This document shows, piece after piece, positions 1-64,000 of a stretch of 64,000 nucleotides of DNA (position 1 is the stretch's first letter; each line of letters starts with the position of its first letter). Source of the DNA: a virus. The DNA lies in IMG/VR virus record IMGVR_UViG_3300008448_000017, positions 1-64,000 of that record. One strand, 5' to 3'. Position numbers and translations under genes: made by a program. The notes under the pieces were generated by a model. The model was given only the letters and a program-made list of their open reading frames with translations. It ran no database searches and was not told the DNA's origin.

Positions 1-191
1 TCCGGTGGGACAACTCTAATTACTACTCCATTTGCTCTAAATGTTCCACCTTGTTTAAGGAGTTTTTTAAACATTGTTTCGTGTTTGGGTTCCCAAGATT
101 TACTTGCCTCAAGTACAACTTGTTTTTCCACTATTGTACCATCAAATAGTATAATGGTTCCTTTTCTGATTGATTGTGGTGCTAGTGCCAT
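1..191 (-). CDS. Unidentified protein, 3' end cut by window edge
   Basis: The frame opens with ATG at 191 (MALAPQSIRKG...) and stays open for 63 codons until it leaves the window. The visible part alternates beta-like stretches (GTIILFDGTIVEKQVVLEA) with a lysine-rich segment and ends ...VVIRVVPP. I do not recognise the family. It is the last visible member of a run of tightly packed small genes, starting three bases after the stop of the 28-residue gene upstream of it. Confidence 0.6.
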   Translation of the reverse strand, partial: MALAPQSIRKGTIILFDGTIVEKQVVLEASKSWEPKHETMFKKLLKQGGTFRANGVVIRVVPP

Positions 192-193
192 AG

Positions 194-280
194 TTAAAAT
201 ATATCATTTAAATGTTCAGGGCAGTCATCTACTATATTTCGTTTCCACCAAAGTTTAATCTTTTCTAGTAATTTTTTCAT
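194..280 (-). CDS. 28-residue hypothetical protein
   Basis: Small frame MKKLLEKIKLWWKRNIVDD... whose start lies inside the end of the 33-residue gene before it and whose stop lies three bases from the next start. The close packing is the main support. The KLWWKRNIVDDCP core resembles small proteins I recall from marine T4-like phages, but no function is known. Confidence 0.45.
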   Translation of the reverse strand: MKKLLEKIKLWWKRNIVDDCPEHLNDIF

Positions 281-356
281 ATATATACATTATTAGTGCT
301 CCAATTATTGCAATTATGGAAAAACTCCATCCTATAGTGTTTAACATTTCAAACAT
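255..356 (-). CDS. 33-residue single-span membrane peptide
   Basis: The frame starts at 356 (MFEMLNTIGW) and has one hydrophobic helix, about residues 10-25 (FSIIAIIGALIMYIY), followed by a basic tail (EKITRKD). Its start overlaps the end of the 69-residue gene by eight bases and its end overlaps the next small gene. It could be an inner-membrane peptide of the phage; the function is unknown. Confidence 0.45.
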   Translation of the reverse strand: MFEMLNTIGWSFSIIAIIGALIMYIYEKITRKD

Positions 357-558
357 AGTGTATCTCTAGTTTATGGCTAGTTCCATATTGTATGCTTCTA
401 ACTTGATTTGTATTGTATAGTGGTTTGGCTTCATCCCAATTGTCGCTAAAAACTGGGTAGCCACCTTTCAAACCAGAAAATACTTGAGCGTATTCGTTTA
501 GTACGATAAATTCTGGTTCTTTAGGGTCGCGTAATTTTTTGTTTAAGATAGCCTTCAT
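349..558 (-). CDS. Hypothetical protein, 69 aa
   Basis: Begins directly after the stop of the gene at 559-864 with no spacer, so the two are translationally coupled. There is no membrane segment or recognised motif; it looks like a small soluble alpha/beta protein with a basic N-terminus (MKAILNKKLRDPKEP). I cannot assign a function. Confidence 0.6.
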   Translation of the reverse strand: MKAILNKKLRDPKEPEFIVLNEYAQVFSGLKGGYPVFSDNWDEAKPLYNTNQVRSIQYGTSHKLEIHYV

Positions 559-864
559 TTAGTCCTCGTCTGTGTACCATGTATCTACAATCTCTACAAA
601 CTTTGTATCATCTTCTTCATCTCTATATTCAGGGAGCAAACCAGCATTTTCAATTAGATTCCAAACACGATCTTTCCATTTGTCAATGTGTAGCCCTTCA
701 ACCTCTACTACTCCAGCCATTGTACACTCACCTAACAGGTTGATCAAATCCATTGATAGAGCATCAAACGCTTCAATGTCAAAACCATCTTTTTTACGGT
801 TTTTGTACATTTGCTTAATTGTTTCAAAACGGTTTGAAATCGGAAATTTTGTTTTACTTTTCAT
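559..864 (-). CDS. Hypothetical acidic protein, 101 aa
   Basis: Start chosen at 864 because it carries the recurrent AAAAGTTATG start context of this genome, with a GTATATTA promoter-like element about 30 bases upstream. The protein has a basic first 30 residues and a strongly acidic C-terminus (EYRDEEDDTKF...WYTDED). No family recognised. It is the first gene of a unit that continues into the small genes at the left edge. Confidence 0.65.
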   Translation of the reverse strand: MKSKTKFPISNRFETIKQMYKNRKKDGFDIEAFDALSMDLINLLGECTMAGVVEVEGLHIDKWKDRVWNLIENAGLLPEYRDEEDDTKFVEIVDTWYTDED

Positions 865-892
865 AACTTTTATTTTTTTAAATTTATACTAT

Positions 893-905
893 AATATACG
901 AATTC
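893..905 (-). promoter_or_regulatory. GTATATTA-type promoter
   Basis: The minus strand reads AAGAATTCGTATATTAT about 30 bases before an AAAAGTTATG start. The same TTCGTATATT core recurs before at least seven other genes in the window. Confidence 0.5.
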
Positions 906-929
906 TTTTACCAAATTCAAATTCCTCTT

Positions 930-1349
930 TTAAATAGGCTTATAGTTGTAGATAGAAATTACTTTTCTATTAAAATTGTCTGGGTGGAGTTTCAAAAGTG
1001 TGTTTAATGATTCATCTTTGTTATCCTCTGTAACGTCAACTATGGTAGTATCTTGGGCAATCTCACCATACTCATCTTTTACTTTATAGAAAACTTCATA
1101 TTGTCCAATAGCAAGGCCACCATCGCTTCTGAAATTGTCTTCTTTTACAACTCGGGTTAGTTGAGTGCGGTTTAACAATTTGATTTTACCTGTATCTGTT
1201 TTAACTTGTACTCCAACGTTTCCATTGTCATTTACTACTGTAAATCTTTGTCCTGCATGTAAAACTATTTCTCCGTTGTGGAATGTTTCCTCATTTAGCG
1301 CTTTTGATATTTCTTCTTTGATGAGTTTGCGTAATCCGTCTAATTTCAT
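930..1349 (-). CDS. Tagged small protein (N-terminal KEE-LNEE tag), 139 aa
   Basis: The N-terminus is an amphipathic helix, MKLDGLRKLIKEEISKALNE, also present with small changes on the proteins at 20055-20612 and 41649-42026. It ends in an LxE sequence, the type cleaved by the T4 prohead protease. The remaining ~115 residues are beta-rich (VLHAGQRFTVVNDNGNVGVQV, then a QYEVFYKVKDEYGE segment) with no family I know. A late-type promoter sits about nine bases before the ATG. I infer a protein packaged in the capsid; this is not shown directly. Confidence 0.65.
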   Translation of the reverse strand: MKLDGLRKLIKEEISKALNEETFHNGEIVLHAGQRFTVVNDNGNVGVQVKTDTGKIKLLNRTQLTRVVKEDNFRSDGGLAIGQYEVFYKVKDEYGEIAQDTTIVDVTEDNKDESLNTLLKLHPDNFNRKVISIYNYKPI

Positions 1350-1357
1350 GTTTTTGT

Positions 1358-1370
1358 TTATAAATATTAT
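1358..1370 (-). promoter_or_regulatory. Late-type promoter element
   Basis: The minus strand reads AATAATATTTATAAAC, about eight bases before the ATG at 1349. It overlaps the stop of the SWIM gene and matches the shared AATATTTATAATAAAA element. Confidence 0.55.
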
Positions 1371-1822
1371 TTACTTTCTACTTCTTTGATATGTTTACAT
1401 TTTCTATCCTTGGCTCTCCATACTCCAGGGCAATTACACTTTAGGGTACCATTTTTGTTTTCTGTAACAATATATGTTCCTCCTCCACTTGAGCTTTCAA
1501 ATTTCCACTCTCGTTTTTCAACAGGTGTAACTATTTCTACTTTAGATTCTTTTTGAATTTGTTGTTCTGTTTGTATTTCCACTATATCCTCCAATGTGGT
1601 TTGTGGATGGCATTCTATACCTACTGGGTATATCATTGTTTTGTCGATGAATCGAATGATTGTTTTGGGGAGGATATTGTGTTTGGCTACTTTGTATTTA
1701 AAGCGCTTACAGCCCGAGTGCACAATACCATCGCGTTGTGGATATATTTTAGCTTCTTCTGCGGTAACAATCGTTGTTTCTACGCGCCCGTCTTCAAATT
1801 CTAAATGTAGTTCAAATAACAT
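1367..1822 (-). CDS. SWIM zinc-finger protein, 151 aa
   Basis: The C-terminal third (about residues 108-148) has the SWIM pattern: TYIVTENKNGTLKCNCPGVW followed by KCKHI, giving CxC...CxH zinc ligands. SWIM domains usually bind DNA or proteins. The first 90 residues form an unknown beta-rich region (LFELHLEFEDGRVETTIVT). The start follows AAAAAGGTTATG with a TTCGTATATTC element upstream. It may be a DNA-binding regulator or recombination accessory protein; the domain call is firmer than the role. Confidence 0.7.
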   Translation of the reverse strand: MLFELHLEFEDGRVETTIVTAEEAKIYPQRDGIVHSGCKRFKYKVAKHNILPKTIIRFIDKTMIYPVGIECHPQTTLEDIVEIQTEQQIQKESKVEIVTPVEKREWKFESSSGGGTYIVTENKNGTLKCNCPGVWRAKDRKCKHIKEVESK

Positions 1823-1840
1823 AACCTTTTTATTTGCTTG

Positions 1841-1853
1841 AATATACGAAAGA
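1841..1853 (-). promoter_or_regulatory. GTATATT-type promoter
   Basis: The minus strand reads TTCTTTCGTATATTCAAG, 19 bases before the GGTTATG start of the SWIM gene. Confidence 0.5.
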
Positions 1854-1877
1854 AGAATATAGAAGCCTATTCCCTTT

Positions 1878-2216
1878 TTAAGAGATTACTAGAGAGTACA
1901 TTCCTGTTCCTCTTAAACGATAAGTAGTTCCTGTTACAGCTGGTGTTGGAGCAAAGGTAAAAGTAGAAGATCCAGGTTGCACTACAACAGAGGCAATATA
2001 TGATGAGGTTATCAAGTTCATAGATTCGGATACACTATATGTTCCTTTAAAGTTTGTTGGAGCAGTCGCGTCATAGAAACCTTGATCATTTCTTACAGTC
2101 TCCATTGTGAAATAAGAGGAAGCGGATGGGTTTGTAAAGGTAAATGTTTTTGTACCTGCTAGATTTTCTCCTATTGAGCCGGTTCCATATAACTGTTGGT
2201 AAGTGTAAGTTGCCAT
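1878..2216 (-). CDS. Putative virion surface protein, 112 aa
   Basis: Rich in Thr, Ser, Gly and aromatic residues with no charged helices (MATYTYQQLYGTGSIGENLA, ...STFTFAPTPAVTGTTYRLRG), the composition of an all-beta structural protein such as a decoration protein or fibre part. Its start overlaps the stop of the membrane protein upstream (TAATG). No homologue recognised; the virion call rests on composition only. Confidence 0.5.
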   Translation of the reverse strand: MATYTYQQLYGTGSIGENLAGTKTFTFTNPSASSYFTMETVRNDQGFYDATAPTNFKGTYSVSESMNLITSSYIASVVVQPGSSTFTFAPTPAVTGTTYRLRGTGMYSLVIS

Positions 2217-2581
2217 TAATCTCTAAAATTGTTATAAAATATTGTGAATGATCCTTTAAATACCATCATACATATTAAAGCTATAATCCATCCACAAATA
2301 AGAGCAATAGCTCCAAATAGAAATAGGGTACGAATCATTTTAAATAAATGCCATCCTTCTGTAAAGCCAACTAGTAAAGTAGAGGATAAAAAGAAACGTT
2401 CACCTTGGTTTCTGTCTCCATTTTTCCATTTGTTCCCTCCGGAAACAACAGGGTTCCAAAAGTTTGGGTTTGTATTTTTAAATATACTTTCCTCAAAACT
2501 GTGAGCTAAAGCATCCATTCCGGCTTCAGCTAAACCAGCTATAGTTAAAAACAATATAATCAAAAATACTCCAAGAAACAT
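2216..2581 (-). CDS. Membrane protein, 121 aa
   Basis: Two clear hydrophobic spans: residues 1-20 (FLGVFLIILFLTIAGLAEAG, signal-like) and about 85-110 (TLFLFGAIALICGWIIALICMMVF). A ~60-residue polar stretch between them contains NPNFWNPVVSGGNKWK. It lies in a run with another small membrane protein and a beta-rich protein. Unknown function; the resemblance is to phage membrane-associated accessory proteins generally. Confidence 0.6.
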   Translation of the reverse strand: MFLGVFLIILFLTIAGLAEAGMDALAHSFEESIFKNTNPNFWNPVVSGGNKWKNGDRNQGERFFLSSTLLVGFTEGWHLFKMIRTLFLFGAIALICGWIIALICMMVFKGSFTIFYNNFRD

Positions 2582-2582
2582 A

Positions 2583-2780
2583 TCAAAAATATTTTTTGTT
2601 TAAAATATACCAAACCAAAGAACCAATAAACCCTCCATAAGTAGCAACACCAGCTCCAATTCTAGGATACCAATCATCCAAATACCCACTGTCAAGCCAT
2701 TCAGGGTAAAGAAAAATTCCAACATATCCTAATCCAACTACGGGAATTAAATGAAATATATGTTTGAGGATTTTTGTCAT
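2583..2780 (-). CDS. Small membrane protein, 65 aa
   Basis: Two predicted membrane spans, residues 7-24 (IFHLIPVVGLGYVGIFLY) and 42-60 (GAGVATYGGFIGSLVWYIL), joined by an acidic aromatic loop (DSGYLDDWYPR). The start overlaps the previous gene's stop by four bases. The two-span size would suit a holin-like or inner-membrane peptide, but a better holin candidate lies at 42947-43156, so I leave it unassigned. Confidence 0.55.
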   Translation of the reverse strand: MTKILKHIFHLIPVVGLGYVGIFLYPEWLDSGYLDDWYPRIGAGVATYGGFIGSLVWYILNKKYF

Positions 2781-3103
2781 TTTTTCTTCTTTTTTTCTTC
2801 TAGTTCATTTAAATATTTTATTGCCTTTACAATTTCAGCACATTTTTCATATAGTTCATGTGCTTCATATTTAGGTAAATTCGTTTCCAACACGTATACA
2901 AAATCTTGTCTATCCACGGTCACATCCAATATCATCTCTTCTTCCTCTAAAAAGACAGATAGAGCGGGGATATGGCGTTTTCTCCCTTTAAGGTTTTTCA
3001 AGATGGTTTCTACAAGAGCTTGGGCAATTCGAATATCACCTTTCTCGACCATATTCTCAAATTCCTCACTGTTGTTAACTGAAAATTCTTCCATTTTTGT
3101 CAT
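2777..3103 (-). CDS. Hypothetical acidic helical protein, 108 aa
   Basis: The ATG lies one base after the stop of the 51-residue gene. The chain is mostly helical and acidic, ending in a lysine run (ELEEKKKKK). A central segment (SVFLEEEEMILDVTVDRQDF) could be a beta hairpin. Not recognised. The downstream overlap with the small membrane protein suggests an operon of accessory genes. Confidence 0.55.
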   Translation of the reverse strand: MTKMEEFSVNNSEEFENMVEKGDIRIAQALVETILKNLKGRKRHIPALSVFLEEEEMILDVTVDRQDFVYVLETNLPKYEAHELYEKCAEIVKAIKYLNELEEKKKKK

Positions 3104-3104
3104 A

Positions 3105-3260
3105 CTAAAATAATTTTAAAAACCCCGGGTCTATATCTTTTCCCTTTAGTTGTTGTAACTTCTCATCATTTTTCAAGATCTTGTCTGCTAAACGTTCCAA
3201 ATGTTTGGATTTTTGTTTTTCATAGTCTTTAACGATCTTGTTATGTTTTTTGTTTTTCAT
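3105..3260 (-). CDS. 51-residue basic helical protein
   Basis: Frame MKNKKHNKIVKDYEKQKSKH..., ending ...DIDPGFLKLF. It starts directly after a late-type element (AATATTTATCATTG) and stops one base before the next ATG. The protein is highly charged and probably a single long helix. No family recognised. Support is the promoter, the start spacing and the coupling to the following gene. Confidence 0.55.
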   Translation of the reverse strand: MKNKKHNKIVKDYEKQKSKHLERLADKILKNDEKLQQLKGKDIDPGFLKLF

Positions 3261-3266
3261 TTCAAT

Positions 3267-3279
3267 GATAAATATTGAA
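3267..3279 (-). promoter_or_regulatory. Late-type promoter element
   Basis: The minus strand reads TTTTCAATATTTATCATT, about seven bases before the ATG at 3260; it is one of the CAATATTTAT variants of the late element. Confidence 0.45.
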
Positions 3280-3282
3280 AAT

Positions 3283-3933
3283 CTACTTATAAGATACTAG
3301 TGAATATGGATCGTCACTATCATCTTTATCTTGCAATCCAAGCTCGCGTAACATTTTCATTTGATAGTCATCTAGTTTCATTTTTTCCTCCTCTAATTTC
3401 ATTGTAACTGAACCATGACCTTCAAGTTTTTTAATTTCATTTTCAGTAAATACTTGACCATAGAATAGGAAATAGCAATTATAGCAAAGGAGTTGAACAT
3501 TGTTTAATCCGTAGTGTTTTGTGTTTCCATCTTTAAAATGCATTATGAGAGGCATCTTATAGTCAGTTACTCGCCTTTCTCTAAAATCACAGTTACTACA
3601 GCATTCCTCTATCAAACCAGCTTCAACCATCCTATATTTTAGTTTTTCAGAGCTCCAATGCGAGGCATCTACTCTACCTTCAACAATATCTAGAATGGCT
3701 GGTTCTTTTTTATGGAAATTGGATTGTGTAATAAATTTTGGGATGCCTTTACCACTTTGGTTTTTGTGTATCTCAAACAAACTTAAACCCGTTTCCTCAT
3801 CTGTGTAAAATTTCATCCAAGGTTTCAAATGCTGGTAGGAACAGTTCAGGTAGCGAGCTGCAGCCTTAACAGATTTTGTTTTTTCCATTGCACTCAAAAT
3901 CTCAGGTTTGCTTAAGTCTCTTCTTTTAGGCAT
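3283..3933 (-). CDS. HTH plus HNH-like zinc protein, 216 aa
   Basis: Residues about 8-40 resemble a helix-turn-helix (SKPEILSAMEKTKSVKAAARYL). About residues 112-160 carry an HNH-like zinc core: ECCSNCDF, then PLIMHFKDGNTKHYGLNNVQ, then LLCYNCYFLF, which supplies two CxxC pairs and the central His/Asn-rich segment. The C-terminus is a charged helix. Proteins of this type in T4-like phages are annotated as HNH endonucleases. Unlike the four homing endonucleases here it has no late promoter and starts one base into the DksA-like gene's stop, so it may be a resident regulator. Confidence 0.6.
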   Translation of the reverse strand: MPKRRDLSKPEILSAMEKTKSVKAAARYLNCSYQHLKPWMKFYTDEETGLSLFEIHKNQSGKGIPKFITQSNFHKKEPAILDIVEGRVDASHWSSEKLKYRMVEAGLIEECCSNCDFRERRVTDYKMPLIMHFKDGNTKHYGLNNVQLLCYNCYFLFYGQVFTENEIKKLEGHGSVTMKLEEEKMKLDDYQMKMLRELGLQDKDDSDDPYSLVSYK

Positions 3934-4211
3934 TATTCTTCGTCGGGGATATCGTTAATGTTGAGTTTGGATGGTTCTTCATCGTGTTCCTCTATTTTAT
4001 CAAATCTTGCTTTTTGTTGAGATTTCAAATATTTTTCATATTGGTCATCCTCTAAAAACATCACTTCATTACATGTATGGTCTTTTTCTCCTAATGTAAC
4101 AATAATTCCCTTTTTAGCTCCTGTTGTAGAACAATCAACACATGTTCTAGTTCCAGGTAGTGCTTTTAGGCGTAGTGGATTAATCTCATCTTGACAGTGG
4201 ATACATTTCAT
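3933..4211 (-). CDS. DksA/TraR-like zinc-finger protein, 92 aa
   Basis: The N-terminal 30 residues, MKCIHCQDEINPLRLKALPG followed by TRTCVDC, match the C4 zinc finger of DksA/TraR proteins (CxxC-x17-CxxC with the conserved I-x-P-x-R-L-x-A-x-P). The long coiled coil of true DksA is missing, and the C-terminus is an acidic tail. DksA-type proteins bind RNA polymerase, so a transcription role is plausible but inferred. Start context AAAATAAAAGTTATG. Confidence 0.7.
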   Translation of the reverse strand: MKCIHCQDEINPLRLKALPGTRTCVDCSTTGAKKGIIVTLGEKDHTCNEVMFLEDDQYEKYLKSQQKARFDKIEEHDEEPSKLNINDIPDEE

Positions 4212-4216
4212 AACTT

Positions 4217-4600
4217 TTATTTTAATTTATTTAGGTAAGTGTATAATTGGTTTGTATTTGTTATAATGGTACCTTTTCCATTTTCATCTATCATATTGTA
4301 TGCTTTCCCTTCCAATAATTTTCTTTCCCCACACCACCATAAAATGATTCCTCCTTTTAAAGGGCCATATGCTTTTACAATTAGGTTTTCTATTAGCTGG
4401 AAGTATGGGTCTTCATATCTTATCATATCAACTCCCAAATCCAATAGGGCCTGTGAGCGATCATCCAATGTTGTAAGTGTATCAACCATAACCATAAAGA
4501 ATTTTTTATCGCGTTTGGTAACGGATTTTTTATTTTCACTTACACTTACACCTTTCCCAGCAAATTCTTCTAGATTTTTGATATATATGTCCATAATCAT
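4217..4600 (-). CDS. Hypothetical protein, about 125 aa
   Basis: Two possible starts (4600, MIMDIY; or 4594, MDIYIKN). No known motif; a central segment (RYEDPYFQLIENLIVKAYG, then GIILWWCGERKLLEGKAYNM) looks like a compact alpha/beta fold. It lies between the 52-residue protein and the DksA-like gene in one transcription unit. Function unknown. Confidence 0.6.
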   Translation of the reverse strand: MIMDIYIKNLEEFAGKGVSVSENKKSVTKRDKKFFMVMVDTLTTLDDRSQALLDLGVDMIRYEDPYFQLIENLIVKAYGPLKGGIILWWCGERKLLEGKAYNMIDENGKGTIITNTNQLYTYLNKLK

Positions 4601-4603
4601 GTT

Positions 4604-4762
4604 TTAGATTTCTTTGATTTCAAATATTTGAAGGAATTCTTTTTGATCCAATTGTTTAATTTGAGATATTAAATGGATAGCTTCTTGGAGATTGCTTGCT
4701 TTTATTTTTCCTTGTGGTTCTCTTTTAGAATCAAATTTGCTATAATAAATATAAACTTTCAT
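4604..4762 (-). CDS. 52-residue hypothetical protein
   Basis: Frame MKVYIYYSKFDSKREPQGK..., with the AAAAGTTATG start context and a TTTGTATATTG element 18-28 bases upstream, ending three bases before the next start. Beta strand, then a helix (SNLQEAIHLISQIKQLD), is all that can be inferred. It heads the unit running left from the terminator of the glycan island. Confidence 0.6.
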   Translation of the reverse strand: MKVYIYYSKFDSKREPQGKIKASNLQEAIHLISQIKQLDQKEFLQIFEIKEI

Positions 4763-4779
4763 AACTTTTAATTTTCTTC

Positions 4780-4792
4780 AATATACAAAAAA
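4780..4792 (-). promoter_or_regulatory. GTATATT-type promoter
   Basis: The minus strand reads TTTTTTGTATATTGAAG, 18 bases before the AAAAGTTATG start of the 52-residue gene, directly after the terminator hairpin of the glycan island. Confidence 0.5.
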
Positions 4793-4797
4793 TATTT

Positions 4798-4815
4798 TTA
4801 AAAGACAAGTCTTTT
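4798..4815 (-). terminator. Terminator at end of glycan island
   Basis: The minus strand reads AAAAGACTTGTCTTTT (7-bp stem, 2-base loop) followed by an AAAAATATTTTTT tract. The stop codon of the last glycosyltransferase lies within the hairpin. Confidence 0.55.
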
Positions 4816-5569
4816 ATATAAATTTTAAATTTGTTAAAGGATCATGTTTGATATGAGTTCCCCACTTATATTTAGCATACATATGACCGTTTTGCTCTGC
4901 TTGTTGTCTTTTTTCCCCATTTGTGGAGGCAGAGGCAAAATGATAGAAGTGGCAATTCCATGTTCGAATCATTTTAAGTCCACTCAATTGACATTTCAAA
5001 AAGAAATCCCAGTCAGCAACCATACCCATCTGGTAGTTCTCATCCCATCCTCCTACTTTCAAGTAATCTATTTTAGACATAAAGATAGGTAAAGTAGAGC
5101 CACATTCCTCCACTTTACCACCAGAGGCGTAGTGGTATTCAAATAATCTAAATTTTTCCAAGTCAAATGTTTGTGGTTCTGTTCCAAGATCCTCTATGAT
5201 GAATTGCTTGAACATTGAAGGGTAAGGCTCTATTTGATTAGGTGATATTACTGCTCCTTCTTGCCAATCATCCTCTAATGTTGTATCCCAAAAGCGAGGA
5301 AACACATTATCGTCATTCACTATTAATATTTTCTCGTGTTGAGCGTTGTATACACCCAAATTTGTTCCCCTACATAAGCCAACATTTTCCTCTAAATTTA
5401 GAATGTCTATATGTTCAGAATATTTTTCAAGTACTTCTTTGTTTATGTCATAAAAACCATCCACAACAACAATAATTTGGTTTTTGTTCTGTTGACCCTC
5501 AATTGCTGAACGTAAACACAAATCTAGCATTTCTGGTGATTTGTAAGTTGGTATAATTACAGATATCAT
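4814..5569 (-). CDS. GT-A family 2 glycosyltransferase, 251 aa
   Basis: Classic GT2 start (MISVIIPTYKSPEMLDLCLR, nucleotide-binding strand), then IIVVVDGF, NVGLCRGTNLGV, and the DxD-type metal site in ILIVNDDNVFP (about residues 85-92). A later GGWDENYQMGMVADWDFFLK segment is the usual acceptor-side motif carrying the acidic catalytic residue. It would transfer a sugar from an NDP-sugar in the cytoplasm. It overlaps the upstream glycosyltransferase by four bases and is the last gene of the island. Confidence 0.85.
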   Translation of the reverse strand: MISVIIPTYKSPEMLDLCLRSAIEGQQNKNQIIVVVDGFYDINKEVLEKYSEHIDILNLEENVGLCRGTNLGVYNAQHEKILIVNDDNVFPRFWDTTLEDDWQEGAVISPNQIEPYPSMFKQFIIEDLGTEPQTFDLEKFRLFEYHYASGGKVEECGSTLPIFMSKIDYLKVGGWDENYQMGMVADWDFFLKCQLSGLKMIRTWNCHFYHFASASTNGEKRQQAEQNGHMYAKYKWGTHIKHDPLTNLKFI

Positions 5570-6258
5570 ATTTTACCCCAGTTTATGGTTGGTGAAAGCA
5601 TATTCCCTTCTACGTGTGTTGAATATCCAGGAACACAAGATATTAAGTTGGATCCAATGCTCCAAAGGTGAGTAAATTTATCGTGGTCTTTTGTCCATTT
5701 TTCAACTAAATCGCAATATTGAACATGGATATCAAAATGTTGTTTTAACGTTTTAAATTTACAAGCATATGTGTTTGTGGTTGAGGGTGTTGTACGCCAA
5801 TGAATTGTAGGGGTTGCTATGATTTTGGATTGTAGAGATTCATACATTGGGAGATAGTATTTGTCTGGGTGGTCATATAGGGTGTAGTAATCTGCTCCTA
5901 TATATTCAAATCCTTCAAGTAAAATATCTACCCATCCGGGTTTATGTAGGTAATCGTCTTCTAGAAAATATATAATATCTTCATCACTATAGTTTTGCTC
6001 TATAACATAGTTTAAAAGGTTTAAGAATGATTGAGCATCGTTTCCTCCTTTTACAGATACTTTATTTACGTTTTTACCATTTAGAAAATGTTCTTCAATA
6101 CTACCATTCCCCGAGTCATGGAATGCTGTATATTCTACTCTGTTATCTAGAGTTGAGATAAGCGAGTCAAATATTTTTTCCCTGTCAAACCAATCGGGGC
6201 GTGGTTTGTTGTGTGAGTTTGAGGAGAAATTACAGTGACGTTGAAATACTCGTATCAT
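5566..6258 (-). CDS. GT-A-like glycosyltransferase, 230 aa
   Basis: The central motif DIIYFLEDDYLHKPGW (about residues 95-110) is a DxD-type metal site preceded by a hydrophobic strand, as in GT-A folds. The N-terminus (RVFQRHCNFSSNSHNKPRP) is that of a phage and bacterial family usually annotated as glycosyltransferase or hypothetical. Substrate unknown. The four-base overlaps with both neighbours show tight coupling in the island. Confidence 0.65.
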   Translation of the reverse strand: MIRVFQRHCNFSSNSHNKPRPDWFDREKIFDSLISTLDNRVEYTAFHDSGNGSIEEHFLNGKNVNKVSVKGGNDAQSFLNLLNYVIEQNYSDEDIIYFLEDDYLHKPGWVDILLEGFEYIGADYYTLYDHPDKYYLPMYESLQSKIIATPTIHWRTTPSTTNTYACKFKTLKQHFDIHVQYCDLVEKWTKDHDKFTHLWSIGSNLISCVPGYSTHVEGNMLSPTINWGKI

Positions 6259-7109
6259 AAATTAAAATATTTAAAAATTTTTTCAAAGGTTAATTTTACA
6301 TCAGTTTGTTGTTGAGTTTCTAGATTTTGTAGGTGATCAATTAATAGATGCCTAGTTGAATTAGCATATTCTAAATCATCCATCCCATAAGCTATCCCAT
6401 ATTTAAAAGCAGGTTGTGTTTGAACGATTGTTTCCTTTGAAACATCTTTATAAGGTACAATTATACTTTCACACCCACACTGAGCTGCTAAAACATTTAA
6501 ATAAGTTTCAGTATCATAACTATAAAATCTTTTACAAGTATTAAATAAATTTATTAAATTTTCATCAGAAGTGTTATATTGGATTTCTATTGAATTTGGG
6601 GGGTGAATTGGTTGGAGGGAATTTTTTTCGTTTGATTTTTTTCTGTAGGTAAAGCAAGCATCTATTTTTCGTTCTAGTCCGTAATCTTTAAAAGTATCTA
6701 GTTTAGGATCTATTATATGTAAGTAATTTGGTTCCCTTAACCCATCATAAAAATGTTCATGGAAATACAACCAATAATCATTTTCACTCCAAGTAACAAT
6801 ATTGTTATCGTATTGTGGAAGGTGGTGGTGGTTTAAAATATATCTAACTATGTTTTCCCCCCCAAAAGGATTACCAGGTTCAATTTCGGGATATATTACT
6901 ATATCAGTTTCTGGGTTTATAGAGTCTGCTATTTTAGTTGAGTAATTTTCATTTAAAATGAAGTAATCTATAGGACCGTTTAATTTTAAAGTAGGGTATA
7001 AACTAGCATCATATCCTAAATTATTCAACATATGACACAGTTTATGAAGTACTATAACCCCACCAATGGAAGGGGAATATGAAGGTGCGGCTATTATTAT
7101 TTTATTCAT
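6255..7109 (-). CDS. GT-B-like glycosyltransferase, 284 aa
   Basis: Start set at 7109 (MNKIIIAAPSYSPSIGGVIV), which gives the glycine-rich first loop of GT4 proteins (PSIGGVIVLHKLCHMLNNLG) at the right place. The C-terminal part (YDTETYLNVLAAQCGCESII...YGIAYG) resembles the nucleotide-sugar-binding half of GT-B enzymes. It is shorter than typical GT4 (~370 aa) and the middle is unlike well-known members. Sugar and acceptor are unknown. Confidence 0.65.
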   Translation of the reverse strand: MNKIIIAAPSYSPSIGGVIVLHKLCHMLNNLGYDASLYPTLKLNGPIDYFILNENYSTKIADSINPETDIVIYPEIEPGNPFGGENIVRYILNHHHLPQYDNNIVTWSENDYWLYFHEHFYDGLREPNYLHIIDPKLDTFKDYGLERKIDACFTYRKKSNEKNSLQPIHPPNSIEIQYNTSDENLINLFNTCKRFYSYDTETYLNVLAAQCGCESIIVPYKDVSKETIVQTQPAFKYGIAYGMDDLEYANSTRHLLIDHLQNLETQQQTDVKLTFEKIFKYFNL

Positions 7110-7110
7110 T

Positions 7111-7695
7111 TTATTTTTTAGCGGGAGTACCAACATAAACCCCAGATTCTACAATATCTTTTACTACTCCAGCATTTAAGCCAATAGTAGATAAATTATG
7201 TATAGATATTTTTTGTTTAATGGATGCATTAGTTCCTATATAAACGCAATCATGTATTCTACAGTTACCTGATATTTTAGCTCCAGGAGCTGTAGTGAAA
7301 TAGTCTCCTATTTCACAATCATGGCCTATAGTGGTTTGAAGGTTCAGATGTGCATGATCTCCAACAACAATATTTGTTGTTAAAATACACCCAACACATA
7401 CAATACTACCTTTTCCAATTTGTACATCATTTCCCAAAATTTGAGCGGATTGATGTATAAAAGTAAAGTATTGAGTTTCTTTAGGTAAACGTTGAACCAT
7501 ATTAAACCTATCTTTAGGGTCACCAATTGCAACTAAAGCTTCATGTCTTGTTGGATCAAATTCAGATAGAGGGAATATATGCTCACTATTTTCTTTCCAA
7601 TACTGGTCATCTATAAAGCATTTCATGATGGGATTTCCCATATGAGCCTTTATTTCTCTAGCAAACCCACCTGCTCCTATTAATACTTTTTCCAT
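7111..7695 (-). CDS. NeuD/PglD-like sugar O- or N-acyltransferase, 194 aa
   Basis: The N-terminal Rossmann-like segment (MEKVLIGAGGFAREIKAHM) is followed from about residue 80 by left-handed beta-helix hexapeptide repeats (IGKGSIVCVGCILTTNIVVG, then LQTTIGHDCEIGDY, ...VYIGTNASI, ...GVYVGTPAK). A conserved His in TIGHDCEIGD fits the catalytic base of this family. It should acylate an amino or hydroxyl sugar. It lies beside a DegT-like aminotransferase, the usual partner for making acylamino sugars. Confidence 0.85.
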   Translation of the reverse strand: MEKVLIGAGGFAREIKAHMGNPIMKCFIDDQYWKENSEHIFPLSEFDPTRHEALVAIGDPKDRFNMVQRLPKETQYFTFIHQSAQILGNDVQIGKGSIVCVGCILTTNIVVGDHAHLNLQTTIGHDCEIGDYFTTAPGAKISGNCRIHDCVYIGTNASIKQKISIHNLSTIGLNAGVVKDIVESGVYVGTPAKK

Positions 7696-8330
7696 TATCT
7701 GTTTGATTTAGTGTAAATTTCAAATTTAGATAAGTCTGGGTAGGGAAGCTCAAGGTCTTCATTGTGTTTTGGTTTCCCATTCATATCATAGAATTGGTTC
7801 ATAAGCAACAATCCACGAGCAGCTAATTCAGGCATCATGTAAAAATTCCACCCTAACATGTCTAAATTGTCATCGTGGTAAGAACATTCACGTCTACCAC
7901 TATACCTTGCTCGTTTAAACCAAAGATATGCTTCGTGACTATCGGTTAAAATAGCTCCACCTTTAGATAGCTTAAAATGTTTGTATGGACCCGTAAATGA
8001 AACACACATATGAGTTCCTGGTTTGTACATATTTGAAGTGAAAGATAAAGCAGAGTCCCAAACGTTAGTTGGTTCTAATTGGTAGGCACCCTTAATTGTT
8101 TTACCTTTAACTTCTCTAAATTTTACTTTAGCTCCGGCGTGTATGATTTCGCATGGTACTGAAGGATATGTACGGGATGGTATAGTGATTTCTGTCCCAT
8201 TAACTTTCTCATACATTAATGCTAGAAACAGAGCATTTGATTGGTTATCCACTGTTACAACATATGGTGCTCCTGTATAGTCAGATAAACGTTTTTCAAA
8301 TTCATTTGTTATATCATATACATTTTTCAT
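7695..8330 (-). CDS. DegT/DnrJ/EryC1-like PLP aminotransferase, short, 211 aa
   Basis: Start set at 8330 (MKNVYDITNEFEKRLSDYTG), which overlaps the upstream stop as ATGA. Features of the fold-type I sugar aminotransferases: YVVTVDNQSNALFLAL (cofactor phosphate region), ITIPSRTYPSVPCEIIHAGA, and the PLP-lysine region SFTGPYKHFKLSKGGAIL. Family members are usually ~370 aa; this one lacks most of the C-terminal domain, so activity is uncertain. It may still aminate a keto-sugar that the NeuD-like enzyme acylates. Confidence 0.75.
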   Translation of the reverse strand: MKNVYDITNEFEKRLSDYTGAPYVVTVDNQSNALFLALMYEKVNGTEITIPSRTYPSVPCEIIHAGAKVKFREVKGKTIKGAYQLEPTNVWDSALSFTSNMYKPGTHMCVSFTGPYKHFKLSKGGAILTDSHEAYLWFKRARYSGRRECSYHDDNLDMLGWNFYMMPELAARGLLLMNQFYDMNGKPKHNEDLELPYPDLSKFEIYTKSNR

Positions 8331-9118
8331 ATTTCTATTACTTGTTGGTTTGGGTATTGGAAATGGCATATTCCCTCTACCATTATATTTTTATGACTAC
8401 AATCTTGTATATTGTATTTTTTTACTATTTGAAGTAAAGATACATATTTTTCTTGAGGGATCAAATGATATTTTGAAAGATTGTTTCTTTCTACACATTG
8501 TTTTAAAAAAGATTCACATGACCATCCTTCAATATATTCCCAAATTTTCCCACTATAATTTGAAATATTTTGAATATATTCATATGTTTCATCCATATAT
8601 GTTTTATCACTAATATAATCGCATTTGGGGATGTTTAGAAAATAAAAGTTTCCTTGAGGGTAAAAATCTTCATCAATTATCCTTTTAAAATCAAAATCAT
8701 ATTGTACCATCCCACCATAACCAATCCCATTCAAATAATAAAAATCAGCTTCCTCTACTTGCTTATCTAAAATAGATTTTTGAATGATTACATCATTTGA
8801 TACTTTACAAAGCCATTCTTCATTATTCTCTTTACACCAATCAAAAATTAAATTTTCTAAATCAATATACCCATGGTTATGTCCTCTATTTACTTTAGAA
8901 TCTAAAATAACACAATTTGGGAAATATTTTTTCCACATTTGAGTATTTTCTTTTTGAAGGGGAGAACTATAGTTAGTAGATACTATAACTTGCTTAAATT
9001 CTTTTAAAACTGGGAGGTTATAAAGGATATATTGTTCTAAGAGATCTATATCATCTTGGGATGAAATATATCCCATACCCCCATAAATTGATTTGTTTAT
9101 TAGTTCTTTTAAAACCAT
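8327..9118 (-). CDS. Putative glycosyltransferase, 263 aa
   Basis: Alpha/beta protein with a GT-A-like order: a strand-rich N-terminus (FKQVIVSTNYSSP), VILDSKVNRGHNHGYIDLEN (nucleotide-binding region), then WLCKVSNDVIIQKSILD at the place of the DxD site (SND). The C-terminus has conserved aromatic and Cys residues (IEGWSCESFLKQCVE). I assign it by layout and context rather than by a clear signature. Confidence 0.5.
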   Translation of the reverse strand: MVLKELINKSIYGGMGYISSQDDIDLLEQYILYNLPVLKEFKQVIVSTNYSSPLQKENTQMWKKYFPNCVILDSKVNRGHNHGYIDLENLIFDWCKENNEEWLCKVSNDVIIQKSILDKQVEEADFYYLNGIGYGGMVQYDFDFKRIIDEDFYPQGNFYFLNIPKCDYISDKTYMDETYEYIQNISNYSGKIWEYIEGWSCESFLKQCVERNNLSKYHLIPQEKYVSLLQIVKKYNIQDCSHKNIMVEGICHFQYPNQQVIEI

Positions 9119-9119
9119 T

Positions 9120-9713
9120 TTATTTCTTTTTACCCCAAAACATTAAGTCACAGTGGTTGGTTTCTATTGAAAATTCATATGAATCGAAGATTCCATCAAT
9201 ATCACAAAATTCTCTAATATCTTCTTCTGTTACATTTTTATAGTATTCATTATCCCAATCTTCCCTTTCAACGTTTGGCATTGTTTTCCAATTATCTATT
9301 AGGTTTCCTTGAGATGTTTTCCCTTTTGCTTTATCGATAGCATCTTGTGTTGCAGTCCCATGCACAGGTCTTCCAGTTGTAGCGCAAGTCCATATAAAAT
9401 AACCACCAGATTTTAACATACGAATAGCATTCATAATACTTTCTTTATAGAATGGATTATGTTCCCAACATTCACATGATATAATAGTGTCAAACGTTCC
9501 ATCAGGAGCATCATATTCATTTGCGGGACAAGCAACATCTACCCCAGGTCCTGGGAGCAAATCTAGTCCTATAAAGTCACAGTTATCAAACCATGGTTTT
9601 TCATTTCCATTAACATCGAATGAACCAATATCCAATACTTTACAATTTTGAAATGAATTTGGAAATTGATTTTTCATCCTATCTAAATAATCTCGTTGTT
9701 CTTTATGTGCCAT
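9120..9713 (-). CDS. Class I SAM-dependent methyltransferase, 197 aa
   Basis: Motif I is KVLDIGSFDVNGNEKPWF (residues ~25-42), the acidic SAM-ribose residue lies in FIGLDLLPGPGVDV, motif IV is DTIISCECWEHNP, and post-I helices precede MLKSGGYFIWTCATTGRP. This is the layout of methyltransferase type 11/23 proteins. Within a glycan island it most likely methylates a sugar or the glycan end, but a small molecule or protein target is possible. Confidence 0.8.
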   Translation of the reverse strand: MAHKEQRDYLDRMKNQFPNSFQNCKVLDIGSFDVNGNEKPWFDNCDFIGLDLLPGPGVDVACPANEYDAPDGTFDTIISCECWEHNPFYKESIMNAIRMLKSGGYFIWTCATTGRPVHGTATQDAIDKAKGKTSQGNLIDNWKTMPNVEREDWDNEYYKNVTEEDIREFCDIDGIFDSYEFSIETNHCDLMFWGKKK

Positions 9714-9719
9714 AGTTGT

Positions 9720-10343
9720 TTAAATTTCGTTATATAACTGGTTTTGTTTTTCTTGTTTCTCTATGGTTTTAGGGTGGTATAGGGCTAGTTCCTCCATTTC
9801 TGGCAGGTCTGTTATAGTTTTAAAACCAATTAAAGTTTCATGTACTTTATTTTCCCACTTGATTTCGGGGGTGTTTTTGTAGATGCGCATTTGCCTATCA
9901 GGCCAATTAATCCAACCATTTCCATTTACTCTCCAACCCCATACTCGAATATGTTCTTCTGTAATACCTTTTACAGTATTAACTCTAGGAACTCTATAAA
10001 CGTCAATATCTGGGTTTAGCTCTAGTATGCTAGGTAGATTTTCAACTAGGTATTGGTTGGGGATTTCATCGGCATCAATGTTTACTATATAATCTCCACT
10101 ACACAGACTGGTTAATTTATTCTTCCAGTCTGCAAAGTGTCGATCGAATTTCCCTTTATGCCAGGCAAATTCTCCATTAATTGAATGGGTCCTTAAAAAG
10201 GTTTCCACTTCCGAATCACCATTTGCTTCATCATATAGTATTACAATATTGTCTTGTGAACGTTTGTGTTGAAGCAAAAAGTGCACTAAACGTTGAATTT
10301 CTACAAATTCTCGACATACTGTAATTGCGTATGTTATTTTCAT
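9720..10343 (-). CDS. GT2-type glycosyltransferase, 207 aa
   Basis: Opens with TYAITVCREFVEIQRLVHFL, carries the metal-binding DAD in DYIVNIDADEIPNQYLVENL (about residues 90-110), and later RVWGWRVNGNGWINWPDRQM, typical of the WaaE/KdtX-like GT2 subfamily that adds sugars to lipopolysaccharide cores. This suggests transfer to a surface or virion glycan. It begins with a good start and is followed by a six-base spacer to the methyltransferase. Confidence 0.8.
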   Translation of the reverse strand: MKITYAITVCREFVEIQRLVHFLLQHKRSQDNIVILYDEANGDSEVETFLRTHSINGEFAWHKGKFDRHFADWKNKLTSLCSGDYIVNIDADEIPNQYLVENLPSILELNPDIDVYRVPRVNTVKGITEEHIRVWGWRVNGNGWINWPDRQMRIYKNTPEIKWENKVHETLIGFKTITDLPEMEELALYHPKTIEKQEKQNQLYNEI

Positions 10344-10355
10344 ATAAATATTGGG

Positions 10356-10808
10356 TTACTCAGGTAATACTCCAATATACGAAAGAGCTTCTATATAATC
10401 ACGCTCTTCAAAAACTTTCATATTTACCATATCCATCTTGTGAGTTTGGGTTTTACCCATTACTTCTTTTCTTTCTCCCTCAGGTACCTCAATTGCTTTT
10501 ACAGCACCCCATCCCCAACTTGAAGCATTTGGACCATATGCAAACACCATACCTTGTTCAGGGATGTTGATTGTGTTTGGGAGCCATACAAGATTTGTTT
10601 CTGAATCTTTCCAAGCTAGTTCCTTGTATAGTTCTGGGATGTCTTGCATTTGGGTTTCATAAAATTCTTCTCCTTCTTTCATAAAGGTATTTGTCCAAAA
10701 CCCACAAGACAAGCTCAAATATGTTGCTATTTCAGGGTTAATTTGAGTTTTGTAGCAGAGGTCTCCTCCACTTTTAGGGCAATTGATTATTTCTTCTGTT
10801 GATATCAT
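10356..10808 (-). CDS. Conserved T4-like phage hypothetical, 150 aa
   Basis: I recall proteins like this from marine T4-like phages (CPKSGGDLCYKTQINPEIATYLSLSCGFWTNT in two parts; ...FAYGPNASSWGWGAVKAIEV). The cysteine placement (CPKSGGDLCY, SCGFW) could bind metal. Function is not known. It sits inside the glycan island but has no glycan-enzyme motif. Confidence 0.6.
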   Translation of the reverse strand: MISTEEIINCPKSGGDLCYKTQINPEIATYLSLSCGFWTNTFMKEGEEFYETQMQDIPELYKELAWKDSETNLVWLPNTINIPEQGMVFAYGPNASSWGWGAVKAIEVPEGERKEVMGKTQTHKMDMVNMKVFEERDYIEALSYIGVLPE

Positions 10809-10813
10809 GGTGT

Positions 10814-11356
10814 TTATTTTTTTCTTATTATAAATTCATTTGATCTTTTTTCTATATCAAATTGTTCTTTACTTACAAATTTATCAACTATTTTAGAAAA
10901 TACTTTCATTCTTAAATTCCCATAACTGTCTTTGGAATATGCTTTAAAATACAATATAGGATATTGATTTTTTTCTATAAAAGGTAATATTTCATCTTTG
11001 CATATTTTGGAAACAGTATCTAAATAGTTTTTCCCTTTTAATTCTTTCTGCTTAGCAAACCCATCATCCTTTTCAGGAAAGTAAAAATCTAAGATCCAAT
11101 AGTGGTTTTCATCGTATCCACCCTCTTTTAAAGTTACAACAAAATAAGGATCATCTTCATGTTTTATTTTAAACATCATCTCACCACTATCTCTTACAAT
11201 TTTTTCATAATCGTAACTTAATTCAGGGTTTAGAAATTCTGTAAGTATAGTATTGGCAAAAAAATAATATTCTTGTAATCCTTTATTTTTTAATAGTTTT
11301 ACATCTTCATGGAATAAGATCTCAATAAGTTTCCATTCGTTAAACTGTTTATCCAT
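10814..11356 (-). CDS. Hypothetical protein, 180 aa
   Basis: The start is eight bases inside the preceding glycosyltransferase. Mixed alpha/beta with many Lys, Glu, Phe and Tyr residues (GEMMFKIKHEDDPYFVVTLK, HYWILDFYFPEKDDG). There is no known motif and no membrane span. Codon composition is AT-rich like its neighbours. Confidence 0.6.
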   Translation of the reverse strand: MDKQFNEWKLIEILFHEDVKLLKNKGLQEYYFFANTILTEFLNPELSYDYEKIVRDSGEMMFKIKHEDDPYFVVTLKEGGYDENHYWILDFYFPEKDDGFAKQKELKGKNYLDTVSKICKDEILPFIEKNQYPILYFKAYSKDSYGNLRMKVFSKIVDKFVSKEQFDIEKRSNEFIIRKK

Positions 11357-12650
11357 TTACCTCTACTTTTTTAAGTTTTGGGAGCTCTATACGATTAAGT
11401 TGAGGTAATTTTAACTCTACACGTTTTGGAAAATCAGGTAACTTTTGTGTTAAAATAGTATCTAATTTTTCTTTCATTGTATCAAATGAGAATTTTGTTC
11501 TGCTGTGAAATCCTTGCCGTTTAGCATTATCTGTATAGTTTTTATAGTTTTCAAACATATCTTTTAGATAGTGTCCAACATGACCATGATCCACTGAGAA
11601 CCATTGTGCCTCTTTTAACAGCATACCATTTGCTGCCGCAGGATGAATATTTGTTAGTTGACCGGGAAGAAGGGTAGTAAATTCAGGGTTAAGGTAATCT
11701 ATATGTCCACTCCAATTTGTTGTGATGATTGGTTTGTTGGTTAAAGAAAATTCAAGTAATGGACGTCCGAACCCTTCTCCCTTAGTCAAGCTAACCATAG
11801 CTTTTACTTTTGAATGATTATACAACTCATTCATTTCTGAATCTGTAAATTCACCATGAAGTAAATATATGTTAGGTAGGTTTTTAGAGTTTACGGTTGA
11901 GGCAATTGCTTTAATTCGTTTTACAAGCTCATTTCTATCCATATAAGAGGCTCCAACTTGTGTTGTTTTCAAAATCAACGCTGGTTTCTTTGTTTTGTTT
12001 TTAAATGTCTCGTAAAATGCTTTGATTAGCAACGTAATATTTTTTCTGTCTTCTCCAATTGGAGTATTTCCAATCCAATGTCCTACAAACAGATAAGCGA
12101 AGTCCTCTTTCATATCCTGTAGTTTAAAGTTAGATTTTACAGGTTTGTATACCTCTGTATTTGCTCCCTCAAACAATATCTCACCATCTCGAGTCCATTC
12201 AATATTTCCCATTGATTGGTTTGTTTGTTGGTCACGTTTTTCAAACTTTGAATTACGTAAAATATCAATTGTATGATTTGAAGAACCCAAAATCAGATCC
12301 ATTCGTTGACATCCTTCAACCCACTCAGCAGGGGCAATCGTTGATTCTATACCTGCTGTAATTCCAATGTTGTATTTTCCGATTGGTTGAAATTCATTTG
12401 GTACAGTAATTTGACACCAAATTTCTGGTTGGGAAGATAATTGTGGGTTAGGTAAAATGTGGTTCTCCAAGAATTTCCATTCTGGGTTTGTTTCAATGAA
12501 CCCAAATGGGGTATTTCCCCATCGTTGAGGCAATACTTTTACCTCGTATTTATCTAGCTCAATTATAGCTTTAACTACATCTCGCGAACGTGCTCCGTAA
12601 CCACTAAAAGTATCTATTGGACACGAAATTACAAATGTTGGTTTACTCAT
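11349..12650 (-). CDS. GT4/GT1-type glycosyltransferase, 433 aa
   Basis: GT-B enzyme. The N-terminus is FVISCPIDTFSGYGARSRDV, the usual glycine loop. The C-terminal half holds YLFVGHWIGNTPIGEDRKN, then the E-x7-E signature region SLTKGEGFGRPLLEFSLTNKP followed by IITTNWSGHIDYL. Such enzymes retain the anomeric configuration and use NDP-sugars. It overlaps the 84-residue gene upstream by four bases. Confidence 0.85.
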   Translation of the reverse strand: MSKPTFVISCPIDTFSGYGARSRDVVKAIIELDKYEVKVLPQRWGNTPFGFIETNPEWKFLENHILPNPQLSSQPEIWCQITVPNEFQPIGKYNIGITAGIESTIAPAEWVEGCQRMDLILGSSNHTIDILRNSKFEKRDQQTNQSMGNIEWTRDGEILFEGANTEVYKPVKSNFKLQDMKEDFAYLFVGHWIGNTPIGEDRKNITLLIKAFYETFKNKTKKPALILKTTQVGASYMDRNELVKRIKAIASTVNSKNLPNIYLLHGEFTDSEMNELYNHSKVKAMVSLTKGEGFGRPLLEFSLTNKPIITTNWSGHIDYLNPEFTTLLPGQLTNIHPAAANGMLLKEAQWFSVDHGHVGHYLKDMFENYKNYTDNAKRQGFHSRTKFSFDTMKEKLDTILTQKLPDFPKRVELKLPQLNRIELPKLKKVEVNG

Positions 12651-12901
12651 ATAACTTGTTTTAATTTTATTTCAGGTATAAATTCGGTTGGTGATTGAAC
12701 ATATTCATATTGCTCGAGTTCTTCCTCATGCAAACATATAAGTTCTGTAGTGTTTTTATTATCTTTTGTAAATGCAAACAATATGATTTCCCCAGGTTTA
12801 ATTTCTCTTCCCGAAGTATACGCTTTAAGGGTTACTTTCTCAAGTGCCTCTTGTGTAACTATTTTATTTTCTGTAAATTGGTGTAAAAAATGCTCTCTCA
12901 T
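12647..12901 (-). CDS. Hypothetical protein, 84 aa
   Basis: Small alpha/beta protein (KVTLKAYTSGREIKPGEIIL, ...ELICLHEEELEQYEYV) between two large glycosyltransferases, three bases from one and overlapping the other by four. Not recognised. Its position suggests it is co-translated with the glycan enzymes and may be an accessory. Confidence 0.55.
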   Translation of the reverse strand: MREHFLHQFTENKIVTQEALEKVTLKAYTSGREIKPGEIILFAFTKDNKNTTELICLHEEELEQYEYVQSPTEFIPEIKLKQVI

Positions 12902-12904
12902 ATT

Positions 12905-14338
12905 CTAGTACAATAACTCGTGACACAATTCATCTTCTTCAACTTCATTAACGTTGATGAATTCATATTTTTCTCGTGGAGTCCACGTGTTAAATAATTG
13001 ATCTATCGCGTTAATTGCTCTTTCTCCCATTCTTCCTCCAGTAAAACCTCCTTCATTTAAGGCAAATTCTCTACCTTTTAAACCAAGTACAGAACGTTCT
13101 TCTTTACTCATGTTGTACAATTGTTTGATACAATCTGCTGCATCCTCTGGGTTGCATCTGTCATCCCAAATGTAAGGTGTGGTTGGTGAGCCTTGAATTG
13201 AGCGATTTGAAGGGTAAACTGGTAAAGCCCACGCACCGTGTTTTTTATAGTGACCTGTATGGTTTGAAGGTATTTGTGGAGATGGTACAAACCAATTTCC
13301 ATTTTCATCTCTAAAGCCCATTTGGTCTTGCATTCCACCTGTAACGTTTGCTATGATTGGAGTTCCTGCAAGTATTGCCTCTGTTAGAGATAGGCCCCAT
13401 CCTTCGTTAGAAGTTAACAAAATTTGAGCATCCGCTATATTGTATAACATGTTTAGTTGAGACGAATCAAGTTTATTTGTTGAAAAATATATTGCGTTTG
13501 GATAGTCTTTAAAGAATAGTTTACGTACTGCCTCCAAATCCGTTCCATGCTCCGAAATAACTTCTGTGTGAAGTACAAAAGCACATTTATCTGCTTTTTC
13601 TTTCGGTAGTTTATCCAAAAAGTAACGAAACGCAAGCATAGTGTCCGGAATTTGTTTTCTACGAATGTTTCTTGAATTAAAGAACAATACAAAATCTTTT
13701 TGTTCTCCCTTAAACAATTGCTTTTTAAAGTCAACTAGCGTTGGATCTGCCTCGTTAAGCGGTTTAAAAATGTTCTCGTTTAGCCCGTGCGGAACATACT
13801 CAATCACTTTGTTTTTCGCTTTTTCCCCCAACACTAACTCGTTTATGAGTTTTGTTTGCTTTGAAATCGCTAACAACGCATCACACGACTCGTAAAATCC
13901 TTTGTTGTACAATGGTGTTGGTAAATCATCCCAGATGTTCAAATAAATGATAGGGCATGTTTTTCTAATCTCGTTTTCAATGGCAAACAACCAATCAAAA
14001 TACCTAGGATCCGTAATCAACATGATTGCATCTGGTTTTTCTACTTGCATCATTTGACGAATCAAATCTGCATCTCCATATCCATTAACAGGATATAGTG
14101 TAACGGAAGAATCTGTTAAGCCCGAGTTTGTGTTTGTGTCTTGGGACAGGTCAAAGCGTTTTCCTTGATCGGGATGTTGAATTGCTCCCCCTAAATTTAC
14201 CCAATTGAAATGTTGAGCTGTGTTTATAACTAGCTCACGTGCAACTGTTGCTACTCCCGAATGTACACGAATATCGTCACATATTAGGAGGATTTTTTTA
14301 CGTTCGTTTTTTGGTAGATAACCGAATTTTTCTTTCAT
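12905..14338 (-). CDS. GT4-type glycosyltransferase, 477 aa
   Basis: First gene of the glycan island. GT-B layout: KKILLICDDIRVHSGVATVA at the N-terminus, a central donor half with FVLFFNSRNIRRKQIPDTM, and the signature ILLTSNEGWGLSLTEAILAG then TPIIANVTGGMQDQM. Length and motifs match a full-size retaining glycosyltransferase. The leader region carries an exact TATAAATA on the coding strand. Confidence 0.85.
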   Translation of the reverse strand: MKEKFGYLPKNERKKILLICDDIRVHSGVATVARELVINTAQHFNWVNLGGAIQHPDQGKRFDLSQDTNTNSGLTDSSVTLYPVNGYGDADLIRQMMQVEKPDAIMLITDPRYFDWLFAIENEIRKTCPIIYLNIWDDLPTPLYNKGFYESCDALLAISKQTKLINELVLGEKAKNKVIEYVPHGLNENIFKPLNEADPTLVDFKKQLFKGEQKDFVLFFNSRNIRRKQIPDTMLAFRYFLDKLPKEKADKCAFVLHTEVISEHGTDLEAVRKLFFKDYPNAIYFSTNKLDSSQLNMLYNIADAQILLTSNEGWGLSLTEAILAGTPIIANVTGGMQDQMGFRDENGNWFVPSPQIPSNHTGHYKKHGAWALPVYPSNRSIQGSPTTPYIWDDRCNPEDAADCIKQLYNMSKEERSVLGLKGREFALNEGGFTGGRMGERAINAIDQLFNTWTPREKYEFINVNEVEEDELCHELLY

Positions 14339-14364
14339 AACTAAAAAATGATTTTTTTAGGGTT

Positions 14365-14372
14365 TATTTATA
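14365..14372 (-). promoter_or_regulatory. T4-consensus late octamer TATAAATA
   Basis: The coding strand reads GTTATAAATAAACCC, 27 bases before the first glycosyltransferase ATG. TATAAATA is the T4 late promoter box; in this genome most late-type elements differ from it, so its use here is uncertain. Confidence 0.4.
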
Positions 14373-14395
14373 ACTTATTTTTGTAATATAACTAT

Positions 14396-14593
14396 TTAAT
14401 CTTCATTTTCCAAGGATAGATCACTATGGTTGTGAACTTTTTTTCTAAAATCCTCATCCGTTAAATACAAATGGATTGCTCGCTCGCTTAATTTTTGGAA
14501 ACTGAATTTGCGTTTAATGCACTCTACTCTAAAATTTTCAAACAAGTCTTTATCAATTTTGACGCTTGTTAATGTTTGGTTTTTTTCACTCAT
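14396..14593 (-). CDS. Ribbon-helix-helix DNA-binding protein, 65 aa
   Basis: Start placed at 14593 (MSEKNQTLTSVKIDKDLFEN); a longer frame upstream has a poor N-terminus that runs through the promoter. The TSVKIDKDLFENFRVECIKR segment followed by SFQKLSERAIHLYL fits the strand-helix-helix RHH_1 fold of Arc/MetJ-type repressors, which bind operators as dimers. It probably regulates phage or nearby genes. Confidence 0.7.
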   Translation of the reverse strand: MSEKNQTLTSVKIDKDLFENFRVECIKRKFSFQKLSERAIHLYLTDEDFRKKVHNHSDLSLENED

Positions 14594-14612
14594 ATACGTT
14601 TGGTTTATATTA

Positions 14613-14630
14613 TCGTATATAAATATATTA
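14613..14630 (-). promoter_or_regulatory. Late-type promoter element (variant)
   Basis: The coding strand reads CTAATATATTTATATACG, about 20 bases before the RHH start. It shares the AATATATTTATAT core with the element before the gp26-like gene. Confidence 0.45.
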
Positions 14631-14633
14631 GTA

Positions 14634-15578
14634 TTAGTGGTAAGTCGCTGAGCAAAGATGAGTTTTGTGAAAAACACACCACTTGCAATTATCGTTTAGT
14701 TGTGGTTTGTGCTCTACTTTTTTGTATCCGTTTGTATCAAACACTTCGTTTATAAACTTGTTTATTGATTCTGTTGCTTTTTTTATTTTGATTTTACCTG
14801 TTGCCGGTTTGAAAATTTGTATTCGTTTGATAACATAGTCTTCACTTTCGTATAACTTTCGTTTTACAATAAAGAATTCTACATCAATGTTTTCTTCGGG
14901 GAAATTGTATAGTTCGGAAAAATATTTTTTGTATAAAATAAGTTGAAACTGCTTGTTTTCGTCTTTTTTCTGCTTATCGTTCCATCCACTAGTGGATGTC
15001 TTCAAATCTATTATTTTGATTCTATTGGTTGGCTCATGATACATTACCACATCTAGATAACCTTGATAAACTATGTTGGGGTAGTTTGAGTTTGGAGATA
15101 GTACAATTGGAACTTCACACCCCACTAAATGCCATCCACGTTTGGAGAAATGTTTGCCTTTGTTTTTTGCAAAGTCACGGATGATAGCTTCCCCATCCTC
15201 ATAGAATTCTCTAAGTTCCTCTGGGGAGGAAAAATGTTGTTTGTTGTTTGATTTGTATTGTTTGGTATATTCTTCACGTAATATGTCTTCGAACATTTCG
15301 GATGTGTTGATTTTGTCTGCTTCAACCATGCTTTGCTCGTACATTACTGTTAGGTAATGTTGGATTACTTCATGTAATGCGGTTCCAAAAACAGTATGAA
15401 TAGTGGAGGTGAATTGTTTATGTCCTTCAATGTATTGTAGAGAATATTTTTTGGGACATTCATTGTACATTGAGAGTTGAGAGTATGAAATTGATTTTTC
15501 ACTTGCCCAATCTATGTCTCGTTTAATTGCATTACGGATGTCTTTTACAATTTGAGGGATAACTTTCTTTTTAGCCAT
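14634..15578 (-). CDS. Cas4/RecB-like PD-(D/E)XK nuclease with Fe-S cysteines, 314 aa
   Basis: Start at 15578 (MAKKKVIPQ) has the AAGTTATG context. Features of the PDDEXK_1 family: SYSQLSMYNECPKKYSLQYI, with the first cluster cysteine; GTALHEVIQHYL; the catalytic core YQGYLDVVMYH with KIIDLKTS; the QFQLILYKKYF helix; and three C-terminal cysteines (CKWCVFHKTHLC). The four cysteines match the iron-sulfur cluster of Cas4/AddB-type nucleases. It likely acts as a DNA exonuclease in recombination or host DNA breakdown. No other CRISPR gene is nearby. Confidence 0.8.
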   Translation of the reverse strand: MAKKKVIPQIVKDIRNAIKRDIDWASEKSISYSQLSMYNECPKKYSLQYIEGHKQFTSTIHTVFGTALHEVIQHYLTVMYEQSMVEADKINTSEMFEDILREEYTKQYKSNNKQHFSSPEELREFYEDGEAIIRDFAKNKGKHFSKRGWHLVGCEVPIVLSPNSNYPNIVYQGYLDVVMYHEPTNRIKIIDLKTSTSGWNDKQKKDENKQFQLILYKKYFSELYNFPEENIDVEFFIVKRKLYESEDYVIKRIQIFKPATGKIKIKKATESINKFINEVFDTNGYKKVEHKPQLNDNCKWCVFHKTHLCSATYH

Positions 15579-15584
15579 AACTTC

Positions 15585-15597
15585 AAGATACAAAAAC
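15585..15597 (-). promoter_or_regulatory. GTATCTT-type promoter
   Basis: The coding strand reads AAGTTTTTGTATCTTGAAGTTATG. TATCTTG approaches the Bacteroidetes -7 box TAnnTTTG. Only a few bases separate it from the ATG of the nuclease gene. Confidence 0.45.
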
Positions 15598-15611
15598 TTT
15601 ATTGCTTATCC

Positions 15612-15653
15612 AAGGAAAAAGAAACCCCCATGATAGCGAACGTTGGGGGTTTC
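15612..15653 (-). terminator. Strong rho-independent terminator
   Basis: Perfect 10-bp stem (GAAACCCCCA paired with TGGGGGTTTC, 15621-15630 and 15644-15653) with a 13-base loop, followed on the minus strand by TTTTTCC. It is the most GC-rich feature in the region and ends the transcription unit that finishes with the 77-residue gene. Confidence 0.85.
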
Positions 15654-15684
15654 GCCGTTACTGTTTGGTAACGGTCCTAAAATA

Positions 15685-15918
15685 TTATTTGATGATGCCA
15701 GCTAAACGCTGCATTTTTTTAATTTCCTCTATTTCTGTTCCATCACCCACTACAGCTTCATAGTCCATCATTCCCAATGTTCCTCCAAAGCGAGATAAAT
15801 CGATTGCGTTTTCTGCTACGCGGTGTAGGTCCATATCATCGTTTGCATCCTCTCTAGCGTATTCTAGGAGACGGATGAATAGAGGAACGTCTAGTTTTAT
15901 AGTGTCTTTTGGGTTCAT
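15685..15918 (-). CDS. Conserved T4-like small protein with C-terminal LAGIIK tag, 77 aa
   Basis: MNPKDTIKLDVPLFIRLLEY and EDANDDMDLHRVAENAI are segments I recall from a small conserved protein of marine T4-like phages. It ends EEIKKMQRLAGIIK, which resembles the MQKLAGIITESEY tag seen at the N-terminus of other proteins here. Start overlaps the upstream stop by four bases. Function unknown; the tag suggests a common destination. Confidence 0.7.
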   Translation of the reverse strand: MNPKDTIKLDVPLFIRLLEYAREDANDDMDLHRVAENAIDLSRFGGTLGMMDYEAVVGDGTEIEEIKKMQRLAGIIK

Positions 15919-16640
15919 AGGTCTTCTCCTGTTTCTTCTCTATATTTAGCTTTAGTAGCTTCAAGAGCTGTTTTAAGATTGGAAAGTGCTTCTTCATAGT
16001 TTTTCAAATTACTTTCTGAAAAATTTGATGTGTCTTCGCTTTCAAGATCAGAGATAAGTCGAGCAAGAACCCCAGCATGGTTTTTAGTCATATAGCCTGG
16101 TCCTCCTTCTAGTGGGTTTGCTTCTTCTAGTTCTTCTTCTACTTCATTTAATGAAGTACCTTTGGTAAAATGCTCAAATGCAAGTTCGTAATCTGTTTTT
16201 TCACGATCGAAAATATTTCCAACCATTCCCATACCAACGAAGTTTTCGTTTAGAGAGGAAAATTTTCTTCTTTTTAAAGAATTTAACCACATTTTTACCC
16301 CAACAATAGGTTGATCTTCAGTATGAGTATCAAACCACCCTAATTTTTCATATTCATCAGGATTTTTTGATTTTTTAGAAGTTTTCATTGTTACCTTATC
16401 TAAATCTGTGGAGGGAGATATAGTTATAGTAACAGTTGAAATATTTTCACCTGTTTGGGATGAGTTATTATCATATTGGAATGAAAAACTATCTCCCATA
16501 TCTTTAAAAGTATCAAATGATGAGGCTAAAGTTTTTAAATCCTCAAAAGATGTTCCTTTATCTTCTTCTAATTTTGCTTTATATTCACTTTCTGTGATTA
16601 CTCCTGAAAGCATTTGCATGCGTAGTGTTTCTTTATTCAT
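15915..16640 (-). CDS. Tagged protein (N-terminal LSGVITESEY tag), 241 aa
   Basis: Start set at 16640 (MNKETLRMQMLSGVITESEY) because a late-type promoter lies just upstream and because this aligns with the shared tag MNKEF-x-MQKLAG-x-ITESEY on other proteins. After the tag (ending KAKLEE) come a Ser/Thr-rich beta region (SFSFQYDNNSSQTGENISTV) and a helical C-terminus. I infer a late, possibly capsid-packaged protein; the body matches no known family. Confidence 0.65.
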   Translation of the reverse strand: MNKETLRMQMLSGVITESEYKAKLEEDKGTSFEDLKTLASSFDTFKDMGDSFSFQYDNNSSQTGENISTVTITISPSTDLDKVTMKTSKKSKNPDEYEKLGWFDTHTEDQPIVGVKMWLNSLKRRKFSSLNENFVGMGMVGNIFDREKTDYELAFEHFTKGTSLNEVEEELEEANPLEGGPGYMTKNHAGVLARLISDLESEDTSNFSESNLKNYEEALSNLKTALEATKAKYREETGEDL

Positions 16641-16650
16641 TTTAAGTATT

Positions 16651-16665
16651 TTATTATAAATATTA
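16651..16665 (-). promoter_or_regulatory. Late-type promoter element
   Basis: The coding strand reads ATAATATTTATAATAAAATA, 11 bases before the ATG at 16640 and overlapping the last codon of the upstream gene. Confidence 0.6.
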
Positions 16666-16881
16666 TATATTTTTTGCTTCACGCAACACTTTTAGAGCTT
16701 TTTGCATGTACAAAATATCATCAAGTTTTTCCTGGATGGAGTGTTCTAACCATTCCTCTAAAGATAAATCGCCGCGATCCAAATCTGTTCCGTATTTTTG
16801 TTTTCCTATAGTGGCTCTATCAACGAATTTGTCTATAATGGAATCTACAATTGAATCTGTAACCTTAATTTCTCTTGTCAT
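16663..16881 (-). CDS. Small MazG-like/phage nucleotide hydrolase-like protein, 72 aa
   Basis: The segment KFVDRATIGKQKYGTDLDRG then EWLEHSIQEKLDDILYMQKA resembles a short helical phage family related to MazG-type hydrolases (KYG-x-L-x-R, then W-L-x-H-x2-EE-x2-D). It has the pattern but is much shorter than active MazG. It overlaps the gp62 stop by one base. Confidence 0.5.
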   Translation of the reverse strand: MTREIKVTDSIVDSIIDKFVDRATIGKQKYGTDLDRGDLSLEEWLEHSIQEKLDDILYMQKALKVLREAKNI

Positions 16882-17312
16882 TACTTTAATAGTTTATCTG
16901 CTTCTTTATCGGTTATTCCCATTTTGTATAGGACTCCTCTCACACCATGTTCACGTAAAAGGTCCATATATTCTTCTGCTTCACCCAAACTACATTCAAA
17001 ATGTTTAGCTACATAATCTATTGCTTGAAGGTTTTTCTTGCGCTTGCTTACCTTTAAATACTTGAAGAACGTTTTTTGTTTTGGGATCATCTCTCTATAA
17101 ATTAAATATATTTGCTGTTTGTTATCGTATGGTATAGTTTGGATATAGTTTACAAGTTCAATGTAGCGTATATCCATCGATACGTATCTGTTGATCATGT
17201 AAGAGTTCCAACTATCCCACGATTCTTGCGAAATATTTTCAATTGGTGATTTATAGAGGGTGATTTCATTTAACCACCCCCATAAATCTTTTATTTCTTT
17301 CTGTTTACTCAC
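16881..17312 (-). CDS. 62: Clamp loader small subunit, gp62-like, 143 aa
   Basis: Matches the gp62 pattern of T4-like phages: an N-terminal LWGWLNEITLYKSPI followed by WDSWNSYMINRYVSM, then YIELVNYIQTIP, and REMIPKQKTFFKYLKVSKRK (KKxKxxxxxK-like). gp62 with four gp44 subunits loads the sliding clamp. It is shorter than T4 gp62 (187 aa) but similar to versions in marine relatives. It lies in the same block as gp44 and gp45. Confidence 0.8.
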   Translation of the reverse strand: MSKQKEIKDLWGWLNEITLYKSPIENISQESWDSWNSYMINRYVSMDIRYIELVNYIQTIPYDNKQQIYLIYREMIPKQKTFFKYLKVSKRKKNLQAIDYVAKHFECSLGEAEEYMDLLREHGVRGVLYKMGITDKEADKLLK

Positions 17313-17545
17313 AGTGAAATATCTTTGTATTCCTCTCTAATTTCAGGTGGAAGAGAATCTGTTAGAATTTTCTTTGACTCTAGATCGTAAAATACAGGGA
17401 TTGGAATAAGAGCATCCTCGTCTGCTCCAATTAGAAACTTAGAGATTTTACGAATGATAACTGCTTGTCCAAATAATTTTTCTCCGTTGAATCCTTCAAC
17501 AGAGGTTGTTTGTTTGAAATCAATGTTTGGTGCTTGTGCTTGCAT
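17309..17545 (-). CDS. Small T4-like protein upstream of gp62, 78 aa
   Basis: The core VIIRKISKFLIGADEDALIP then IPVFYDLESKKI resembles a small protein common in T4-like phages that usually carries CxxC zinc pairs on both sides of this core. Here the cysteines are absent. It overlaps the gp62 start by four bases. Role unknown, perhaps regulatory. The family recollection is from memory and not checked. Confidence 0.6.
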   Translation of the reverse strand: MQAQAPNIDFKQTTSVEGFNGEKLFGQAVIIRKISKFLIGADEDALIPIPVFYDLESKKILTDSLPPEIREEYKDISL

Positions 17546-17574
17546 TTTTAAAAGTTTTACATATCAATAAAGAT

Positions 17575-17604
17575 AAGAAAAAGCCTGCTGGTAGGCAAGC
17601 TTTT
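17575..17604 (-). terminator. Terminator and downstream promoter-like TTATCTTTA
   Basis: The coding strand reads AAAAGCTTGC-CTACCA-GCAGGCTTTT (10-bp stem with one G-T pair) and then TTTCTTATCTTTATTGAT. It closes the tagged gene at 17605-18003; the TATCTTTA after it matches the Bacteroidetes -7 pattern and may start transcription of 17309-17545. Confidence 0.65.
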
Positions 17605-18003
17605 CTATGAAGGTTTATATGTTCTATCATCAATAACGTTCCTTCCATAGTTAATAGCTTCTTCTTTACTCTTATGATTAACAGATGTAAATAAATGGTC
17701 ACCCTCAGTAAAATAAGCGGCTACTGACCAAGTACCAAATGGGTCTTGTCTTACTATTATTATAACACCGTCTTTATATTCTTTGTAAATTTCCCCAACA
17801 CCATCTGTTACCACTATATCGTCCATCCCTATATCTTTAAATCTACCATGGTATAGATCAGCTGCATCTTCTTTTTTCTTGGCTGCTTCACGAGCAACTC
17901 TTTCATCAAAATCTGGGTCAAAGGCCTCATTTAATTTAGCAGCATATTCACTTTCAGTGATAATACCAGCTAGTTTTTGCATGTAAAGAAATTCTTTGTT
18001 CAT
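17605..18003 (-). CDS. Tagged protein (MQKLAGIITESEY tag), 132 aa
   Basis: The N-terminus MNKEFLYMQKLAGIITESEY continues to AAKLNEAF, with an LNE site as expected for the prohead protease. The body has a charged helix (REAAKKKEDAADLY) and a beta-rich C-terminus (EYKDGVIIIVRQDPFGTWSV), like a small alpha/beta domain. Late-type promoter upstream, terminator directly downstream: a single-gene unit. Putative capsid-packaged protein; target unknown. Confidence 0.65.
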   Translation of the reverse strand: MNKEFLYMQKLAGIITESEYAAKLNEAFDPDFDERVAREAAKKKEDAADLYHGRFKDIGMDDIVVTDGVGEIYKEYKDGVIIIVRQDPFGTWSVAAYFTEGDHLFTSVNHKSKEEAINYGRNVIDDRTYKPS

Positions 18004-18020
18004 ATCGTTTTATTTTGTTT

Positions 18021-18034
18021 TATTATAAATATTA
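18021..18034 (-). promoter_or_regulatory. Late-type promoter element
   Basis: The coding strand reads CATAATATTTATAATAAAAC, 17 bases before the ATG of the tagged gene at 18003. The leader down to the ATG is almost identical to that at 25812. Confidence 0.65.
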
Positions 18035-18038
18035 TGGT

Positions 18039-18245
18039 TTATTTTTTAGTTACTTTTTCTTTTTTATATTCTATAAAATCATGTATAAAACCTGCTGCCA
18101 CTATTAAGTTCATTCCAATAGAGGCTAATATTTCATATATATCTTCATACACATTTGTGCTTAAGTGGATATGTCCTACCATCCAGAAAGGTACGGCTAA
18201 GTTTCCAGATACCCACGAAAGAGTATATTTTAGGAAATATTTCAC
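18039..18245 (-). CDS. Two-span membrane protein, 68 aa
   Basis: Hydrophobic spans about residues 6-24 (KYTLSWVSGNLAVPFWMVG) and 38-57 (YEILASIGMNLIVAAGFIHD), with a basic tail (EYKKEKVTKK). It overlaps the stop of the gp44 clamp-loader gene by four bases, so it is expressed with replication genes. It might anchor something to the membrane; there is no family evidence. Confidence 0.55.
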   Translation of the reverse strand: MKYFLKYTLSWVSGNLAVPFWMVGHIHLSTNVYEDIYEILASIGMNLIVAAGFIHDFIEYKKEKVTKK

Positions 18246-19168
18246 AGTACTTGAGGTTTTTTAGCCTCTATGATTTTAGCTATACAAGAAGCTATATTAA
18301 TTTCTTTATCGATTCTGAAGTTTGCTTGGTATAGGTGCTCGTTCAATATAATTGCTATCATACCTTCCTTTCCGGGTGCATATTTGGAGCTATATTCAAA
18401 CAAAGAGCGGTATAGTTCTTCAAAGTCTTTTACTCCACTATCTGCTATAGTTTGTCTAATGGCTTTCCAATCTGGTTTTGATTGGGCTAGCTCTTTCAAA
18501 ACGGATTTAATGTAGTTGTTTGCTACTAGAACTGTTTTATCCAATTGAATACAATCATCTTTTACAGACATTTGTAAAACGTTTAACATTTTACGCATGT
18601 CAGGATAATATTGTACAATTAGTGTTTTAAGATCTTCTGGCTCATATGAAATGTTCAATTGATCAGCTAGTATCCAAGTTAAATGGTTGTAAACGTCTTG
18701 TTTAGTTGGTGGTACAATTTTAAGTACCTGACATCTGGATTGTAGTGGGTCAATTATTCGCTCTACAAAGTTACAGGTTAAGATAAAGCGTGTTGAGCGA
18801 GAGAATGTCTCTATTACGTTTCGAAGAGCGGCTTGTCCTTGAATGGTGATAAAATCTGCCTCGTCTAGAATTACTACTTTGATGCTTTTCCAAGATGCAG
18901 CGCTTGCAAACCCCTTTACTTTCTCTCTAATAGTGTCAATTCCGTTTTCATCGGATGCGTTTAACATGAGATAATCGCAATCTAGGTTTTTAACTATAAT
19001 TTTGGCTAGAGTTGTTTTTCCCGTTCCTGCCGGAGCATAGAAAAGCATATTTGGTATATCGTTTTGATCAAGAAAACGCTGGATTGTATCTTTAACATGT
19101 TGGCTACCAACAAAATGTTCTAGGGTTGTGGGGCGAAATTTTTCATTAAATAAGGTGTTTTCCTTCAT
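18242..19168 (-). CDS. 44: Clamp loader large subunit, gp44-like AAA+ ATPase, 308 aa
   Basis: AAA+ motifs: NEKFRPTTLEHFVGSQHV (clamp-loader N-terminus), Walker A APAGTGKTTLAK (about residues 46-57), Walker B VVILDEADF, sensor 1 RFILTCNF, and the SRC arginine finger in PLQSRCQVL. Works with gp62 to load the gp45 clamp for the gp43 polymerase. The start codon overlaps the stop of an EDxHD endonuclease (ATGA), which interrupts the usual promoter-to-gene distance. Confidence 0.93.
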   Translation of the reverse strand: MKENTLFNEKFRPTTLEHFVGSQHVKDTIQRFLDQNDIPNMLFYAPAGTGKTTLAKIIVKNLDCDYLMLNASDENGIDTIREKVKGFASAASWKSIKVVILDEADFITIQGQAALRNVIETFSRSTRFILTCNFVERIIDPLQSRCQVLKIVPPTKQDVYNHLTWILADQLNISYEPEDLKTLIVQYYPDMRKMLNVLQMSVKDDCIQLDKTVLVANNYIKSVLKELAQSKPDWKAIRQTIADSGVKDFEELYRSLFEYSSKYAPGKEGMIAIILNEHLYQANFRIDKEINIASCIAKIIEAKKPQVL

Positions 19169-19905
19169 AGTTGCAACTTGTTTTTTATAACCTTTTCGTT
19201 TAATTCATCTTCCCATAATCTAATAAGAAGTTGATTATTTTCCAAACAGATTTTGTTTTTCTTTAAATCGTTTTTTCTGCTTTTAATTTGAGAAAGGTTT
19301 AATTCATGTTCCTCTAAATTTTTTCCATGCCAATAATTTCCATCTATTTCTACTAAAACATCCATATCTGTAAGATAAAAATCAAAGTGATGGTGTTTGA
19401 ATTTGTAATTTTGGATATAAGGTATTCCCCATTCTTCCAAGTATTGTTTAAATATTCTTTCAGGTTTTGTATTCGTCTTAATTTCAGATAACGTATAATA
19501 TAATGAATTGGCACAACTTCTACATAAATGTTTATTTGTGGTTTTTTGAATACTATTTAATTGGGTATCACTTAAATTTTTCCGTTTGTGTTTTTTAATA
19601 TTTCCACAGTTTGAGCAGGTTGAGGTAAATATTCTATCTTGTTTTTCCCCGTATTTGCTAATATGCCATTTTTTTACAGCACAACTATTACATTCTCTAT
19701 TATTTTTAACTGCTATCCTATATGGGTCTCTTTGTAGGAGAGAAATTTTATTACATGTTGGGCAAGTATATTCAAATGTTTGTTTATTTGAAGATAACAT
19801 ACATGGTTTACATGTATTTCCTTTTCCGAATTTTCCTTTTTTGTTGTTGTAATATTGATCTAAATGTTTTGATTGTTTACAAACATTACATGTTTTGGTT
19901 TCCAT
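19165..19905 (-). CDS. EDxHD/Vsr-type homing endonuclease with zinc fingers, 246 aa
   Basis: The N-terminal half has four CxxC pairs (CNVCKQS, CKPC, CPTCNK, CNSC, CSNC, CRSC) as DNA-binding zinc ribbons. The C-terminal third has a Vsr-like PD-(D/E)XK core: PERIFKQYLEEWGIPYIQNY, HHHFDFYLTDMDVLVEIDGN and YWHGKN. This matches free-standing phage homing endonucleases of the EDxHD class. Late-type promoter upstream. It lies directly upstream of gp44 and appears to have been inserted between the original gp44 promoter and the gene. Confidence 0.8.
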   Translation of the reverse strand: METKTCNVCKQSKHLDQYYNNKKGKFGKGNTCKPCMLSSNKQTFEYTCPTCNKISLLQRDPYRIAVKNNRECNSCAVKKWHISKYGEKQDRIFTSTCSNCGNIKKHKRKNLSDTQLNSIQKTTNKHLCRSCANSLYYTLSEIKTNTKPERIFKQYLEEWGIPYIQNYKFKHHHFDFYLTDMDVLVEIDGNYWHGKNLEEHELNLSQIKSRKNDLKKNKICLENNQLLIRLWEDELNEKVIKNKLQL

Positions 19906-19914
19906 AGTATAGTT

Positions 19915-19929
19915 TTATTATACATATTG
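19915..19929 (-). promoter_or_regulatory. Late-type promoter element
   Basis: The coding strand reads CTTCAATATGTATAATAAAA, 10 bases before the endonuclease ATG at 19905. It overlaps the end of the 27-codon stub. Confidence 0.6.
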
Positions 19930-20001
19930 AAGGTAATCCCTTTTTCGCCAAAGGCATTGACCATTTTGAAAACGCTCTACATATAACGTATTTTCTTTCA
20001 T
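19918..20001 (-). pseudogene. 27-codon stub resembling the gp44 N-terminus
   Basis: ATG at 20001 in a GGTTATG context, reading MKENTLYVERFQNG... and stopping inside the late promoter of the endonuclease. The first six residues equal those of gp44 (MKENTL) with synonymous codon changes, and the eleventh is F in both (YVERF versus FNEKF). I read it as the original gp44 start left behind when the endonuclease inserted. A small independent peptide is also possible. Confidence 0.45.
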
Positions 20002-20006
20002 AACCG

Positions 20007-20020
20007 TAATATACAAAAAA
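20007..20020 (-). promoter_or_regulatory. GTATATTA-type promoter
   Basis: The coding strand reads TTTTTTTGTATATTACGGTTATG, directly before the gp44-like stub and directly after a terminator hairpin. Confidence 0.5.
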
Positions 20021-20043
20021 AGCTTGCAATTTGCAAGCCTTTT
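20016..20043 (-). terminator. Terminator after tagged genes
   Basis: The coding strand reads AAGGCTTGC-AAATT-GCAAGCTTTTTTT: a stem of six GC-containing pairs extended by A-T and G-T pairs, then a run of seven T. It ends the 20619/20055 operon. Confidence 0.75.
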
Positions 20044-20054
20044 AAGTTAAAATT

Positions 20055-20612
20055 TTATTCTCCTTGTTTAAACCACCCAATATACCTTAACCTATTTTCA
20101 GGCCAATATCTATCCAATGTTGCTTTATCTACTGGGGTGTCAAGCCATTTGTCTCTTAGTTGATAGTCAGTGTATCCACTTTTTGGGTCGCTATGGGAAA
20201 CATGTACATTCCCATCCCTATCAGTGTTATAATAAGTGTTAGCTAGTTCATAGTATGTTGGGTCTGGTCTTCCACTTCCATTATCTGTTGTTAATGGGAG
20301 AAGATTTTTACTGTAGCGTTCTCTTGCTGTTCTATCTTCTGCATCTGATTCTTCTCGGTATGTTCTTACCCAATATTCACTACGAAGTTTGTTGAAGATT
20401 TTTGTAACTTTACTTTTTTCTTGTGGGGTCAAAGGACGACCCATTTTATCTTCAATAAAGCTTTTAACTTCGTATTCTCCATGGTATTTGTTTTCTTCAG
20501 TAAAAGGATTATCTTTTACATATTGAGCTACTTCAGCGGAAATATCAATTTCTTCTTTTAAGATTTTTTGAATTTCCTCTTTAATGATTTGTTTTAGTTG
20601 TTCCTTTTTCAT
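20055..20612 (-). CDS. Tagged protein (KEE...LKEE tag), 185 aa
   Basis: N-terminal tag MKKEQLKQIIKEEIQKILKE, related to those at 930-1349 and 41649-42026. The body is polar and Tyr/Asp-rich (YWVRTYREESDAEDRTARER, DPTYYELANTYYNTDRDGNV) with no known family. It follows the 326-residue protein by six bases and ends before a terminator. Putative packaged protein; the body could be an effector, but that is inference. Confidence 0.6.
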   Translation of the reverse strand: MKKEQLKQIIKEEIQKILKEEIDISAEVAQYVKDNPFTEENKYHGEYEVKSFIEDKMGRPLTPQEKSKVTKIFNKLRSEYWVRTYREESDAEDRTARERYSKNLLPLTTDNGSGRPDPTYYELANTYYNTDRDGNVHVSHSDPKSGYTDYQLRDKWLDTPVDKATLDRYWPENRLRYIGWFKQGE

Positions 20613-20618
20613 TTCATT

Positions 20619-21599
20619 TTATTTTATAATTCCTGCTCGTCTTAGCATTTGATATCTTTCAAAATCAAAATCTAAAGATTCTTTCAGTTTTGTTTTAAAG
20701 TCAAAAGCTATTGGTTGTAGAGCTGCTCTTTGAGATGCTGTTATACCTGTTACAACTAGTTTGTATTTTCTTTCCTCACCTTCATCAACAGGGGAAATTT
20801 CAAATTTTGCATTTGGAACGTCTCCAAGTTTTGCTTGCAATTGTTTACGAAGTTTATCTGCTTGATCAGCTGTGTTTACAGTGGTAGAAAGTGGTGGAAC
20901 TTCCTCTGCTTTTGGTTTTTCTATAGTTTGTGGTGTTTCTGTATCACCTGCTTCTATGCTGATTACTGTATAGCCTACTCCAGCGTTATCAAATACAGTT
21001 TTTAATACTTTTTCAAGGTATGCTTTTGTATTGAATGGATTTTCCATAGAGGAAGGAAATATGATTTTCCCATCTTCTACTTTGTAGTTTACATCCTTTT
21101 CCAATTTACCAGCATATTTTTTCAAGTTTGCTGGGGTTTTCATTGGAAAGTAATTTGCTCCGTAACGGCCAACTAGCTCTTTTGGTAAACTTTTTCCAGG
21201 GAGAGAAAACAAGTAATCATTTAAACTACCATCGTTTCCTTCTGCTTGCCATTTTTCATAGCCTGCTTCTGCTTCTTTTTCAGTAGCTGTCCATGCTTGG
21301 GGTACTCTATTTTTGATGTCTATAAGTTTGAATGCTTTTTCATCTTCCGAGCGAGAATCCCAGTCTTTCCAAGCAGCGCCTGCTTTTTGTGCAGGGATAG
21401 AAGGACCAAATGCTTTTGCAATAGCTTTAGGGTCGCGCATATTTTGCGCATATATACCGTAATTTTCAATGTTGTCTAGTGCTTTTAGAGCATCATCTAG
21501 TGATTCTGGGTCAATGGCTAGATCATATTTGACACGAAGTTGTTTTTGGTCTCCACCTTCTTCATCTTCTATTTCACGTAGTATATCTGTTAATTTCAT
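20619..21599 (-). CDS. Tagged protein with tags at both ends, 326 aa
   Basis: N-terminus MKLTDILREIEDEEGGDQKQ resembles the tag class found on other proteins here, and the C-terminus ends FERYQMLRRAGIIK, like the 77-residue gene at 15685. The middle has Trp/Glu-rich helices (EKEAEAGYEKWQAEGNDG), a Pro/Thr linker (ETPQTIEKPKAEEVPPLSTT) and a beta domain. No catalytic motif seen. Late-type promoter directly upstream. Confidence 0.6.
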   Translation of the reverse strand: MKLTDILREIEDEEGGDQKQLRVKYDLAIDPESLDDALKALDNIENYGIYAQNMRDPKAIAKAFGPSIPAQKAGAAWKDWDSRSEDEKAFKLIDIKNRVPQAWTATEKEAEAGYEKWQAEGNDGSLNDYLFSLPGKSLPKELVGRYGANYFPMKTPANLKKYAGKLEKDVNYKVEDGKIIFPSSMENPFNTKAYLEKVLKTVFDNAGVGYTVISIEAGDTETPQTIEKPKAEEVPPLSTTVNTADQADKLRKQLQAKLGDVPNAKFEISPVDEGEERKYKLVVTGITASQRAALQPIAFDFKTKLKESLDFDFERYQMLRRAGIIK

Positions 21600-21602
21600 A
21601 CC

Positions 21603-21614
21603 TATAAATATTAA
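21603..21614 (-). promoter_or_regulatory. Late-type promoter element, near-leaderless
   Basis: The coding strand reads TATTAATATTTATAGGTATG: the element ends only a few bases before the ATG at 21599. It overlaps the stop of the 88-residue gene. Confidence 0.5.
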
Positions 21615-21877
21615 TAGTCTCCGTAAATGTTAAAACGTTTGGGTGGTTCAGGTGGAGCTACTGGGATTTCTTCTGTTTCGATTCGGATAACAAATAGTTC
21701 ACTGTTTAAAGGTTCCAACCTAAAATGAGCATTTTCACCTGTTTTCTGGAACCATGCCTCTAGGGTTTCAGTTAGGGAGCCATGTTCTTCTGTCTCCCCA
21801 ACCAAACACCACGTATCACCTTTTCCTTTTACGCGTGTGGCGATCAATTCGTTGTATTCTACTTCTTGTGTTTCCAT
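21611..21877 (-). CDS. Hypothetical protein, 88 aa
   Basis: Starts directly after the GroEL stop and ends in a Pro-rich acidic tail (ETEEIPVAPPEPPKRF). A beta segment (KGKGDTWCLVGETEEHGS) precedes a helix. Not recognised. Its position makes it the third gene of the chaperonin operon, so it may be co-expressed with GroES/GroEL. Confidence 0.55.
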   Translation of the reverse strand: METQEVEYNELIATRVKGKGDTWCLVGETEEHGSLTETLEAWFQKTGENAHFRLEPLNSELFVIRIETEEIPVAPPEPPKRFNIYGDY

Positions 21878-21878
21878 A

Positions 21879-23819
<1,941 letters not shown>

Positions 23820-23823
<4 letters not shown>

Positions 23824-24182
23824 ATTTCGATTGATTTTAATAGATTGTCTAATCCGGTTTTAACTTCTTTCCAAGTTGCAATATATCCTTTGATAGAGGA
23901 ATATTCACCTTGGTTTTGATAGAATTTTTGTTTTGCAATACTGTTGAGGGCATTTGAAAAGCTACTGTAGTATCCAACAACTTTTTCTTGTTCTTTACCT
24001 GTTGCTTCTTTTCCTCCAAATCCACGAGTAGAAACAACTGTTTCCATTACGGTAAAGTTTGTAGCGTCTTTGACAATATAGAAAGGCTCCATTGAAGGAT
24101 CCTTGATTGTGCAAAGTGTAGATTGTGGATCAACATTTTCGCCTCTAGCGGGACGACCGCGTCGTGTTTTTGTTTCTTGCAT
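23820..24182 (-). CDS. AT-hook-containing protein, 120 aa
   Basis: The N-terminus TRRGRPARGENVDP is an AT-hook (RGRP flanked by basic residues), suited to AT-rich minor grooves. The rest (EPFYIVKDATNFTVMETVVS, ...FSNALNSIAKQKFYQNQGEY) is unknown. Start in AGTTATG context with a GTATATTA promoter. It heads the groES-groEL operon, so it may be a DNA-binding regulator of it. Two other genes in the window also carry RGRP motifs. Confidence 0.6.
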
Positions 24183-24206
24183 AACTATACTTTAAATTTA
24201 TAACTG

Positions 24207-24219
24207 TAATATACGAAAA
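24207..24219 (-). promoter_or_regulatory. GTATATTA-type promoter of chaperonin operon
   Basis: The coding strand reads AGTTTTCGTATATTACAG, about 25 bases before the AT-hook gene that heads the groES-groEL unit. Confidence 0.5.
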
Positions 24220-24226
24220 CTATTTT

Positions 24227-24243
24227 AAATAGACAAGCTATTT
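24227..24243 (-). terminator. Weak terminator
   Basis: The coding strand reads AAATAG-CTTGT-CTATTT, immediately after the stop of the gene at 24244-24495, followed by AAAATAGTTTTCG. The short T-tract makes it weak. Confidence 0.45.
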
Positions 24244-24495
24244 TTATAAAGAATTTAAATATGATATAACTTCAAATAAAGTATCTCGTATTTCATTTTC
24301 CCATCTAGAATCAGGTTCAATATCAGGGAGATAATTAGATGCCATCCATAAATCTACAACACTAGTATATAATCTTTGTAAATCATTTATGGCTTTTGTG
24401 GATAATTTATTATTATTTTTAAATTCAACAATTTTAGAATCAACATATTGAATTAAATCTAAAATAGATTTATTATCTTCTTGAAGATTAAACAT
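24244..24495 (-). CDS. Hypothetical helical protein, about 83 aa
   Basis: Start at 24495 (MFNLQEDNKSILDL) overlaps the stop codon of the upstream tagged gene (GATGTTTAA); ATGs at 24498 and 24507 are alternatives. Helical throughout (SILDLIQYVDSKIVEFKNNN, AINDLQRLYTSVVDLW). Not recognised. Probably translated with the tagged gene from the late promoter at 24676. Confidence 0.55.
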   Translation of the reverse strand: MFNLQEDNKSILDLIQYVDSKIVEFKNNNKLSTKAINDLQRLYTSVVDLWMASNYLPDIEPDSRWENEIRDTLFEVISYLNSL

Positions 24496-24673
24496 CATAC
24501 CCTTCATCTTTCATTGTATTTTTTAAATTATTTAGGGCTTTTCGTACACCTTCAACATAATTTTTATACCATAGTTGGGATTTTTGATATGTATATTCTT
24601 CTTCAGTAATTACACCTGCCAATTTTTGCATTTGAAGATATTCTTCGTTTAATTGCTCTTCTTGGTTTTCCAT
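24488..24673 (-). CDS. Tagged small protein (MQKLAGVITEEEY tag), 61 aa
   Basis: Start at 24673 (MENQEEQLNEEYLQMQKLAG) because a late-type element ends three bases before this ATG. The tag sits about residues 9-25 rather than at the very start. The remainder is a helix (YVEGVRKALNNLKNTM). The messenger would be almost leaderless. Putative packaged peptide or internal-head protein. Confidence 0.6.
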   Translation of the reverse strand: MENQEEQLNEEYLQMQKLAGVITEEEYTYQKSQLWYKNYVEGVRKALNNLKNTMKDEGYDV

Positions 24674-24675
24674 TT

Positions 24676-24690
24676 TATTATACATATTAA
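24676..24690 (-). promoter_or_regulatory. Late-type promoter element, near-leaderless
   Basis: The coding strand reads TTTTTAATATGTATAATAAAATG; the ATG is the start of the tagged gene. The element overlaps the stop of the clamp gene. Confidence 0.6.
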
Positions 24691-25421
24691 AAAGCTCTGT
24701 CTTCTTTTCTTACCATATAATATTCACTGCGAGAATCTCCACTAGTGAATTCTAGTTTCATCAAACCACTAGCGTTCAAATATAATTTACCTTCTTTCAA
24801 ATCCTTGTTTATATTCAATATGTTTTTAAACTGGTTAGAGTTGAATGGTAGTTTAATGTTGTCTTTTTCTATTTTACCATATAGCTGGTATGTAATTTTG
24901 TTGTTGTGGCCATTTTCATCTCCAAATGTAAATAAGCACATTTTGTCTCCGTTCAAATCTATTTCGGTAGAAACTACCATATTGTCGATGTCTCCAAGTG
25001 CTGTTTTTGCTTTAACAAGGTTAAGCAAATCTTCCGAGTCAAGGGGAAATGTAGCATCCCATTCCATCTCTGTTACAGTTCCTACTTTGGATATTAAAAG
25101 CGGGTCTGCTAAAGCATATGTTAGGTTAAATTTGCTGTCTTGAAAATGTAGTTTGGTTGGTATGCTTTTGTGTTTTTCCAATTCAACAAGTAATTCACCT
25201 TGTGTGATGTTGAGCAAGCTCAAGAATTTTTTAGTGTCAAAGATGGCTAGCTCACAATCCTCAATGTCAATGTTTTGACAGGTGATTTTACCTATAACTT
25301 CTTTGTTTATAGACATAAAGTCTATTGTGAGTGTTTTGTCTTTGATTATCCACTTGACGGATTCGTTTTCGCCCAAGTAGTATTTGTTGATTGCTGCTTG
25401 TAAAACTAATTTATTAACCAT
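24687..25421 (-). CDS. 45: Sliding clamp, gp45-like, 244 aa
   Basis: Start MVNKLVLQAAINKYYLGENE; internal strands EDCELAIFDTKKFLSLLNIT and EMEWDATFPLDSEDLLNLVK, and the C-terminus LYLNASGLMKLEFTSGDSRS then EYYMVRKED, match T4-like DNA polymerase clamps. Length is near T4 gp45 (228 aa). It forms the trimeric ring that tethers gp43 and, in T4, also activates late transcription, which makes it relevant to the late promoter family described here. Confidence 0.88.
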   Translation of the reverse strand: MVNKLVLQAAINKYYLGENESVKWIIKDKTLTIDFMSINKEVIGKITCQNIDIEDCELAIFDTKKFLSLLNITQGELLVELEKHKSIPTKLHFQDSKFNLTYALADPLLISKVGTVTEMEWDATFPLDSEDLLNLVKAKTALGDIDNMVVSTEIDLNGDKMCLFTFGDENGHNNKITYQLYGKIEKDNIKLPFNSNQFKNILNINKDLKEGKLYLNASGLMKLEFTSGDSRSEYYMVRKEDRAF

Positions 25422-25425
25422 GTGT

Positions 25426-25462
25426 TAAAGATAAGAAAAAGCCTGTCGGTAGACAAGCTTTT
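25426..25462 (-). terminator. Terminator with overlapping promoter-like TTATCTTTA
   Basis: The coding strand reads AAAAGCTTGTC-TACC-GACAGGCTTTT (11-bp stem with one G-T pair) followed by TTTCTTATCTTTAACACATG, where the ATG is the clamp start. The same arrangement is found at 17575-17604. Confidence 0.7.
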
Positions 25463-25482
25463 CTATAAGATTTATTTATTGA

Positions 25483-25812
25483 TTAACGATAATCATTATA
25501 ATAAACAGTTTTACCTGCTATATCCATTGATTCTACTTTATTATATGGGTCCCCTTCAGGGAAAAGTTCTAACATATGTTCTTTATCAAAAGAAATATCT
25601 ATACCTTCTTCTCCATCACCAGCAGTTGCTACTTTTGGATCACCCATAGTTTCAAAGTTAGAAAAAACATCACCTAATTTAGATGTAATTTCATCCATAT
25701 TCTGATTTAGAAAATCAGCTATATTTCCTTCAGTTTCATTTAATTTTGCTTTGTATTCACTTTCAGTGATTAAACCAGCTAGTTTTTGCATGTGTAAAAA
25801 TTCTTTGTTCAT
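25483..25812 (-). CDS. Tagged protein (MQKLAGLITESEY tag), 109 aa
   Basis: Start set at 25812 (MNKEFLHMQKLAGLITESEY, then KAKLNETEG), giving the shared tag with an LNE site. The body is acidic and may form a small beta domain (EEGIDISFDKEHMLELFPEG, then KTVYYNDYR). The late-type promoter and leader are nearly identical to those of the tagged gene at 17605-18003. A terminator follows. Putative packaged protein. Confidence 0.65.
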   Translation of the reverse strand: MNKEFLHMQKLAGLITESEYKAKLNETEGNIADFLNQNMDEITSKLGDVFSNFETMGDPKVATAGDGEEGIDISFDKEHMLELFPEGDPYNKVESMDIAGKTVYYNDYR

Positions 25813-25828
25813 ATCGTTTTGTTTTATT

Positions 25829-25844
25829 TTATTATATATATTAT
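25829..25844 (-). promoter_or_regulatory. Late-type promoter element
   Basis: The coding strand reads CATAATATATATAATAAAAT, 16 bases before the ATG. The following leader AAAACAAAACGATATG closely matches that at 18003. Confidence 0.6.
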
Positions 25845-25859
25845 GAAATATAAGAAAAG

Positions 25860-26567
25860 TCACTTATACTTCCAAATAAAACCCCCAGCTTGTTTTTGTT
25901 TCCCCGAAAGGCACCCTGCTATGTCTCCAGATCCTAGCCATTTTTTTGCTTCTGCCCGGCTGGTCCATTCTTTTATAAAATTACCTTCTAGGTCATGTTG
26001 AGTTATAGGTTTATTGTTGCGGGTTTTTCCTCTACTTGAATTGCTTATGTTTTGTTTATGTTGTTCTGTTTTAGGGATACCTTGGAGTTTTATTCCAACT
26101 TGAGGTTTCTTTTTGCCTTTATTTCCCTCCCCTATTTTTTTATTTCTAGTGAGATGTGAAGATATTTTAGCTCCAAATTCTTTGGGTCGTTTTATCCCTT
26201 TAGGGTAACCATTTGTTCCCATTTTCTTTTGGGATATTTTCCTTGCCCATTCGGGTTTATATTCTCTTTCTAAGGTATATTTTTGAATTTTTCTTTTAGC
26301 TTCTTCGGTTTGAAATTCAGGCCCACCCCCACCTTTTTTTCTTAGGTTTACTACTTCGAACCCCCATTGTCTAAATTGTTCTATCCAATATGATTCAATA
26401 GGGCCCCAATCTTTACGATCTAAACTATTTATTTCATCTATGTAAATATAAATAATTTGAGAACCGTAAGTTTTGATATGGTCATTCTTCCTTGAATTTT
26501 TTGTTTTTCCGATATAAACTTTGTTGGGGTCGCCGTAACAGTTTGTTACAAGGTATATTTTTGTCAT
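25860..26567 (-). CDS. GIY-YIG homing endonuclease with NUMOD motifs, 235 aa
   Basis: N-terminal GIY-YIG nuclease: IYLVTNCYGDPNKVYIGKTK, then ESYWIEQFRQWGFEVVNLRK and GGGGP. It is followed by NUMOD3-type DNA-binding repeats (PKEFGAKISSHLTRNKK, TEQHKQNISNSSRGK) and a C-terminal NUMOD1-like segment (ITQHDLEGNFIKEWTSRAEA). A late-type promoter lies upstream. It is a free-standing homing endonuclease placed between the polymerase (gp43) and clamp genes. Confidence 0.85.
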   Translation of the reverse strand: MTKIYLVTNCYGDPNKVYIGKTKNSRKNDHIKTYGSQIIYIYIDEINSLDRKDWGPIESYWIEQFRQWGFEVVNLRKKGGGGPEFQTEEAKRKIQKYTLEREYKPEWARKISQKKMGTNGYPKGIKRPKEFGAKISSHLTRNKKIGEGNKGKKKPQVGIKLQGIPKTEQHKQNISNSSRGKTRNNKPITQHDLEGNFIKEWTSRAEAKKWLGSGDIAGCLSGKQKQAGGFIWKYK

Positions 26568-26590
26568 ATGTATTATCGTATTATTGTCCG

Positions 26591-26604
26591 ATTATACATA
26601 TTGA
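26591..26604 (-). promoter_or_regulatory. Late-type promoter element
   Basis: The coding strand reads TTTCAATATGTATAATCGGA, about 24 bases before the endonuclease ATG at 26567. Confidence 0.55.
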
Positions 26605-26614
26605 AAAATTACAG

Positions 26615-26638
26615 AAGAGCGCAAGAAATTGCGCTCTT
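26615..26638 (-). terminator. Terminator after DNA polymerase
   Basis: Perfect 10-bp stem AAGAGCGCAA/TTGCGCTCTT with a four-base loop, two bases after the polymerase stop. The tract after it on the minus strand is CTGTAATTTTTC, so the U-run is displaced; on the plus strand it is followed by six T. Confidence 0.65.
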
Positions 26639-26640
26639 TT

Positions 26641-29370
26641 TTATGAAAATGCAAAGAATTGTGATCTATAAGGGTTTAAAGAGAGTTCCCATCCAATATC
26701 ATCATACACAGTTTGAAGTTTGTTACGGATTACACTATCAAATAGTCCATCCCTATCTATATAGGTGTCTATTAACTGAGTGATTTCTGGTGGATCGTTA
26801 TATCCGTTATAGCCTATAACATCTATTTTGTATGGGTTTGGTTTTAAATATGCTATATACATCTTATCTCCAATTGTAAATTCAGGGTATTTACGTTGGA
26901 GGTTTTTAAATTTAAGTAGATCATTATATATAATACTTGCTTTCGTATTGATTGGACATTTCAATTTGAGTTTAGAGAATAATTCACCAGCCATAGGCTT
27001 ACGCTCAATATACTCGTCTAGTTTTTTCAATCCAGTTGGTTTAAGCAACTTTATCCACTCTATAGTGTGCATTGAATTTTTAAAGTCCATTACAAACTTG
27101 TCAATTTCGGTTTTGGATTTACCAAACAGTATACTTTTGATTAGCTCTTCTCCAAAGTTTCTAAAGTATGGAGGGAAATTGGATTTCATGATGTCCAACC
27201 CTTTCATCTCTAGTTCCTCGATTTCTACACCTTCTTTGTTTACAATGTAAATAGCGTAACGGCGTTTACCAGCCCAATATGCTTTTTCAGCAATTACTTC
27301 CTGCTTTAACACAAAGTGGTGTTTACCAGTCATATTGAACAGATCATGCGTTATACTGTTTAAGTTTGCATTTGCAACATCCTGTAGTTCCTCTGTTAAT
27401 ATCAACAATCGTTTAATTTTTTCTTCACGATCATTGTAGTTTAGATCAGGGTTACGGTGTTTGAGCAGATCTGTAAGTTCCATGTAGAGCGAATCTGTAT
27501 CTGATGCGATAACAAATTCCTTTGGTTCAATGTTTAATTGGTTGGATATATAGTTGTTTACAAATATGATTGACTCTTTCGTAAGTCTTTGTCCGCTGTT
27601 TGTAATAGCGGCAGAACATATTTTAAATCCATCTGTAAAACGCCATGAATTAATAGCGTATGTACCGTACAATGCATTTTGTAAGATTTTAAATGCCATT
27701 TGGTACAAATCATATAGTTTGTAGTTTGCCCAATCTTCTGCTTTACCTGCTGTTTTCTTAAGTGCTCTATAGTGCTCTCTTTGATCGAACCAATCCTCTA
27801 ATACCTCACATGCTATACTTTTTTTATCTGTTCTGAATAAGGCTCCACTAGCTGATATGGTCCAATTGTTTTGTTCAATTAGTTCTATAAGGTTAGAGGT
27901 AGCAATGGTAGCATCCTTTAAAACATATCGTTTTTTGTCTAGTTTTTGGATGTGTATTTTTTCTTCCGGATCACGTTTACGTAACTGCTCAAGTGAATTG
28001 TATTGTTCATAGTTGTTTTTTGTAACAATTCTACCCATTAAAGTTTCAACACCCAAATTCAATGATTTGATAATTGAAGGATATAGCGAGGTAAAGTCAA
28101 GGTCAGATACATCCGAATATAGTCCTGGTTTAGGGTCAAGTAAATATCCTCCAGCGTACGAATCGTATTTACGGACTGTTTTGATGTTGCGCTGTAGATA
28201 TTTGTTTGATAGGGTTTTAACAACTACTGTTTTATCCTCTATACTGTAGATATGGCCTTCAATTGTTGGGGTTCCTCGTTGTTGTACAACATGATCTCCC
28301 ACTTCCAATTCTCTAATGGTAGGGTTTGTGGTGGTTGGTTTGTTTGGCGCTACTATACCTTTACGTTTCAAGTATGTTAATATTGCACCTTCATTTAATG
28401 CAGTATTATAGTAGATAGATTCGTATGGTGTATGACATAGGTGGGAGATCAAGATAGTCAATTCAATGAATTTTTGTTTTTCCTCTAGCGCCTCTATAAT
28501 TTCAACATCTCGAATGTTGTATTCAACATATTTGAGTGGGTCTTCTTTAAACAATGTATCTAAATTACCATTGTATTCTATTTTACCTAGTTTAGCATAT
28601 TTTAAACCAACATCACCCAACTTGTATGATGATTCTTCTTTCATGATATACTTTTTTAACAAAAGCATATAATCTAGGCTGTTAACTAGTCCAATTGAAA
28701 TTGGAGAGTTCGGGTTATAGATATTTTCATTGATTTTACCCACAGGAGATAAACGAAATACTTCATCCCCCAAACGCTTTTTAATACGGTAGTATAGGTA
28801 TGGAATATCAAAGAAATCACTGTTGTATCCTACAACAATGGTTGGATCAATTTGTTCCCATTTGTTTAAAAACTTGCGGATAAGATCATCCTCGCTTTTA
28901 CAAGATACAATTTGCTTACCTTCAACTGTTGTGGTTTGAATGTTTTGCTGTTTATCTAAGATAAAACATATTTTTTCCTTTGCTCTAACATCAATTAAAG
29001 CAATAGCGGTTATTTCAGCATTTGCTTCCCTGATGGTGGTTGGTGTAAGAGCACCTAAAATTTCAATCTCAATATCCAGATACACTGTGTTGTGGTATTC
29101 TGGCATATCATCTGTTTTGTAGTATAGATCGCGTAGTAAAACTAGTTCACGGTCAATATCTTTCTCTAAGATGTTTGGATTTGTTTTATCATATTTGCCT
29201 TGGAAAGGGGAGCATCTTTCTCCAAAGAGCGTTTCACACTCCCCTTCATTGTCTATTTTGTAGAGTGTAGGCCAATATTGAAAGCAATTGATACCTTTTT
29301 TATCATCACGTATATAGTAATGGTATTGATCATCGCCAGGTTGGCGGTTATAGTAAATTGCTTGGTACAT
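26641..29370 (-). CDS. 43: Family B DNA polymerase, gp43-like, 909 aa
   Basis: Replicative polymerase with proofreading. Exo I VYLDIEIE (D99, E101), Exo II GYNSDFFDIP (~181-190), Exo III YNIRDV (D288), motif A SDLDFTSLYPSI (~422-433), motif B KILQNALYG (~561-569), motif C SDTDSLYM (D624, D626). Length matches T4 gp43 (898 aa). Between Exo III and motif A, about residues 355-400, is a beta-rich GDHVVQQRGTPTIEGHIYSI insertion resembling a KOW/SH3-like segment. Start in AAAAGTTATG context. Confidence 0.96.
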   Translation of the reverse strand: MYQAIYYNRQPGDDQYHYYIRDDKKGINCFQYWPTLYKIDNEGECETLFGERCSPFQGKYDKTNPNILEKDIDRELVLLRDLYYKTDDMPEYHNTVYLDIEIEILGALTPTTIREANAEITAIALIDVRAKEKICFILDKQQNIQTTTVEGKQIVSCKSEDDLIRKFLNKWEQIDPTIVVGYNSDFFDIPYLYYRIKKRLGDEVFRLSPVGKINENIYNPNSPISIGLVNSLDYMLLLKKYIMKEESSYKLGDVGLKYAKLGKIEYNGNLDTLFKEDPLKYVEYNIRDVEIIEALEEKQKFIELTILISHLCHTPYESIYYNTALNEGAILTYLKRKGIVAPNKPTTTNPTIRELEVGDHVVQQRGTPTIEGHIYSIEDKTVVVKTLSNKYLQRNIKTVRKYDSYAGGYLLDPKPGLYSDVSDLDFTSLYPSIIKSLNLGVETLMGRIVTKNNYEQYNSLEQLRKRDPEEKIHIQKLDKKRYVLKDATIATSNLIELIEQNNWTISASGALFRTDKKSIACEVLEDWFDQREHYRALKKTAGKAEDWANYKLYDLYQMAFKILQNALYGTYAINSWRFTDGFKICSAAITNSGQRLTKESIIFVNNYISNQLNIEPKEFVIASDTDSLYMELTDLLKHRNPDLNYNDREEKIKRLLILTEELQDVANANLNSITHDLFNMTGKHHFVLKQEVIAEKAYWAGKRRYAIYIVNKEGVEIEELEMKGLDIMKSNFPPYFRNFGEELIKSILFGKSKTEIDKFVMDFKNSMHTIEWIKLLKPTGLKKLDEYIERKPMAGELFSKLKLKCPINTKASIIYNDLLKFKNLQRKYPEFTIGDKMYIAYLKPNPYKIDVIGYNGYNDPPEITQLIDTYIDRDGLFDSVIRNKLQTVYDDIGWELSLNPYRSQFFAFS

Positions 29371-29390
29371 AACTTTTATTTAAAGTAAAA

Positions 29391-29639
29391 TTACTTTTTG
29401 GTTGTCTTTTTAACTACTTTAGTTTCAACTGTTTCTTCCACAGCTGTATCTTCTACAACTACATCTTCTACAATTACTGCATCTTCAATAACCGGTGTTG
29501 ATTTTTTAGCTACTGGTTGTGGGTTTAATGTTGCTTCTAGTTCGTTAATCAAGTTAGACATTTCTGTAAAACGAATGTTTGGTTGAGACCAATTCAATTG
29601 GTGTTTCAATTCTTGGATGATTTCTTGTGCGTTTCTCAT
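29391..29639 (-). CDS. Small protein with acidic Val/Thr/Glu tail, 82 aa
   Basis: Residues 1-40 are helical (NAQEIIQELKHQLNWSQPNI). From about residue 45 there is a low-complexity tail with repeated VVxD/VEDTAVEE units ending in KVVKKTTKK. The composition is like that of phage scaffold or linker peptides. It lies 20 bases upstream of the gp43 gene start. No family known. Confidence 0.5.
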   Translation of the reverse strand: MRNAQEIIQELKHQLNWSQPNIRFTEMSNLINELEATLNPQPVAKKSTPVIEDAVIVEDVVVEDTAVEETVETKVVKKTTKK

Positions 29640-29642
29640 ATA

Positions 29643-30263
29643 TTATTGGTTTAAAAATTTACTTAAATCTGGTCTAAAGTAGTTGATGTTTTTCATCACT
29701 TTTTTGTCAGAGCTTCTATAGACGATATAATATGACCCAACCTTTTCATAGTGACATGGTTCGCCTTGTTCTTTGGATCGTACCTCAACTGTAGTCTGCG
29801 CTTCTTCTTCACTTGTACAAGCTTTGCTAAGATTCGAGGCTTGTACTTCTTGATACGCGGGCCATACTTTATCCTTAAGGCCATGTAGCATAGCCCCATT
29901 ACCAAGCGAGACATAGGTAATGTCACACAAAGCATCAAGAACTTCAACAATGTCCCCTGTTTCACACGCATGTTTATATTCCTCTAATTCTTCCAAAATA
30001 AAATTATAGACAAACATCCACTCCTTCTCATCGGGAATGACCGGGTTATAATTATTTGGTTTTCCCATTACTGCATTGAATTCTTCAACTTCTGATATGA
30101 ATGGTACATAGGTTTGTTTTAGGTCATTAATTTCCTTGTTTAATGTATTCCATTTCTCAATCACATCATCTCCAAATTCAATTTTGGACATCATGGAAAG
30201 ATCTATTGCTTGGAATTTTAGCAATTCAATTAATTCTTCTTGTTTTTTTTCTAGTTGTGTCAT
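29643..30263 (-). CDS. MazG/PRA-PH-like nucleotide pyrophosphohydrolase, 206 aa
   Basis: The central part has the helical NTP-pyrophosphohydrolase pattern: VEEFNAVMGKP, FILEELEEYKHACETGD (EExxE-type metal residues), then EVLDALCDITYVSLGNGAML (ExxD pair). T4-like phages often carry such an enzyme. It would hydrolyse NTPs or dNTPs and adjust the nucleotide pool. The N-terminal 50 residues are an extra helical part and the C-terminus a beta part. It overlaps the 66-residue gene by 38 bases. Confidence 0.75.
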   Translation of the reverse strand: MTQLEKKQEELIELLKFQAIDLSMMSKIEFGDDVIEKWNTLNKEINDLKQTYVPFISEVEEFNAVMGKPNNYNPVIPDEKEWMFVYNFILEELEEYKHACETGDIVEVLDALCDITYVSLGNGAMLHGLKDKVWPAYQEVQASNLSKACTSEEEAQTTVEVRSKEQGEPCHYEKVGSYYIVYRSSDKKVMKNINYFRPDLSKFLNQ

Positions 30264-30426
30264 TTTGGTTTTCTATTAAATGGTAATATAATCTTTCGCT
30301 TACAAGAGTTTTCCAAACATTTATTCGCTCTTGAGATAAACTGTTTTTCTTTTTAGGGTCTATCAAAATTTGAAGATTCCCTTGCAATTCTGCATTTATT
30401 AATGCTAGTATTTCTTCTCTATCCAT
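30226..30426 (-). CDS. Hypothetical protein, 66 aa
   Basis: Helical small protein starting MDREEILALINAELQGNLQI with a basic C-terminus (TTRKKTRRIN). It overlaps the phosphoribosyltransferase by eight bases and the MazG-like gene by 38 bases. No family recognised; support is the operon fit. Confidence 0.5.
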   Translation of the reverse strand: MDREEILALINAELQGNLQILIDPKKKNSLSQERINVWKTLVSERLYYHLIENQNDTTRKKTRRIN

Positions 30427-30838
30427 GGTTTGAAATTTTCAAATAATCTGCAATAGGCTCAGCATTTTTTTCTTCCCATGGGTATACTATCCATTCATCT
30501 CCAACTTCCTGTGAGTATACTGTTGGGTTAAAGATGGAAGTATGTGGTTTAAAATGTAAACATGCAAATTTTAGGTTTGGGTGTTTTTTATATATTTCTA
30601 AAAATGTGTTTCCACTATCACATATATCATCTACTATTAATGTATTTTGAGATATTTTTTGTACCAATGGTAAATTCAATTTATGTGATAGTATAACAGC
30701 GGGAACCAAACCACCTCTAGGTAAACCCATAATGGAGTCTATTTGGAAGTGTTTCATTTTGATTTTAACTGAAAGTAGGTTGGTTAGTCTTTCAATTTCA
30801 TCCCAATTTAAATATATTTTAGATTTGGTGTCCACCAT
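30419..30838 (-). CDS. Purine-type phosphoribosyltransferase, 139 aa
   Basis: Type I PRTase: the PRPP-binding signature NTLIVDDICDSGNTFLEIY (about residues 86-104), the GLPRGGLVPAVILSHKL loop, and an IVYPWE C-terminal segment like xanthine-guanine PRTases (Gpt). It would make a purine nucleotide from free base and PRPP. It follows folE and precedes the MazG-like gene, fitting a nucleotide supply group; a role with deazapurine bases is possible but inferred. It overlaps folE by 20 bases. Confidence 0.75.
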   Translation of the reverse strand: MVDTKSKIYLNWDEIERLTNLLSVKIKMKHFQIDSIMGLPRGGLVPAVILSHKLNLPLVQKISQNTLIVDDICDSGNTFLEIYKKHPNLKFACLHFKPHTSIFNPTVYSQEVGDEWIVYPWEEKNAEPIADYLKISNHG

Positions 30839-31517
30839 TGTTAATTTTTAATGAATCAAAAAATTCTTTACGTGCTTGGTTAGTGTCATCTAAAAATACA
30901 CCAGACGCTTTAGTTGTAATCATTGAAGCACCTTGATGTTTAACACCCCTACATGAAACGCAATTGTGGGTTGCTACTACAGTTACAATTACTCCTCTAT
31001 TCAATTCACAAATTTTGTTTACAGCATTGTGGATAGCTGAAGTTAATTGTTCTTGTATAGCTCCTCTACGTCCGAATAGCTCTACAATGCGGTTTAGTTT
31101 GGATAAGCCAATTACTCTACCTTCTTCTCCAACAACATATCCAATATGAACAACTCCTCCAATTGTTTGGTGGTGGTGGGAGCACATTGAGGTAATTGGA
31201 ATATTTCTTTCAATTACAATACCATCGTATCCATCCGATGGGAAAGATGTGATTTCGGACATTGCATCGTATCTACCTTTCCATAGATCAAATACATATG
31301 CTTTTGCTACACGGCGAGGAGTATCAGATGAGTTTGGGTCATTTCTCCAATCACAACCTAGTGCATCTAAAAATTGTCCATAAGCTTCTTCTGCTTGATC
31401 TACCATTTTCCATTTCTCTTGTTCTGTTAATGGGAAACCAGGTGCAACTCCATTTGCAAAACCTATTTGCACACACTCTAAATCGTCGTGCTGTTTTTTA
31501 CGTTTGTTTTCTGACAT
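30819..31517 (-). CDS. folE: GTP cyclohydrolase I, 232 aa
   Basis: FolE fold: the zinc/catalytic segment MCSHHHQTIGGVVHIGYVVG then VIGLSKLNRIVELFGRRGA, IQEQLTSAIHNAVN, and VVATHNCVSCRGVKHQGASM with the second zinc Cys and the ligand His region. It converts GTP to dihydroneopterin triphosphate. With queD, queE and queC on the same strand nearby it supplies the first step of 7-deazaguanine synthesis; folate supply is the alternative. Confidence 0.92.
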   Translation of the reverse strand: MSENKRKKQHDDLECVQIGFANGVAPGFPLTEQEKWKMVDQAEEAYGQFLDALGCDWRNDPNSSDTPRRVAKAYVFDLWKGRYDAMSEITSFPSDGYDGIVIERNIPITSMCSHHHQTIGGVVHIGYVVGEEGRVIGLSKLNRIVELFGRRGAIQEQLTSAIHNAVNKICELNRGVIVTVVATHNCVSCRGVKHQGASMITTKASGVFLDDTNQARKEFFDSLKINNGGHQI

Positions 31518-31526
31518 ATACTTAAA

Positions 31527-31817
31527 TTAATCTTTAATTGTAATTTCTTTTATGTTATATTGGCTCATATATCTTTTAATATACGATTTTCCTATACCAA
31601 TATCAACTATTTCAAAACCTTCTGGTATAAGAGGTGTATGTTTTCTAGTGGTAATGATTGTGTCTACATTAAAATTTACATAAGTGTTAAGGTAATGTTT
31701 TTTACCTGTTGGTTTTTTGTAAACAACGCATGTTACAATTTTTTCAGAAGCAGGTCTACCTGTTCGAACAAATGGTGTTTTAGATGCGATTTTTTTAGAA
31801 GGTCTGCCTCTTCCCAT
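31527..31817 (-). CDS. AT-hook-containing protein, 96 aa
   Basis: Begins MGRGRPSKKIASKTPFVRTG then RPASEK: one RGRP hook and a second TGRPAS segment. The rest is beta-rich (KKHYLNTYVNFNVDTIITTR, IGIGKSYIKRYM). Start in AAAGTTATG context after a GTATATTA element. A probable DNA-binding regulator heading the folE operon; its target is unknown. Confidence 0.6.
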   Translation of the reverse strand: MGRGRPSKKIASKTPFVRTGRPASEKIVTCVVYKKPTGKKHYLNTYVNFNVDTIITTRKHTPLIPEGFEIVDIGIGKSYIKRYMSQYNIKEITIKD

Positions 31818-31834
31818 AACTTTAATTTTATTGT

Positions 31835-31857
31835 AATATACGAAGGAGCTTTCGCTC
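31835..31857 (-). promoter_or_regulatory. GTATATTA promoter behind a GAAA-loop hairpin
   Basis: The coding strand reads GAGGAGC-GAAA-GCTCCTTCGTATATTACAAT. The stem-loop lies between the thioredoxin gene and the promoter. It has no U-run, so I do not call it a terminator with confidence. Confidence 0.5.
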
Positions 31858-31868
31858 CTCCAAATATT

Positions 31869-32114
31869 TTAGCGATTATACAAAGAACGTATTTCATCTT
31901 TAGTTTTAGCGCCCACTGCTCGCCCAATTTCCATTCCATTTTTAATGACTAAAACTGTTGGCACCGAACGTACATTCCATGTTGTAGCTGTTTGTGGGGA
32001 AGCCTCTACATCAATAAATGTGATAGGCATTTCGGATTGTAGCGATTCCATTATAGGTTTAAAGGTTCTGCATGGTTGGCAGTAACCTGCTGAAAAATAT
32101 AGTACTTGTTTCAT
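31869..32114 (-). CDS. Thioredoxin-like protein, 81 aa
   Basis: Thioredoxin fold with the redox motif SAGYCQPCRTFKPIMESL (CxxC at residues ~12-15), the cis-proline in VRSVPTVLVIKNG, and normal spacing for a minimal thioredoxin. It would reduce disulfides, with ribonucleotide reductase (nrdA/nrdB in this window) as a plausible partner. Overlaps the upstream gene by four bases. Confidence 0.85.
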   Translation of the reverse strand: MKQVLYFSAGYCQPCRTFKPIMESLQSEMPITFIDVEASPQTATTWNVRSVPTVLVIKNGMEIGRAVGAKTKDEIRSLYNR

Positions 32115-32599
32115 TTTGTTATTTTTTTATTGTTTTGTATCATAAATCCATTTTTATGATTTCCTATTACATAATCATCTGCTTTTAAATTTACTTTAAT
32201 ATATTGCATCCATATATTGTTTTTTTGTCCAAGTTTATCAGGTTTATCTTCACCTTCAATAAATAGTTGGGAGGGTTGATATTTTTTGATGAATTCATTT
32301 ATTACTTGAATAACAGTAGAGATAATTTTAAAAAAATGTTTTAAATCGGTTTTAAATGCTTCTACACTTTGGTTATTGATTGTAAATTCAACTTCATATC
32401 CTGTGGAGCCTTCTTTAAATCTATGAAACATGACATTAACATTATTTTGTTGGTCATCTCTAAAATTGGTGAAAATTGTATTTCCTACTCCATTAAATAA
32501 AAAATCTTTTTCATATGGTTGAACACGTTGTCCTATTTCTAGAAGTTTTTGTTCACTTTCGTTTAGATTTTGTTTATAATTTTGGTAGGATCTTGCCAT
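32111..32599 (-). CDS. Hypothetical protein, 162 aa
   Basis: N-terminus MARSYQNYKQNLNESEQKLL contains an LNE near the start like the tagged proteins, but there is no clear tag. The middle has FRDDQQNNVNVMFHRFKEGS and a beta-helix-beta body. Unknown family. It lies between the SNase-like gene and the thioredoxin and overlaps the latter by four bases. Confidence 0.55.
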   Translation of the reverse strand: MARSYQNYKQNLNESEQKLLEIGQRVQPYEKDFLFNGVGNTIFTNFRDDQQNNVNVMFHRFKEGSTGYEVEFTINNQSVEAFKTDLKHFFKIISTVIQVINEFIKKYQPSQLFIEGEDKPDKLGQKNNIWMQYIKVNLKADDYVIGNHKNGFMIQNNKKITK

Positions 32600-32600
32600 T

Positions 32601-32663
32601 TTATTTTACTATGATATAGTTAATTTTAATATCTCCGAATGTTGTTGTGGTTGTGTAATACAT
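32601..32663 (-). CDS. Possible 20-residue peptide
   Basis: ATG at 32663, a Thr run near the N-terminus (TTTTTFGDIKINY), and stop TAA one base before the next ATG. It fills the only gap between two genes in this operon, which is why I list it; there is no other support, and it may be chance. Confidence 0.3.
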   Translation of the reverse strand: MYYTTTTTFGDIKINYIIVK

Positions 32664-32667
32664 ATTT

Positions 32668-33018
32668 TTATCTTTTACCTCCATCATATGGAACCGCATG
32701 TCCTTCCAATATAAGAGTGTTATTAATACTGGGGGTGTTTAGATCTAAGTATAGTTCTCCTAAACATCTTCCATATTTGTCTATTCCAAAGGATATAAGT
32801 ATAAAATGGTTTTTGTTTATTTCTAATAATTGTTGTAAACGGGTTTTTGCTGCTAAACCTTTTGTTTTTTCTTCTTGGTTAGTAGTACGTGATTCAGGTG
32901 TATTGATTCCGTTTAGGCGGATGGTTATTTTTTTCCAAGTATCGAATCCTAAATCTACTGTGGCTAAAACTGTATCGCCATCTATTATTTTTTCTACTTT
33001 TGCGTTGTATGTGTACAT
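32668..33018 (-). CDS. Staphylococcal-nuclease-like protein, 116 aa
   Basis: Start at 33018 (MYTYNAKVEKIIDGDTVLA), one base after the queE stop. SNase motifs: IIDGDTVLATVDLGF (acidic calcium site), RLNGINTPESRTTNQ (catalytic Arg and Glu region), GLAAKTRLQQLL and DKYGRCLGELYL (second catalytic Arg). No signal peptide, so it acts inside the cell. Such nucleases are common in T4-like phages and may degrade host DNA or RNA. Confidence 0.85.
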   Translation of the reverse strand: MYTYNAKVEKIIDGDTVLATVDLGFDTWKKITIRLNGINTPESRTTNQEEKTKGLAAKTRLQQLLEINKNHFILISFGIDKYGRCLGELYLDLNTPSINNTLILEGHAVPYDGGKR

Positions 33019-33019
33019 A

Positions 33020-33796
33020 TCAAACTTCTCTTTTAGTGTCATAAGCAATAATGTGGTCCCTACCAGTCATATTATATCCCTTTTCAGCACACATTTCAAA
33101 TACAAGTGGATACATTTTAATTAGTTCCTCTCTACTGTCACCCGCAGGCATAATATATGTTTTATGTTTTGGGATGTTCATTTTCAAACGAAAATCTTCA
33201 ATTTCTTTTAAATTTTCTTCTGTGCTGTCCCATACTGGTTTGTAGTGGAAATCTGTGTGGTATTCTATCATTTGAGCTATGGCTTCATAGTTCAATCGGA
33301 GTTTGTTGTGTTGGGATACCATCTTTTCATCTGTGATTGTACCTTGTGGAGTAGGGGTTCCAATAACAGGCACACTATTAGAAAACTTAGGACTAAGAGA
33401 GATAAGACCAATAGGATAATCAGTTTCCACAAAATGACTACCTTCAGTTTCAATTGTAATGAGAATATCTCTTTCATGAGCAAAATGGGTTAACTCGTTA
33501 ACTAAAGCAGGATGCATAGTTGGAGCACCACCTGTTAACATCATTTCCTTAATGTGTGGGTTTTGGTTATATATTTCAATGATGTTATTGAATGTGTATT
33601 TACCTTTTTCTGGGTGGATTGAAGTGTAAAAAGAATCACACCACCCTCCTTCGCCAAAATAACACCTGTGGGTACACCCAGTAGTTCTAACTGCGATTGT
33701 AGGTCTTCCAAAACGGCTACCTTCAGATTGTACACATCTATATAGTTCTACTATTGGTAGTACTTTGTTATAGTCTTCTATTCTTTTATTCTTCAT
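33020..33796 (-). CDS. queE: 7-carboxy-7-deazaguanine synthase, QueE, about 258 aa
   Basis: Radical SAM enzyme making CDG from carboxytetrahydropterin. Cluster site TTGCTHRCYFGEGGWCDSFY: Cys spacing is Cx3Cx7C, longer than the usual Cx3Cx2C, i.e. the variable QueE cluster loop. Downstream are MLTGGAPTMHPALVNEL and ISLSPKFSNSVPV, typical of QueE. Start at 33796 (MKNKRIED) overlaps queD's last codons; the upstream ATG at 33823 is an alternative. Confidence 0.9.
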   Translation of the reverse strand: MKNKRIEDYNKVLPIVELYRCVQSEGSRFGRPTIAVRTTGCTHRCYFGEGGWCDSFYTSIHPEKGKYTFNNIIEIYNQNPHIKEMMLTGGAPTMHPALVNELTHFAHERDILITIETEGSHFVETDYPIGLISLSPKFSNSVPVIGTPTPQGTITDEKMVSQHNKLRLNYEAIAQMIEYHTDFHYKPVWDSTEENLKEIEDFRLKMNIPKHKTYIMPAGDSREELIKMYPLVFEMCAEKGYNMTGRDHIIAYDTKREV

Positions 33797-34262
33797 ATAT
33801 TGAGCTATTGTTATCGTTTTCAAAACATTCTACTTTGATGCATTTGCATCTTCCACCATCTGTTTTAGATAGTACTTCATTAAATTTGTCAAATACAAGT
33901 TTTGCACATGACTCTGCTCCCATTTTATCCATAACACGAAGTGCACATAGGCCTTCCATTGCTGCAGATTCAAAGAAATCTAGGTATGGATCATCTTTTT
34001 CGATCAACAATGTATGATCCCACATATGGTTCATCCAATCTTTCAAACCATTTCCTTTAGGTGCAGGTTTAAAACCACCATAATCTACAATCCAGTTCAT
34101 ATCATCTAGTTGGTTTTCCTCTAGTGGTTCGTTTGAAGCGAACCATACTTTAAATTTTAAAGCATAGCCATGCAATAGCTCACAGTGTGAGTGAGATGCT
34201 CTCCATTGTCTTAGTGCTACTGAATAATTTTCGAATAGTTTTGTTGAAATGTATCTTCCCAT
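33786..34262 (-). CDS. queD: 6-carboxytetrahydropterin synthase, QueD-like, 158 aa
   Basis: PTPS/QueD fold: WRASHSHCELLHGYALKFKV (zinc and catalytic Cys region), LDDMNWIVDYGGFKPAPKGN (conserved D/N and active-site helix), NHMWDHTLLIEKDDPYLDFF (catalytic D-H pair), and C-terminal CKCIKVECFE. In the usual HGH zinc pair the second His is Tyr here (HGY), as I recall from phage-type QueD proteins. It converts dihydroneopterin triphosphate to carboxytetrahydropterin, the substrate of QueE. Confidence 0.88.
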   Translation of the reverse strand: MGRYISTKLFENYSVALRQWRASHSHCELLHGYALKFKVWFASNEPLEENQLDDMNWIVDYGGFKPAPKGNGLKDWMNHMWDHTLLIEKDDPYLDFFESAAMEGLCALRVMDKMGAESCAKLVFDKFNEVLSKTDGGRCKCIKVECFENDNNSSIYEE

Positions 34263-34265
34263 GGT

Positions 34266-34565
34266 TTATTTTATAATTCCTAAATCTTTTAATTGTTCAG
34301 GTGTTAATGATTTAATTGGTGCAATACCGCTAATGTCTGGTTTAGGTTCTGCTAAAAACATTTCTTTAGCCGATGTAGGCGCTTTATGTGATTGTATGCG
34401 TGATAATGGTTCTTTCTTAAAGAAATAACCTGAGATATCTACATAACGAAGTAGTTCTTTATCACCTTCAATTGTTGTTGTTCCATTTGATGCTTTTAAC
34501 ATCACAATTTTATATCCAAATTTATTGGATAACCATTTGATAAATTTTACGTGTAATCTTTTCAT
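34266..34565 (-). CDS. Hypothetical protein ending in GIIK, 99 aa
   Basis: N-terminus basic and amphipathic (MKRLHVKFIKWLSNKFGYKI); C-terminus SLTPEQLKDLGIIK, similar to the C-terminal LAGIIK ends of other proteins here. Between them is a beta segment (MLKASNGTTTIEGDKELLRY). It lies between queC and queD with three-base spacers and so is expressed with the deazaguanine genes. Function unknown. Confidence 0.5.
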   Translation of the reverse strand: MKRLHVKFIKWLSNKFGYKIVMLKASNGTTTIEGDKELLRYVDISGYFFKKEPLSRIQSHKAPTSAKEMFLAEPKPDISGIAPIKSLTPEQLKDLGIIK

Positions 34566-34568
34566 AAT

Positions 34569-35486
34569 TTAATTATTGTGTGTTTCTAATACTTTTGTTA
34601 CTTCATTTACTACATGTTCCCATGTTACTTCACCATTTTCATCAGCATATTCTACAGGATCTTTACGTCCCAATTTAATAAATGCCTCTACACGTTCAAC
34701 AGATGAAGCTGATTTATAGTCTGAGTACCATTTTGATGTTTTTTCTGCTTTAGAATAACGTCCTAATATTGATGGGTCTGTTATAATCGTTTTGGTAAAT
34801 GAATCCCAATGAATTGGTTTATAAGATGTATTTGTTCTTGAATATACTTCATCAAAATCTAAAAATAACTCTTTACATAATACTTCTCCATCTTGTAAAA
34901 TGGTAAATTTATCTCCTTCAAGATATGGTGTAAAGTAACCTACTTTATCTGCATCCCAATTTCCCATTCTAAAGGCATGGTCATCTGCATCTCTAAATTC
35001 TTGTCTGCAATCAGGATAAATTGCATGATCACCTGCATGAATTCCCATTGCAATATCGCATTGCTCACCTGTTTTATTTGCTACTGAAAGTGCAACTGCT
35101 TGAACAATAGAGGCAAATATTTTGTTCCGGTTTGGAACAACTGTTGCTTTCATGTTTTCTTCAGCATAGTGTCCTTCAGGAACATCATCTCCACCTGTTA
35201 CTAAAGCTGAATCTAAAAGATCAACTAATCCATTTAATTGGATTTGACGGTAAGTGATAGGGGAATATTTACCGAAATCATCTCCTCTATGGTTGGTTTC
35301 ATAAGAATTATCGTTTAAATAAACTACCAACGATTGAGCGCGTTCAAGCTCAACTCGATGCTTTTGTCCATAATCAAATGAAATTGCTGTTACCGTGTCG
35401 TATTCTTTAAGACAACGTAACAAAAGTGTGCTGGAATCCATTCCTCCACTCAGGGAAATCACTACATGTTTTTTGTTTTGTTTCAT
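34569..35486 (-). CDS. queC: 7-cyano-7-deazaguanine synthase, QueC-like, 305 aa
   Basis: Adenine nucleotide alpha hydrolase fold: VVISLSGGMDSSTLLLRCL (PP-loop), AISFDYGQKHRVELERAQSL, VVPNRNKIFASIVQAVALSV and MGIHAGDHAIYPDCRQEF match QueC, which turns CDG through the amide into preQ0. The C-terminal region that normally holds four zinc cysteines (CGxCxxC) reads SDYKSASSVERVEAF, with Ser/Asp/Tyr instead, although the following VERVEAFIKLGRKDPVEY is the normal family end. Missing zinc site may change the product. Confidence 0.92.
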   Translation of the reverse strand: MKQNKKHVVISLSGGMDSSTLLLRCLKEYDTVTAISFDYGQKHRVELERAQSLVVYLNDNSYETNHRGDDFGKYSPITYRQIQLNGLVDLLDSALVTGGDDVPEGHYAEENMKATVVPNRNKIFASIVQAVALSVANKTGEQCDIAMGIHAGDHAIYPDCRQEFRDADDHAFRMGNWDADKVGYFTPYLEGDKFTILQDGEVLCKELFLDFDEVYSRTNTSYKPIHWDSFTKTIITDPSILGRYSKAEKTSKWYSDYKSASSVERVEAFIKLGRKDPVEYADENGEVTWEHVVNEVTKVLETHNN

Positions 35487-35920
35487 ATATAACTGTTTAT
35501 GTTTATGTGTTTATTGGATGCGATATCTTTGGATATATCAGTGAATATATTTTTCATTTGGTTGTGTAATGCGGGTAAATCATTGTAGTTGATATGGTGT
35601 GATGGTTTATAGTAATCGGCTTCAACCATACTAATCAAGTCCTCTAATTGGTCTAGATTGCCTAATGGTTCTCCCCACAATAATTTAATCAAATCACGTT
35701 CTTTTAAAGTACCTTTAGAGTAACGTTTTATACTAGCTACCCAACCATTAAATTTTCCTCTCCAATGTGATTGGTTTTTTGAATCTTTATACATTAATAT
35801 TTTTAGCAATTCCATACTTGTGTTGAGACTAATGTCACGTACTTTATTCATAGCGGTTTTACGGTTGTATGCTAGCTCAAATATACGTGTTTCCATTAAT
35901 ATGTCCAACAGTTTGATCAT
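35483..35920 (-). CDS. Hypothetical protein, 145 aa
   Basis: Starts MIKLLDILMETRIFELAYN; helical, with SHWRGKFNGWVASIKRYSKG and a histidine-rich segment (PSHHINYNDLPALHNQMK). The start resembles the MKLTDIL-type ends of tagged proteins but is not followed by an LxE site of the same form. It overlaps queC and the upstream gene by four bases each, so it is co-translated with queC. Unknown. Confidence 0.55.
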   Translation of the reverse strand: MIKLLDILMETRIFELAYNRKTAMNKVRDISLNTSMELLKILMYKDSKNQSHWRGKFNGWVASIKRYSKGTLKERDLIKLLWGEPLGNLDQLEDLISMVEADYYKPSHHINYNDLPALHNQMKNIFTDISKDIASNKHININSYI

Positions 35921-36165
35921 AGTTTATTTTCGAAAATTGTATTAAATGATTCTTCTAAATAATCCAAAGCTTCATCTATATTTTCAAACAGATAATCTTC
36001 TTTTTCTATTGTAAGATCTTCTAAAATTATTCTTTCAAAAGTTTCTTTTACTAAATTTAAAAAATTCTTTGTAAGATCGGGTTGGTGTTTTTTAATATAA
36101 GGTAAAGCTTTATCTAATCTTCTACCTAACCACACCAATTCACTTATTTCTTTTTCTGATTTCAT
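35917..36165 (-). CDS. Hypothetical acidic helical protein, 82 aa
   Basis: Helical and acidic (ISELVWLGRRLDKALPYIKK, ...TIEKEDYLFENIDEALDYLE). Overlaps the upstream tagged small gene by 26 bases and the downstream gene by four. No known family. Confidence 0.55.
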   Translation of the reverse strand: MKSEKEISELVWLGRRLDKALPYIKKHQPDLTKNFLNLVKETFERIILEDLTIEKEDYLFENIDEALDYLEESFNTIFENKL

Positions 36166-36313
36166 CAGCGATATATTTAATGTTTTTAGCTAATTGATCT
36201 ACTTTTTCTTTAAATTCAGGGTCAATACCTTTTTTTTCTTCTTGTATGCCGGCTAGTTTTTTCATACGTTTTCTTTCTTCGTAATCTCTTCCGGCTTTTT
36301 CACATGGTCCCAT
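36140..36313 (-). CDS. Small protein with RMKKLAGIQEEKK motif, 57 aa
   Basis: ATG at 36313 one base after the preceding stop; MGPCEKAGRDYEERKRMKKL then AGIQEEKKGIDPEF. The RMKKLAGI core matches the MQKLAG tag of other small proteins, here at residues 16-23. The remainder is a charged helix. Start spacing and the shared motif support it; the function is unknown. Confidence 0.55.
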   Translation of the reverse strand: MGPCEKAGRDYEERKRMKKLAGIQEEKKGIDPEFKEKVDQLAKNIKYIADEIRKRNK

Positions 36314-36314
36314 A

Positions 36315-36458
36315 TTATAGTTTATTTGCTATTTTTTTAATAGTTTCTTCTTCCTCTGCTGTTAAACGCAAACGTGACATTGGCTTTAATAATTTTAAAA
36401 TCAAATCATGCCATTCTTGGTCTAGTGTATTACTGTTAGGTGGGTATTTCTTTGCCAT
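36315..36458 (-). CDS. 47-residue hypothetical protein
   Basis: Frame MAKKYPPNSNTLDQEWHDLI..., ending EEEETIKKIANKL. It begins two bases after the stop of the gene upstream and its stop lies one base before the next ATG. The last part looks like a single helix. Not recognised. Confidence 0.5.
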   Translation of the reverse strand: MAKKYPPNSNTLDQEWHDLILKLLKPMSRLRLTAEEEETIKKIANKL

Positions 36459-36460
36459 AA

Positions 36461-36760
36461 TCAAAAAGGTAAATCATCATCACCAAGATTTCCCATCCAA
36501 TCATGACCTTTAGGTAAATCATCATCTATATCGGATTGAATTTGCCCTGGTAGGGTTTCTAGGAAAGAAGTTGTTTCTTTTAGAAAATACATTTCTAGAA
36601 AATCTCTTGGGTATAAAAGAACTTTACCTTTAAATTTTGAATTTGATACTTCACGGGTTTGAGCTTTAATTCCTTGTTTGCTAGCAGCGTCCCATACTTC
36701 TTTACCTAATTTTTCACCTGCTGGTTTTCTTAGGTAATCATATAAACTTAAATATTCCAT
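36461..36760 (-). CDS. Hypothetical protein, 99 aa
   Basis: Start at 36760 (MEYLSLYDYLRKPAGEKLGK) in AAAAGTTATG context. The first 30 residues (LSLYDYLRKPAGEKLGKEVW) resemble a conserved small phage protein; the C-terminus is acidic (SDIDDDLPKGHDWMGNLGDD). Function unknown. It heads the operon that continues into the queC-queD-queE genes. Confidence 0.6.
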   Translation of the reverse strand: MEYLSLYDYLRKPAGEKLGKEVWDAASKQGIKAQTREVSNSKFKGKVLLYPRDFLEMYFLKETTSFLETLPGQIQSDIDDDLPKGHDWMGNLGDDDLPF

Positions 36761-36777
36761 AACTTTTAATTTTGGTT

Positions 36778-36791
36778 TAATATACAAAAGA
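36778..36791 (-). promoter_or_regulatory. GTATATTA-type promoter of the deazaguanine operon
   Basis: The coding strand reads TTTTCTTTTGTATATTAAACC, 18 bases before AAAAGTTATG. It follows directly after the terminator of the transglycosylase gene and would drive the 36.7-33 kb operon. Confidence 0.5.
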
Positions 36792-36796
36792 AAAAT

Positions 36797-36819
36797 ATGG
36801 ACTCCAAATTAGAGTCCAT
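36797..36819 (-). terminator. Terminator with stop codon in the loop
   Basis: The coding strand reads ATGGACTC-TAATTTG-GAGTCCAT, then ATTTTTCTTTTG. The first three loop bases are the TAA stop of the DpdA-like gene. Confidence 0.75.
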
Positions 36820-37603
36820 TTATTTTTCTAAACATTTGAACATTATATTCTACAAGATCTTCATTTACAAACTCCAAACTTATATCTTGATATTTGTTCA
36901 TGTTAGCTATTGGTTTGGAAGATAAACCCATGTTTGTATATGGCATTTCTCCAATAGCGGCCATTACAGGGTTTGATGTATCAATTGATTCTATACATTT
37001 CATCCCATTATATAAACCAAATTCAATAGGAGATGCTGTTCCAAGCAAATGTACTCTATCTGTGTCGGTTAGTATTTTGTCTTTTAGCAATTGTGATATA
37101 ACTGTAAAACGTCCAATTGCTTTTCCAAGGTCTTTGTTTGGGTGAGGGCACATTTCATTGTAGTATGAAGCACCATATGAATATGCTATCTTTTTATAGC
37201 CAAAATCTTTATATGCTTGTGTACATAGAACAGCTTCGTGGTAAGATTTTGCTTGTACTACAGCTACTTTCATTACTCCATCAGGTAGTTCAATTTGAGA
37301 CCATAGTTTTGCATTTCTAACTGAGGCGTCTTTGTCCTCCCAAACATCAGGTACAATAAATTCATTTGGTTCAAGTTTATTTATCCAATACATTAAACGA
37401 TCTGTATTATATGCTTGACCTAATTCATGGAGTGAATTATCCATTACAATGTAGCGGGCTACATTTTTTGAGTTAAGAAAGAATGTACTATATTCTTCGT
37501 TTTCATCCATCAAATGGGGTAAGAGGTAATCAAAATCATTGAACTCTCGACTTTTCTCTAAAAGACAAAAAGGAACTTCATGTGATATTTTCATTTTTTT
37601 CAT
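36809..37603 (-). CDS. dpdA: DpdA-like DNA-deazaguanine transglycosylase, 264 aa
   Basis: TGT-barrel protein. MDNSLHELGQ (D55), FIVPDVWEDKDAS (D86, the TGT PDV-x-D region), IAYSYGASYYNE, VHLLGTASPIEFGLY and IESIDTSNPVMAA (D208) match phage transglycosylases usually annotated tRNA-ribosyltransferase. The C-terminal TGT zinc motif (CxCxxC...H) is absent, as expected of the short DNA-directed DpdA group rather than tRNA enzymes. It should exchange guanine in DNA for a deazaguanine made by FolE/QueD/QueE/QueC. Start in AAAGTTATG context. Confidence 0.75.
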   Translation of the reverse strand: MKKMKISHEVPFCLLEKSREFNDFDYLLPHLMDENEEYSTFFLNSKNVARYIVMDNSLHELGQAYNTDRLMYWINKLEPNEFIVPDVWEDKDASVRNAKLWSQIELPDGVMKVAVVQAKSYHEAVLCTQAYKDFGYKKIAYSYGASYYNEMCPHPNKDLGKAIGRFTVISQLLKDKILTDTDRVHLLGTASPIEFGLYNGMKCIESIDTSNPVMAAIGEMPYTNMGLSSKPIANMNKYQDISLEFVNEDLVEYNVQMFRKINGL

Positions 37604-37630
37604 AACTTTAAATTTTATCGAATATAATAA

Positions 37631-38236
37631 CTAAATTTTGTACCTCCAAATATATCCAACAGAAGTAGCATTTTCTCCTTTTCTTAAAGCATTGTTAATC
37701 GCTGTAGGGTTTCCACCAACATTTCGAGCTGCTTCTTCAATGCTGGGGTGTTCTTGGATAAAATTCCCTTGTTTGTCATATTGGAGGACAGGTTTGTTAT
37801 TGGATGGGATAGGTTTTCCTTTTTTAGATTGGCTTATTTTAAGTTTATTTTCTTCACTTCGTGTTTTACCTTTCCAATGGGAATTTTTTCTTTTACCTAC
37901 ATTCAATTTTCCTTTTTCGCTAATAAGTTTTCTGGTGTTTTCGTTGTGGGCTTCTACCCCACCTCCTCCAGGGTTTGAATTTAAACCTTCACTATATGAG
38001 TTATAGAATTCAATCCAGTATTTTTCTCGTTGAGCTAACAAAATTTCAATATCTTCTATCACTTCAAATGTATGGTTTTCAAAACCGTATATTTCAAAGG
38101 ATTGATTTAATTTTGGTTGTTTTTCAGTTTTACTACTATTCTTGTAATTCATCCATCTAACATGGATATTTTGTGAACATCCTATATAAACTTCTCCTTT
38201 TGGGTTTGTAATTTTATAAATTCCACTTTTTTTCAT
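37631..38236 (-). CDS. GIY-YIG homing endonuclease with NUMOD motifs, 201 aa
   Basis: N-terminus SGIYKITNPKGEVYIGCSQN (GIY...YIG), catalytic Arg in IHVRWMNY, and a Glu downstream. Then GGGG region, NUMOD3-like SEENKLKISQSKKGKP, and C-terminal NUMOD1-like QYDKQGNFIQEHPSIEEAAR with GYIWRYK. Late-type promoter upstream. It lies directly upstream of dpdA, 27 bases from its start. Confidence 0.85.
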   Translation of the reverse strand: MKKSGIYKITNPKGEVYIGCSQNIHVRWMNYKNSSKTEKQPKLNQSFEIYGFENHTFEVIEDIEILLAQREKYWIEFYNSYSEGLNSNPGGGGVEAHNENTRKLISEKGKLNVGKRKNSHWKGKTRSEENKLKISQSKKGKPIPSNNKPVLQYDKQGNFIQEHPSIEEAARNVGGNPTAINNALRKGENATSVGYIWRYKI

Positions 38237-38245
38237 GTTTCCCGT

Positions 38246-38259
38246 TTATTATACATATG
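38246..38259 (-). promoter_or_regulatory. Late-type promoter element
   Basis: The coding strand reads CACATATGTATAATAAACGG, 10 bases before the GIY-YIG endonuclease ATG. Confidence 0.55.
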
Positions 38260-38298
38260 TGGAAGACAATAAAAAATGCGGGAGACAGTAAAATATTT

Positions 38299-38784
38299 TT
38301 ACTCTTTTACTACTAGTTCTTCTCCTATCAATGCAAAGTATAGGTTTTGGAGTTCATGAACATGGATTAAATCTTTTAAAGACCAAGTTGGAGGTGAAAT
38401 TCCTTCCACTGTAATACCCATATGTTTTCTTTCAGGGTTAACAAAAGATTTCATAATGATGATGTTTTTTAATTTGTAAATATCACACCCACTCATATTA
38501 TAATCTTGTTTAACAAACCCAAATTTTAACAACCATTCTTCTGTTAGTGGGATTGGGTCAATGTCTAAATCTCTACATCCACTATGGATGGTTCCACCCA
38601 TTATTTTACCTGGGATTTCATAGAAGCAGATGATTTTGCATCCTTTCATTGCGGAGCCATCGTTAAATCCAGTTATTTGGAATTCATTGGTTTTATAGAT
38701 ATCGTATCCTGTCTCCCATCCATCTTCAAAGATTTCGTCTTTTATTTTAACCCAATTTCCAATCCTTAATTCACTTGCTCTCAT
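38299..38784 (-). CDS. Bacteroidetes-phage-type protein, 161 aa
   Basis: Start at 38784 (MRASELRIGNWVKIKDE). The pattern ELRIGNWV ... PIPLTEEWLLKFGF ... VHELQNLYFALIGEEL is a very common protein in phages and prophages of Bacteroidetes, of unknown function. It is strong evidence for the host group. Its neighbours (small membrane and lytic proteins) do not point to a role. Confidence 0.8.
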   Translation of the reverse strand: MRASELRIGNWVKIKDEIFEDGWETGYDIYKTNEFQITGFNDGSAMKGCKIICFYEIPGKIMGGTIHSGCRDLDIDPIPLTEEWLLKFGFVKQDYNMSGCDIYKLKNIIIMKSFVNPERKHMGITVEGISPPTWSLKDLIHVHELQNLYFALIGEELVVKE

Positions 38785-38788
38785 GACA

Positions 38789-39055
38789 TCAATTATATGC
38801 AAAATTTTTCTCTTGGGCAACTACTCTATATTCCATTTTACCATCTTCTGTTTCTTGAAAACGCGTAGCATCATATCCAATCCATTTCATACCCCATTTA
38901 GTGGTTCCTGAGTTTGAAATACCTTTAAGGATGTAAACTTGTTGATCTAAAAAATTACAATATTCTTCTTCTACATGGTATGTTTGTCCTTCTTTAACAC
39001 TTGCTCCACGAGGGAGATTTTTGTCATTGATACAAATTACTTTTTTCATTTCCAT
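38789..39055 (-). CDS. Small beta-rich conserved protein, 88 aa
   Basis: KKVICINDKNLPRGASVKEG then QTYHVEEEYCNFLDQQVYIL and KWGMKWIGYDATRF: a five-strand, SH3-like layout that I recall as a recurring short phage protein. The start MEMKK could equally be the second Met. It overlaps the transglycosylase stop by ten bases. Function unknown. Confidence 0.55.
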   Translation of the reverse strand: MEMKKVICINDKNLPRGASVKEGQTYHVEEEYCNFLDQQVYILKGISNSGTTKWGMKWIGYDATRFQETEDGKMEYRVVAQEKNFAYN

Positions 39056-39564
39056 TTTATTTTGTGATTTAATACTTTAATAGCATATCCATTTATTTGA
39101 GGATATCCTGTGTTATAGTATCCAAACACAATTCCCCAATTTTTATATTTTTTATACAATCTACGAAGCATTTTCATAGAAGTACGCACATTGTATTTTA
39201 TATCAGTTTTTAATTGTTCACGAGAAACATGGTCTTTGTTTAAACCTCTAGCAGTAGAAAGCAATACCTGCATTGGTCCCAATGCGTTTGCACAGGAGGT
39301 TTGTGCAGGGTTGTATCTCCAATGGAATGGTCCATTATATCCTGTTTCTACTTTAGCTACTCCATAAGCATATCGTTTAGGGATATTGAATGAATCAGCA
39401 TAGTATTCTATATAATGATACATTTGAATACAAGGAGGATCTGTTGGTGTAACAGGGTGCATATCCCGAAGTGGTTCTTGTGGTGGTGGGGATGGGGGTG
39501 GGGTTAAAGATGCTAATAGCAAAAGCCCCACAGATGATCCAAATAAAACTTTTATCTTATTCAT
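39046..39564 (-). CDS. Exported lytic transglycosylase (SLT/GH23), 172 aa
   Basis: Start at 39564 (MNKIKVLFGSSVGLLLLASL), an N-terminal hydrophobic segment fitting a signal or lipoprotein-like anchor, then a Pro-rich linker (TPPPSPPPQEPL). The domain begins near residue 65: RYAYGVAKVETGYNG (catalytic Glu) and CANALGPMQVLLSTARGLN (conserved G-x-MQ), then a YNTG motif. It would cut peptidoglycan from the outside of the membrane, distinct from the cytoplasmic lysozyme at 42493. ATG overlaps the upstream stop. Confidence 0.85.
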   Translation of the reverse strand: MNKIKVLFGSSVGLLLLASLTPPPSPPPQEPLRDMHPVTPTDPPCIQMYHYIEYYADSFNIPKRYAYGVAKVETGYNGPFHWRYNPAQTSCANALGPMQVLLSTARGLNKDHVSREQLKTDIKYNVRTSMKMLRRLYKKYKNWGIVFGYYNTGYPQINGYAIKVLNHKIKWK

Positions 39565-39874
39565 TAGTGACAGCATTTTGATAAATACGATTAGTATACA
39601 TTTTAAATATAGTCATTCCGATTTTATCTGAATAAATGACATATTTTCCTGTTTTTCTATCTAGCATGAGTAATTCGTTGCTTTCGTTTACAGCAATAGA
39701 GATTTCATCAGCATCATAAGCATGAGAGTAGGGGTTATCTTGTACATGAGGATTAGTATGAGGAAATCTTTTACCAATAAAGAATCCAATTACTAAAGCT
39801 CCTACAATGATAGCATATGTAAATGCTTTTTTAGCAAAGGCCATAACCTTTTCTTTGTTCAAAACTGTTTTCAT
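39557..39874 (-). CDS. Single-span membrane protein, 105 aa
   Basis: Start at 39874 (MKTVLNKEKVMAFAKKAFTY) with an upstream AAGTTATATG. A hydrophobic span (AIIVGALVIGFFIGKRF, residues ~21-37) is followed by a soluble part (ISIAVNESNELLMLDRKTGK, YVIYSDKIGMTIFKMYTN). It probably has a type II topology next to the exported transglycosylase; a spanin-like or anchoring role is possible but unproven. Confidence 0.6.
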   Translation of the reverse strand: MKTVLNKEKVMAFAKKAFTYAIIVGALVIGFFIGKRFPHTNPHVQDNPYSHAYDADEISIAVNESNELLMLDRKTGKYVIYSDKIGMTIFKMYTNRIYQNAVTNE

Positions 39875-39896
39875 ATAACTTATTTTTAGATTTAAT

Positions 39897-40409
39897 TTAA
39901 GATACGGAAGGATTTTTAGGAGGCCTACCTCTCCTTTCAATTTTTTTACCAGAACGTTCAAATGTTTTTAAACAATACATATAAAATTCCTCAGTTGTAC
40001 CATCAAAGTTTATAACATGTGTTTCATATTCCTGGCTGGTCAGAATAAATTCTCGGGTAAAGTTCTTTTTTAGCTCAGCTAACAGATCAACTTCTATTTT
40101 GTTAAAGTCTTCCCATAAACGTTTTCTACGAGCTAAATCAACAGCATGTTTTTCTAGTAAACGTTGAATATCACCTCTATATTCTTCTGCTTTTGCATTG
40201 ATTTCCATCTCACAAAACAACGCTTGCCAATAATAGTGGGAAAATTCATATTCTTTATTTTGAATACGTTGTAAAAACGTTGCTCCTTTTGGGAGTGGTT
40301 TTGTTTTTGAATCAAAACGCCTCCACCATCTAAATTGATTGTAGTTTAGCGGTTGTAATTTTTTGATTTCTTTAAGTACAAGATTGGGATTATTGATTCT
40401 ATATAACAT
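39897..40409 (-). CDS. Hypothetical protein with C-terminal AT-hook, 170 aa
   Basis: The body is helical and basic with many aromatics (NYNQFRWWRRFDSKTKPLPK, ...YEFSHYYWQALFCEMEINA). The last ten residues are RRGRPPKNPS, an AT-hook. The start follows AAATTAAGGTTATG with a TTCGTATATTT promoter. A DNA-binding role is likely from the hook; the rest of the family is unknown. Confidence 0.6.
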   Translation of the reverse strand: MLYRINNPNLVLKEIKKLQPLNYNQFRWWRRFDSKTKPLPKGATFLQRIQNKEYEFSHYYWQALFCEMEINAKAEEYRGDIQRLLEKHAVDLARRKRLWEDFNKIEVDLLAELKKNFTREFILTSQEYETHVINFDGTTEEFYMYCLKTFERSGKKIERRGRPPKNPSVS

Positions 40410-40426
40410 AACCTTAATTTTAATAA

Positions 40427-40440
40427 AATATACGAAAAAA
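40427..40440 (-). promoter_or_regulatory. GTATATT-type promoter
   Basis: The coding strand reads TTTTTTCGTATATTTTATT, 18 bases before the GGTTATG start at 40409. Confidence 0.5.
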
Positions 40441-40455
40441 TTTTTAATGAGCCAA

Positions 40456-41502
40456 CTAATAGTCTATTTGATCTTCATTTTCTTTTTTAAGTTTATTTAA
40501 TTTTTCTTGAAGTGGTTTAACTGCAGCCTCTGTTCGTTTTCCTATAGCCCCTGATTTTTTGATTCTTTGTATTTCTTTTTCAAGATGTTTTATTTCGTCT
40601 TCGTTTTTTGAGGAAGGTTTTGATTCGATTTTTTTTTGTTTTGGTGTGGGTGGTTTTGGAATAATTGGTTCAACTTTTGGTTCCCCATACATACTCATTA
40701 CTGGTTTTAGGTTAGCGAACGCTTGGTTTGTAGCTATAACAAGTACAATTGCTAATGGATCAAACACAAATATAATTAACAGGATAAATATATTAGCTAT
40801 TTGTTTTATAGGTTTACCTGTAATTTCGCTTACATATTTTACCGCCCCGAGTTCATTACCCAACTCAGCTTTAGATTGCATATCTAGAATTTGTATTTCA
40901 ATATTGGTTAAACTATCGTTTAATACCTCTATTTTTTTAGATATTGCATTTTTATTTTCTGTAGCTGTATTTAATTGGGATTCGAATGCTTTTCTATTTC
41001 CGTTATTGGCTTTGGTAATGAGTTGGCCTGTTTTTTGATCCACTGTTTGTGTTGTAGTGTTTGAAGATAAAGCGTTTCGTAAATTGGATATATCTTTGTC
41101 TAGAGTTTGTTTTTCAACGGTCAACTCATTTTTAATTTCCTCAAAGCGTTTCTTTTTAACCTCTATATTGGCTATTCTTTTATCTCCGATTTCCATTTTG
41201 GAAATATTTTCTTGAAAGCCTGTGGTTAATAAACCATAGATACCTAACGAGGTAATAAAGGATAAAACAACAAGCGCAACAGTCAAATATATTTTTAATG
41301 TTACGTATGTTTTTTTCCACTGGTCATGTAGGTAGGTTGCAATGGCTATTTTGGATATTTCCAAAAACGAACCCATTACTATAACAGGTATAGCTACACT
41401 AGCAAACAATATGGAAAGACCCATTACACTATAATAGGCTGCGGTGAGAGATAAACCAACCGCACAAAACAAGATAAAATATGGTAAAAGTTTTTCTTTC
41501 AC
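40456..41502 (-). CDS. Four-span membrane protein with coiled coil, 348 aa
   Basis: Membrane spans about residues 5-25, 28-52, 70-95 and 236-260, with a long charged coiled coil between spans 3 and 4 (~100-215, e.g. EVKKKRFEEIKNELTVEKQT) and a Lys/Glu/Pro-rich C-tail. A similar layout occurs in proteins of other large marine phages. It could act at the membrane during infection or lysis; no enzymatic motif. First gene of a unit just below the lysis cassette. Confidence 0.6.
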   Translation of the reverse strand: MKEKLLPYFILFCAVGLSLTAAYYSVMGLSILFASVAIPVIVMGSFLEISKIAIATYLHDQWKKTYVTLKIYLTVALVVLSFITSLGIYGLLTTGFQENISKMEIGDKRIANIEVKKKRFEEIKNELTVEKQTLDKDISNLRNALSSNTTTQTVDQKTGQLITKANNGNRKAFESQLNTATENKNAISKKIEVLNDSLTNIEIQILDMQSKAELGNELGAVKYVSEITGKPIKQIANIFILLIIFVFDPLAIVLVIATNQAFANLKPVMSMYGEPKVEPIIPKPPTPKQKKIESKPSSKNEDEIKHLEKEIQRIKKSGAIGKRTEAAVKPLQEKLNKLKKENEDQIDY

Positions 41503-41506
41503 TGTA

Positions 41507-41647
41507 TTATCTTCCTTGTCCTCGATTTAACTTTTTGTAGTTTTTAGAGGATTTCATTTTTGATGTTTTGGATTTTGCATGAATTCCAGGACGAGAAACC
41601 TTAGTTGTTTCCAAAACGTTAGAAGCATTTGCTTTAATTTTTGCCAT
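41507..41647 (-). CDS. Conserved 46-residue basic protein
   Basis: MAKIKANASNVLETTKVSRP then GIHAKSKTSKMKSS and KNYKKLNRGQGR. I recall near-identical proteins in many marine T4-like phages, always small and basic, function unknown. Start two bases from the previous stop and stop five bases from the next start. Its basic composition suggests DNA or RNA binding. Confidence 0.65.
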   Translation of the reverse strand: MAKIKANASNVLETTKVSRPGIHAKSKTSKMKSSKNYKKLNRGQGR

Positions 41648-41648
41648 T

Positions 41649-42026
41649 TTACATTACAGTTATGTTTTGGGGATTTACAATAAATGATTTTACCCCATCA
41701 ACGCGTTTAACACTTTTAATTATATCCATAACTTTTTCACGGCTAAATCCTCCAGATTTCATAAATGGATAACCGTCTATTTTTAAATTCAATATTACTC
41801 TTAAATTATCATTATTTTGAGAATATCCATCATTTTCATCCATATCAACTGTTGATACAATTGTTACCCCAGTTAATGATCGAATATCTGATAAGATTTC
41901 TTGTTGTGGACGAGTAGTGGTATTAGTGATAAGAATACCTTTGACTTTAAATTTGTCAACGTATTCCTCGTTTAATACTTTGGATAGTTCCTCTTTAATT
42001 ATATGTCTTAAGTTTTCTAATTTCAT
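41649..42026 (-). CDS. Tagged protein (KEE...LNEE tag), 125 aa
   Basis: N-terminal tag MKLENLRHIIKEELSKVLNE followed by a small alpha/beta domain (VKGILITNTTTRPQQEILSD, VTIVSTVDMDENDGY, then VILNLKIDGYPFMKSGG). The tag is the same class as at 930-1349 and 20055-20612. It lies at the end of the lysis cassette, expressed with late genes, consistent with a late packaged protein. The ferredoxin-like body could bind RNA or protein. Confidence 0.6.
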   Translation of the reverse strand: MKLENLRHIIKEELSKVLNEEYVDKFKVKGILITNTTTRPQQEILSDIRSLTGVTIVSTVDMDENDGYSQNNDNLRVILNLKIDGYPFMKSGGFSREKVMDIIKSVKRVDGVKSFIVNPQNITVM

Positions 42027-42487
42027 TATCTATATGATATATATGATGTGGAACCATTCTTTTTTACAGCACGTAAAATTTGTTTACGTTGTCTTCCATT
42101 TGATTCGTATGAGACATGTACCCAATCTGGGTTTGAATCGGTTCCAAATTCCCAAATTAGTTGATCAAACTCTAAATTATCTTTAATGTAATTAAATATT
42201 TGAGCATTTGTTACGTTTGTTCCATCCATATCGATATCTGCTGCTTCACCTGAGCAGTGTTGGGAAGAAGAAGACCCTCCTACAGCTCTATTAAGGGCTG
42301 AAGATCTATAACCTGAGCTTAGGATTATAGAGCGAGAAAAATGTACACGGATTGGTTCTAAAATTTTTTCACAAAGTAATTTTATGTTTGCTAAATGAGC
42401 ATCCGTTGGCATATTACTTATACCCGCACGTTTTGCTGTTGAGCTTCTGGTAAATTCGGCTAGTTCAAAATGTTCGCTTAATTGCAT
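42026..42487 (-). CDS. M15-type peptidase, endolysin, 153 aa
   Basis: Peptidase M15_3/VanY-like: SGYRSSALNRAVGGSSSSQH then CSGEAADIDMDGTN (H...D zinc ligands) and PDWVHVSYE (third His). It cleaves stem-peptide bonds in peptidoglycan. No signal peptide, so it needs the holin-like protein to reach the wall. Overlaps the next gene by one base. Confidence 0.88.
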   Translation of the reverse strand: MQLSEHFELAEFTRSSTAKRAGISNMPTDAHLANIKLLCEKILEPIRVHFSRSIILSSGYRSSALNRAVGGSSSSQHCSGEAADIDMDGTNVTNAQIFNYIKDNLEFDQLIWEFGTDSNPDWVHVSYESNGRQRKQILRAVKKNGSTSYISYR

Positions 42488-42492
42488 ATGTT

Positions 42493-42954
42493 CTATTTTG
42501 TAAAGTATAAATTTGCTTCTGCTTCTCTACGTCTAACTAAACCTTTTAGAGTTTTACCTCCAGCTTTTACCCATTTCATAAATTCAGCTCTAATGGTTTC
42601 GTCATTCGGATTTGCGTTTACTTTTTTAAGTAAAGTAGAAGACTTAAGGTTTGCAGGACCTAAATTATATGCAAAAGAAACCAAAGCATCAAATTGGTTT
42701 TGATTAACATCGTCTCTACAATATGAGTCTACGTATTTTTCAAATGACTCTAACATATGACGTAGCAAATCTGTTGCATCCTGCTCAGTAATTGCTTTAT
42801 CGGCCATAGTTACTTTTTTACCGTTTGGGTAAAATGTAGCACCATATCCAATAGTTGGAACACCCGCTGGGCATTTGTAGGGTTTGCTTTTAAAACCTTC
42901 AAATGATTTGATTAGTTCAATTCCTTTTGGACCTGTTGAAGTTATTTTAGACAT
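42493..42954 (-). CDS. GH24 lysozyme, endolysin, 153 aa
   Basis: Catalytic layout E-8aa-C-5aa-T: LIKSFEGFKSKPYKCPAGVP then TIGYGA, with Cys in place of the T4 lysozyme Asp, a known variant. It hydrolyses the glycan strand of peptidoglycan. Other family parts: NQFDALVSFAYNLGP and GLVRRREAEANLY. Size equals other phage GH24 lysozymes. No export signal, so holin-dependent. Confidence 0.92.
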   Translation of the reverse strand: MSKITSTGPKGIELIKSFEGFKSKPYKCPAGVPTIGYGATFYPNGKKVTMADKAITEQDATDLLRHMLESFEKYVDSYCRDDVNQNQFDALVSFAYNLGPANLKSSTLLKKVNANPNDETIRAEFMKWVKAGGKTLKGLVRRREAEANLYFTK

Positions 42955-43156
42955 CTTCCTTAAAGAAATTGGTTAAAAATTTTCCAACTACACCAATTGC
43001 AAATAATGTAATTCCAACCCATTTATATCCAGCTAAATCAGCAGGGATACCCATTAAAGCTACACCTAAGAGTGCATCACCTAGTTGTCTCCATTTTTTT
43101 GGAGTAGGACTATAGTAATTTTTTTTCATTTTGGTTATGTGTTTTAACATACTCAT
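42947..43156 (-). CDS. Holin-like two-span membrane protein, 69 aa
   Basis: Basic N-terminus (MSMLKHITKMKKNYYSPTPK), then two hydrophobic spans (~26-44 GDALLGVALMGIPADLAG and 46-64 KWVGITLFAIGVVGKFLTNF). Size, topology and its place directly before two peptidoglycan enzymes fit a class II holin. It starts the lysis cassette and has both a late-type element and the AAAGTTATG start context. Lysozyme gene overlaps its stop by eight bases. Confidence 0.65.
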   Translation of the reverse strand: MSMLKHITKMKKNYYSPTPKKWRQLGDALLGVALMGIPADLAGYKWVGITLFAIGVVGKFLTNFFKEDV

Positions 43157-43176
43157 AACTTTAAAATTTTAGGTTT

Positions 43177-43191
43177 GTTATACATATTATA
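43177..43191 (-). promoter_or_regulatory. Late-type promoter of the lysis cassette
   Basis: The coding strand reads CTATAATATGTATAACAAACC, 21 bases before the holin-like ATG at 43156. It lies between the nrdA stop and the lysis genes. Confidence 0.6.
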
Positions 43192-43197
43192 GATTGC

Positions 43198-44922
43198 TTA
43201 ACCTTCACAAGCTACACAACTGTCATCTCGTTGAATAGCATCTCCTCTTAAAATACTTTCTGAGCGCATGTAGTATAAGGTTTTGATGCCTTCTTTCCAG
43301 GCTAGTTTATGCACATCACTTATATATTTGGGTGAATCAGATGGATCAAACGTTAAATTTAACGAGATAGCTTGGTCTACATATTTTTGTCGAATACCAT
43401 TTTGTCTAACGATTTCGTACGGGTTAATTTCTTTGAATGTTAAGAATATTTCTTTTTCCTCATCTGTTAAAATATAGTCAGGTAATCCCATAACAGAACC
43501 TTTATCACGAGCAATTTGTTCCCAAACACTATCAATATTATATCCTTTTGAATCAAGTAGTCTTTCAAGGGTTGGGTTACGCTTAATAAATGTACCTTTT
43601 GCTGTTTTCAAATTGTATACATTTGCGGGAATAGGTTCAATTGAGGGTGATACACCACCTGAAATATGAGCATTAGATACAGTAGGAGCTATTGCTAAAT
43701 GGTGTGTGTGACGTAATCCTGTTCCTTTACACCATTCTGGTTCTCCGTATTCTTTAGCTTGATCACGTGATGCTTTTAGAGTTTCTTTTTCAATGAAATC
43801 AAACATCAAACGTGTGTAAGAATTTGCTTGTAAGCCGGCAAATGGGATATTTTTTTCTTGTAAAAATGTATGCCATCCCAATACTCCAATACCAATTGCT
43901 CTACCTTTTGTAGCTGAGCGGTATGTATTTTCCATGAAGCGGATATTTTTGGAGCGATCTATAAATTCTTGTAATACACCCTCTAAAAACCAACATGCTA
44001 ACTCAGGCAATGTCATTCCATTTTCAAATGTATATTCTTTCCATTCATCCCAACGTGCTAAATTCAATGAAGATAAACAGCAAATAAATGAATGTAATTC
44101 GTCTGTGTATAGTGCAATTTCAGAACAAATATTTGTCATGGAAACATGTAAATTGTTCTTTTTATATGCTTCTGGGTTATTGTCGTTCACGTTATTTTCA
44201 AACATGATATAAGGTTCGCCGGTTTCTAAACGTGTTTTCAATATTTCACCCCATAATTTGATTGATTTTGGATCTTTATTTTCAACTTTGTTCATAAATT
44301 CATCATCAACTACAATACATTGATGTAAATTTAAACATTGACGGTTAATATCTCCTTTAGGACGTCGAATCATTAAAAATTCTTCAATGTCTGGGTGTGA
44401 TATATGTAAGTTAACAGAAGAAGCACCACGTCTAACTGAACCTTGGTTTGTAGCTAAAATAGTTGAATCGTAAATTTTACACCATGGAACTACTCCTTCA
44501 GATACTCCATTTCCAGAAATTTCTTTACCTCTACCTCGGATTCGAGATACACCAATTCCAACGCCTCCACCTTGTGAGGACAAACGCATTAGCTCAGCGT
44601 TTGTTAGAGCAATTCCCTCAATCGAGTCATCTGTGTCAATTCCAAAACATGAGATAGGCATACCACGTTCTGTTCCCATGTTTGAGAGAACAGGTGAAGC
44701 TAAACAGAGCCAATTTTTAACCATCGCCTCGTAAAAGAATGGTTGCAAATCTTTACGTTTTAAACGTTTAGCTGCTGCGCGAGAGACTCGTTTAAATGCT
44801 CCATAAACGTCTTCATCAGGTAATAAATAACCTTTAGAGATCATTGATAGAGAAATCTCGTTCATAAATTCTGGGTAGTGTTTGCCTTTAACCCATTTGC
44901 TTGTATCTACTTGTATGCTCAT
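43198..44922 (-). CDS. nrdA: Ribonucleotide reductase large subunit, NrdA, 574 aa
   Basis: Class Ia large chain. Active-site Cys in RGMPISCFGIDTDDS; N-C-E triad in SMTNICSEIALYT; second redox Cys in SFICCLSSLNLARW; SVRRGASSVNL; radical-transfer Tyr pair in KTLYYMRS; and the C-terminal CVACEG pair that takes electrons from thioredoxin. The N-terminal ATP-cone (allosteric activity) domain is absent, so dATP feedback at that site should be lost. Pairs with NrdB at 45518. Confidence 0.95.
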   Translation of the reverse strand: MSIQVDTSKWVKGKHYPEFMNEISLSMISKGYLLPDEDVYGAFKRVSRAAAKRLKRKDLQPFFYEAMVKNWLCLASPVLSNMGTERGMPISCFGIDTDDSIEGIALTNAELMRLSSQGGGVGIGVSRIRGRGKEISGNGVSEGVVPWCKIYDSTILATNQGSVRRGASSVNLHISHPDIEEFLMIRRPKGDINRQCLNLHQCIVVDDEFMNKVENKDPKSIKLWGEILKTRLETGEPYIMFENNVNDNNPEAYKKNNLHVSMTNICSEIALYTDELHSFICCLSSLNLARWDEWKEYTFENGMTLPELACWFLEGVLQEFIDRSKNIRFMENTYRSATKGRAIGIGVLGWHTFLQEKNIPFAGLQANSYTRLMFDFIEKETLKASRDQAKEYGEPEWCKGTGLRHTHHLAIAPTVSNAHISGGVSPSIEPIPANVYNLKTAKGTFIKRNPTLERLLDSKGYNIDSVWEQIARDKGSVMGLPDYILTDEEKEIFLTFKEINPYEIVRQNGIRQKYVDQAISLNLTFDPSDSPKYISDVHKLAWKEGIKTLYYMRSESILRGDAIQRDDSCVACEG

Positions 44923-45065
44923 TTATTTTGTTTTGCTTTTATTAGTTCAATTAGATTTTCTAAAGTTAATATATTTTCAACTTCTTCATCCTTTATTTCA
45001 ATATTATATTTAGATTCAATAAGTTGGAGAATCTCAATTTTATATATTATATTTTCTTCTCCCAT
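44919..45065 (-). CDS. Small acidic helical protein, 48 aa
   Basis: Frame MGEENIIYKIEILQLIESKY then NIEIKDEEVENILTLENLIE, overlapping nrdA as ATGA and the preceding gene by 19 bases. The second half faintly resembles the end of an acyl carrier protein, but no carrier Ser (DSL) exists. Support is position and overlap spacing. Confidence 0.4.
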   Translation of the reverse strand: MGEENIIYKIEILQLIESKYNIEIKDEEVENILTLENLIELIKAKQNK

Positions 45066-45508
45066 ATGAATATATCTGAGTCTATTAATTCTGCTTTGTT
45101 TGTATTTTTAAAGTCAGGGAAATGTTTAGTTAAATAATAATCATAAAGTTTAATCCTAGTATTACCATCAGCCCCATATTCAAATTGTTGGATGTTATGT
45201 TTATCTACCCAATATCTAATTAACCCAAAAATAGCAGCTAAAATTCTAGATGAATATGGAGAGTTTAATAATTGAGTTAAATTTAAATTTTCATATTTTT
45301 CATCAGAACTACCAAAATTTATAGATGGTCTTTTAGGATTAAATAAAGGAAGAATTGATAAAATATAATATTGATCTTTATATTTTAATTCAACTCTAAA
45401 ACGTGTAGGAGAATCTCTATCAATTCTGTATTCAATATCTTTAGAACCTAATTCTTCGGGAGAATATATATCAATTATTTCGTTTAATAAGTCTGTTAAT
45501 TTTATCAT
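45047..45508 (-). CDS. Hypothetical protein, 153 aa
   Basis: Starts MIKLTDLLNEIIDIYSPEE, reminiscent of the tag class ending in LNE, and continues with beta strands (RFRVELKYKDQYYILSILPL) and a helix (SRILAAIFGLIRYWVDKHNI). It lies between nrdB and nrdA, and may be co-translated. No family recognised. Confidence 0.55.
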   Translation of the reverse strand: MIKLTDLLNEIIDIYSPEELGSKDIEYRIDRDSPTRFRVELKYKDQYYILSILPLFNPKRPSINFGSSDEKYENLNLTQLLNSPYSSRILAAIFGLIRYWVDKHNIQQFEYGADGNTRIKLYDYYLTKHFPDFKNTNKAELIDSDIFIWEKKI

Positions 45509-45517
45509 AATGATGTT

Positions 45518-46468
45518 CTATAAATCGCTCCAATCAGCGGTGGATTTTGAATAATCGGTTACTCTATTTGCAAAAAAATCTTGATGTGTTTTACCACTTG
45601 TTAAATGTCCGAACCATTCTATTTGTTTTAAGAGGTTTGGATCAATATCATTATAGATAGCTGAATATCCAAGTTCTATTAGTTTTTGGTTTGCTCGTTC
45701 TTTGATGAAATTTTTGAGTTGGTCTTTGTTTAGTCCTTCAATATCACCCATTTCAAATGCTCTATCTATAAAGTCAAACTCTAATTTTACAGACAAATCA
45801 CATGCCTCAAAAATTGCTTGAGTTAGTTCTTTTGTATCTAGTTCTGGGTTTTCCTCTAGTAGTGTCCTATATAACCAACATCCTGCTTTTGAATGTAAAG
45901 ATTCGTCACGTACAGACCACTCTACAATCTGGCCGGTTCCTTTCATTAAGTTACGCAATTGGAAAGACATTAAGATAGCGAATGATGAGAATAAATTTAC
46001 ACCTTCTGTAAACGCTGAGAATATAGCTAGTGAAAGTGCTTTCTCATGTAGTGTTTCTCCAGGTAGTTCAACTAGGCGATCGATTTTGGCTTTTGCTTCT
46101 TCATCTTCCATGAATGCCTCAAAATCATCTAATCCAAGTTCCTCGTTTAAGCGAGCATAAGCCTCAGCATGTATCGATTCAAAATCAGCGAATGCACACG
46201 CCATAGCTTTAATTTCGTGTTTAGGAAACCATACTGCCACTTTTGTTGCCCAATAATCGTTTACATACGTTTCTGTTTGAGCGAATGACTTTAAAATGTT
46301 TCCAATTAGATTTTTTTCACTTTCGGTTAATTTAAGTTTCCAATCATTCAAATCAGATGATAAAGGTACCTCGTCTGCTAGCCAATGAGCTCTGTGTTGG
46401 TCTTTGTAAAATTCAAATGCAATTTGGTATTCAAATGGTTTGTAATGTGGGCGTAGTTCTGTAATCAT
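45518..46468 (-). CDS. nrdB: Ribonucleotide reductase small subunit, NrdB, 316 aa
   Basis: Ferritin-like di-iron protein. Ligands and radical: FADFESIHAEAYARL gives E-x2-H-x3-Y (the iron Glu and His and the tyrosyl-radical Tyr), TEGVNLFSSFAIL has the next Glu, and WSVRDESLHSKAG gives E-x2-H. All metal ligands and the Tyr are visible, so it should generate a normal radical. It reduces ribonucleotides with NrdA. Shorter than E. coli NrdB (376 aa) mainly at the ends. Overlaps gp41 by four bases. Confidence 0.95.
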   Translation of the reverse strand: MITELRPHYKPFEYQIAFEFYKDQHRAHWLADEVPLSSDLNDWKLKLTESEKNLIGNILKSFAQTETYVNDYWATKVAVWFPKHEIKAMACAFADFESIHAEAYARLNEELGLDDFEAFMEDEEAKAKIDRLVELPGETLHEKALSLAIFSAFTEGVNLFSSFAILMSFQLRNLMKGTGQIVEWSVRDESLHSKAGCWLYRTLLEENPELDTKELTQAIFEACDLSVKLEFDFIDRAFEMGDIEGLNKDQLKNFIKERANQKLIELGYSAIYNDIDPNLLKQIEWFGHLTSGKTHQDFFANRVTDYSKSTADWSDL

Positions 46469-47820
46469 GTGTTTAATTCAAAAAATTTATGAGACAACAT
46501 TCTTCTATCTAGGTCATCAAAATTGGTATTTTTAGATGGTGATTGCCTAGGTTCATCATCTGGGTCTGGGGTATCTGTAATTTCAAAATGCCCAGTGGAA
46601 GTATCAGCATTTAAATAAAAGGTAACTCCATCCATTCCATATCTGTTTTTCATAACGTGAAATCTACCTGTGTTATTTACTTTATCTTCTTTTTTTCTTG
46701 AAAGTGATAGGGCAAAGTCTGTAATCATCATTTTGTCGTAACTACCGGCTGCTTTATCACCTTCAATAACATCATCTTTTGATCCTGCACGGTTAACTTG
46801 TGATACACTCCATATTGGGAGATTTAATTCACGAGCTAGACCCTTTGTGCTAGTATAAATATCATCTATTTCAAATTTACGATCTGTAGATTTGCGTTTT
46901 GATGAAAGAAGATCTACATAATCTATAATGATCAAATCTGGTTGGATTCCTAGCGAGATGATTTTTTTAATATGAGACTCTATTGTATTAATTGTTGCTT
47001 TTCCTGTTGGGAATTCTTTAATAATCAATTCACCTTGTAGTTGTGGCATTACTTCTTCTACTTTATCTCGGTTTTCCAATATTTTGTTAACTGGGATGTG
47101 GGTAAAGAAAGCATCGTACCGTCTGCCAACATAATCTTCACCTAGTTCAAGAGTGTAATGTAAAACGTTATACCCCATTTGAACAGCATATCCGCCTAAA
47201 GCAACAAGTGACCAAGATTTACCACCTCCTGGGTTACCAAATATAAGGCCAAAATCTCCATTTCCAAGTCCACCTTGTAGCATTTCACTAATTTCAGGCC
47301 AAGGGGTTGGAACCGTATTTCGATTATCTTCTCTATACCTTGATTCAACATCTTTATTATATTCATGTCCTATATTTTTATCTTGTCCCGCTTTCATTGC
47401 ATTTTCAATCATCATTTTGATTGAATCATAATCGCCAGCTTTTAATAGATCTACACTACTTAATAGTGCTTTTTTTAGTTGTTGGTTTTTACAGAATGTA
47501 GAGAATTCTTCTTGTACATATTCTGTATCTTCTTCACTAGATTTATAAGCTTCTCTAAGTTGTTCTTTAACAGCAACTTGTAAAACCTCATTTGAGATTT
47601 TTTTCATCTCTGTTTTTAACACATCCATAGATGGATTGGTGTGATATTTTTCGTAATATCTAAGTATTTCTTTGATTATCCACTTATGAGCATCTTTCCC
47701 AAACACATCTGGGTCAAGTATATCGTTAATGTTTACAAGGAATTCCTTGTGGGTTAATAATGAAGAGATTACTTTGGTTTGGAACTGTGGTCCATATTCC
47801 TCGATTGAATGTAACGTCAT
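46465..47820 (-). CDS. 41: Replicative DNA helicase, gp41/DnaB-like, 451 aa
   Basis: RecA-fold helicase: Walker A GLIFGNPGGGKSWSLVALGG, Walker B PDLIIIDYVDLLSSKRKSTD, helix YTSTKGLARELNLPIWSVSQ then VNRAGSKDD, and arginine-finger end KNRYGMDGVTFYLNA. The N-terminal part (~1-150) has a DnaB-like helical domain. It should unwind DNA ahead of gp43 as a hexamer. Confidence 0.93.
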   Translation of the reverse strand: MTLHSIEEYGPQFQTKVISSLLTHKEFLVNINDILDPDVFGKDAHKWIIKEILRYYEKYHTNPSMDVLKTEMKKISNEVLQVAVKEQLREAYKSSEEDTEYVQEEFSTFCKNQQLKKALLSSVDLLKAGDYDSIKMMIENAMKAGQDKNIGHEYNKDVESRYREDNRNTVPTPWPEISEMLQGGLGNGDFGLIFGNPGGGKSWSLVALGGYAVQMGYNVLHYTLELGEDYVGRRYDAFFTHIPVNKILENRDKVEEVMPQLQGELIIKEFPTGKATINTIESHIKKIISLGIQPDLIIIDYVDLLSSKRKSTDRKFEIDDIYTSTKGLARELNLPIWSVSQVNRAGSKDDVIEGDKAAGSYDKMMITDFALSLSRKKEDKVNNTGRFHVMKNRYGMDGVTFYLNADTSTGHFEITDTPDPDDEPRQSPSKNTNFDDLDRRMLSHKFFELNT

Positions 47821-47856
47821 TTGCTTATAACTTTTATTTGTAAATATAATAATCCT

Positions 47857-48885
47857 TTATTTGGATGTCACTAGATTTTGAAAAATATCTTTAATCCAAA
47901 ATTCTACATTTCGAATTAAACCACCTAGCTGGTCTTCATTATACATATTAATGAATTCTTTGGCATGGAGTTCAAGTGGGAATGGTTTGATAAATTCAGC
48001 AATATATTCTTTATCATCATCAGTCATCATGGGATTGGATAAATCCATGATCTTGTATTTGTTTTCAAGCATTTCTATATCATGTAGTATTCTAGCATAA
48101 ACTACATGCTCTTCCATTCTTTGTTCACTTAATTCTATTATATCATCAAATGATAGATGTTCAGTAGTTAATTCAGGGAATTTTTTGAAGAGTGTTTTCG
48201 CGCCTAACCCTTTAATTCCCGGTAGAGCATCGGAAGCATCCCCAAGAAGTGTTTTCATTAAAATAAAATTGTGAGGATCTAAACCGAATTTTTCTTTGAC
48301 AACAGACTCCGTGAAAAATTCCTTTTCAATTGGTCTATACACAATTACTTGCTTGCTTACCAACTGTAGGTAGTCTTTATCGCTCGAAACTATAAATACC
48401 TTTTCATCTTCTTTTTGAGGTAATACTGAGCTTAAATGGGCTATGATATCGTCTGCCTCTACTCTATCTAGCGAGATAACTTTAACAGGTAGTGTTTGAA
48501 GGTATTCTATAATTCGAACAATTTGGGAAACTTTTGCATCATCTTCCTCATCAATATTGTCAAACAATTCATGTTTGGTTACTCGAGTTAAATTACGGTT
48601 TGATTTATATTCGGGTATAATATTTTTACGATTGTTTGAGGAACCAACTCCATCAAATACAACTATAATTTGTGTGGGTTGTATCTGACGGGTTAGTGCT
48701 CCTAAAGATCTAAAAAAACCACCTAAACCACCAACGTGGGCTCCGTTTGAATTTACTGCGTTGATGATGGAAAAGTTTCGAAAGAATAAATTCAATCCAT
48801 CAATCAGCATATATCTTTCAGGTTGAGGAGCCTCAACATTGTTCTCTTGGACATTGTCCAAAAGTTTTAATAGATCTTTTTTCAT
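47857..48885 (-). CDS. rnh: 5'-3' FEN/RNase H-type nuclease, Rnh-like, 342 aa
   Basis: Start at 48885 (MKKDLLKLLDNVQENNVEAP), just after an AAAAGTTATATG context. FEN family motifs: YMLIDGLNLFFRNF, IIVVFDGVGSSNNRKNIIPE, RVEADDIIAHLSS, VFIVSSDKDYLQL and LLGDASDALPGIKGLGAKTL (helix-hairpin-helix). T4 Rnh of this type removes RNA primers. It lies between gp41 and uvsX. Confidence 0.9.
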   Translation of the reverse strand: MKKDLLKLLDNVQENNVEAPQPERYMLIDGLNLFFRNFSIINAVNSNGAHVGGLGGFFRSLGALTRQIQPTQIIVVFDGVGSSNNRKNIIPEYKSNRNLTRVTKHELFDNIDEEDDAKVSQIVRIIEYLQTLPVKVISLDRVEADDIIAHLSSVLPQKEDEKVFIVSSDKDYLQLVSKQVIVYRPIEKEFFTESVVKEKFGLDPHNFILMKTLLGDASDALPGIKGLGAKTLFKKFPELTTEHLSFDDIIELSEQRMEEHVVYARILHDIEMLENKYKIMDLSNPMMTDDDKEYIAEFIKPFPLELHAKEFINMYNEDQLGGLIRNVEFWIKDIFQNLVTSK

Positions 48886-48896
48886 ATAACTTTTAT

Positions 48897-49985
48897 TTAT
48901 TGTAAATCTTCTGGTTCGAACATATCGGAGATATCTCCTTTTTCGTCCCATTCGGAGTTGTCTTCAATGACTTTGTATTCTCCTTTACCTAAAATGTCTG
49001 CCCACTCACTAGCGTGTGATTTTTTATACTTGTCTATAGCAGTTGGTGAATCTGGGATAAATCCATGGGCTGTGCTTACAATTGTTCCAGTGGTGGCAAC
49101 TCCATTGATGTGGTTTTTATCACAAGCAATTTTGGTTCGCAATGCAAATTCTACCTTCTTTTTATCTTTTGTAGCAGATAATTTTGAAGTACCAGCGTTT
49201 GTAACATTTCCAAAAGTCAAACACAATGAAGCATCATAGTAAAATGTATCTCCACCTTTGTTTGTCATTTTGGGTTGTGACATTGGAGTTAGAGCAGGAG
49301 CAACACCTACTTTATTCACAATAAACAAGGTATTCGTGTATTTTGAGCTTTCCTTACGAGACATTACAATCTGTTGATTAATAAAGTTTCCGAATTGAGT
49401 TGCAATGGCTCCTGCGTTCCACATTGGGTTATTTGAGCCCTTTTCAATACTCATATCACATGCAATTGAACCCACTGAATCCCATACAAATAGTAAATCG
49501 TATGGTAGATTGCCTTTCTTTTGTTCTGTTAATAGATCAATGATAAAAGTAGCAATATCTTCAATTGAATTTAGAGTACTTCTATCCCTATAGATAAAGA
49601 ATCCATTTTGATCAATTATTTCACCCGTTGATTCATCTACTACATCTTCGATATCGAATCCCATCATTTTCCAATGGTTCCAATCGTGTTTCATTTCTGT
49701 GATTATCAAAACAGGTAATACACCCATTTTTTGAGCATTTACTGCTGTTTCAATAGTCATTGTGGATTTCCCAGTATTACTTTTCCCACGAACCATAGCA
49801 ATATGGCCCATTGGAATTCCTGGGATAGACAATGCTTCTTGTAATGCTGCTGAGAAGGGGATCCATCTTTGTTCTTTGAATTTAACATTAGAGGATAAAC
49901 CCTTATTTTCTTTAAATTTGTCTAAACTGAAGGCGGACTGGATTGCTTTTCCAGCCGCCATAGTTAGTGATTTTCTTCCGGCCAT
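48897..49985 (-). CDS. uvsX: UvsX/RecA-type recombinase, 362 aa
   Basis: RecA core: Walker A HIAMVRGKSNTGKSTMTIET, Walker B-like PYDLLFVWDSVGSIACDMSI, KYTNTLFIVNKVGVAPALTP, and LRTKIACDKNHINGVATTGT. The C-terminal tail is acidic (DNSEWDEKGDISDMFEPEDL). Length is close to T4 UvsX (391 aa). It promotes strand invasion for recombination-dependent replication. It starts in an AAGTTATG context after gp32. Confidence 0.92.
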   Translation of the reverse strand: MAGRKSLTMAAGKAIQSAFSLDKFKENKGLSSNVKFKEQRWIPFSAALQEALSIPGIPMGHIAMVRGKSNTGKSTMTIETAVNAQKMGVLPVLIITEMKHDWNHWKMMGFDIEDVVDESTGEIIDQNGFFIYRDRSTLNSIEDIATFIIDLLTEQKKGNLPYDLLFVWDSVGSIACDMSIEKGSNNPMWNAGAIATQFGNFINQQIVMSRKESSKYTNTLFIVNKVGVAPALTPMSQPKMTNKGGDTFYYDASLCLTFGNVTNAGTSKLSATKDKKKVEFALRTKIACDKNHINGVATTGTIVSTAHGFIPDSPTAIDKYKKSHASEWADILGKGEYKVIEDNSEWDEKGDISDMFEPEDLQ

Positions 49986-50000
49986 AACTTATTTTTAATA

Positions 50001-50840
50001 TTAAAACGGCATATCATCATCTTCATCATCAAACAAAGCATCAAATTTGTCTACTGGTTTTGCTGCTTGTTTTTTGGTAGATAAGCTGTAGTTTGATTTT
50101 GGTTCTTCTTGAAGTTCTGCTTCAACAGTTGCTGTTTCTTCAACCTCGTTTGCAACATCTTCCTCTTCAGGATCCAAGAAATTCTGTAGGATTGATTTTA
50201 GATCTTCAAATGATTTTTTGAATTTCTCTTGCATATCCAAAATATTAGGTTGATTGTCAAGCCAATATTCAATTTGCGAAGCATCATCTGATAGGGTAGA
50301 AGTTTTACGTTTTGGGCGAATAGATGATTTTAAAGCTTGGCGTCCACCAACATCACCCATTACAGCCTCTAGTGTAAAGTCAAATCCTTCATTGATGTCT
50401 GTAAAGTCACCATAATCCTCATCTTCAGCTAGTGCTAAAAGTTGCATATATGTTTCTTTACCAAATTCCCATAAACGAACACCTTTGTCTTCTTCACCGC
50501 GAACGATAACAGGAGCAAAAATACGCATTTTAGGGTCTAATTTTTTGGCTAATTGCCAATTGGTACGATCATTTGTACCACGTAGTTGCTTTGCAAATTC
50601 AACAATTGGATCTTTTTCACCCCAATTCGTTAATGCATAGATTGGAAATTTAGATAAACCATAGTGAAGGTGTACTTCTTTAAATGGGTTATTCTTGTCG
50701 AATTTTGATGGAACAATTCGAATTTGATACTTGCCTTCTGCTCTGGGCTTCCACTGTGTTAAGGAATAATCAACCTTTTCTTTCTTTTGCCCGCTTGTTT
50801 GTAAGGCGTTGAGTTTGTTTTTAATCAGACTTAAATCCAT
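50001..50840 (-). CDS. 32: ssDNA-binding protein, gp32-like, 279 aa
   Basis: KVDYSLTQWKPRAEGKYQIR, VRLWEFGKETYMQLLAL and GRQALKSSIRPKRKTSTLSD match gp32 OB-fold proteins, with an acidic C-terminal tail (FDALFDDEDDDMPF) used to contact partners. No cysteine occurs anywhere, so the T4 zinc site (one His, three Cys) is missing. Short basic N-terminal part for cooperative binding is present. Confidence 0.9.
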   Translation of the reverse strand: MDLSLIKNKLNALQTSGQKKEKVDYSLTQWKPRAEGKYQIRIVPSKFDKNNPFKEVHLHYGLSKFPIYALTNWGEKDPIVEFAKQLRGTNDRTNWQLAKKLDPKMRIFAPVIVRGEEDKGVRLWEFGKETYMQLLALAEDEDYGDFTDINEGFDFTLEAVMGDVGGRQALKSSIRPKRKTSTLSDDASQIEYWLDNQPNILDMQEKFKKSFEDLKSILQNFLDPEEEDVANEVEETATVEAELQEEPKSNYSLSTKKQAAKPVDKFDALFDDEDDDMPF

Positions 50841-50898
50841 ATAACTTGTTTTTATTAATTACAACTTAAATATAATAACCTTTATTTAATACTCCAAA

Positions 50899-51360
50899 TT
50901 AGAGTTCAACTATCCTGAAGATTTTTGTGTTTAATTGCTTGATCTCATTATGTTGAGTTAGCAATATACAATTTTTGTAATGTTGCCAATTTATGGCAAA
51001 TCTTGTGTCAACTACTCCACCGTTTAAACTTTTGATAAGTTCGTTTAGAGCGTTAATTGTATAAAGGGAGTTTGTTTCTTTTTTTCTATGTACTAGAATA
51101 GTATTTTCTGGGATTCCATCAACATTTCCTTGATCAACATTGTAAGTGATAGCATATTCATTATTGCTTTTGACATGCAATACAAACATTTTATTATATA
51201 ATATATCGTACTTCTTGGTTAACTCAGAAACTAAGGTATCTAACCCCTCAAGTGGTGTAAAAGTACAGAACAGTCTATTATTCATTGAAAAGAGATCAAT
51301 TGTATCAAAATCATACTGGTGATACATATCGGTAGGGGGTTCCAAAATTGAGTTGTACAT
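50899..51360 (-). CDS. Conserved hypothetical protein near gp32, 153 aa
   Basis: MYNSILEPPTDMYHQYDFDT; central KMFVLHVKSNNEYAITYNVD; C-terminal RFAINWQHYKNCILLTQHNE. No recognised motif. It lies between the HNH endonuclease and gp32 and its stop lies in a short ACTC-TAATTTG-GAGT hairpin. A protein of this kind is found in other T4-like marine phages, from memory. Function unknown. Confidence 0.6.
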   Translation of the reverse strand: MYNSILEPPTDMYHQYDFDTIDLFSMNNRLFCTFTPLEGLDTLVSELTKKYDILYNKMFVLHVKSNNEYAITYNVDQGNVDGIPENTILVHRKKETNSLYTINALNELIKSLNGGVVDTRFAINWQHYKNCILLTQHNEIKQLNTKIFRIVEL

Positions 51361-51432
51361 AACTGTTTAATTAAAATTGTAAGTGTTTCCTTTTTTAAAT
51401 TTGACTTGTAATTGAATTATACACAATATTTT

Positions 51433-52179
51433 TTATATTTCCAAATTAGGATCATAAATTTCTTTTTTTCCTATATTTCTATTTCCTCTTAGAGTATCTC
51501 CAAATTGTTGAGATATTTCTGTTGTTTTCCATAACGGAAAAAGATTTTCTAAACTCCAACATTCTTTAATTTCTTCAACATTCAAAACATCAAATAGATT
51601 TTGTGGTTTAATATGATGAATTTCCCAAACATTTCCAAAATTATCCCAACACATTCCGTTCCTGAATTTGTTTTCTATATGGGATTGGAGTTGATCAAAT
51701 GTATAGGAAATTATTTTGGAAAAAGATAAATTTTTGTTTTTTCCTTTATCTTTAAAAAATAAATGGAAATTTGCTTTCATAACAGTTTGTAACTTAAATT
51801 GAATGTTATTTTTATATTTTATCTTCCAATTTAATTTTCTTTTTTCTTTTACATTATCTTGTTTAGAATAAATTAACAATCGTTCTTTATTATCTTGATA
51901 GTATTTTTCCCAATACCCATTTTCCTTGTACTTTTTATTGAATTTATCTCTTTGGATCTGATATTTTTCTGGGTTGTTTTGTTTCCATATTTTATGTCGT
52001 TCTGTTTCTTTTTTAGTATAATATTGTTGGTTTTTTAAATATGACTGTTTTACACTAATTTTTACACATATCTTACATCTTTTATTAAAACCATCTTCTG
52101 TGTTTTTATTTTTATTAAAATTACATAAAGGTTGGGGGGTTTCTTTTAAATGGCATTTTGGGTTATTACATACTTTCAT
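51433..52179 (-). CDS. HNH homing endonuclease, 248 aa
   Basis: Start at 52179 (MKVCNNPKCHLKETPQPLCN) three bases after a late-type element; a longer frame would run into the promoter. N-terminal Zn finger (CNNPKC, CKIC). Long charged middle. C-terminal HNH core: DNFGNVWEIHHIKPQNLFDV followed by ECWSLENLFPLWKTTEISQQ. Typical free-standing phage homing endonuclease. It lies between the family A polymerase-like gene and the gp32 operon. Confidence 0.88.
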   Translation of the reverse strand: MKVCNNPKCHLKETPQPLCNFNKNKNTEDGFNKRCKICVKISVKQSYLKNQQYYTKKETERHKIWKQNNPEKYQIQRDKFNKKYKENGYWEKYYQDNKERLLIYSKQDNVKEKRKLNWKIKYKNNIQFKLQTVMKANFHLFFKDKGKNKNLSFSKIISYTFDQLQSHIENKFRNGMCWDNFGNVWEIHHIKPQNLFDVLNVEEIKECWSLENLFPLWKTTEISQQFGDTLRGNRNIGKKEIYDPNLEI

Positions 52180-52180
52180 T

Positions 52181-52195
52181 TTATCATAAATATTG
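52181..52195 (-). promoter_or_regulatory. Late-type promoter element, near-leaderless
   Basis: The coding strand reads ACTTTCAATATTTATGATAAAATG, where ATG is the HNH start. Confidence 0.6.
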
Positions 52196-52220
52196 AAAGT
52201 CTCCAAGTTTTGTAAATTTT

Positions 52221-53483
52221 CTATGAAATATTATGATAATTTGTGCCTTTTTTGAGTTTAACTTGTAATTTGTTTTTTTTAAATACTTTTAATATTTCTT
52301 TTAAAATATCTTTTTCACTTTTATCTACGTCAAATAAAAAAGAATCATAGACATACAAGATCAACTTTGTATTTTTTCCTCTAAGTAATTTTAAAATATC
52401 CCACAATATTAATATGTTCTGGGAAGTTTCTAGGTTTTGAAGTAAGTAATTTAATAACTTTTGTGGATTCATATCCTCCAACTGGTCTCTTTTATATATG
52501 TGTTTTGAAATTGGACATTCAATGTATCCTTGATAGTTAAAGGTATCCCACAAATCATCTGTGTATGATTGCATTTTCTTAAAAAATTCAAGGTGTTCAT
52601 ATTCTTTCCAAACACCACCATACATTTGTTTAAATGTTATTTCTTTAGACTTGGCGTAATCCACTCCATACATTTCAGCAAAACTTTGATGAATATCATC
52701 GCTAGAAAAAGTATAATCAAGTAAATTGGCCAAAAGAGTAGGATGATAAGCGCTAATATCCATTTCAAGGAAAAAATCATTACGCGGGATGAAACATTTT
52801 CTTTCTCCATTGTCTTTGTTTAATGCTGCAAAATTTATACCCCCAAATTTATTGGAAGGGCGAGTTGTTGTTGTACTTAAATTATATTGGGTGTATATAT
52901 AACCTCCATTATTTTTGTTAAAATATTCCTCAAATAAAGGAACATTTACTTTTATTCCATTGCGCTCTATAGCGTTAAATACAATAGTTGTTTTATCGTT
53001 ATAGAATTTGTTTGGTTGTATATCAAAGTATTCTTTTAATGTATCAAAATGTCTTTCACAAACTTCATAATGTTTAACAATAGGAACAATTATGTTTATA
53101 TTTTTTTGCTCTGGGTATTTGGAGTAAAAGAATGAATGTGTTGTAGTTGTTTCTTTTTCAAATTTAGGGTGTAGTAGGGTAAGGGAAACTATAGTTGGGT
53201 GGTAAAAGTAGTGTAAAAATTCCTTTTTATCTATCACATATATTTTCTCTATACTATATAATAGTTCTTGAACTAAATTAAAATCAACGCGAAACGTTTC
53301 GCTATGATGAACAGTCACCATATGCCCCTTACTTCCATCTACCGGTTTAATATACACGGTAGATACGCTGTTTTCGGTTGGGTGGATGGTAGGTGAGAAA
53401 GGAATTACTTCAACATATGCTTCCTTTATTTTTATTGTGGAGAGTATGTCTATTTTTTCCTTATCTTCTATCAACCAGTACAT
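52221..53483 (-). CDS. Short family A DNA polymerase-like protein, 420 aa
   Basis: The C-terminal ~220 residues have the family A palm/fingers order. TTRPSNKFGGINFAALN (R208; TGR-x-S and PNLQN-like region); motif A FFLEMDISAYHPTLLANLL (D242); O-helix KEITFKQMYGG with K280, F284, Y288 at the PolI K758/F762/Y766 spacing (the Arg754 place is Tyr); motif C LYVYDSFLFDV (D380, with DS instead of DE). The N-terminal 170 residues match no exonuclease. A GTATCTT-type promoter precedes it, unlike the flanking late genes. Confidence 0.75.
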   Translation of the reverse strand: MYWLIEDKEKIDILSTIKIKEAYVEVIPFSPTIHPTENSVSTVYIKPVDGSKGHMVTVHHSETFRVDFNLVQELLYSIEKIYVIDKKEFLHYFYHPTIVSLTLLHPKFEKETTTTHSFFYSKYPEQKNINIIVPIVKHYEVCERHFDTLKEYFDIQPNKFYNDKTTIVFNAIERNGIKVNVPLFEEYFNKNNGGYIYTQYNLSTTTTRPSNKFGGINFAALNKDNGERKCFIPRNDFFLEMDISAYHPTLLANLLDYTFSSDDIHQSFAEMYGVDYAKSKEITFKQMYGGVWKEYEHLEFFKKMQSYTDDLWDTFNYQGYIECPISKHIYKRDQLEDMNPQKLLNYLLQNLETSQNILILWDILKLLRGKNTKLILYVYDSFLFDVDKSEKDILKEILKVFKKNKLQVKLKKGTNYHNIS

Positions 53484-53489
53484 GGGATG

Positions 53490-53503
53490 TAAGATACAAA
53501 AAG
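53490..53503 (-). promoter_or_regulatory. GTATCTT-type promoter for family A polymerase gene
   Basis: The coding strand reads TACTTTTTGTATCTTACATC, six bases before the ATG at 53483. It lies between two late structural regions. Confidence 0.45.
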
Positions 53504-53507
53504 TATT

Positions 53508-54107
53508 TTACTCTCCCACATAGTATTTTGAAAAATCTTCTTTAAAGTACTGTGAAAAACCATACCACTTTTGTTTTTGCTCAATTAACGAGATCAAATT
53601 TTTATTAGTGTTATATACTTTTTCTCTATCCCCTTTTATATACCATAAAGTATCCAATGGGGTGTATAAATCCCAGGCTATTTGTGATGATTTAGCTTTT
53701 AATTGAGAATATGTTGGTTGGTTAATTTCTACATATATCAATTCGTTGTTTTTCTTACAGAAGAAACGTTGAAATACTCCCAAGGATATATCTTTTTGGG
53801 TAGGTGTTGTTGGATTATATTGAGGTAATGATCTATTTGGGAGGGAGTTTGATATAGATTCATTAAGAGAATATATTATTGGAGATGTTAAGTCTGTGGT
53901 TGGTGGGGTTGGTGGGGTTATGGATTGAATTGAGTTTTGAACAATTAAAAGTATATTCTGTCCGTCTTGTGGTGTTTTACCTGTGTATTTTCTTCCATTA
54001 GATATTTCATAGTAATATCCTTTATATTCTTCCTTTGTGGTGGATAGAATATATTCATTACCATTGGTAAATAAATTGGATTTTATTTGAGATTTTGGAA
54101 AGTACAT
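53508..54107 (-). CDS. Putative virion protein, 199 aa
   Basis: MYFPKSQIKSNLFTNGNEYI then YYYEISNGRKYTGKTPQDGQ, a Thr/Pro-rich linker (SITPPTPPTTDL), and IAWDLYTPLDTLWYIKGD with a final YGFSQYFKEDFSKYYVGE. I recall this protein from other marine large phages, next to hub and tail lysozyme genes; function unknown. It ends the tail gene run. Confidence 0.6.
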   Translation of the reverse strand: MYFPKSQIKSNLFTNGNEYILSTTKEEYKGYYYEISNGRKYTGKTPQDGQNILLIVQNSIQSITPPTPPTTDLTSPIIYSLNESISNSLPNRSLPQYNPTTPTQKDISLGVFQRFFCKKNNELIYVEINQPTYSQLKAKSSQIAWDLYTPLDTLWYIKGDREKVYNTNKNLISLIEQKQKWYGFSQYFKEDFSKYYVGE

Positions 54108-54116
54108 TTATATTTT

Positions 54117-54764
54117 TTAATTGCTATATATTTCATCTACTATGTCTATTACCGATCTAGCATATCCTATTCGTATGTTTTGGGTAGCTTTATATGCTTG
54201 TGGATTTGCTTTTCTATTTAAATATGTACCCGGGACTTCAAATTTTTCTAGGACATATATTGTGCTTTCTTCAATAGATTTACTGGTTGATAGTTTTTTT
54301 AGTACAGAGGGATAGGAGGATTTTAATTCATTCCCTAAGAACTGGAGTTGAAAGTTTAGATTAAATAGTATATTTGGGTTTTTATTTGCAGCATTTTCTA
54401 GTTTCCTTCTCCTAGATGATGTCCATTGAACTATACCTATTCCTCCACTTCCTCCTATATTTGGATTACTTTCAGCCGCTTTAGGATTAGCTTGAGATTC
54501 CCCTAATATATTCCCTAAAAATCCTATAGTTCCTTCTCTAGTTATCCCTAATGATTTAAAATAGTATGCTATTTTTCTAATAGTATCTTTTTTAGAACTA
54601 AGAGTTATTTTTTCTGCTACAAACGATCTAACCTCTCCAATCAATCCCGAAACACTATTTAATGGTGGGTTGTTGGTTGATTCAAGTGAAGAACCTAGGG
54701 ATCTTGTTCCTTCATCTATTAACTTGTCTACTATAGCTTTTATTTCTTGATACGATAATGGCAT
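54117..54764 (-). CDS. Tail-associated lysozyme, 215 aa
   Basis: Start at 54764 (MPLSYQEIKAIVDK), two bases after the hub stop in an AGTTATG context. Domain (phage tail lysozyme, Phage_lysozyme2 type): IGFLGNILGESQANPKAAES then GIGIVQWTSSRRRKLENAAN. The Glu in LGESQANP is the probable catalytic residue. It should cut host peptidoglycan at injection as part of the tail tip/hub. Confidence 0.8.
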   Translation of the reverse strand: MPLSYQEIKAIVDKLIDEGTRSLGSSLESTNNPPLNSVSGLIGEVRSFVAEKITLSSKKDTIRKIAYYFKSLGITREGTIGFLGNILGESQANPKAAESNPNIGGSGGIGIVQWTSSRRRKLENAANKNPNILFNLNFQLQFLGNELKSSYPSVLKKLSTSKSIEESTIYVLEKFEVPGTYLNRKANPQAYKATQNIRIGYARSVIDIVDEIYSN

Positions 54765-54766
54765 AA

Positions 54767-57331
54767 CTATTCGGATTTGGATATGGTTACTGTCTCTATT
54801 GTAGTTTCCCAATCACTGTCTGAGAGTTTATGGTTTACTCCTTTGATAATAAATCGTAGGTTCTTTGGATAATTTCTTGGGAGAAATCTAGTGTTTACAT
54901 TTACTTCATTATATATCTTAATTCCTGAAATCCCATCCATAGTTACACTAAGGTTAATTGGTATGAATCCGGATGTTGGGGATGCATAGGAACCACTTGT
55001 TTCTTCTTGGATTTTGGATTGACAATATTTGTAAAATTCTGTTACTAGTGTGATGTTTTTGTCAATAATTTCATCGTTTATAGCAGCAACATCATCGCTA
55101 AAGTAGTCGTTTGCAACATCTTTTAAAGTATACCCAAAAGGGGATAAAACTTTTGTCCAAAATTCCTTAACATATAGTTCATTCGGTTCATCAACTGAGC
55201 CGGATATGGAAGTGGTTCTTGCATTTTTAGGTGGGACATATTTTTCTTTCCATGGATCTTGTAAACCTTTATTCCATTTGGAAAACATTGTATTTTCTAC
55301 CCCTTTTGTATAACCTCCAGCAGTGGAACCAATGGTGGCCATGTTGGCAAAATCGTTTGTAATTTCTGTTTTAAGGTTAAAATTACGAACAAAATTAGAT
55401 GCGTTTTTCTGGTCTGGGTTGTATCCGTATAGTTCTAGTTCGTATGTGGGGGTGTTTATTGGTTGGTAGCTTCCATCTATTATATAAATGGTGTTTGTAT
55501 CCTCATCTAGTACTGGTTCTAGGTTGTTTACACCACCTAGTGCTTTGTTTAAAGCTATGCAAATTGAATTTAAAAAATCAAATAGGTTAACATTTCCTTT
55601 TTCATCCATATTCTCGTTCAAACTAGTAAGAATTTGAGCATGGCTAATATAAATATTCATTGTCCATCCATATCCTTTATCTAAATTTTTCCATGGGATC
55701 AATGTAGGGAAATATTCTTTTTCACTAATTTTTTCTCCTCCATTCACTATACAAACTCTAGGATCCAATGATACTTGATACGGGAAAATATACATTCTAG
55801 TTCCCCATTCATCCAAGTCAATATTTACCATAGGAACCTCATTCCCATAATTATCTGAGTTGGCAATTGATGGGACAACATATTGTTGGAGGAATTGGAG
55901 AAGATGACCGAATCTCATGTAAAAACCTTGATCATTAATTGGACCATTTTCATCATCCGTACCATTATTATAGTTTAAGTATACTACATCTTTATCACCT
56001 TGATCAGTATCAAAAGAATCTAATACAGGAAAAGTACGTAATATAACTTGATAATCACCTGCTGACGTTCTTACTATAGTATAAACATTTGTAGTGGATG
56101 GAAAAAGTGCTGAGGGGGAACTTACTTCGGTTGGTGCTGGGTCAATATTTTGAGATGTAACCCATTCTATTGATTGTTCTTTTGTGTTAAATACAGGGGA
56201 ATTAACTAAAACACCTCTATCAATTTTTATAGCTCCTTCAGGTTTTTTAACAAATACACCTCCAAGTTCGGGTATTTGATTATTTATTCGGATAAATACA
56301 TCTCTTCTGTCACGTCTTTGTTTTGCTGTGTATCCATCAGAAGTATTGTTGAATTTATCTACGTATAACTTTTGTAAAAATAGATATGCAGAAATCCAAT
56401 TATCAGATGGAGATGGTGGGATTGCACCATCTTCTACTACTGCTGTATCTTCCTTATACAGAGCATATGTTTGAGATATAAAATTTGAAACATCTAGAGA
56501 TGGTGCAATGTTTAGTTTTAAAGATTCTATAACATCTCCTAAACTAATTAATTCCAAAGAAATATCATATGAACCATCTTGAGCAAATGACCAACTAAAG
56601 TTAACTACTTTGGATAATAGACCATCGTAATTGCCTTTTTTGTTTTTTCTATACCCCTCTATTACTGGAAGGAAACCAGAATATGAGCTGTTTTTCCATC
56701 TGTCTGAGAAAAATCCATATTCTTGGGCTTCTGTTAGAGTATAGGCCATTTTTTGAAGTTTACCATCTTCCTCTAAATATAAGCTATTTCCCCACTCTAG
56801 AAATACAGTGTATCCTAGGCGCAAATATAGAAGATCTATAATTTGGAATTGTTCGGGGCTATAACACTTAATATTTACCGTTGCTCGTTTTATAGAACCT
56901 CGGTTTAAACACTTTACCTCCACACTTGTAATACCAGGCATAGGAGCCAAACCAAACTCACTCGGTTTAGTGGAAGCATTCACATTGTATGTTCCATTTT
57001 GTGCACCCCAAATATTACCGTCTGTGGAAGAACTCATGGTTCCTCTAGGATCTAATGAACCTGATAGAAGTGTTGAGGTACCGCTGAACAATACATGGTG
57101 TTTAGCTAAAGATTCCCATGCAAATCCACCACGTATTTCTTCTTCTTCTAATCTTTCTGGGGTAACTCGAACGCTAGAGGCTAATTTTACCCATGCTGTT
57201 TTGGAGTTTAGATATGATAATTGTTCAAGGGTTCTAGAGGAACCATTTGTTCCCGAACCATGAGCTTCTTGTCTAGCTTTAATTTGATCTCTTACATATC
57301 CTCGGAGTTGTTCTCCTATAATTTTTCCCAT
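54767..57331 (-). CDS. Baseplate hub-type protein, 854 aa
   Basis: Contains PMPGITSVEVKCLNRGSIKR followed by NIKCYSPEQFQIIDLLYLRL and VFLEWGNSLYL, a block found in large hub/spike-type phage proteins, and the C-terminal FLPRNYPKNLRFIIKGVNHK then LSDSDWETTIETVTI resembles hub (gp27/late control D) ends. By place between gp53-like and tail lysozyme it is the likely hub; gp27 assignment is by analogy, not by clear alignment. Confidence 0.65.
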   Translation of the reverse strand: MGKIIGEQLRGYVRDQIKARQEAHGSGTNGSSRTLEQLSYLNSKTAWVKLASSVRVTPERLEEEEIRGGFAWESLAKHHVLFSGTSTLLSGSLDPRGTMSSSTDGNIWGAQNGTYNVNASTKPSEFGLAPMPGITSVEVKCLNRGSIKRATVNIKCYSPEQFQIIDLLYLRLGYTVFLEWGNSLYLEEDGKLQKMAYTLTEAQEYGFFSDRWKNSSYSGFLPVIEGYRKNKKGNYDGLLSKVVNFSWSFAQDGSYDISLELISLGDVIESLKLNIAPSLDVSNFISQTYALYKEDTAVVEDGAIPPSPSDNWISAYLFLQKLYVDKFNNTSDGYTAKQRRDRRDVFIRINNQIPELGGVFVKKPEGAIKIDRGVLVNSPVFNTKEQSIEWVTSQNIDPAPTEVSSPSALFPSTTNVYTIVRTSAGDYQVILRTFPVLDSFDTDQGDKDVVYLNYNNGTDDENGPINDQGFYMRFGHLLQFLQQYVVPSIANSDNYGNEVPMVNIDLDEWGTRMYIFPYQVSLDPRVCIVNGGEKISEKEYFPTLIPWKNLDKGYGWTMNIYISHAQILTSLNENMDEKGNVNLFDFLNSICIALNKALGGVNNLEPVLDEDTNTIYIIDGSYQPINTPTYELELYGYNPDQKNASNFVRNFNLKTEITNDFANMATIGSTAGGYTKGVENTMFSKWNKGLQDPWKEKYVPPKNARTTSISGSVDEPNELYVKEFWTKVLSPFGYTLKDVANDYFSDDVAAINDEIIDKNITLVTEFYKYCQSKIQEETSGSYASPTSGFIPINLSVTMDGISGIKIYNEVNVNTRFLPRNYPKNLRFIIKGVNHKLSDSDWETTIETVTISKSE

Positions 57332-57338
57332 AACATTT

Positions 57339-57653
57339 TTATATTCCTCTATTTAAACTATCATATTGCGATAATATGTTAGGTATTCTTTGTGGGGATG
57401 GTATTCTAATTTGATCCCCATAATTTGGAATTAATGAATCCGTTGGTTGAGTTGGGTTTGCTCTAGTTATAACCCACCATAAAGAAACATCTCCATAATA
57501 TGTTAAAGCCAAAGTATCATACCTATCACCTCTTGTAGTATACACATAGATATCTGAAAAGTCAAGGATAATTTCAGGGTATTTTACTGTAGTATATCTT
57601 CTTTGAGGGATTTCTACAGTTTGGGTAATTGGTATGTTTGAATAACGGGCCAT
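57339..57653 (-). CDS. 53: LysM-like baseplate protein, gp53-type, 104 aa
   Basis: TTRGDRYDTLALTYYGDVSL then WWVITRANPTQPTDS and YGDQIRIPSP form the pattern of LysM domains found in T4 gp53 baseplate wedge proteins (GD-x-YD-x-LA...YYGD...LWW-x-I...AN...IRIP). Shorter than T4 gp53 (196 aa), lacking its N-terminal part. Lies between the 655-residue baseplate protein and the hub. Confidence 0.65.
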   Translation of the reverse strand: MARYSNIPITQTVEIPQRRYTTVKYPEIILDFSDIYVYTTRGDRYDTLALTYYGDVSLWWVITRANPTQPTDSLIPNYGDQIRIPSPQRIPNILSQYDSLNRGI

Positions 57654-57654
57654 A

Positions 57655-59622
57655 TTATTGGTTTATAAATGTATGTTGAGTTCCATCCCATAGTATTTCT
57701 GGTCTGAAGTTATGGATTGGGGTAAATTTAATACCTGTTACCTTAATATACATTGGCAATTGTCTTCCTGGGGTAATTTCCCAAGGTGATTCATCCATTA
57801 CCTCGTATGTTAAACCATCCATGATACCAACTTGATTTGAAATGTAATTTCCTACAGTTAATTGATGTAAATTTCCAGCCATATATCCGTATGTAGTATA
57901 CGTAGGGGCTAATGATGCAGCAAGTAAATTTAATTGTCTATACATTACATCCAAGTTATCAGATGAATCTGCCACTATTGTAAAGCCCAAAGATATACTC
58001 CTATCGAATGAATTGTATTTGTAGAATTTTTCACCGCGACCCATATATGTTTGGCTTTTCCAATCTGAATTGTATGAATCTGAAAAATTGTCTATATATG
58101 CTCTGAATTTTAATGGTTTAGGGTTATTTGTTGGGTTACCAGGGTTTAAAATTTCAAAACGAAAATCAATTAAATCGTTTTTTGATTCAATTGAATTGGA
58201 AGTACGTTTGTTTGCGGATGAATAATATATATTATCTACTGTAGTTACAGTTTCATAATCTGTAGAGTCTGTTATATAATCGTATGATCCAGTATAGTCA
58301 ATAAATCCTCTTTTTCTTCGGCTAGCTAATCTAAAATCACCTGCTATTCCTCTCCCTCCTTCTCTTGGTGGGTTTTGTTGAAAAGTATATGTGTTTGTAA
58401 TAGGGTCTACATATGAACCAGCATTTTTATTTAAATTAGCTAAATATCCTTTATTATTGTCATTAAAAAGGGAGGATATTTCAGTATTGTTTAAACCATT
58501 AACATCAGCATCAGGGTCAATAGCCAATGAAGATAATGAATTGTATTCTGGGATTATTCCATTATATGTAGAAGTAGCTCTCCAGGTATTTCCTGTAAGG
58601 AAGGTTGAGTCTGAGAGTAATTCCCGTCCAAAAAATCTAAGTTTTTGTTGGATTTGTGATTTATAAGTAGTTTCAGATTGTTCTGTTTGGTGTTTTAAAC
58701 TGTTTCCAATTTGATATCCATTACTTCCACTCAAAGTTAACCCTTTTGTGTCTTTGCTTAAAGTTGAAAATGGGAATGTGTAATTATATAAAGATGTAAA
58801 AGTACCATCTTCTGTAATTCCTATTTGAGAGTCATCTAATCCTTGTTTTTTACTAGCCCCTAAACCATATGTAATCTTATCATTATAAATAATACTATCG
58901 CTATTTGGTCTGGTTAAACCACCAGTATAAAAATATTTTTTATTGGTGGAAGATAATGGATTGTTTACACCTGTTCTTTGATCAGCATGTCTAATATGAG
59001 TTCTACCAACACCTAAAACAGATCCAGGTCCTCCACCGTAAGTAATAACATCATTACCTTGATTTAGATCATATCCTTTTACTCCATTAAAATTTTTAAG
59101 AGAATATAGAGATAAATTTACTAATTTATTTTTTTCGGAAGGTTGATCAAACGTAACAATATCATTGTATTTGTTTATGCTTAACCCAGGCAACAACCCA
59201 GTTGGGTCAATACCTTGTTTATTTAAATGTATACCCGCGAATCCAACTCCAGCTTGCGCTAATGTGGATAATGGTGTATAAACACCTTCATTCAACGCTC
59301 CACCGGCATATCCTATACCTTTGGAAGCTTCGGTTTTTGGAGCTGTACGGGATAGGAGGTTTTGTTTGGCTGTGAAAAGTAAACCACTAGGTGATTTCAA
59401 ATCAAACATGTATTTGGTTAACCTAACAACATCTTGTGCAGCATCAATTGGAGCATTCAACCCACCACGCAATAAAAAATCTTTTGATTCTGGTAGTGGG
59501 TTATTCAGTATTGGGTCTTGAATATATGGTTGTCCGCTATCCCCACCTCCAGGTCTGTCGTTTCCAAACTTGAGAGATTTCAGTGCGGTATCACCGTTCT
59601 GTAATTTAATTAAAAGACCCAT
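57655..59622 (-). CDS. Large baseplate/tube-end protein, 655 aa
   Basis: Starts MGLLIKLQNGDTALKSLKFG, like the small upstream protein. The C-terminal ~110 residues (QLNLLAASLAPTYTTYGYMA, then MDGLTYEVMDESPWEITPGR and QLPMYIKVTGIKFTPIHNFR) resemble a conserved phage tail-tube/baseplate junction family. Placed after the tape measure, it may be the gp48/gp54 counterpart. The Gly/Asn/Ser-rich middle (~200-450) is typical of long virion proteins. Confidence 0.55.
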   Translation of the reverse strand: MGLLIKLQNGDTALKSLKFGNDRPGGGDSGQPYIQDPILNNPLPESKDFLLRGGLNAPIDAAQDVVRLTKYMFDLKSPSGLLFTAKQNLLSRTAPKTEASKGIGYAGGALNEGVYTPLSTLAQAGVGFAGIHLNKQGIDPTGLLPGLSINKYNDIVTFDQPSEKNKLVNLSLYSLKNFNGVKGYDLNQGNDVITYGGGPGSVLGVGRTHIRHADQRTGVNNPLSSTNKKYFYTGGLTRPNSDSIIYNDKITYGLGASKKQGLDDSQIGITEDGTFTSLYNYTFPFSTLSKDTKGLTLSGSNGYQIGNSLKHQTEQSETTYKSQIQQKLRFFGRELLSDSTFLTGNTWRATSTYNGIIPEYNSLSSLAIDPDADVNGLNNTEISSLFNDNNKGYLANLNKNAGSYVDPITNTYTFQQNPPREGGRGIAGDFRLASRRKRGFIDYTGSYDYITDSTDYETVTTVDNIYYSSANKRTSNSIESKNDLIDFRFEILNPGNPTNNPKPLKFRAYIDNFSDSYNSDWKSQTYMGRGEKFYKYNSFDRSISLGFTIVADSSDNLDVMYRQLNLLAASLAPTYTTYGYMAGNLHQLTVGNYISNQVGIMDGLTYEVMDESPWEITPGRQLPMYIKVTGIKFTPIHNFRPEILWDGTQHTFINQ

Positions 59623-59635
59623 ATATAAAACTTAA

Positions 59636-59851
59636 TTATTCAGGTAAGTTATCCAAATATTTTGGTGGAGTCACGCCATTCAAATCTAATTGTGATGGGG
59701 TTGGAAATCCTGTCATGTTTGGGTTACCATTAATTGAATATTGATAGTGTAAAGTTGAACCTTGCACATCAATGTTTGCTGGTGGTGGAGTTGCCCCATC
59801 AAAATCAGTTAACTGTGATCCGTCTGTTGTAAGTTTGTTTAATAGTCCCAT
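59636..59851 (-). CDS. Small structural-type protein, 71 aa
   Basis: Begins MGLLNKLTTDGSQLTDFDGA, echoing the start of the next gene (MGLLIKLQNGDTAL), then a Pro-rich beta region (YQYSINGNPNMTGFPTPSQL). A late-type promoter lies upstream. Probably a small baseplate or tail-end component; no family known. Confidence 0.55.
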   Translation of the reverse strand: MGLLNKLTTDGSQLTDFDGATPPPANIDVQGSTLHYQYSINGNPNMTGFPTPSQLDLNGVTPPKYLDNLPE

Positions 59852-59862
59852 GGTTGTTTATT

Positions 59863-59877
59863 TTATTATAAATATTA
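59863..59877 (-). promoter_or_regulatory. Late-type promoter element
   Basis: The coding strand reads TTTAATATTTATAATAAAAT, 11 bases before the ATG of the 71-residue gene. Confidence 0.6.
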
Positions 59878-59881
59878 AATA

Positions 59882-62302
59882 TTATTGAACTTTTAAAGTT
59901 GATATAGAATTTACTTTACCTGTCATTGCAATCAAAGCATCTAATCGAGCATTTGTACCTGCATTTGTATCAACTGGTGTTTCTTTTTTAGGTGCTGTTT
60001 TGTTAGATACGGTAACTGATCCTTTAGGGGAAGAAACCATGTCATCGGCTTTATCAAATAGGTTAGTTCCTGCTATTACTGTATCTTTGTCGTTTAATTG
60101 GATAGCTCCTTCTGGTCCGAATAGGGTGCGTTTACCGTAGCCACCACCTGAGTCCCCAGGGGACATAATGTCATTGCCTTTTTTAGATGAAGATGTAGCT
60201 AAACTAACCATTCCTGCTATTGTTGTAATCGCTAATGGGATTCCTAGACCAAATGGGATTTTAGCAAATGACTCAAATATAGAGAATATAGCAGTCATTA
60301 TAGCTTGAGCTTTCATAGCAACCAATGCAGCTGTTAAACCTACAATAATGGGTTGACCTTCTTTTAGACCATTTACAAACATACCAACCAAGTCTCCGAT
60401 AAGGCTAAAACCTTCAATTAGTGGTGAAAGGAGGAAATTAATAGCTGGAAGAACATTAGATACTATATCCATTAGTGGGGATAAGATTGATAGAATAGGG
60501 TTTGCTAACTGTACAAATAATTCTTGTAATTTTTCAACTGATTGGTTAAATCGTTCTTGTACAGATTGTTGTTCATATTGGTTAGCTAATCCTTCATCCC
60601 CTAAACGTTTTTTAGCTTCTTCCATTCCAACCTCTTTTACAAGGTTGTTAAAGCGTTCTTGTGCTGTTTTTCCTTCAACCCCAGATAGTTTAGCTAATGC
60701 TTCTCTATCCATTAAAGATTGGGCAAGTTCATCTTTTGTCATCCCAGCAGCTTTTGCTATAGCTTCTTGTTGGATAACGTTCATTTTAGCAAATTCAGCA
60801 GAAGTACCAACTTGTTTTGCTATTTCTTCAGCAGCTTTTGCTGTTTCTCCATTTAAAGCTAAACCTCTTGCTCGCTCAAAATTTAAATCTCTACCAGTTA
60901 GTAACTCAGCGCTTAACTCACCTTCAATGGATGATTCAAATTGTAGTAAACTTTGTGATATTTTTTCGGCTTGCTCTAAGTTTAAACCAAATTGTCTTGC
61001 TCTAACTGCAGCCTCTGCTACCGCTTCCGCACTTCCACCTAAAGTTAACTTTAAAGAAGCAGATGCTTTAGATACATCCCTTAACACTTGTTTTTCGTTT
61101 ATAACAAGTTTGTTGCGAGAAGCATATGCTTTAGCACCACCAAGTATTTCTGCTGTGTTTTGCTCTAGTGTTTTATTGTTTATTAGAGATAATTGCTGTA
61201 TACCATATAATTCCTCATTGGTATATCCTGCTTGTTCTCTGAGTTTGGTGAATGTTTTAAGATCAGCCTCATTCAATTTTGCATTTGATCCTAATTGTGC
61301 ACCAACAAATGTTAAAGTTTCTTGGAGGTTTTTAGTGTTTAAAGCAGCATCCATGGAGGTAGCTGCAATATTGCCTAGTTCTCGTCTAACGTTTAGGGCC
61401 TCGGAGTATGTTAAATTAAAGTCTTTAGCTAACTTTCCTGCTCCATCATCTGTTGCTTTAAGGGCAGCAGTCATTTGTGTGATAAAGCCAAGAGCAAGGT
61501 TAGCTGGGTTTAGAAGGCCTGATTTGATTTGTCCACCTATATTTTTAAAGGCAGCTCCCATTCCACTAACTGCTGTTCCTCCTTTTCTAATGTTTCCTTC
61601 TGCTTCTTTTAATGCTTCATTAGCATCAAACATGTTACCTAAAATAGGTATTTTAGATATTCCTTTTAAAGCTCCCCCAAGTATCCCTGTTTTTTTCTCA
61701 ATACCCTCCGTTAATTTAGATTCTTCATTTAACAATTTGTTAGTTTCATGGAGAATAGAATCTTTTTCTTCTAAAAGACTATTAATGTTATTATATACGG
61801 TTTGAGATTGTGCAAGTTTTTTAATTTCCTCCTCAGTTAATGTATCTTTTTTAGATAAATCATCAATTGTTTGAGCAAGTGATTGTTGGTTAGATTTAAG
61901 TTTATCTTTTTCAACTCTATATTGTTCTTGTAAGGATTTTAATTGTTTGGAAGATAAAGAAGATAAACCTTTTTGATGTTCTTTTAATTTTTCTGAGATA
62001 CTAGAAAGGGAATTAATGGAAGATTTAGAGGAGTTTATAGTATTTTTATAACCCTTCACCTCATCTAAAATAGCTTTCCATGATTTGGTAATATCTCCGA
62101 TACCTCCATCCATATCATGGAGAATATCATTGGCATTTTCTAATTCATCTTTTAAAACACCAACATTATCTATAAAGTCTTTAGCTTCTTTTCCACTAAA
62201 GGGGTTGGCCAAACCTATTTTTTTATAGGCCCTTTCAATGTCCGAAAGGAGCTCCTTTATTCGTTGGAGTTCTTGTGAGTTTGGACCTTGTTGTTTTGCC
62301 AT
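59882..62302 (-). CDS. Tail tape measure protein, 806 aa
   Basis: Long, mostly helical: coiled coils in residues ~1-220 (KGLSSLSSKQLKSLQEQYRV), an amphipathic/Ala-rich centre, hydrophobic spans near ~620-720 (LLSPLIEGFSLIGDLVGMFV, PFGLGIPLAITTIAGMVSLA), and a Ser/Gly end. Directly downstream of tube (gp19) and chaperone-like genes, the standard place of tape measures. It would set tail length and act in DNA injection. It takes the place of T4 gp29. Confidence 0.85.
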   Translation of the reverse strand: MAKQQGPNSQELQRIKELLSDIERAYKKIGLANPFSGKEAKDFIDNVGVLKDELENANDILHDMDGGIGDITKSWKAILDEVKGYKNTINSSKSSINSLSSISEKLKEHQKGLSSLSSKQLKSLQEQYRVEKDKLKSNQQSLAQTIDDLSKKDTLTEEEIKKLAQSQTVYNNINSLLEEKDSILHETNKLLNEESKLTEGIEKKTGILGGALKGISKIPILGNMFDANEALKEAEGNIRKGGTAVSGMGAAFKNIGGQIKSGLLNPANLALGFITQMTAALKATDDGAGKLAKDFNLTYSEALNVRRELGNIAATSMDAALNTKNLQETLTFVGAQLGSNAKLNEADLKTFTKLREQAGYTNEELYGIQQLSLINNKTLEQNTAEILGGAKAYASRNKLVINEKQVLRDVSKASASLKLTLGGSAEAVAEAAVRARQFGLNLEQAEKISQSLLQFESSIEGELSAELLTGRDLNFERARGLALNGETAKAAEEIAKQVGTSAEFAKMNVIQQEAIAKAAGMTKDELAQSLMDREALAKLSGVEGKTAQERFNNLVKEVGMEEAKKRLGDEGLANQYEQQSVQERFNQSVEKLQELFVQLANPILSILSPLMDIVSNVLPAINFLLSPLIEGFSLIGDLVGMFVNGLKEGQPIIVGLTAALVAMKAQAIMTAIFSIFESFAKIPFGLGIPLAITTIAGMVSLATSSSKKGNDIMSPGDSGGGYGKRTLFGPEGAIQLNDKDTVIAGTNLFDKADDMVSSPKGSVTVSNKTAPKKETPVDTNAGTNARLDALIAMTGKVNSISTLKVQ

Positions 62303-62310
62303 TTAATATT

Positions 62311-62325
62311 TTATTATAAATATTG
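62311..62325 (-). promoter_or_regulatory. Late-type promoter of the tape measure gene
   Basis: The coding strand reads TTTCAATATTTATAATAAAATATT, eight bases before the ATG. Confidence 0.6.
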
Positions 62326-62339
62326 AAACCTGCAGAGTT

Positions 62340-62684
62340 TTATTTGTACTTTGCAGGTTTCTTATATTGTTCACTAGCTTGTAGGAATTCTGGGGTGTTT
62401 ACTTTTCCTGATGGGTCTATTAGGTTCTTTTGTTTACCCCCATTTTGGGAATTGTCTATTTGTTCTTTTTGTTTGGTATAGTATTCTTGTATCTTATTGA
62501 ATGTAAATTTACGTAACCAAATAGGCATATTGTATATAGTATTCCAATCATATCCACCTTGTCCATGAAAACATATTTCATGTATTTGTGTAAAAAGCGC
62601 GGCTCTAGCCTGGGGTGCTATATCAAATGTCAGGCCAAAAAAAGCTAACCCCAATTGGGATATTGACTCCAACCCCATCGTCAC
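62340..62684 (-). CDS. 51: gp51-like tail assembly protein, 114 aa
   Basis: ATG at 62684 lies inside the gp26-like gene; the frame runs 62 bases past it. Motif IHEICFHGQGGYDWNTIYNM then PIWLRKFTFNKIQEYYTKQ matches T4-like gp51 proteins (the hub assembly catalyst). A T7 run in the overlap could make it the C-terminal part of a gp26-gp51 fusion by ribosomal slippage. It precedes the tape measure, as tail chaperones do. Confidence 0.65.
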   Translation of the reverse strand: MTMGLESISQLGLAFFGLTFDIAPQARAALFTQIHEICFHGQGGYDWNTIYNMPIWLRKFTFNKIQEYYTKQKEQIDNSQNGGKQKNLIDPSGKVNTPEFLQASEQYKKPAKYK

Positions 62685-63351
62685 TGGGAAAGAATGTTAG
62701 ATCCACGTCTGGTTGTAAATTTTTAATATATTCTCTTAATGCACGAGAATCTTTTGCTAACAGATAATTATCTACAAAATCACGAATATCTTTTTTCTCT
62801 CTAGCACCCTCAACTGATGTGATAATGTATTTCAATCGTGTGGTCAAATCTGATGATGCTTCTTTGTTGATTTTCTTTAAACCTTCAAGTTCACGGTTAA
62901 TGTCCTGCTCATCTTTATGTGTTAAGAAACGAAACGTTACACGGTTACCAGAATGGGGTAAAACAAACTCAAACTCGTTTACTTTACGTGATTCAATTTC
63001 TGGTTTGAGAGGTAAGTTTTCTAGTTGGGATAAGTCTATTGTGTGAGATTCTCCGTCGTAATCAAATGAGTAATCTTTTCCATAACCTAAAACACGGGCT
63101 GCAACCATAATTGCATTCTTGTCTCCAATTAACAATTCATCATAATTGATTGGGGATACGATCAATGCTTTCATCAATTTGTCTAGCACTGTTCCATTTT
63201 TAATGTAGGATTGGTTGGTAAGAATATCCTCGTGTTTAGCTGTCATGTAGGACATTTCAACTACTCCTTTTGATAATTCGGATCCTTCGGGATAAAGTAA
63301 ACCTTTAGAAGGCAATTCAACAGTTTCTGTTGGAAGTTTAAATTCACTCAT
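62623..63351 (-). CDS. 26: gp26-like baseplate/tail assembly protein, 242 aa
   Basis: MSEFKLPTETVELPSKGLLY then VVEMSYMTAKHEDILTNQSY and NAIMVAARVLGYGKDYSFDY match the T4_baseplate family (gp26-type, hub assembly). Central VTFRFLTHKDEQDINRELEG and C-terminal DVDLTFFPSDDGVGVNIPIG. Late-type promoter with tandem elements upstream. Its last 20 codons overlap gp51. Confidence 0.8.
   Translation of the reverse strand: MSEFKLPTETVELPSKGLLYPEGSELSKGVVEMSYMTAKHEDILTNQSYIKNGTVLDKLMKALIVSPINYDELLIGDKNAIMVAARVLGYGKDYSFDYDGESHTIDLSQLENLPLKPEIESRKVNEFEFVLPHSGNRVTFRFLTHKDEQDINRELEGLKKINKEASSDLTTRLKYIITSVEGAREKKDIRDFVDNYLLAKDSRALREYIKNLQPDVDLTFFPSDDGVGVNIPIGVSFFWPDI
62637..62643 (-). other. Seven-T slippery run in gp26/gp51 overlap
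   Basis: The coding strand reads AGC TTT TTT TGG in the gp26 frame and GCT TTT TTT GGC in the gp51 frame. A tRNA-Phe on TTT can re-pair after either a +1 or a -2 slip, both of which enter the gp51 frame. Confidence 0.5.
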
Positions 63352-63380
63352 AGATTTTATTTTATTATAACTTTATTTAT

Positions 63381-63397
63381 CATATATAAATATATTG
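63381..63397 (-). promoter_or_regulatory. Late-type promoter element of gp26-like gene
   Basis: The coding strand reads CAATATATTTATATATGATA, about 30 bases before the ATG, with a second TTATAATAAAATAAAATC closer in. It lies after a hairpin. Confidence 0.55.
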
Positions 63398-63405
63398 AAA
63401 GATAA

Positions 63406-63432
63406 GAAGCCTACCTAAACTAGGCAAGCTTC
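63406..63432 (-). terminator. Hairpin after the tail tube gene
   Basis: The coding strand reads GAAGCTTGCCT-AGTTT-AGGTAGGCTTC (11-bp stem with two G-T pairs), then TTATCTTTC. It lies between the gp19 stop and the gp26 promoter and may separate the two units; the U-run is short. Confidence 0.6.
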
Positions 63433-63474
63433 TTTTCAAAAAATTTAAAAATATGTTGTTGTTAGATTGTACTA

Positions 63475-63963
63475 TCAGAAATTCAATACACAGTAATCTG
63501 GCTGAACTGTCATAGTAATGTTTGTGGCAACTCCATCATCATCCCAGCTATAATCACCAAATGTGGCACTAGTAATCATGGCTCCTTTAACTACCCATTC
63601 AGAAACGATATCTCCAACTGGTCCTACGATATTGAATGTCAAATCTTTCTTGTAGAAATCAGAATAACCATCTCTACCTGTTACAGATTCGTGATGTAAA
63701 CGAACCCATTCCATTACTGCTTGAGCTCCACTTGGAGTGATTGGATCAAACAATGTAAAATCGATAGTATTCCATGTTGTTTTTCCTTTTACAAAACGTT
63801 GAACGTTAATGTGGTTAAGAGCAACAGCTGTTTGTGATAAAGATACAGCACCCATTCCTTTTACCATATAAGATGGAATACCATCAATGTATAGAATAAA
63901 TCGGTTGGTTTGTTTTGGTTCAAAAGCCGTAAAAAAGACCTCATTAGGATCAAGAATAGCCAT
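63475..63963 (-). CDS. 19: Tail tube protein, gp19-like, 162 aa
   Basis: RFILYIDGIPSYMVKGMGAV, INVQRFVKGKTTWNTIDFTL, PSGAQAVMEWVRLHHESVTG, then GAMITSATFGDYSWDDDGVA and MTVQPDYCVLNF are the T4-like gp19 layout, with length near T4 gp19 (163 aa). Forms the inner tail tube. The leader contains a partial late-type element at the window end. Confidence 0.92.
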   Translation of the reverse strand: MAILDPNEVFFTAFEPKQTNRFILYIDGIPSYMVKGMGAVSLSQTAVALNHINVQRFVKGKTTWNTIDFTLFDPITPSGAQAVMEWVRLHHESVTGRDGYSDFYKKDLTFNIVGPVGDIVSEWVVKGAMITSATFGDYSWDDDGVATNITMTVQPDYCVLNF

Positions 63964-63989
63964 AATTTTTTTAATTTAATTTGTTTATC

Positions 63990-64000
63990 GATGATACATA
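63990..64000 (-). promoter_or_regulatory. Probable late-type promoter, cut by window end
   Basis: The coding strand begins TATGTATCATCGATAAAC at the window edge, like the AATATGTATAAT element; about 30 bases upstream of the gp19 ATG. Confidence 0.4.

Follow-up and report, generated by a model that had tools for sequence, protein, structure and literature searches.

What use would a T4-like phage with a complete family B replicase have for a second, small DNA polymerase? The question is raised by a gene in the stretch of viral DNA analysed here, hereafter the window (64,000 nucleotides, positions 1 to 64,000 of IMG/VR record IMGVR_UViG_3300008448_000017). An earlier note on this DNA had described a protein of about 420 residues with family A motifs beside a complete gp43 system, and both parts of this description hold. 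The minus strand from 53483 to 52221 is one open reading frame of 420 aa with an ATG start, the plus strand having many stops there, and the window phage also encodes a gp43-like family B polymerase (PolB) together with a clamp (24687-25421) and a clamp loader (18242-19168). The two polymerase genes are:

52221..53483, minus strand: divPolA1-type auxiliary family A DNA polymerase, 420 aa (open reading frame, profile, model, conservation)
26641..29370, minus strand: gp43-like family B replicase, 909 aa, the main polymerase (phrog_262, E 2.5e-141)

Judged by its sequence and its predicted structure, the 420-aa minus-strand protein is a family A (Pol I-type) DNA polymerase. Its C-terminal part matches the Pfam DNA_pol_A model (PF00476) with E 2.4e-5 and 23.9 bits, the curated cut-off being 34.3, and its 40% identical relative, gp001 of Flavobacterium phage immuto, lies above this cut-off with 42.7 bits. 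PHROG 17, annotated as "DNA polymerase", matches at E 1.4e-10, and a profile built from 25 family members finds the Klenow fragment in the PDB (E 3.7e-5). The match of the family profile to Klenow is colinear in three blocks, comprising the palm-start helix (ERNGVKID), a stretch that runs from the TGR motif to the O helix and includes motif A, and lastly motif C. A direct phmmer search of the PDB with the window protein alone gave no meaningful match, and a profile comparison of divPolA1 with immuto gp199 alone was not significant. The divPolA1 family has been published previously as an auxiliary phage polymerase with an intact palm, a truncated thumb and a dead exonuclease (Yutin et al., 2024, Virol J 21:200, PMC11348598), and the window protein is an added member, matching the published divPolA1 of immuto phages with E 8e-84 in tblastn and with 39% identity over 439 columns in blastp. 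Matches to divPolA1 occur in at least 579 viral contigs. Cellular homologues are confined to 7 contigs, which are probably phage as well, since all come from metagenome-assembled genomes and several have the same phage neighbours. A match in Roseobacter phage CRP-738 was rejected as a family member, being a full-length PolA. At one locus (L026, 8001-9201) the polymerase is spread over two frames (residues 1-117 and 133-417), owing to a frameshift or a sequencing error.

An AlphaFold2 model of the window polymerase, made with 22 sequences, reached pLDDT 91.1 and pTM 0.88. The 50 best PDB matches that Foldseek listed are all family A polymerases (E 5.6e-17), with query-normalised TM-scores of 0.71-0.76 against Klenow entries, so that the check for a missing palm by structure prediction, suggested in the earlier note, found a Klenow-like palm and fingers fold. 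Conservation was followed over 156 sequences, the most distant of them sharing 25% identity with the window protein, in which R208, N217, D242, H247, K280, Y288, K342, Q349 and D380 are invariant (156/156). The positions that correspond to the Klenow active site are the following:

52860..52862, minus strand: Arg208, equivalent of Klenow Arg668 (156/156, Klenow alignment)
52758..52760, minus strand: Asp242, motif A catalytic Asp, equivalent of Klenow Asp705 (156/156, ungapped Klenow alignment)
52743..52745, minus strand: His247, at the position of Klenow Glu710, the ribose gate (His in 156/156, ungapped against Klenow DYSQIELR)
52620..52646, minus strand: Lys280 to Tyr288, O helix, motif B (Klenow Lys758, Phe762, Tyr766; K280 and Y288 in 156/156, F284 in 152/156)
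52344..52346, minus strand: Asp380, motif C catalytic Asp, equivalent of Klenow Asp882 (156/156)

The marks of family A, namely the aspartates of motifs A and C, the K...F...YG pattern of motif B and Arg668, are thus all invariant or nearly so across the 156 sequences. The residues singled out earlier (D242, K280/F284/Y288 and D380) were all recovered, D242 and D380 as the catalytic pair, and the sequence likewise bears out the replacement of the O-helix arginine (Klenow R754) by Tyr276 and the motif C reading YDS. Throughout the family the position of Klenow Glu883 is Ser or Ala, motif C reading Y-D-S or Y-D-A. The median dN/dS among close relatives is 0.146 (94 pairs), and together with the invariance of the active-site residues this shows that divPolA1 is under purifying selection as an enzyme.

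In family A polymerases, Klenow Glu710 is the residue that excludes ribonucleotides, and the Foldseek matches include Bst E658A-rCTP structures, which concern the equivalent residue. T7-type RNA polymerases carry a Gly at the ribose-gate position of motif A and no Phe at the Klenow 762 position; the window protein, with His247 and Phe284 at these two positions, was rejected as a single-subunit RNA polymerase of this type. For human PrimPol, an unrelated enzyme, replacement of the sugar-gate Tyr by His permits efficient use of rNTPs beside dNTPs (PMC6362072). The invariant His at the Glu710 position and the coupling of the polymerase to the small gene hyp153, described below, are what is added here, with no claim to priority; neither was found in the text of PMC11348598, its figures and supplements apart.

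Two further regions set the family apart from Klenow. The span from the palm-start Glu173 to Arg208 measures 24-44 residues (median 36) in the 156 sequences, compared with about 128 in Klenow by the coordinates of the profile alignment, from which it follows that about 90 thumb residues are missing in divPolA1. The N-terminal 125 residues or so appear, from sequence and model, to be a remnant in place of the 3'-5' exonuclease:

53109..53483, minus strand: degenerate 3'-5' exonuclease-like N-terminal region, residues 1-125, boundary approximate (model, Klenow match, column counts)

According to column counts, with the residue placed by eye in our own reading, the first Asp of the exonuclease motif I (DxE) has become Tyr/Phe23 (Tyr/Phe-Val-Glu); motifs II and III were not recognisable by eye in the N-terminal region of divPolA1 sequences. 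The published analysis of the family describes all three exonuclease aspartates as replaced and the domain as inactivated (PMC11348598), and at motif I the sequence examined here agrees with it. The earlier statement that there is no exonuclease is right for the activity but not for the domain, which in the published models of relatives is inactivated rather than absent.

The divPolA1 gene opens a replication block that adjoins the tail genes, and it does not lie within the late region, where the earlier note had placed it. From the polymerase onwards, the order in the window is HNH, hyp153, SSB, UvsX, 5'-3' exonuclease, DnaB and RNR, and the denominators given for SSB, UvsX, exonuclease and DnaB are the loci long enough to show each gene:

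51433..52206, minus strand: HNH/endonuclease VII-like gene between the polymerase and hyp153 (phrog_1035, E 1.8e-4)
50899..51360, minus strand: hyp153, 153 aa, candidate divPolA1 partner (neighbour of divPolA1 across the family)
50001..50840, minus strand: gp32-like single-strand binding protein, SSB (PF08804, phrog_1192; downstream in 82/82 loci)
48897..49985, minus strand: UvsX/RecA-like recombinase (phrog_97; 66/67 loci)
47857..48951, minus strand: 5'-3' exonuclease, PF02739, homologue of the Pol I N-terminal nuclease (E 3.3e-35; 56/56 loci)
46465..47820, minus strand: DnaB-like replicative helicase (phrog_19, E 5.5e-83; 44/44 loci)

Gene order of this kind is an association and not a mechanism. 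A private GTATCTT promoter, which had been proposed for the polymerase gene, finds no backing in the counts: there are 17 copies of the heptamer where 12.6 are expected, a number also reached by 16 of 100 shuffles; a sigma-70 scan of 50500-54500 gave 29 sites, about equal to the 23.7 found in shuffles (sd 5.1). Apart from the identical contigs L006 and L007, no locus has the HNH gene next to the polymerase, and this gene is probably an inserted mobile (homing) endonuclease. Three HNH/homing-endonuclease-like genes are present on the minus strand of the window (51433-52206, 25860-26567 and 19165-19905), beside divPolA1, the clamp and gp43, and the clamp loader, respectively; they flank replication genes, as mobile insertions often do.

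The gene most tightly tied to the polymerase is hyp153, which comes next after it in 116/119 loci, with a gap of at most 60 nt in 103/108 and a start-stop overlap in about 63, the exact start codon being uncertain. When the search was reversed and started with the most divergent hyp153, divPolA1 lay upstream in 70 of the 74 loci with at least 1.5 kb of upstream sequence; in the other four this stretch is just 1.7-2.5 kb long, and other family members carry insertions as long as 2.3 kb. Of 50,697 phage records, six contain hyp153 and these are exactly the six with divPolA1, whereas across all 50,697 the SSB of the block matches 18 and the 5'-3' exonuclease 1575. The hyp153 and divPolA1 counts are not independent, since the phages share descent for the block. 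The small protein has a conserved stretch, HRKKE(S/T)NTLYTINALN, and searches with the whole protein gave no Pfam or PHROG match and, from a weak model (pLDDT 65), no fold match better than E 0.25.

The polymerase coexists with two kinds of main replicase. A PolB match accompanies it in the records G000, G001, G002, G017, G018, G022 and G025, in Microcystis phage Mel-JY01 and in LR756508, and a full-length PolA does so in immuto (gp199, 777 aa, with an exonuclease domain) and in G004; a search for PolC as the replicase of G019-G021, records that may be fragments, gave no match. Because the small polymerase stays while the PolA or PolB replicase changes, divPolA1 is not the interchangeable replicase. 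The window phage is related to immuto, with major capsid, terminase, portal, sheath, GroEL and many metabolic genes at 45-77%, and their replicase pattern matches the in-place replicase swapping described in PMC11348598. In both phages the main replicase is located near GroES/GroEL, the gp43-like PolB at 26641-29370 in the window and the PolA at 37898-40231 in immuto. In G001 (8679-11194), G017, G018, G022 and G025 the PolB match falls in a frame of only 550-620 aa, and some of these short-PolB relatives have the C-terminal part in a separate frame, as in a split or interrupted gp43. Just outside the window, record G000 has two adjacent frames, 64801-66507 and 66561-68285, each of which matches the tail sheath protein of immuto at about 50%; the sheath gene may be duplicated here.

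As to function, we lean, at somewhat better than an even chance, towards an active family A polymerase without proofreading and with a truncated thumb, which is not the replicase and serves distributive gap filling or repair with its own gene block. Such an enzyme would carry out short DNA synthesis of low processivity at primed gaps, flaps and recombination intermediates, acting together with the gp32-like SSB, UvsX, the free-standing 5'-3' exonuclease and DnaB. The polymerase and the separate exonuclease would then represent the two ends of a bacterial Pol I, one removing primers or flaps and the other filling the gap, and hyp153 may supply the grip on DNA that was lost with the thumb. The 5'-3' exonuclease itself needs no divPolA1 partner, since it is widespread in phages without divPolA1 (1575 records), and in T4 gap filling is done by gp43 itself, which counts against the need for a second enzyme.

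Other roles can be set against gap filling. The His at the ribose gate raises the possibility of an enzyme that makes or extends primers and takes ribonucleotides, either a primase-polymerase or a Pol alpha-like extender of gp61-type primers; the PrimPol precedent for rNTP entry after a Tyr-to-His change (PMC6362072) is in its favour, as are a location by DnaB and SSB and a lack of proofreading such as Pol alpha shows. His is still bulky, however, and may keep ribose out, and neither a primase domain nor a zinc-binding motif was found in the window polymerase. Moreover, a separate gp61/DnaG-like primase (immuto gp091-like) is encoded by 8/8 other divPolA1 records of at least 68 kb, comprising immuto, Mel-JY01, LR756508 and all five further ones, which argues that priming is provided elsewhere. 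These primases were found with immuto gp091 as query, the PF01807 search having given few matches because phage primases score low; that no gp61 is visible in the window is of limited meaning, as the 102-kb record to which the window belongs may be a fragment. The primase-polymerase role that had been derived from the missing gp61 is thus unlikely, and we consider primer synthesis or extension improbable as a whole. Translesion or damage-tolerance synthesis would agree with the lack of a working exonuclease, the reduced thumb, the change of O-helix R754 to Tyr and the presence of Pol nu and Pol theta, family A enzymes that perform such work, among the structural matches, but the neighbours of divPolA1 belong to the replication fork and to recombination, not to lesion repair. 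Its variant, a polymerase for modified phage DNA, draws on the deazaguanine genes of the window phage and immuto. Mel-JY01 (complete) and the 484-kb phage LR756508, which both have the polymerase, gave no match to QueC or DpdA, so that modified guanine is not a condition for keeping divPolA1 and the deazaguanine-template role offered in the earlier note becomes unlikely; we doubt the lesion and modified-template readings together.

A place in the replisome, for example as a dedicated lagging-strand polymerase with the exchangeable PolA or PolB doing the rest, would agree with the replication-gene context, which is fixed while the "regular" replicase is exchanged, a point also argued in PMC11348598. 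The lack of proofreading, the short thumb and the size of 420 aa speak against it, as do the full-size replicase in each well-covered genome and the clamp and clamp loader of the window phage, and we judge it quite unlikely. A dead or structural relic of a polymerase might be suspected from the unusual substitutions at the Glu710, Arg754, His881 and Glu883 positions, but it is scarcely credible given that both catalytic aspartates and five further active-site residues are invariant in the 156 sequences at a dN/dS of 0.15. More boldly, divPolA1 and hyp153 might form a two-subunit, rNTP-tolerant phage counterpart of Pol alpha, in which hyp153 would serve as the thumb and the His at the ribose gate would admit ribonucleotides; it would extend gp61-type primers with no proofreading and then hand over to the PolA, PolB or PolC replicase. 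This is a long shot.

A literature search under the name divPolA1 gave only the 2024 paper and its preprint, and no measurement of activity was found. Hundreds of environmental phages carry this second polymerase, and its interest lies in an enzyme that has dropped most of the thumb, has exchanged the otherwise conserved ribose-gate Glu for His and is kept in a constant block with a small neighbour. It offers a compact system in which to test directly what the thumb does, how the sugar is selected and how polymerases share the work.

Among known systems, the closest is immuto gp001, a divPolA1 with 39-40% identity over nearly the whole length, the same truncated thumb, apparently inactivated exonuclease and intact catalytic residues, and the same downstream replication genes; the window phage differs in having a family B rather than a family A replicase and an HNH gene that separates the polymerase from hyp153. 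With Klenow and Pol I, divPolA1 shares the palm and fingers and motifs A, B and C, whereas it has about 90 thumb residues fewer, His for Glu710, Tyr for Arg754, Ser or Ala for Glu883 and apparently no active proofreading site; unlike in bacterial Pol I, the 5'-3' nuclease of divPolA1 phages is a separate gene. T4 gp43 is likewise a DNA polymerase of a T4-like phage, but it belongs to family B, has an exonuclease and corresponds to the separate 909-aa gene of the same window. The divPolA2 of barbaviruses is also a second, divergent family A polymerase beside PolB and without a working exonuclease; by its published description (PMC11348598), its N-terminal globular domain is unrelated and its gene neighbourhood varies, whereas the neighbourhood of divPolA1 is fixed.
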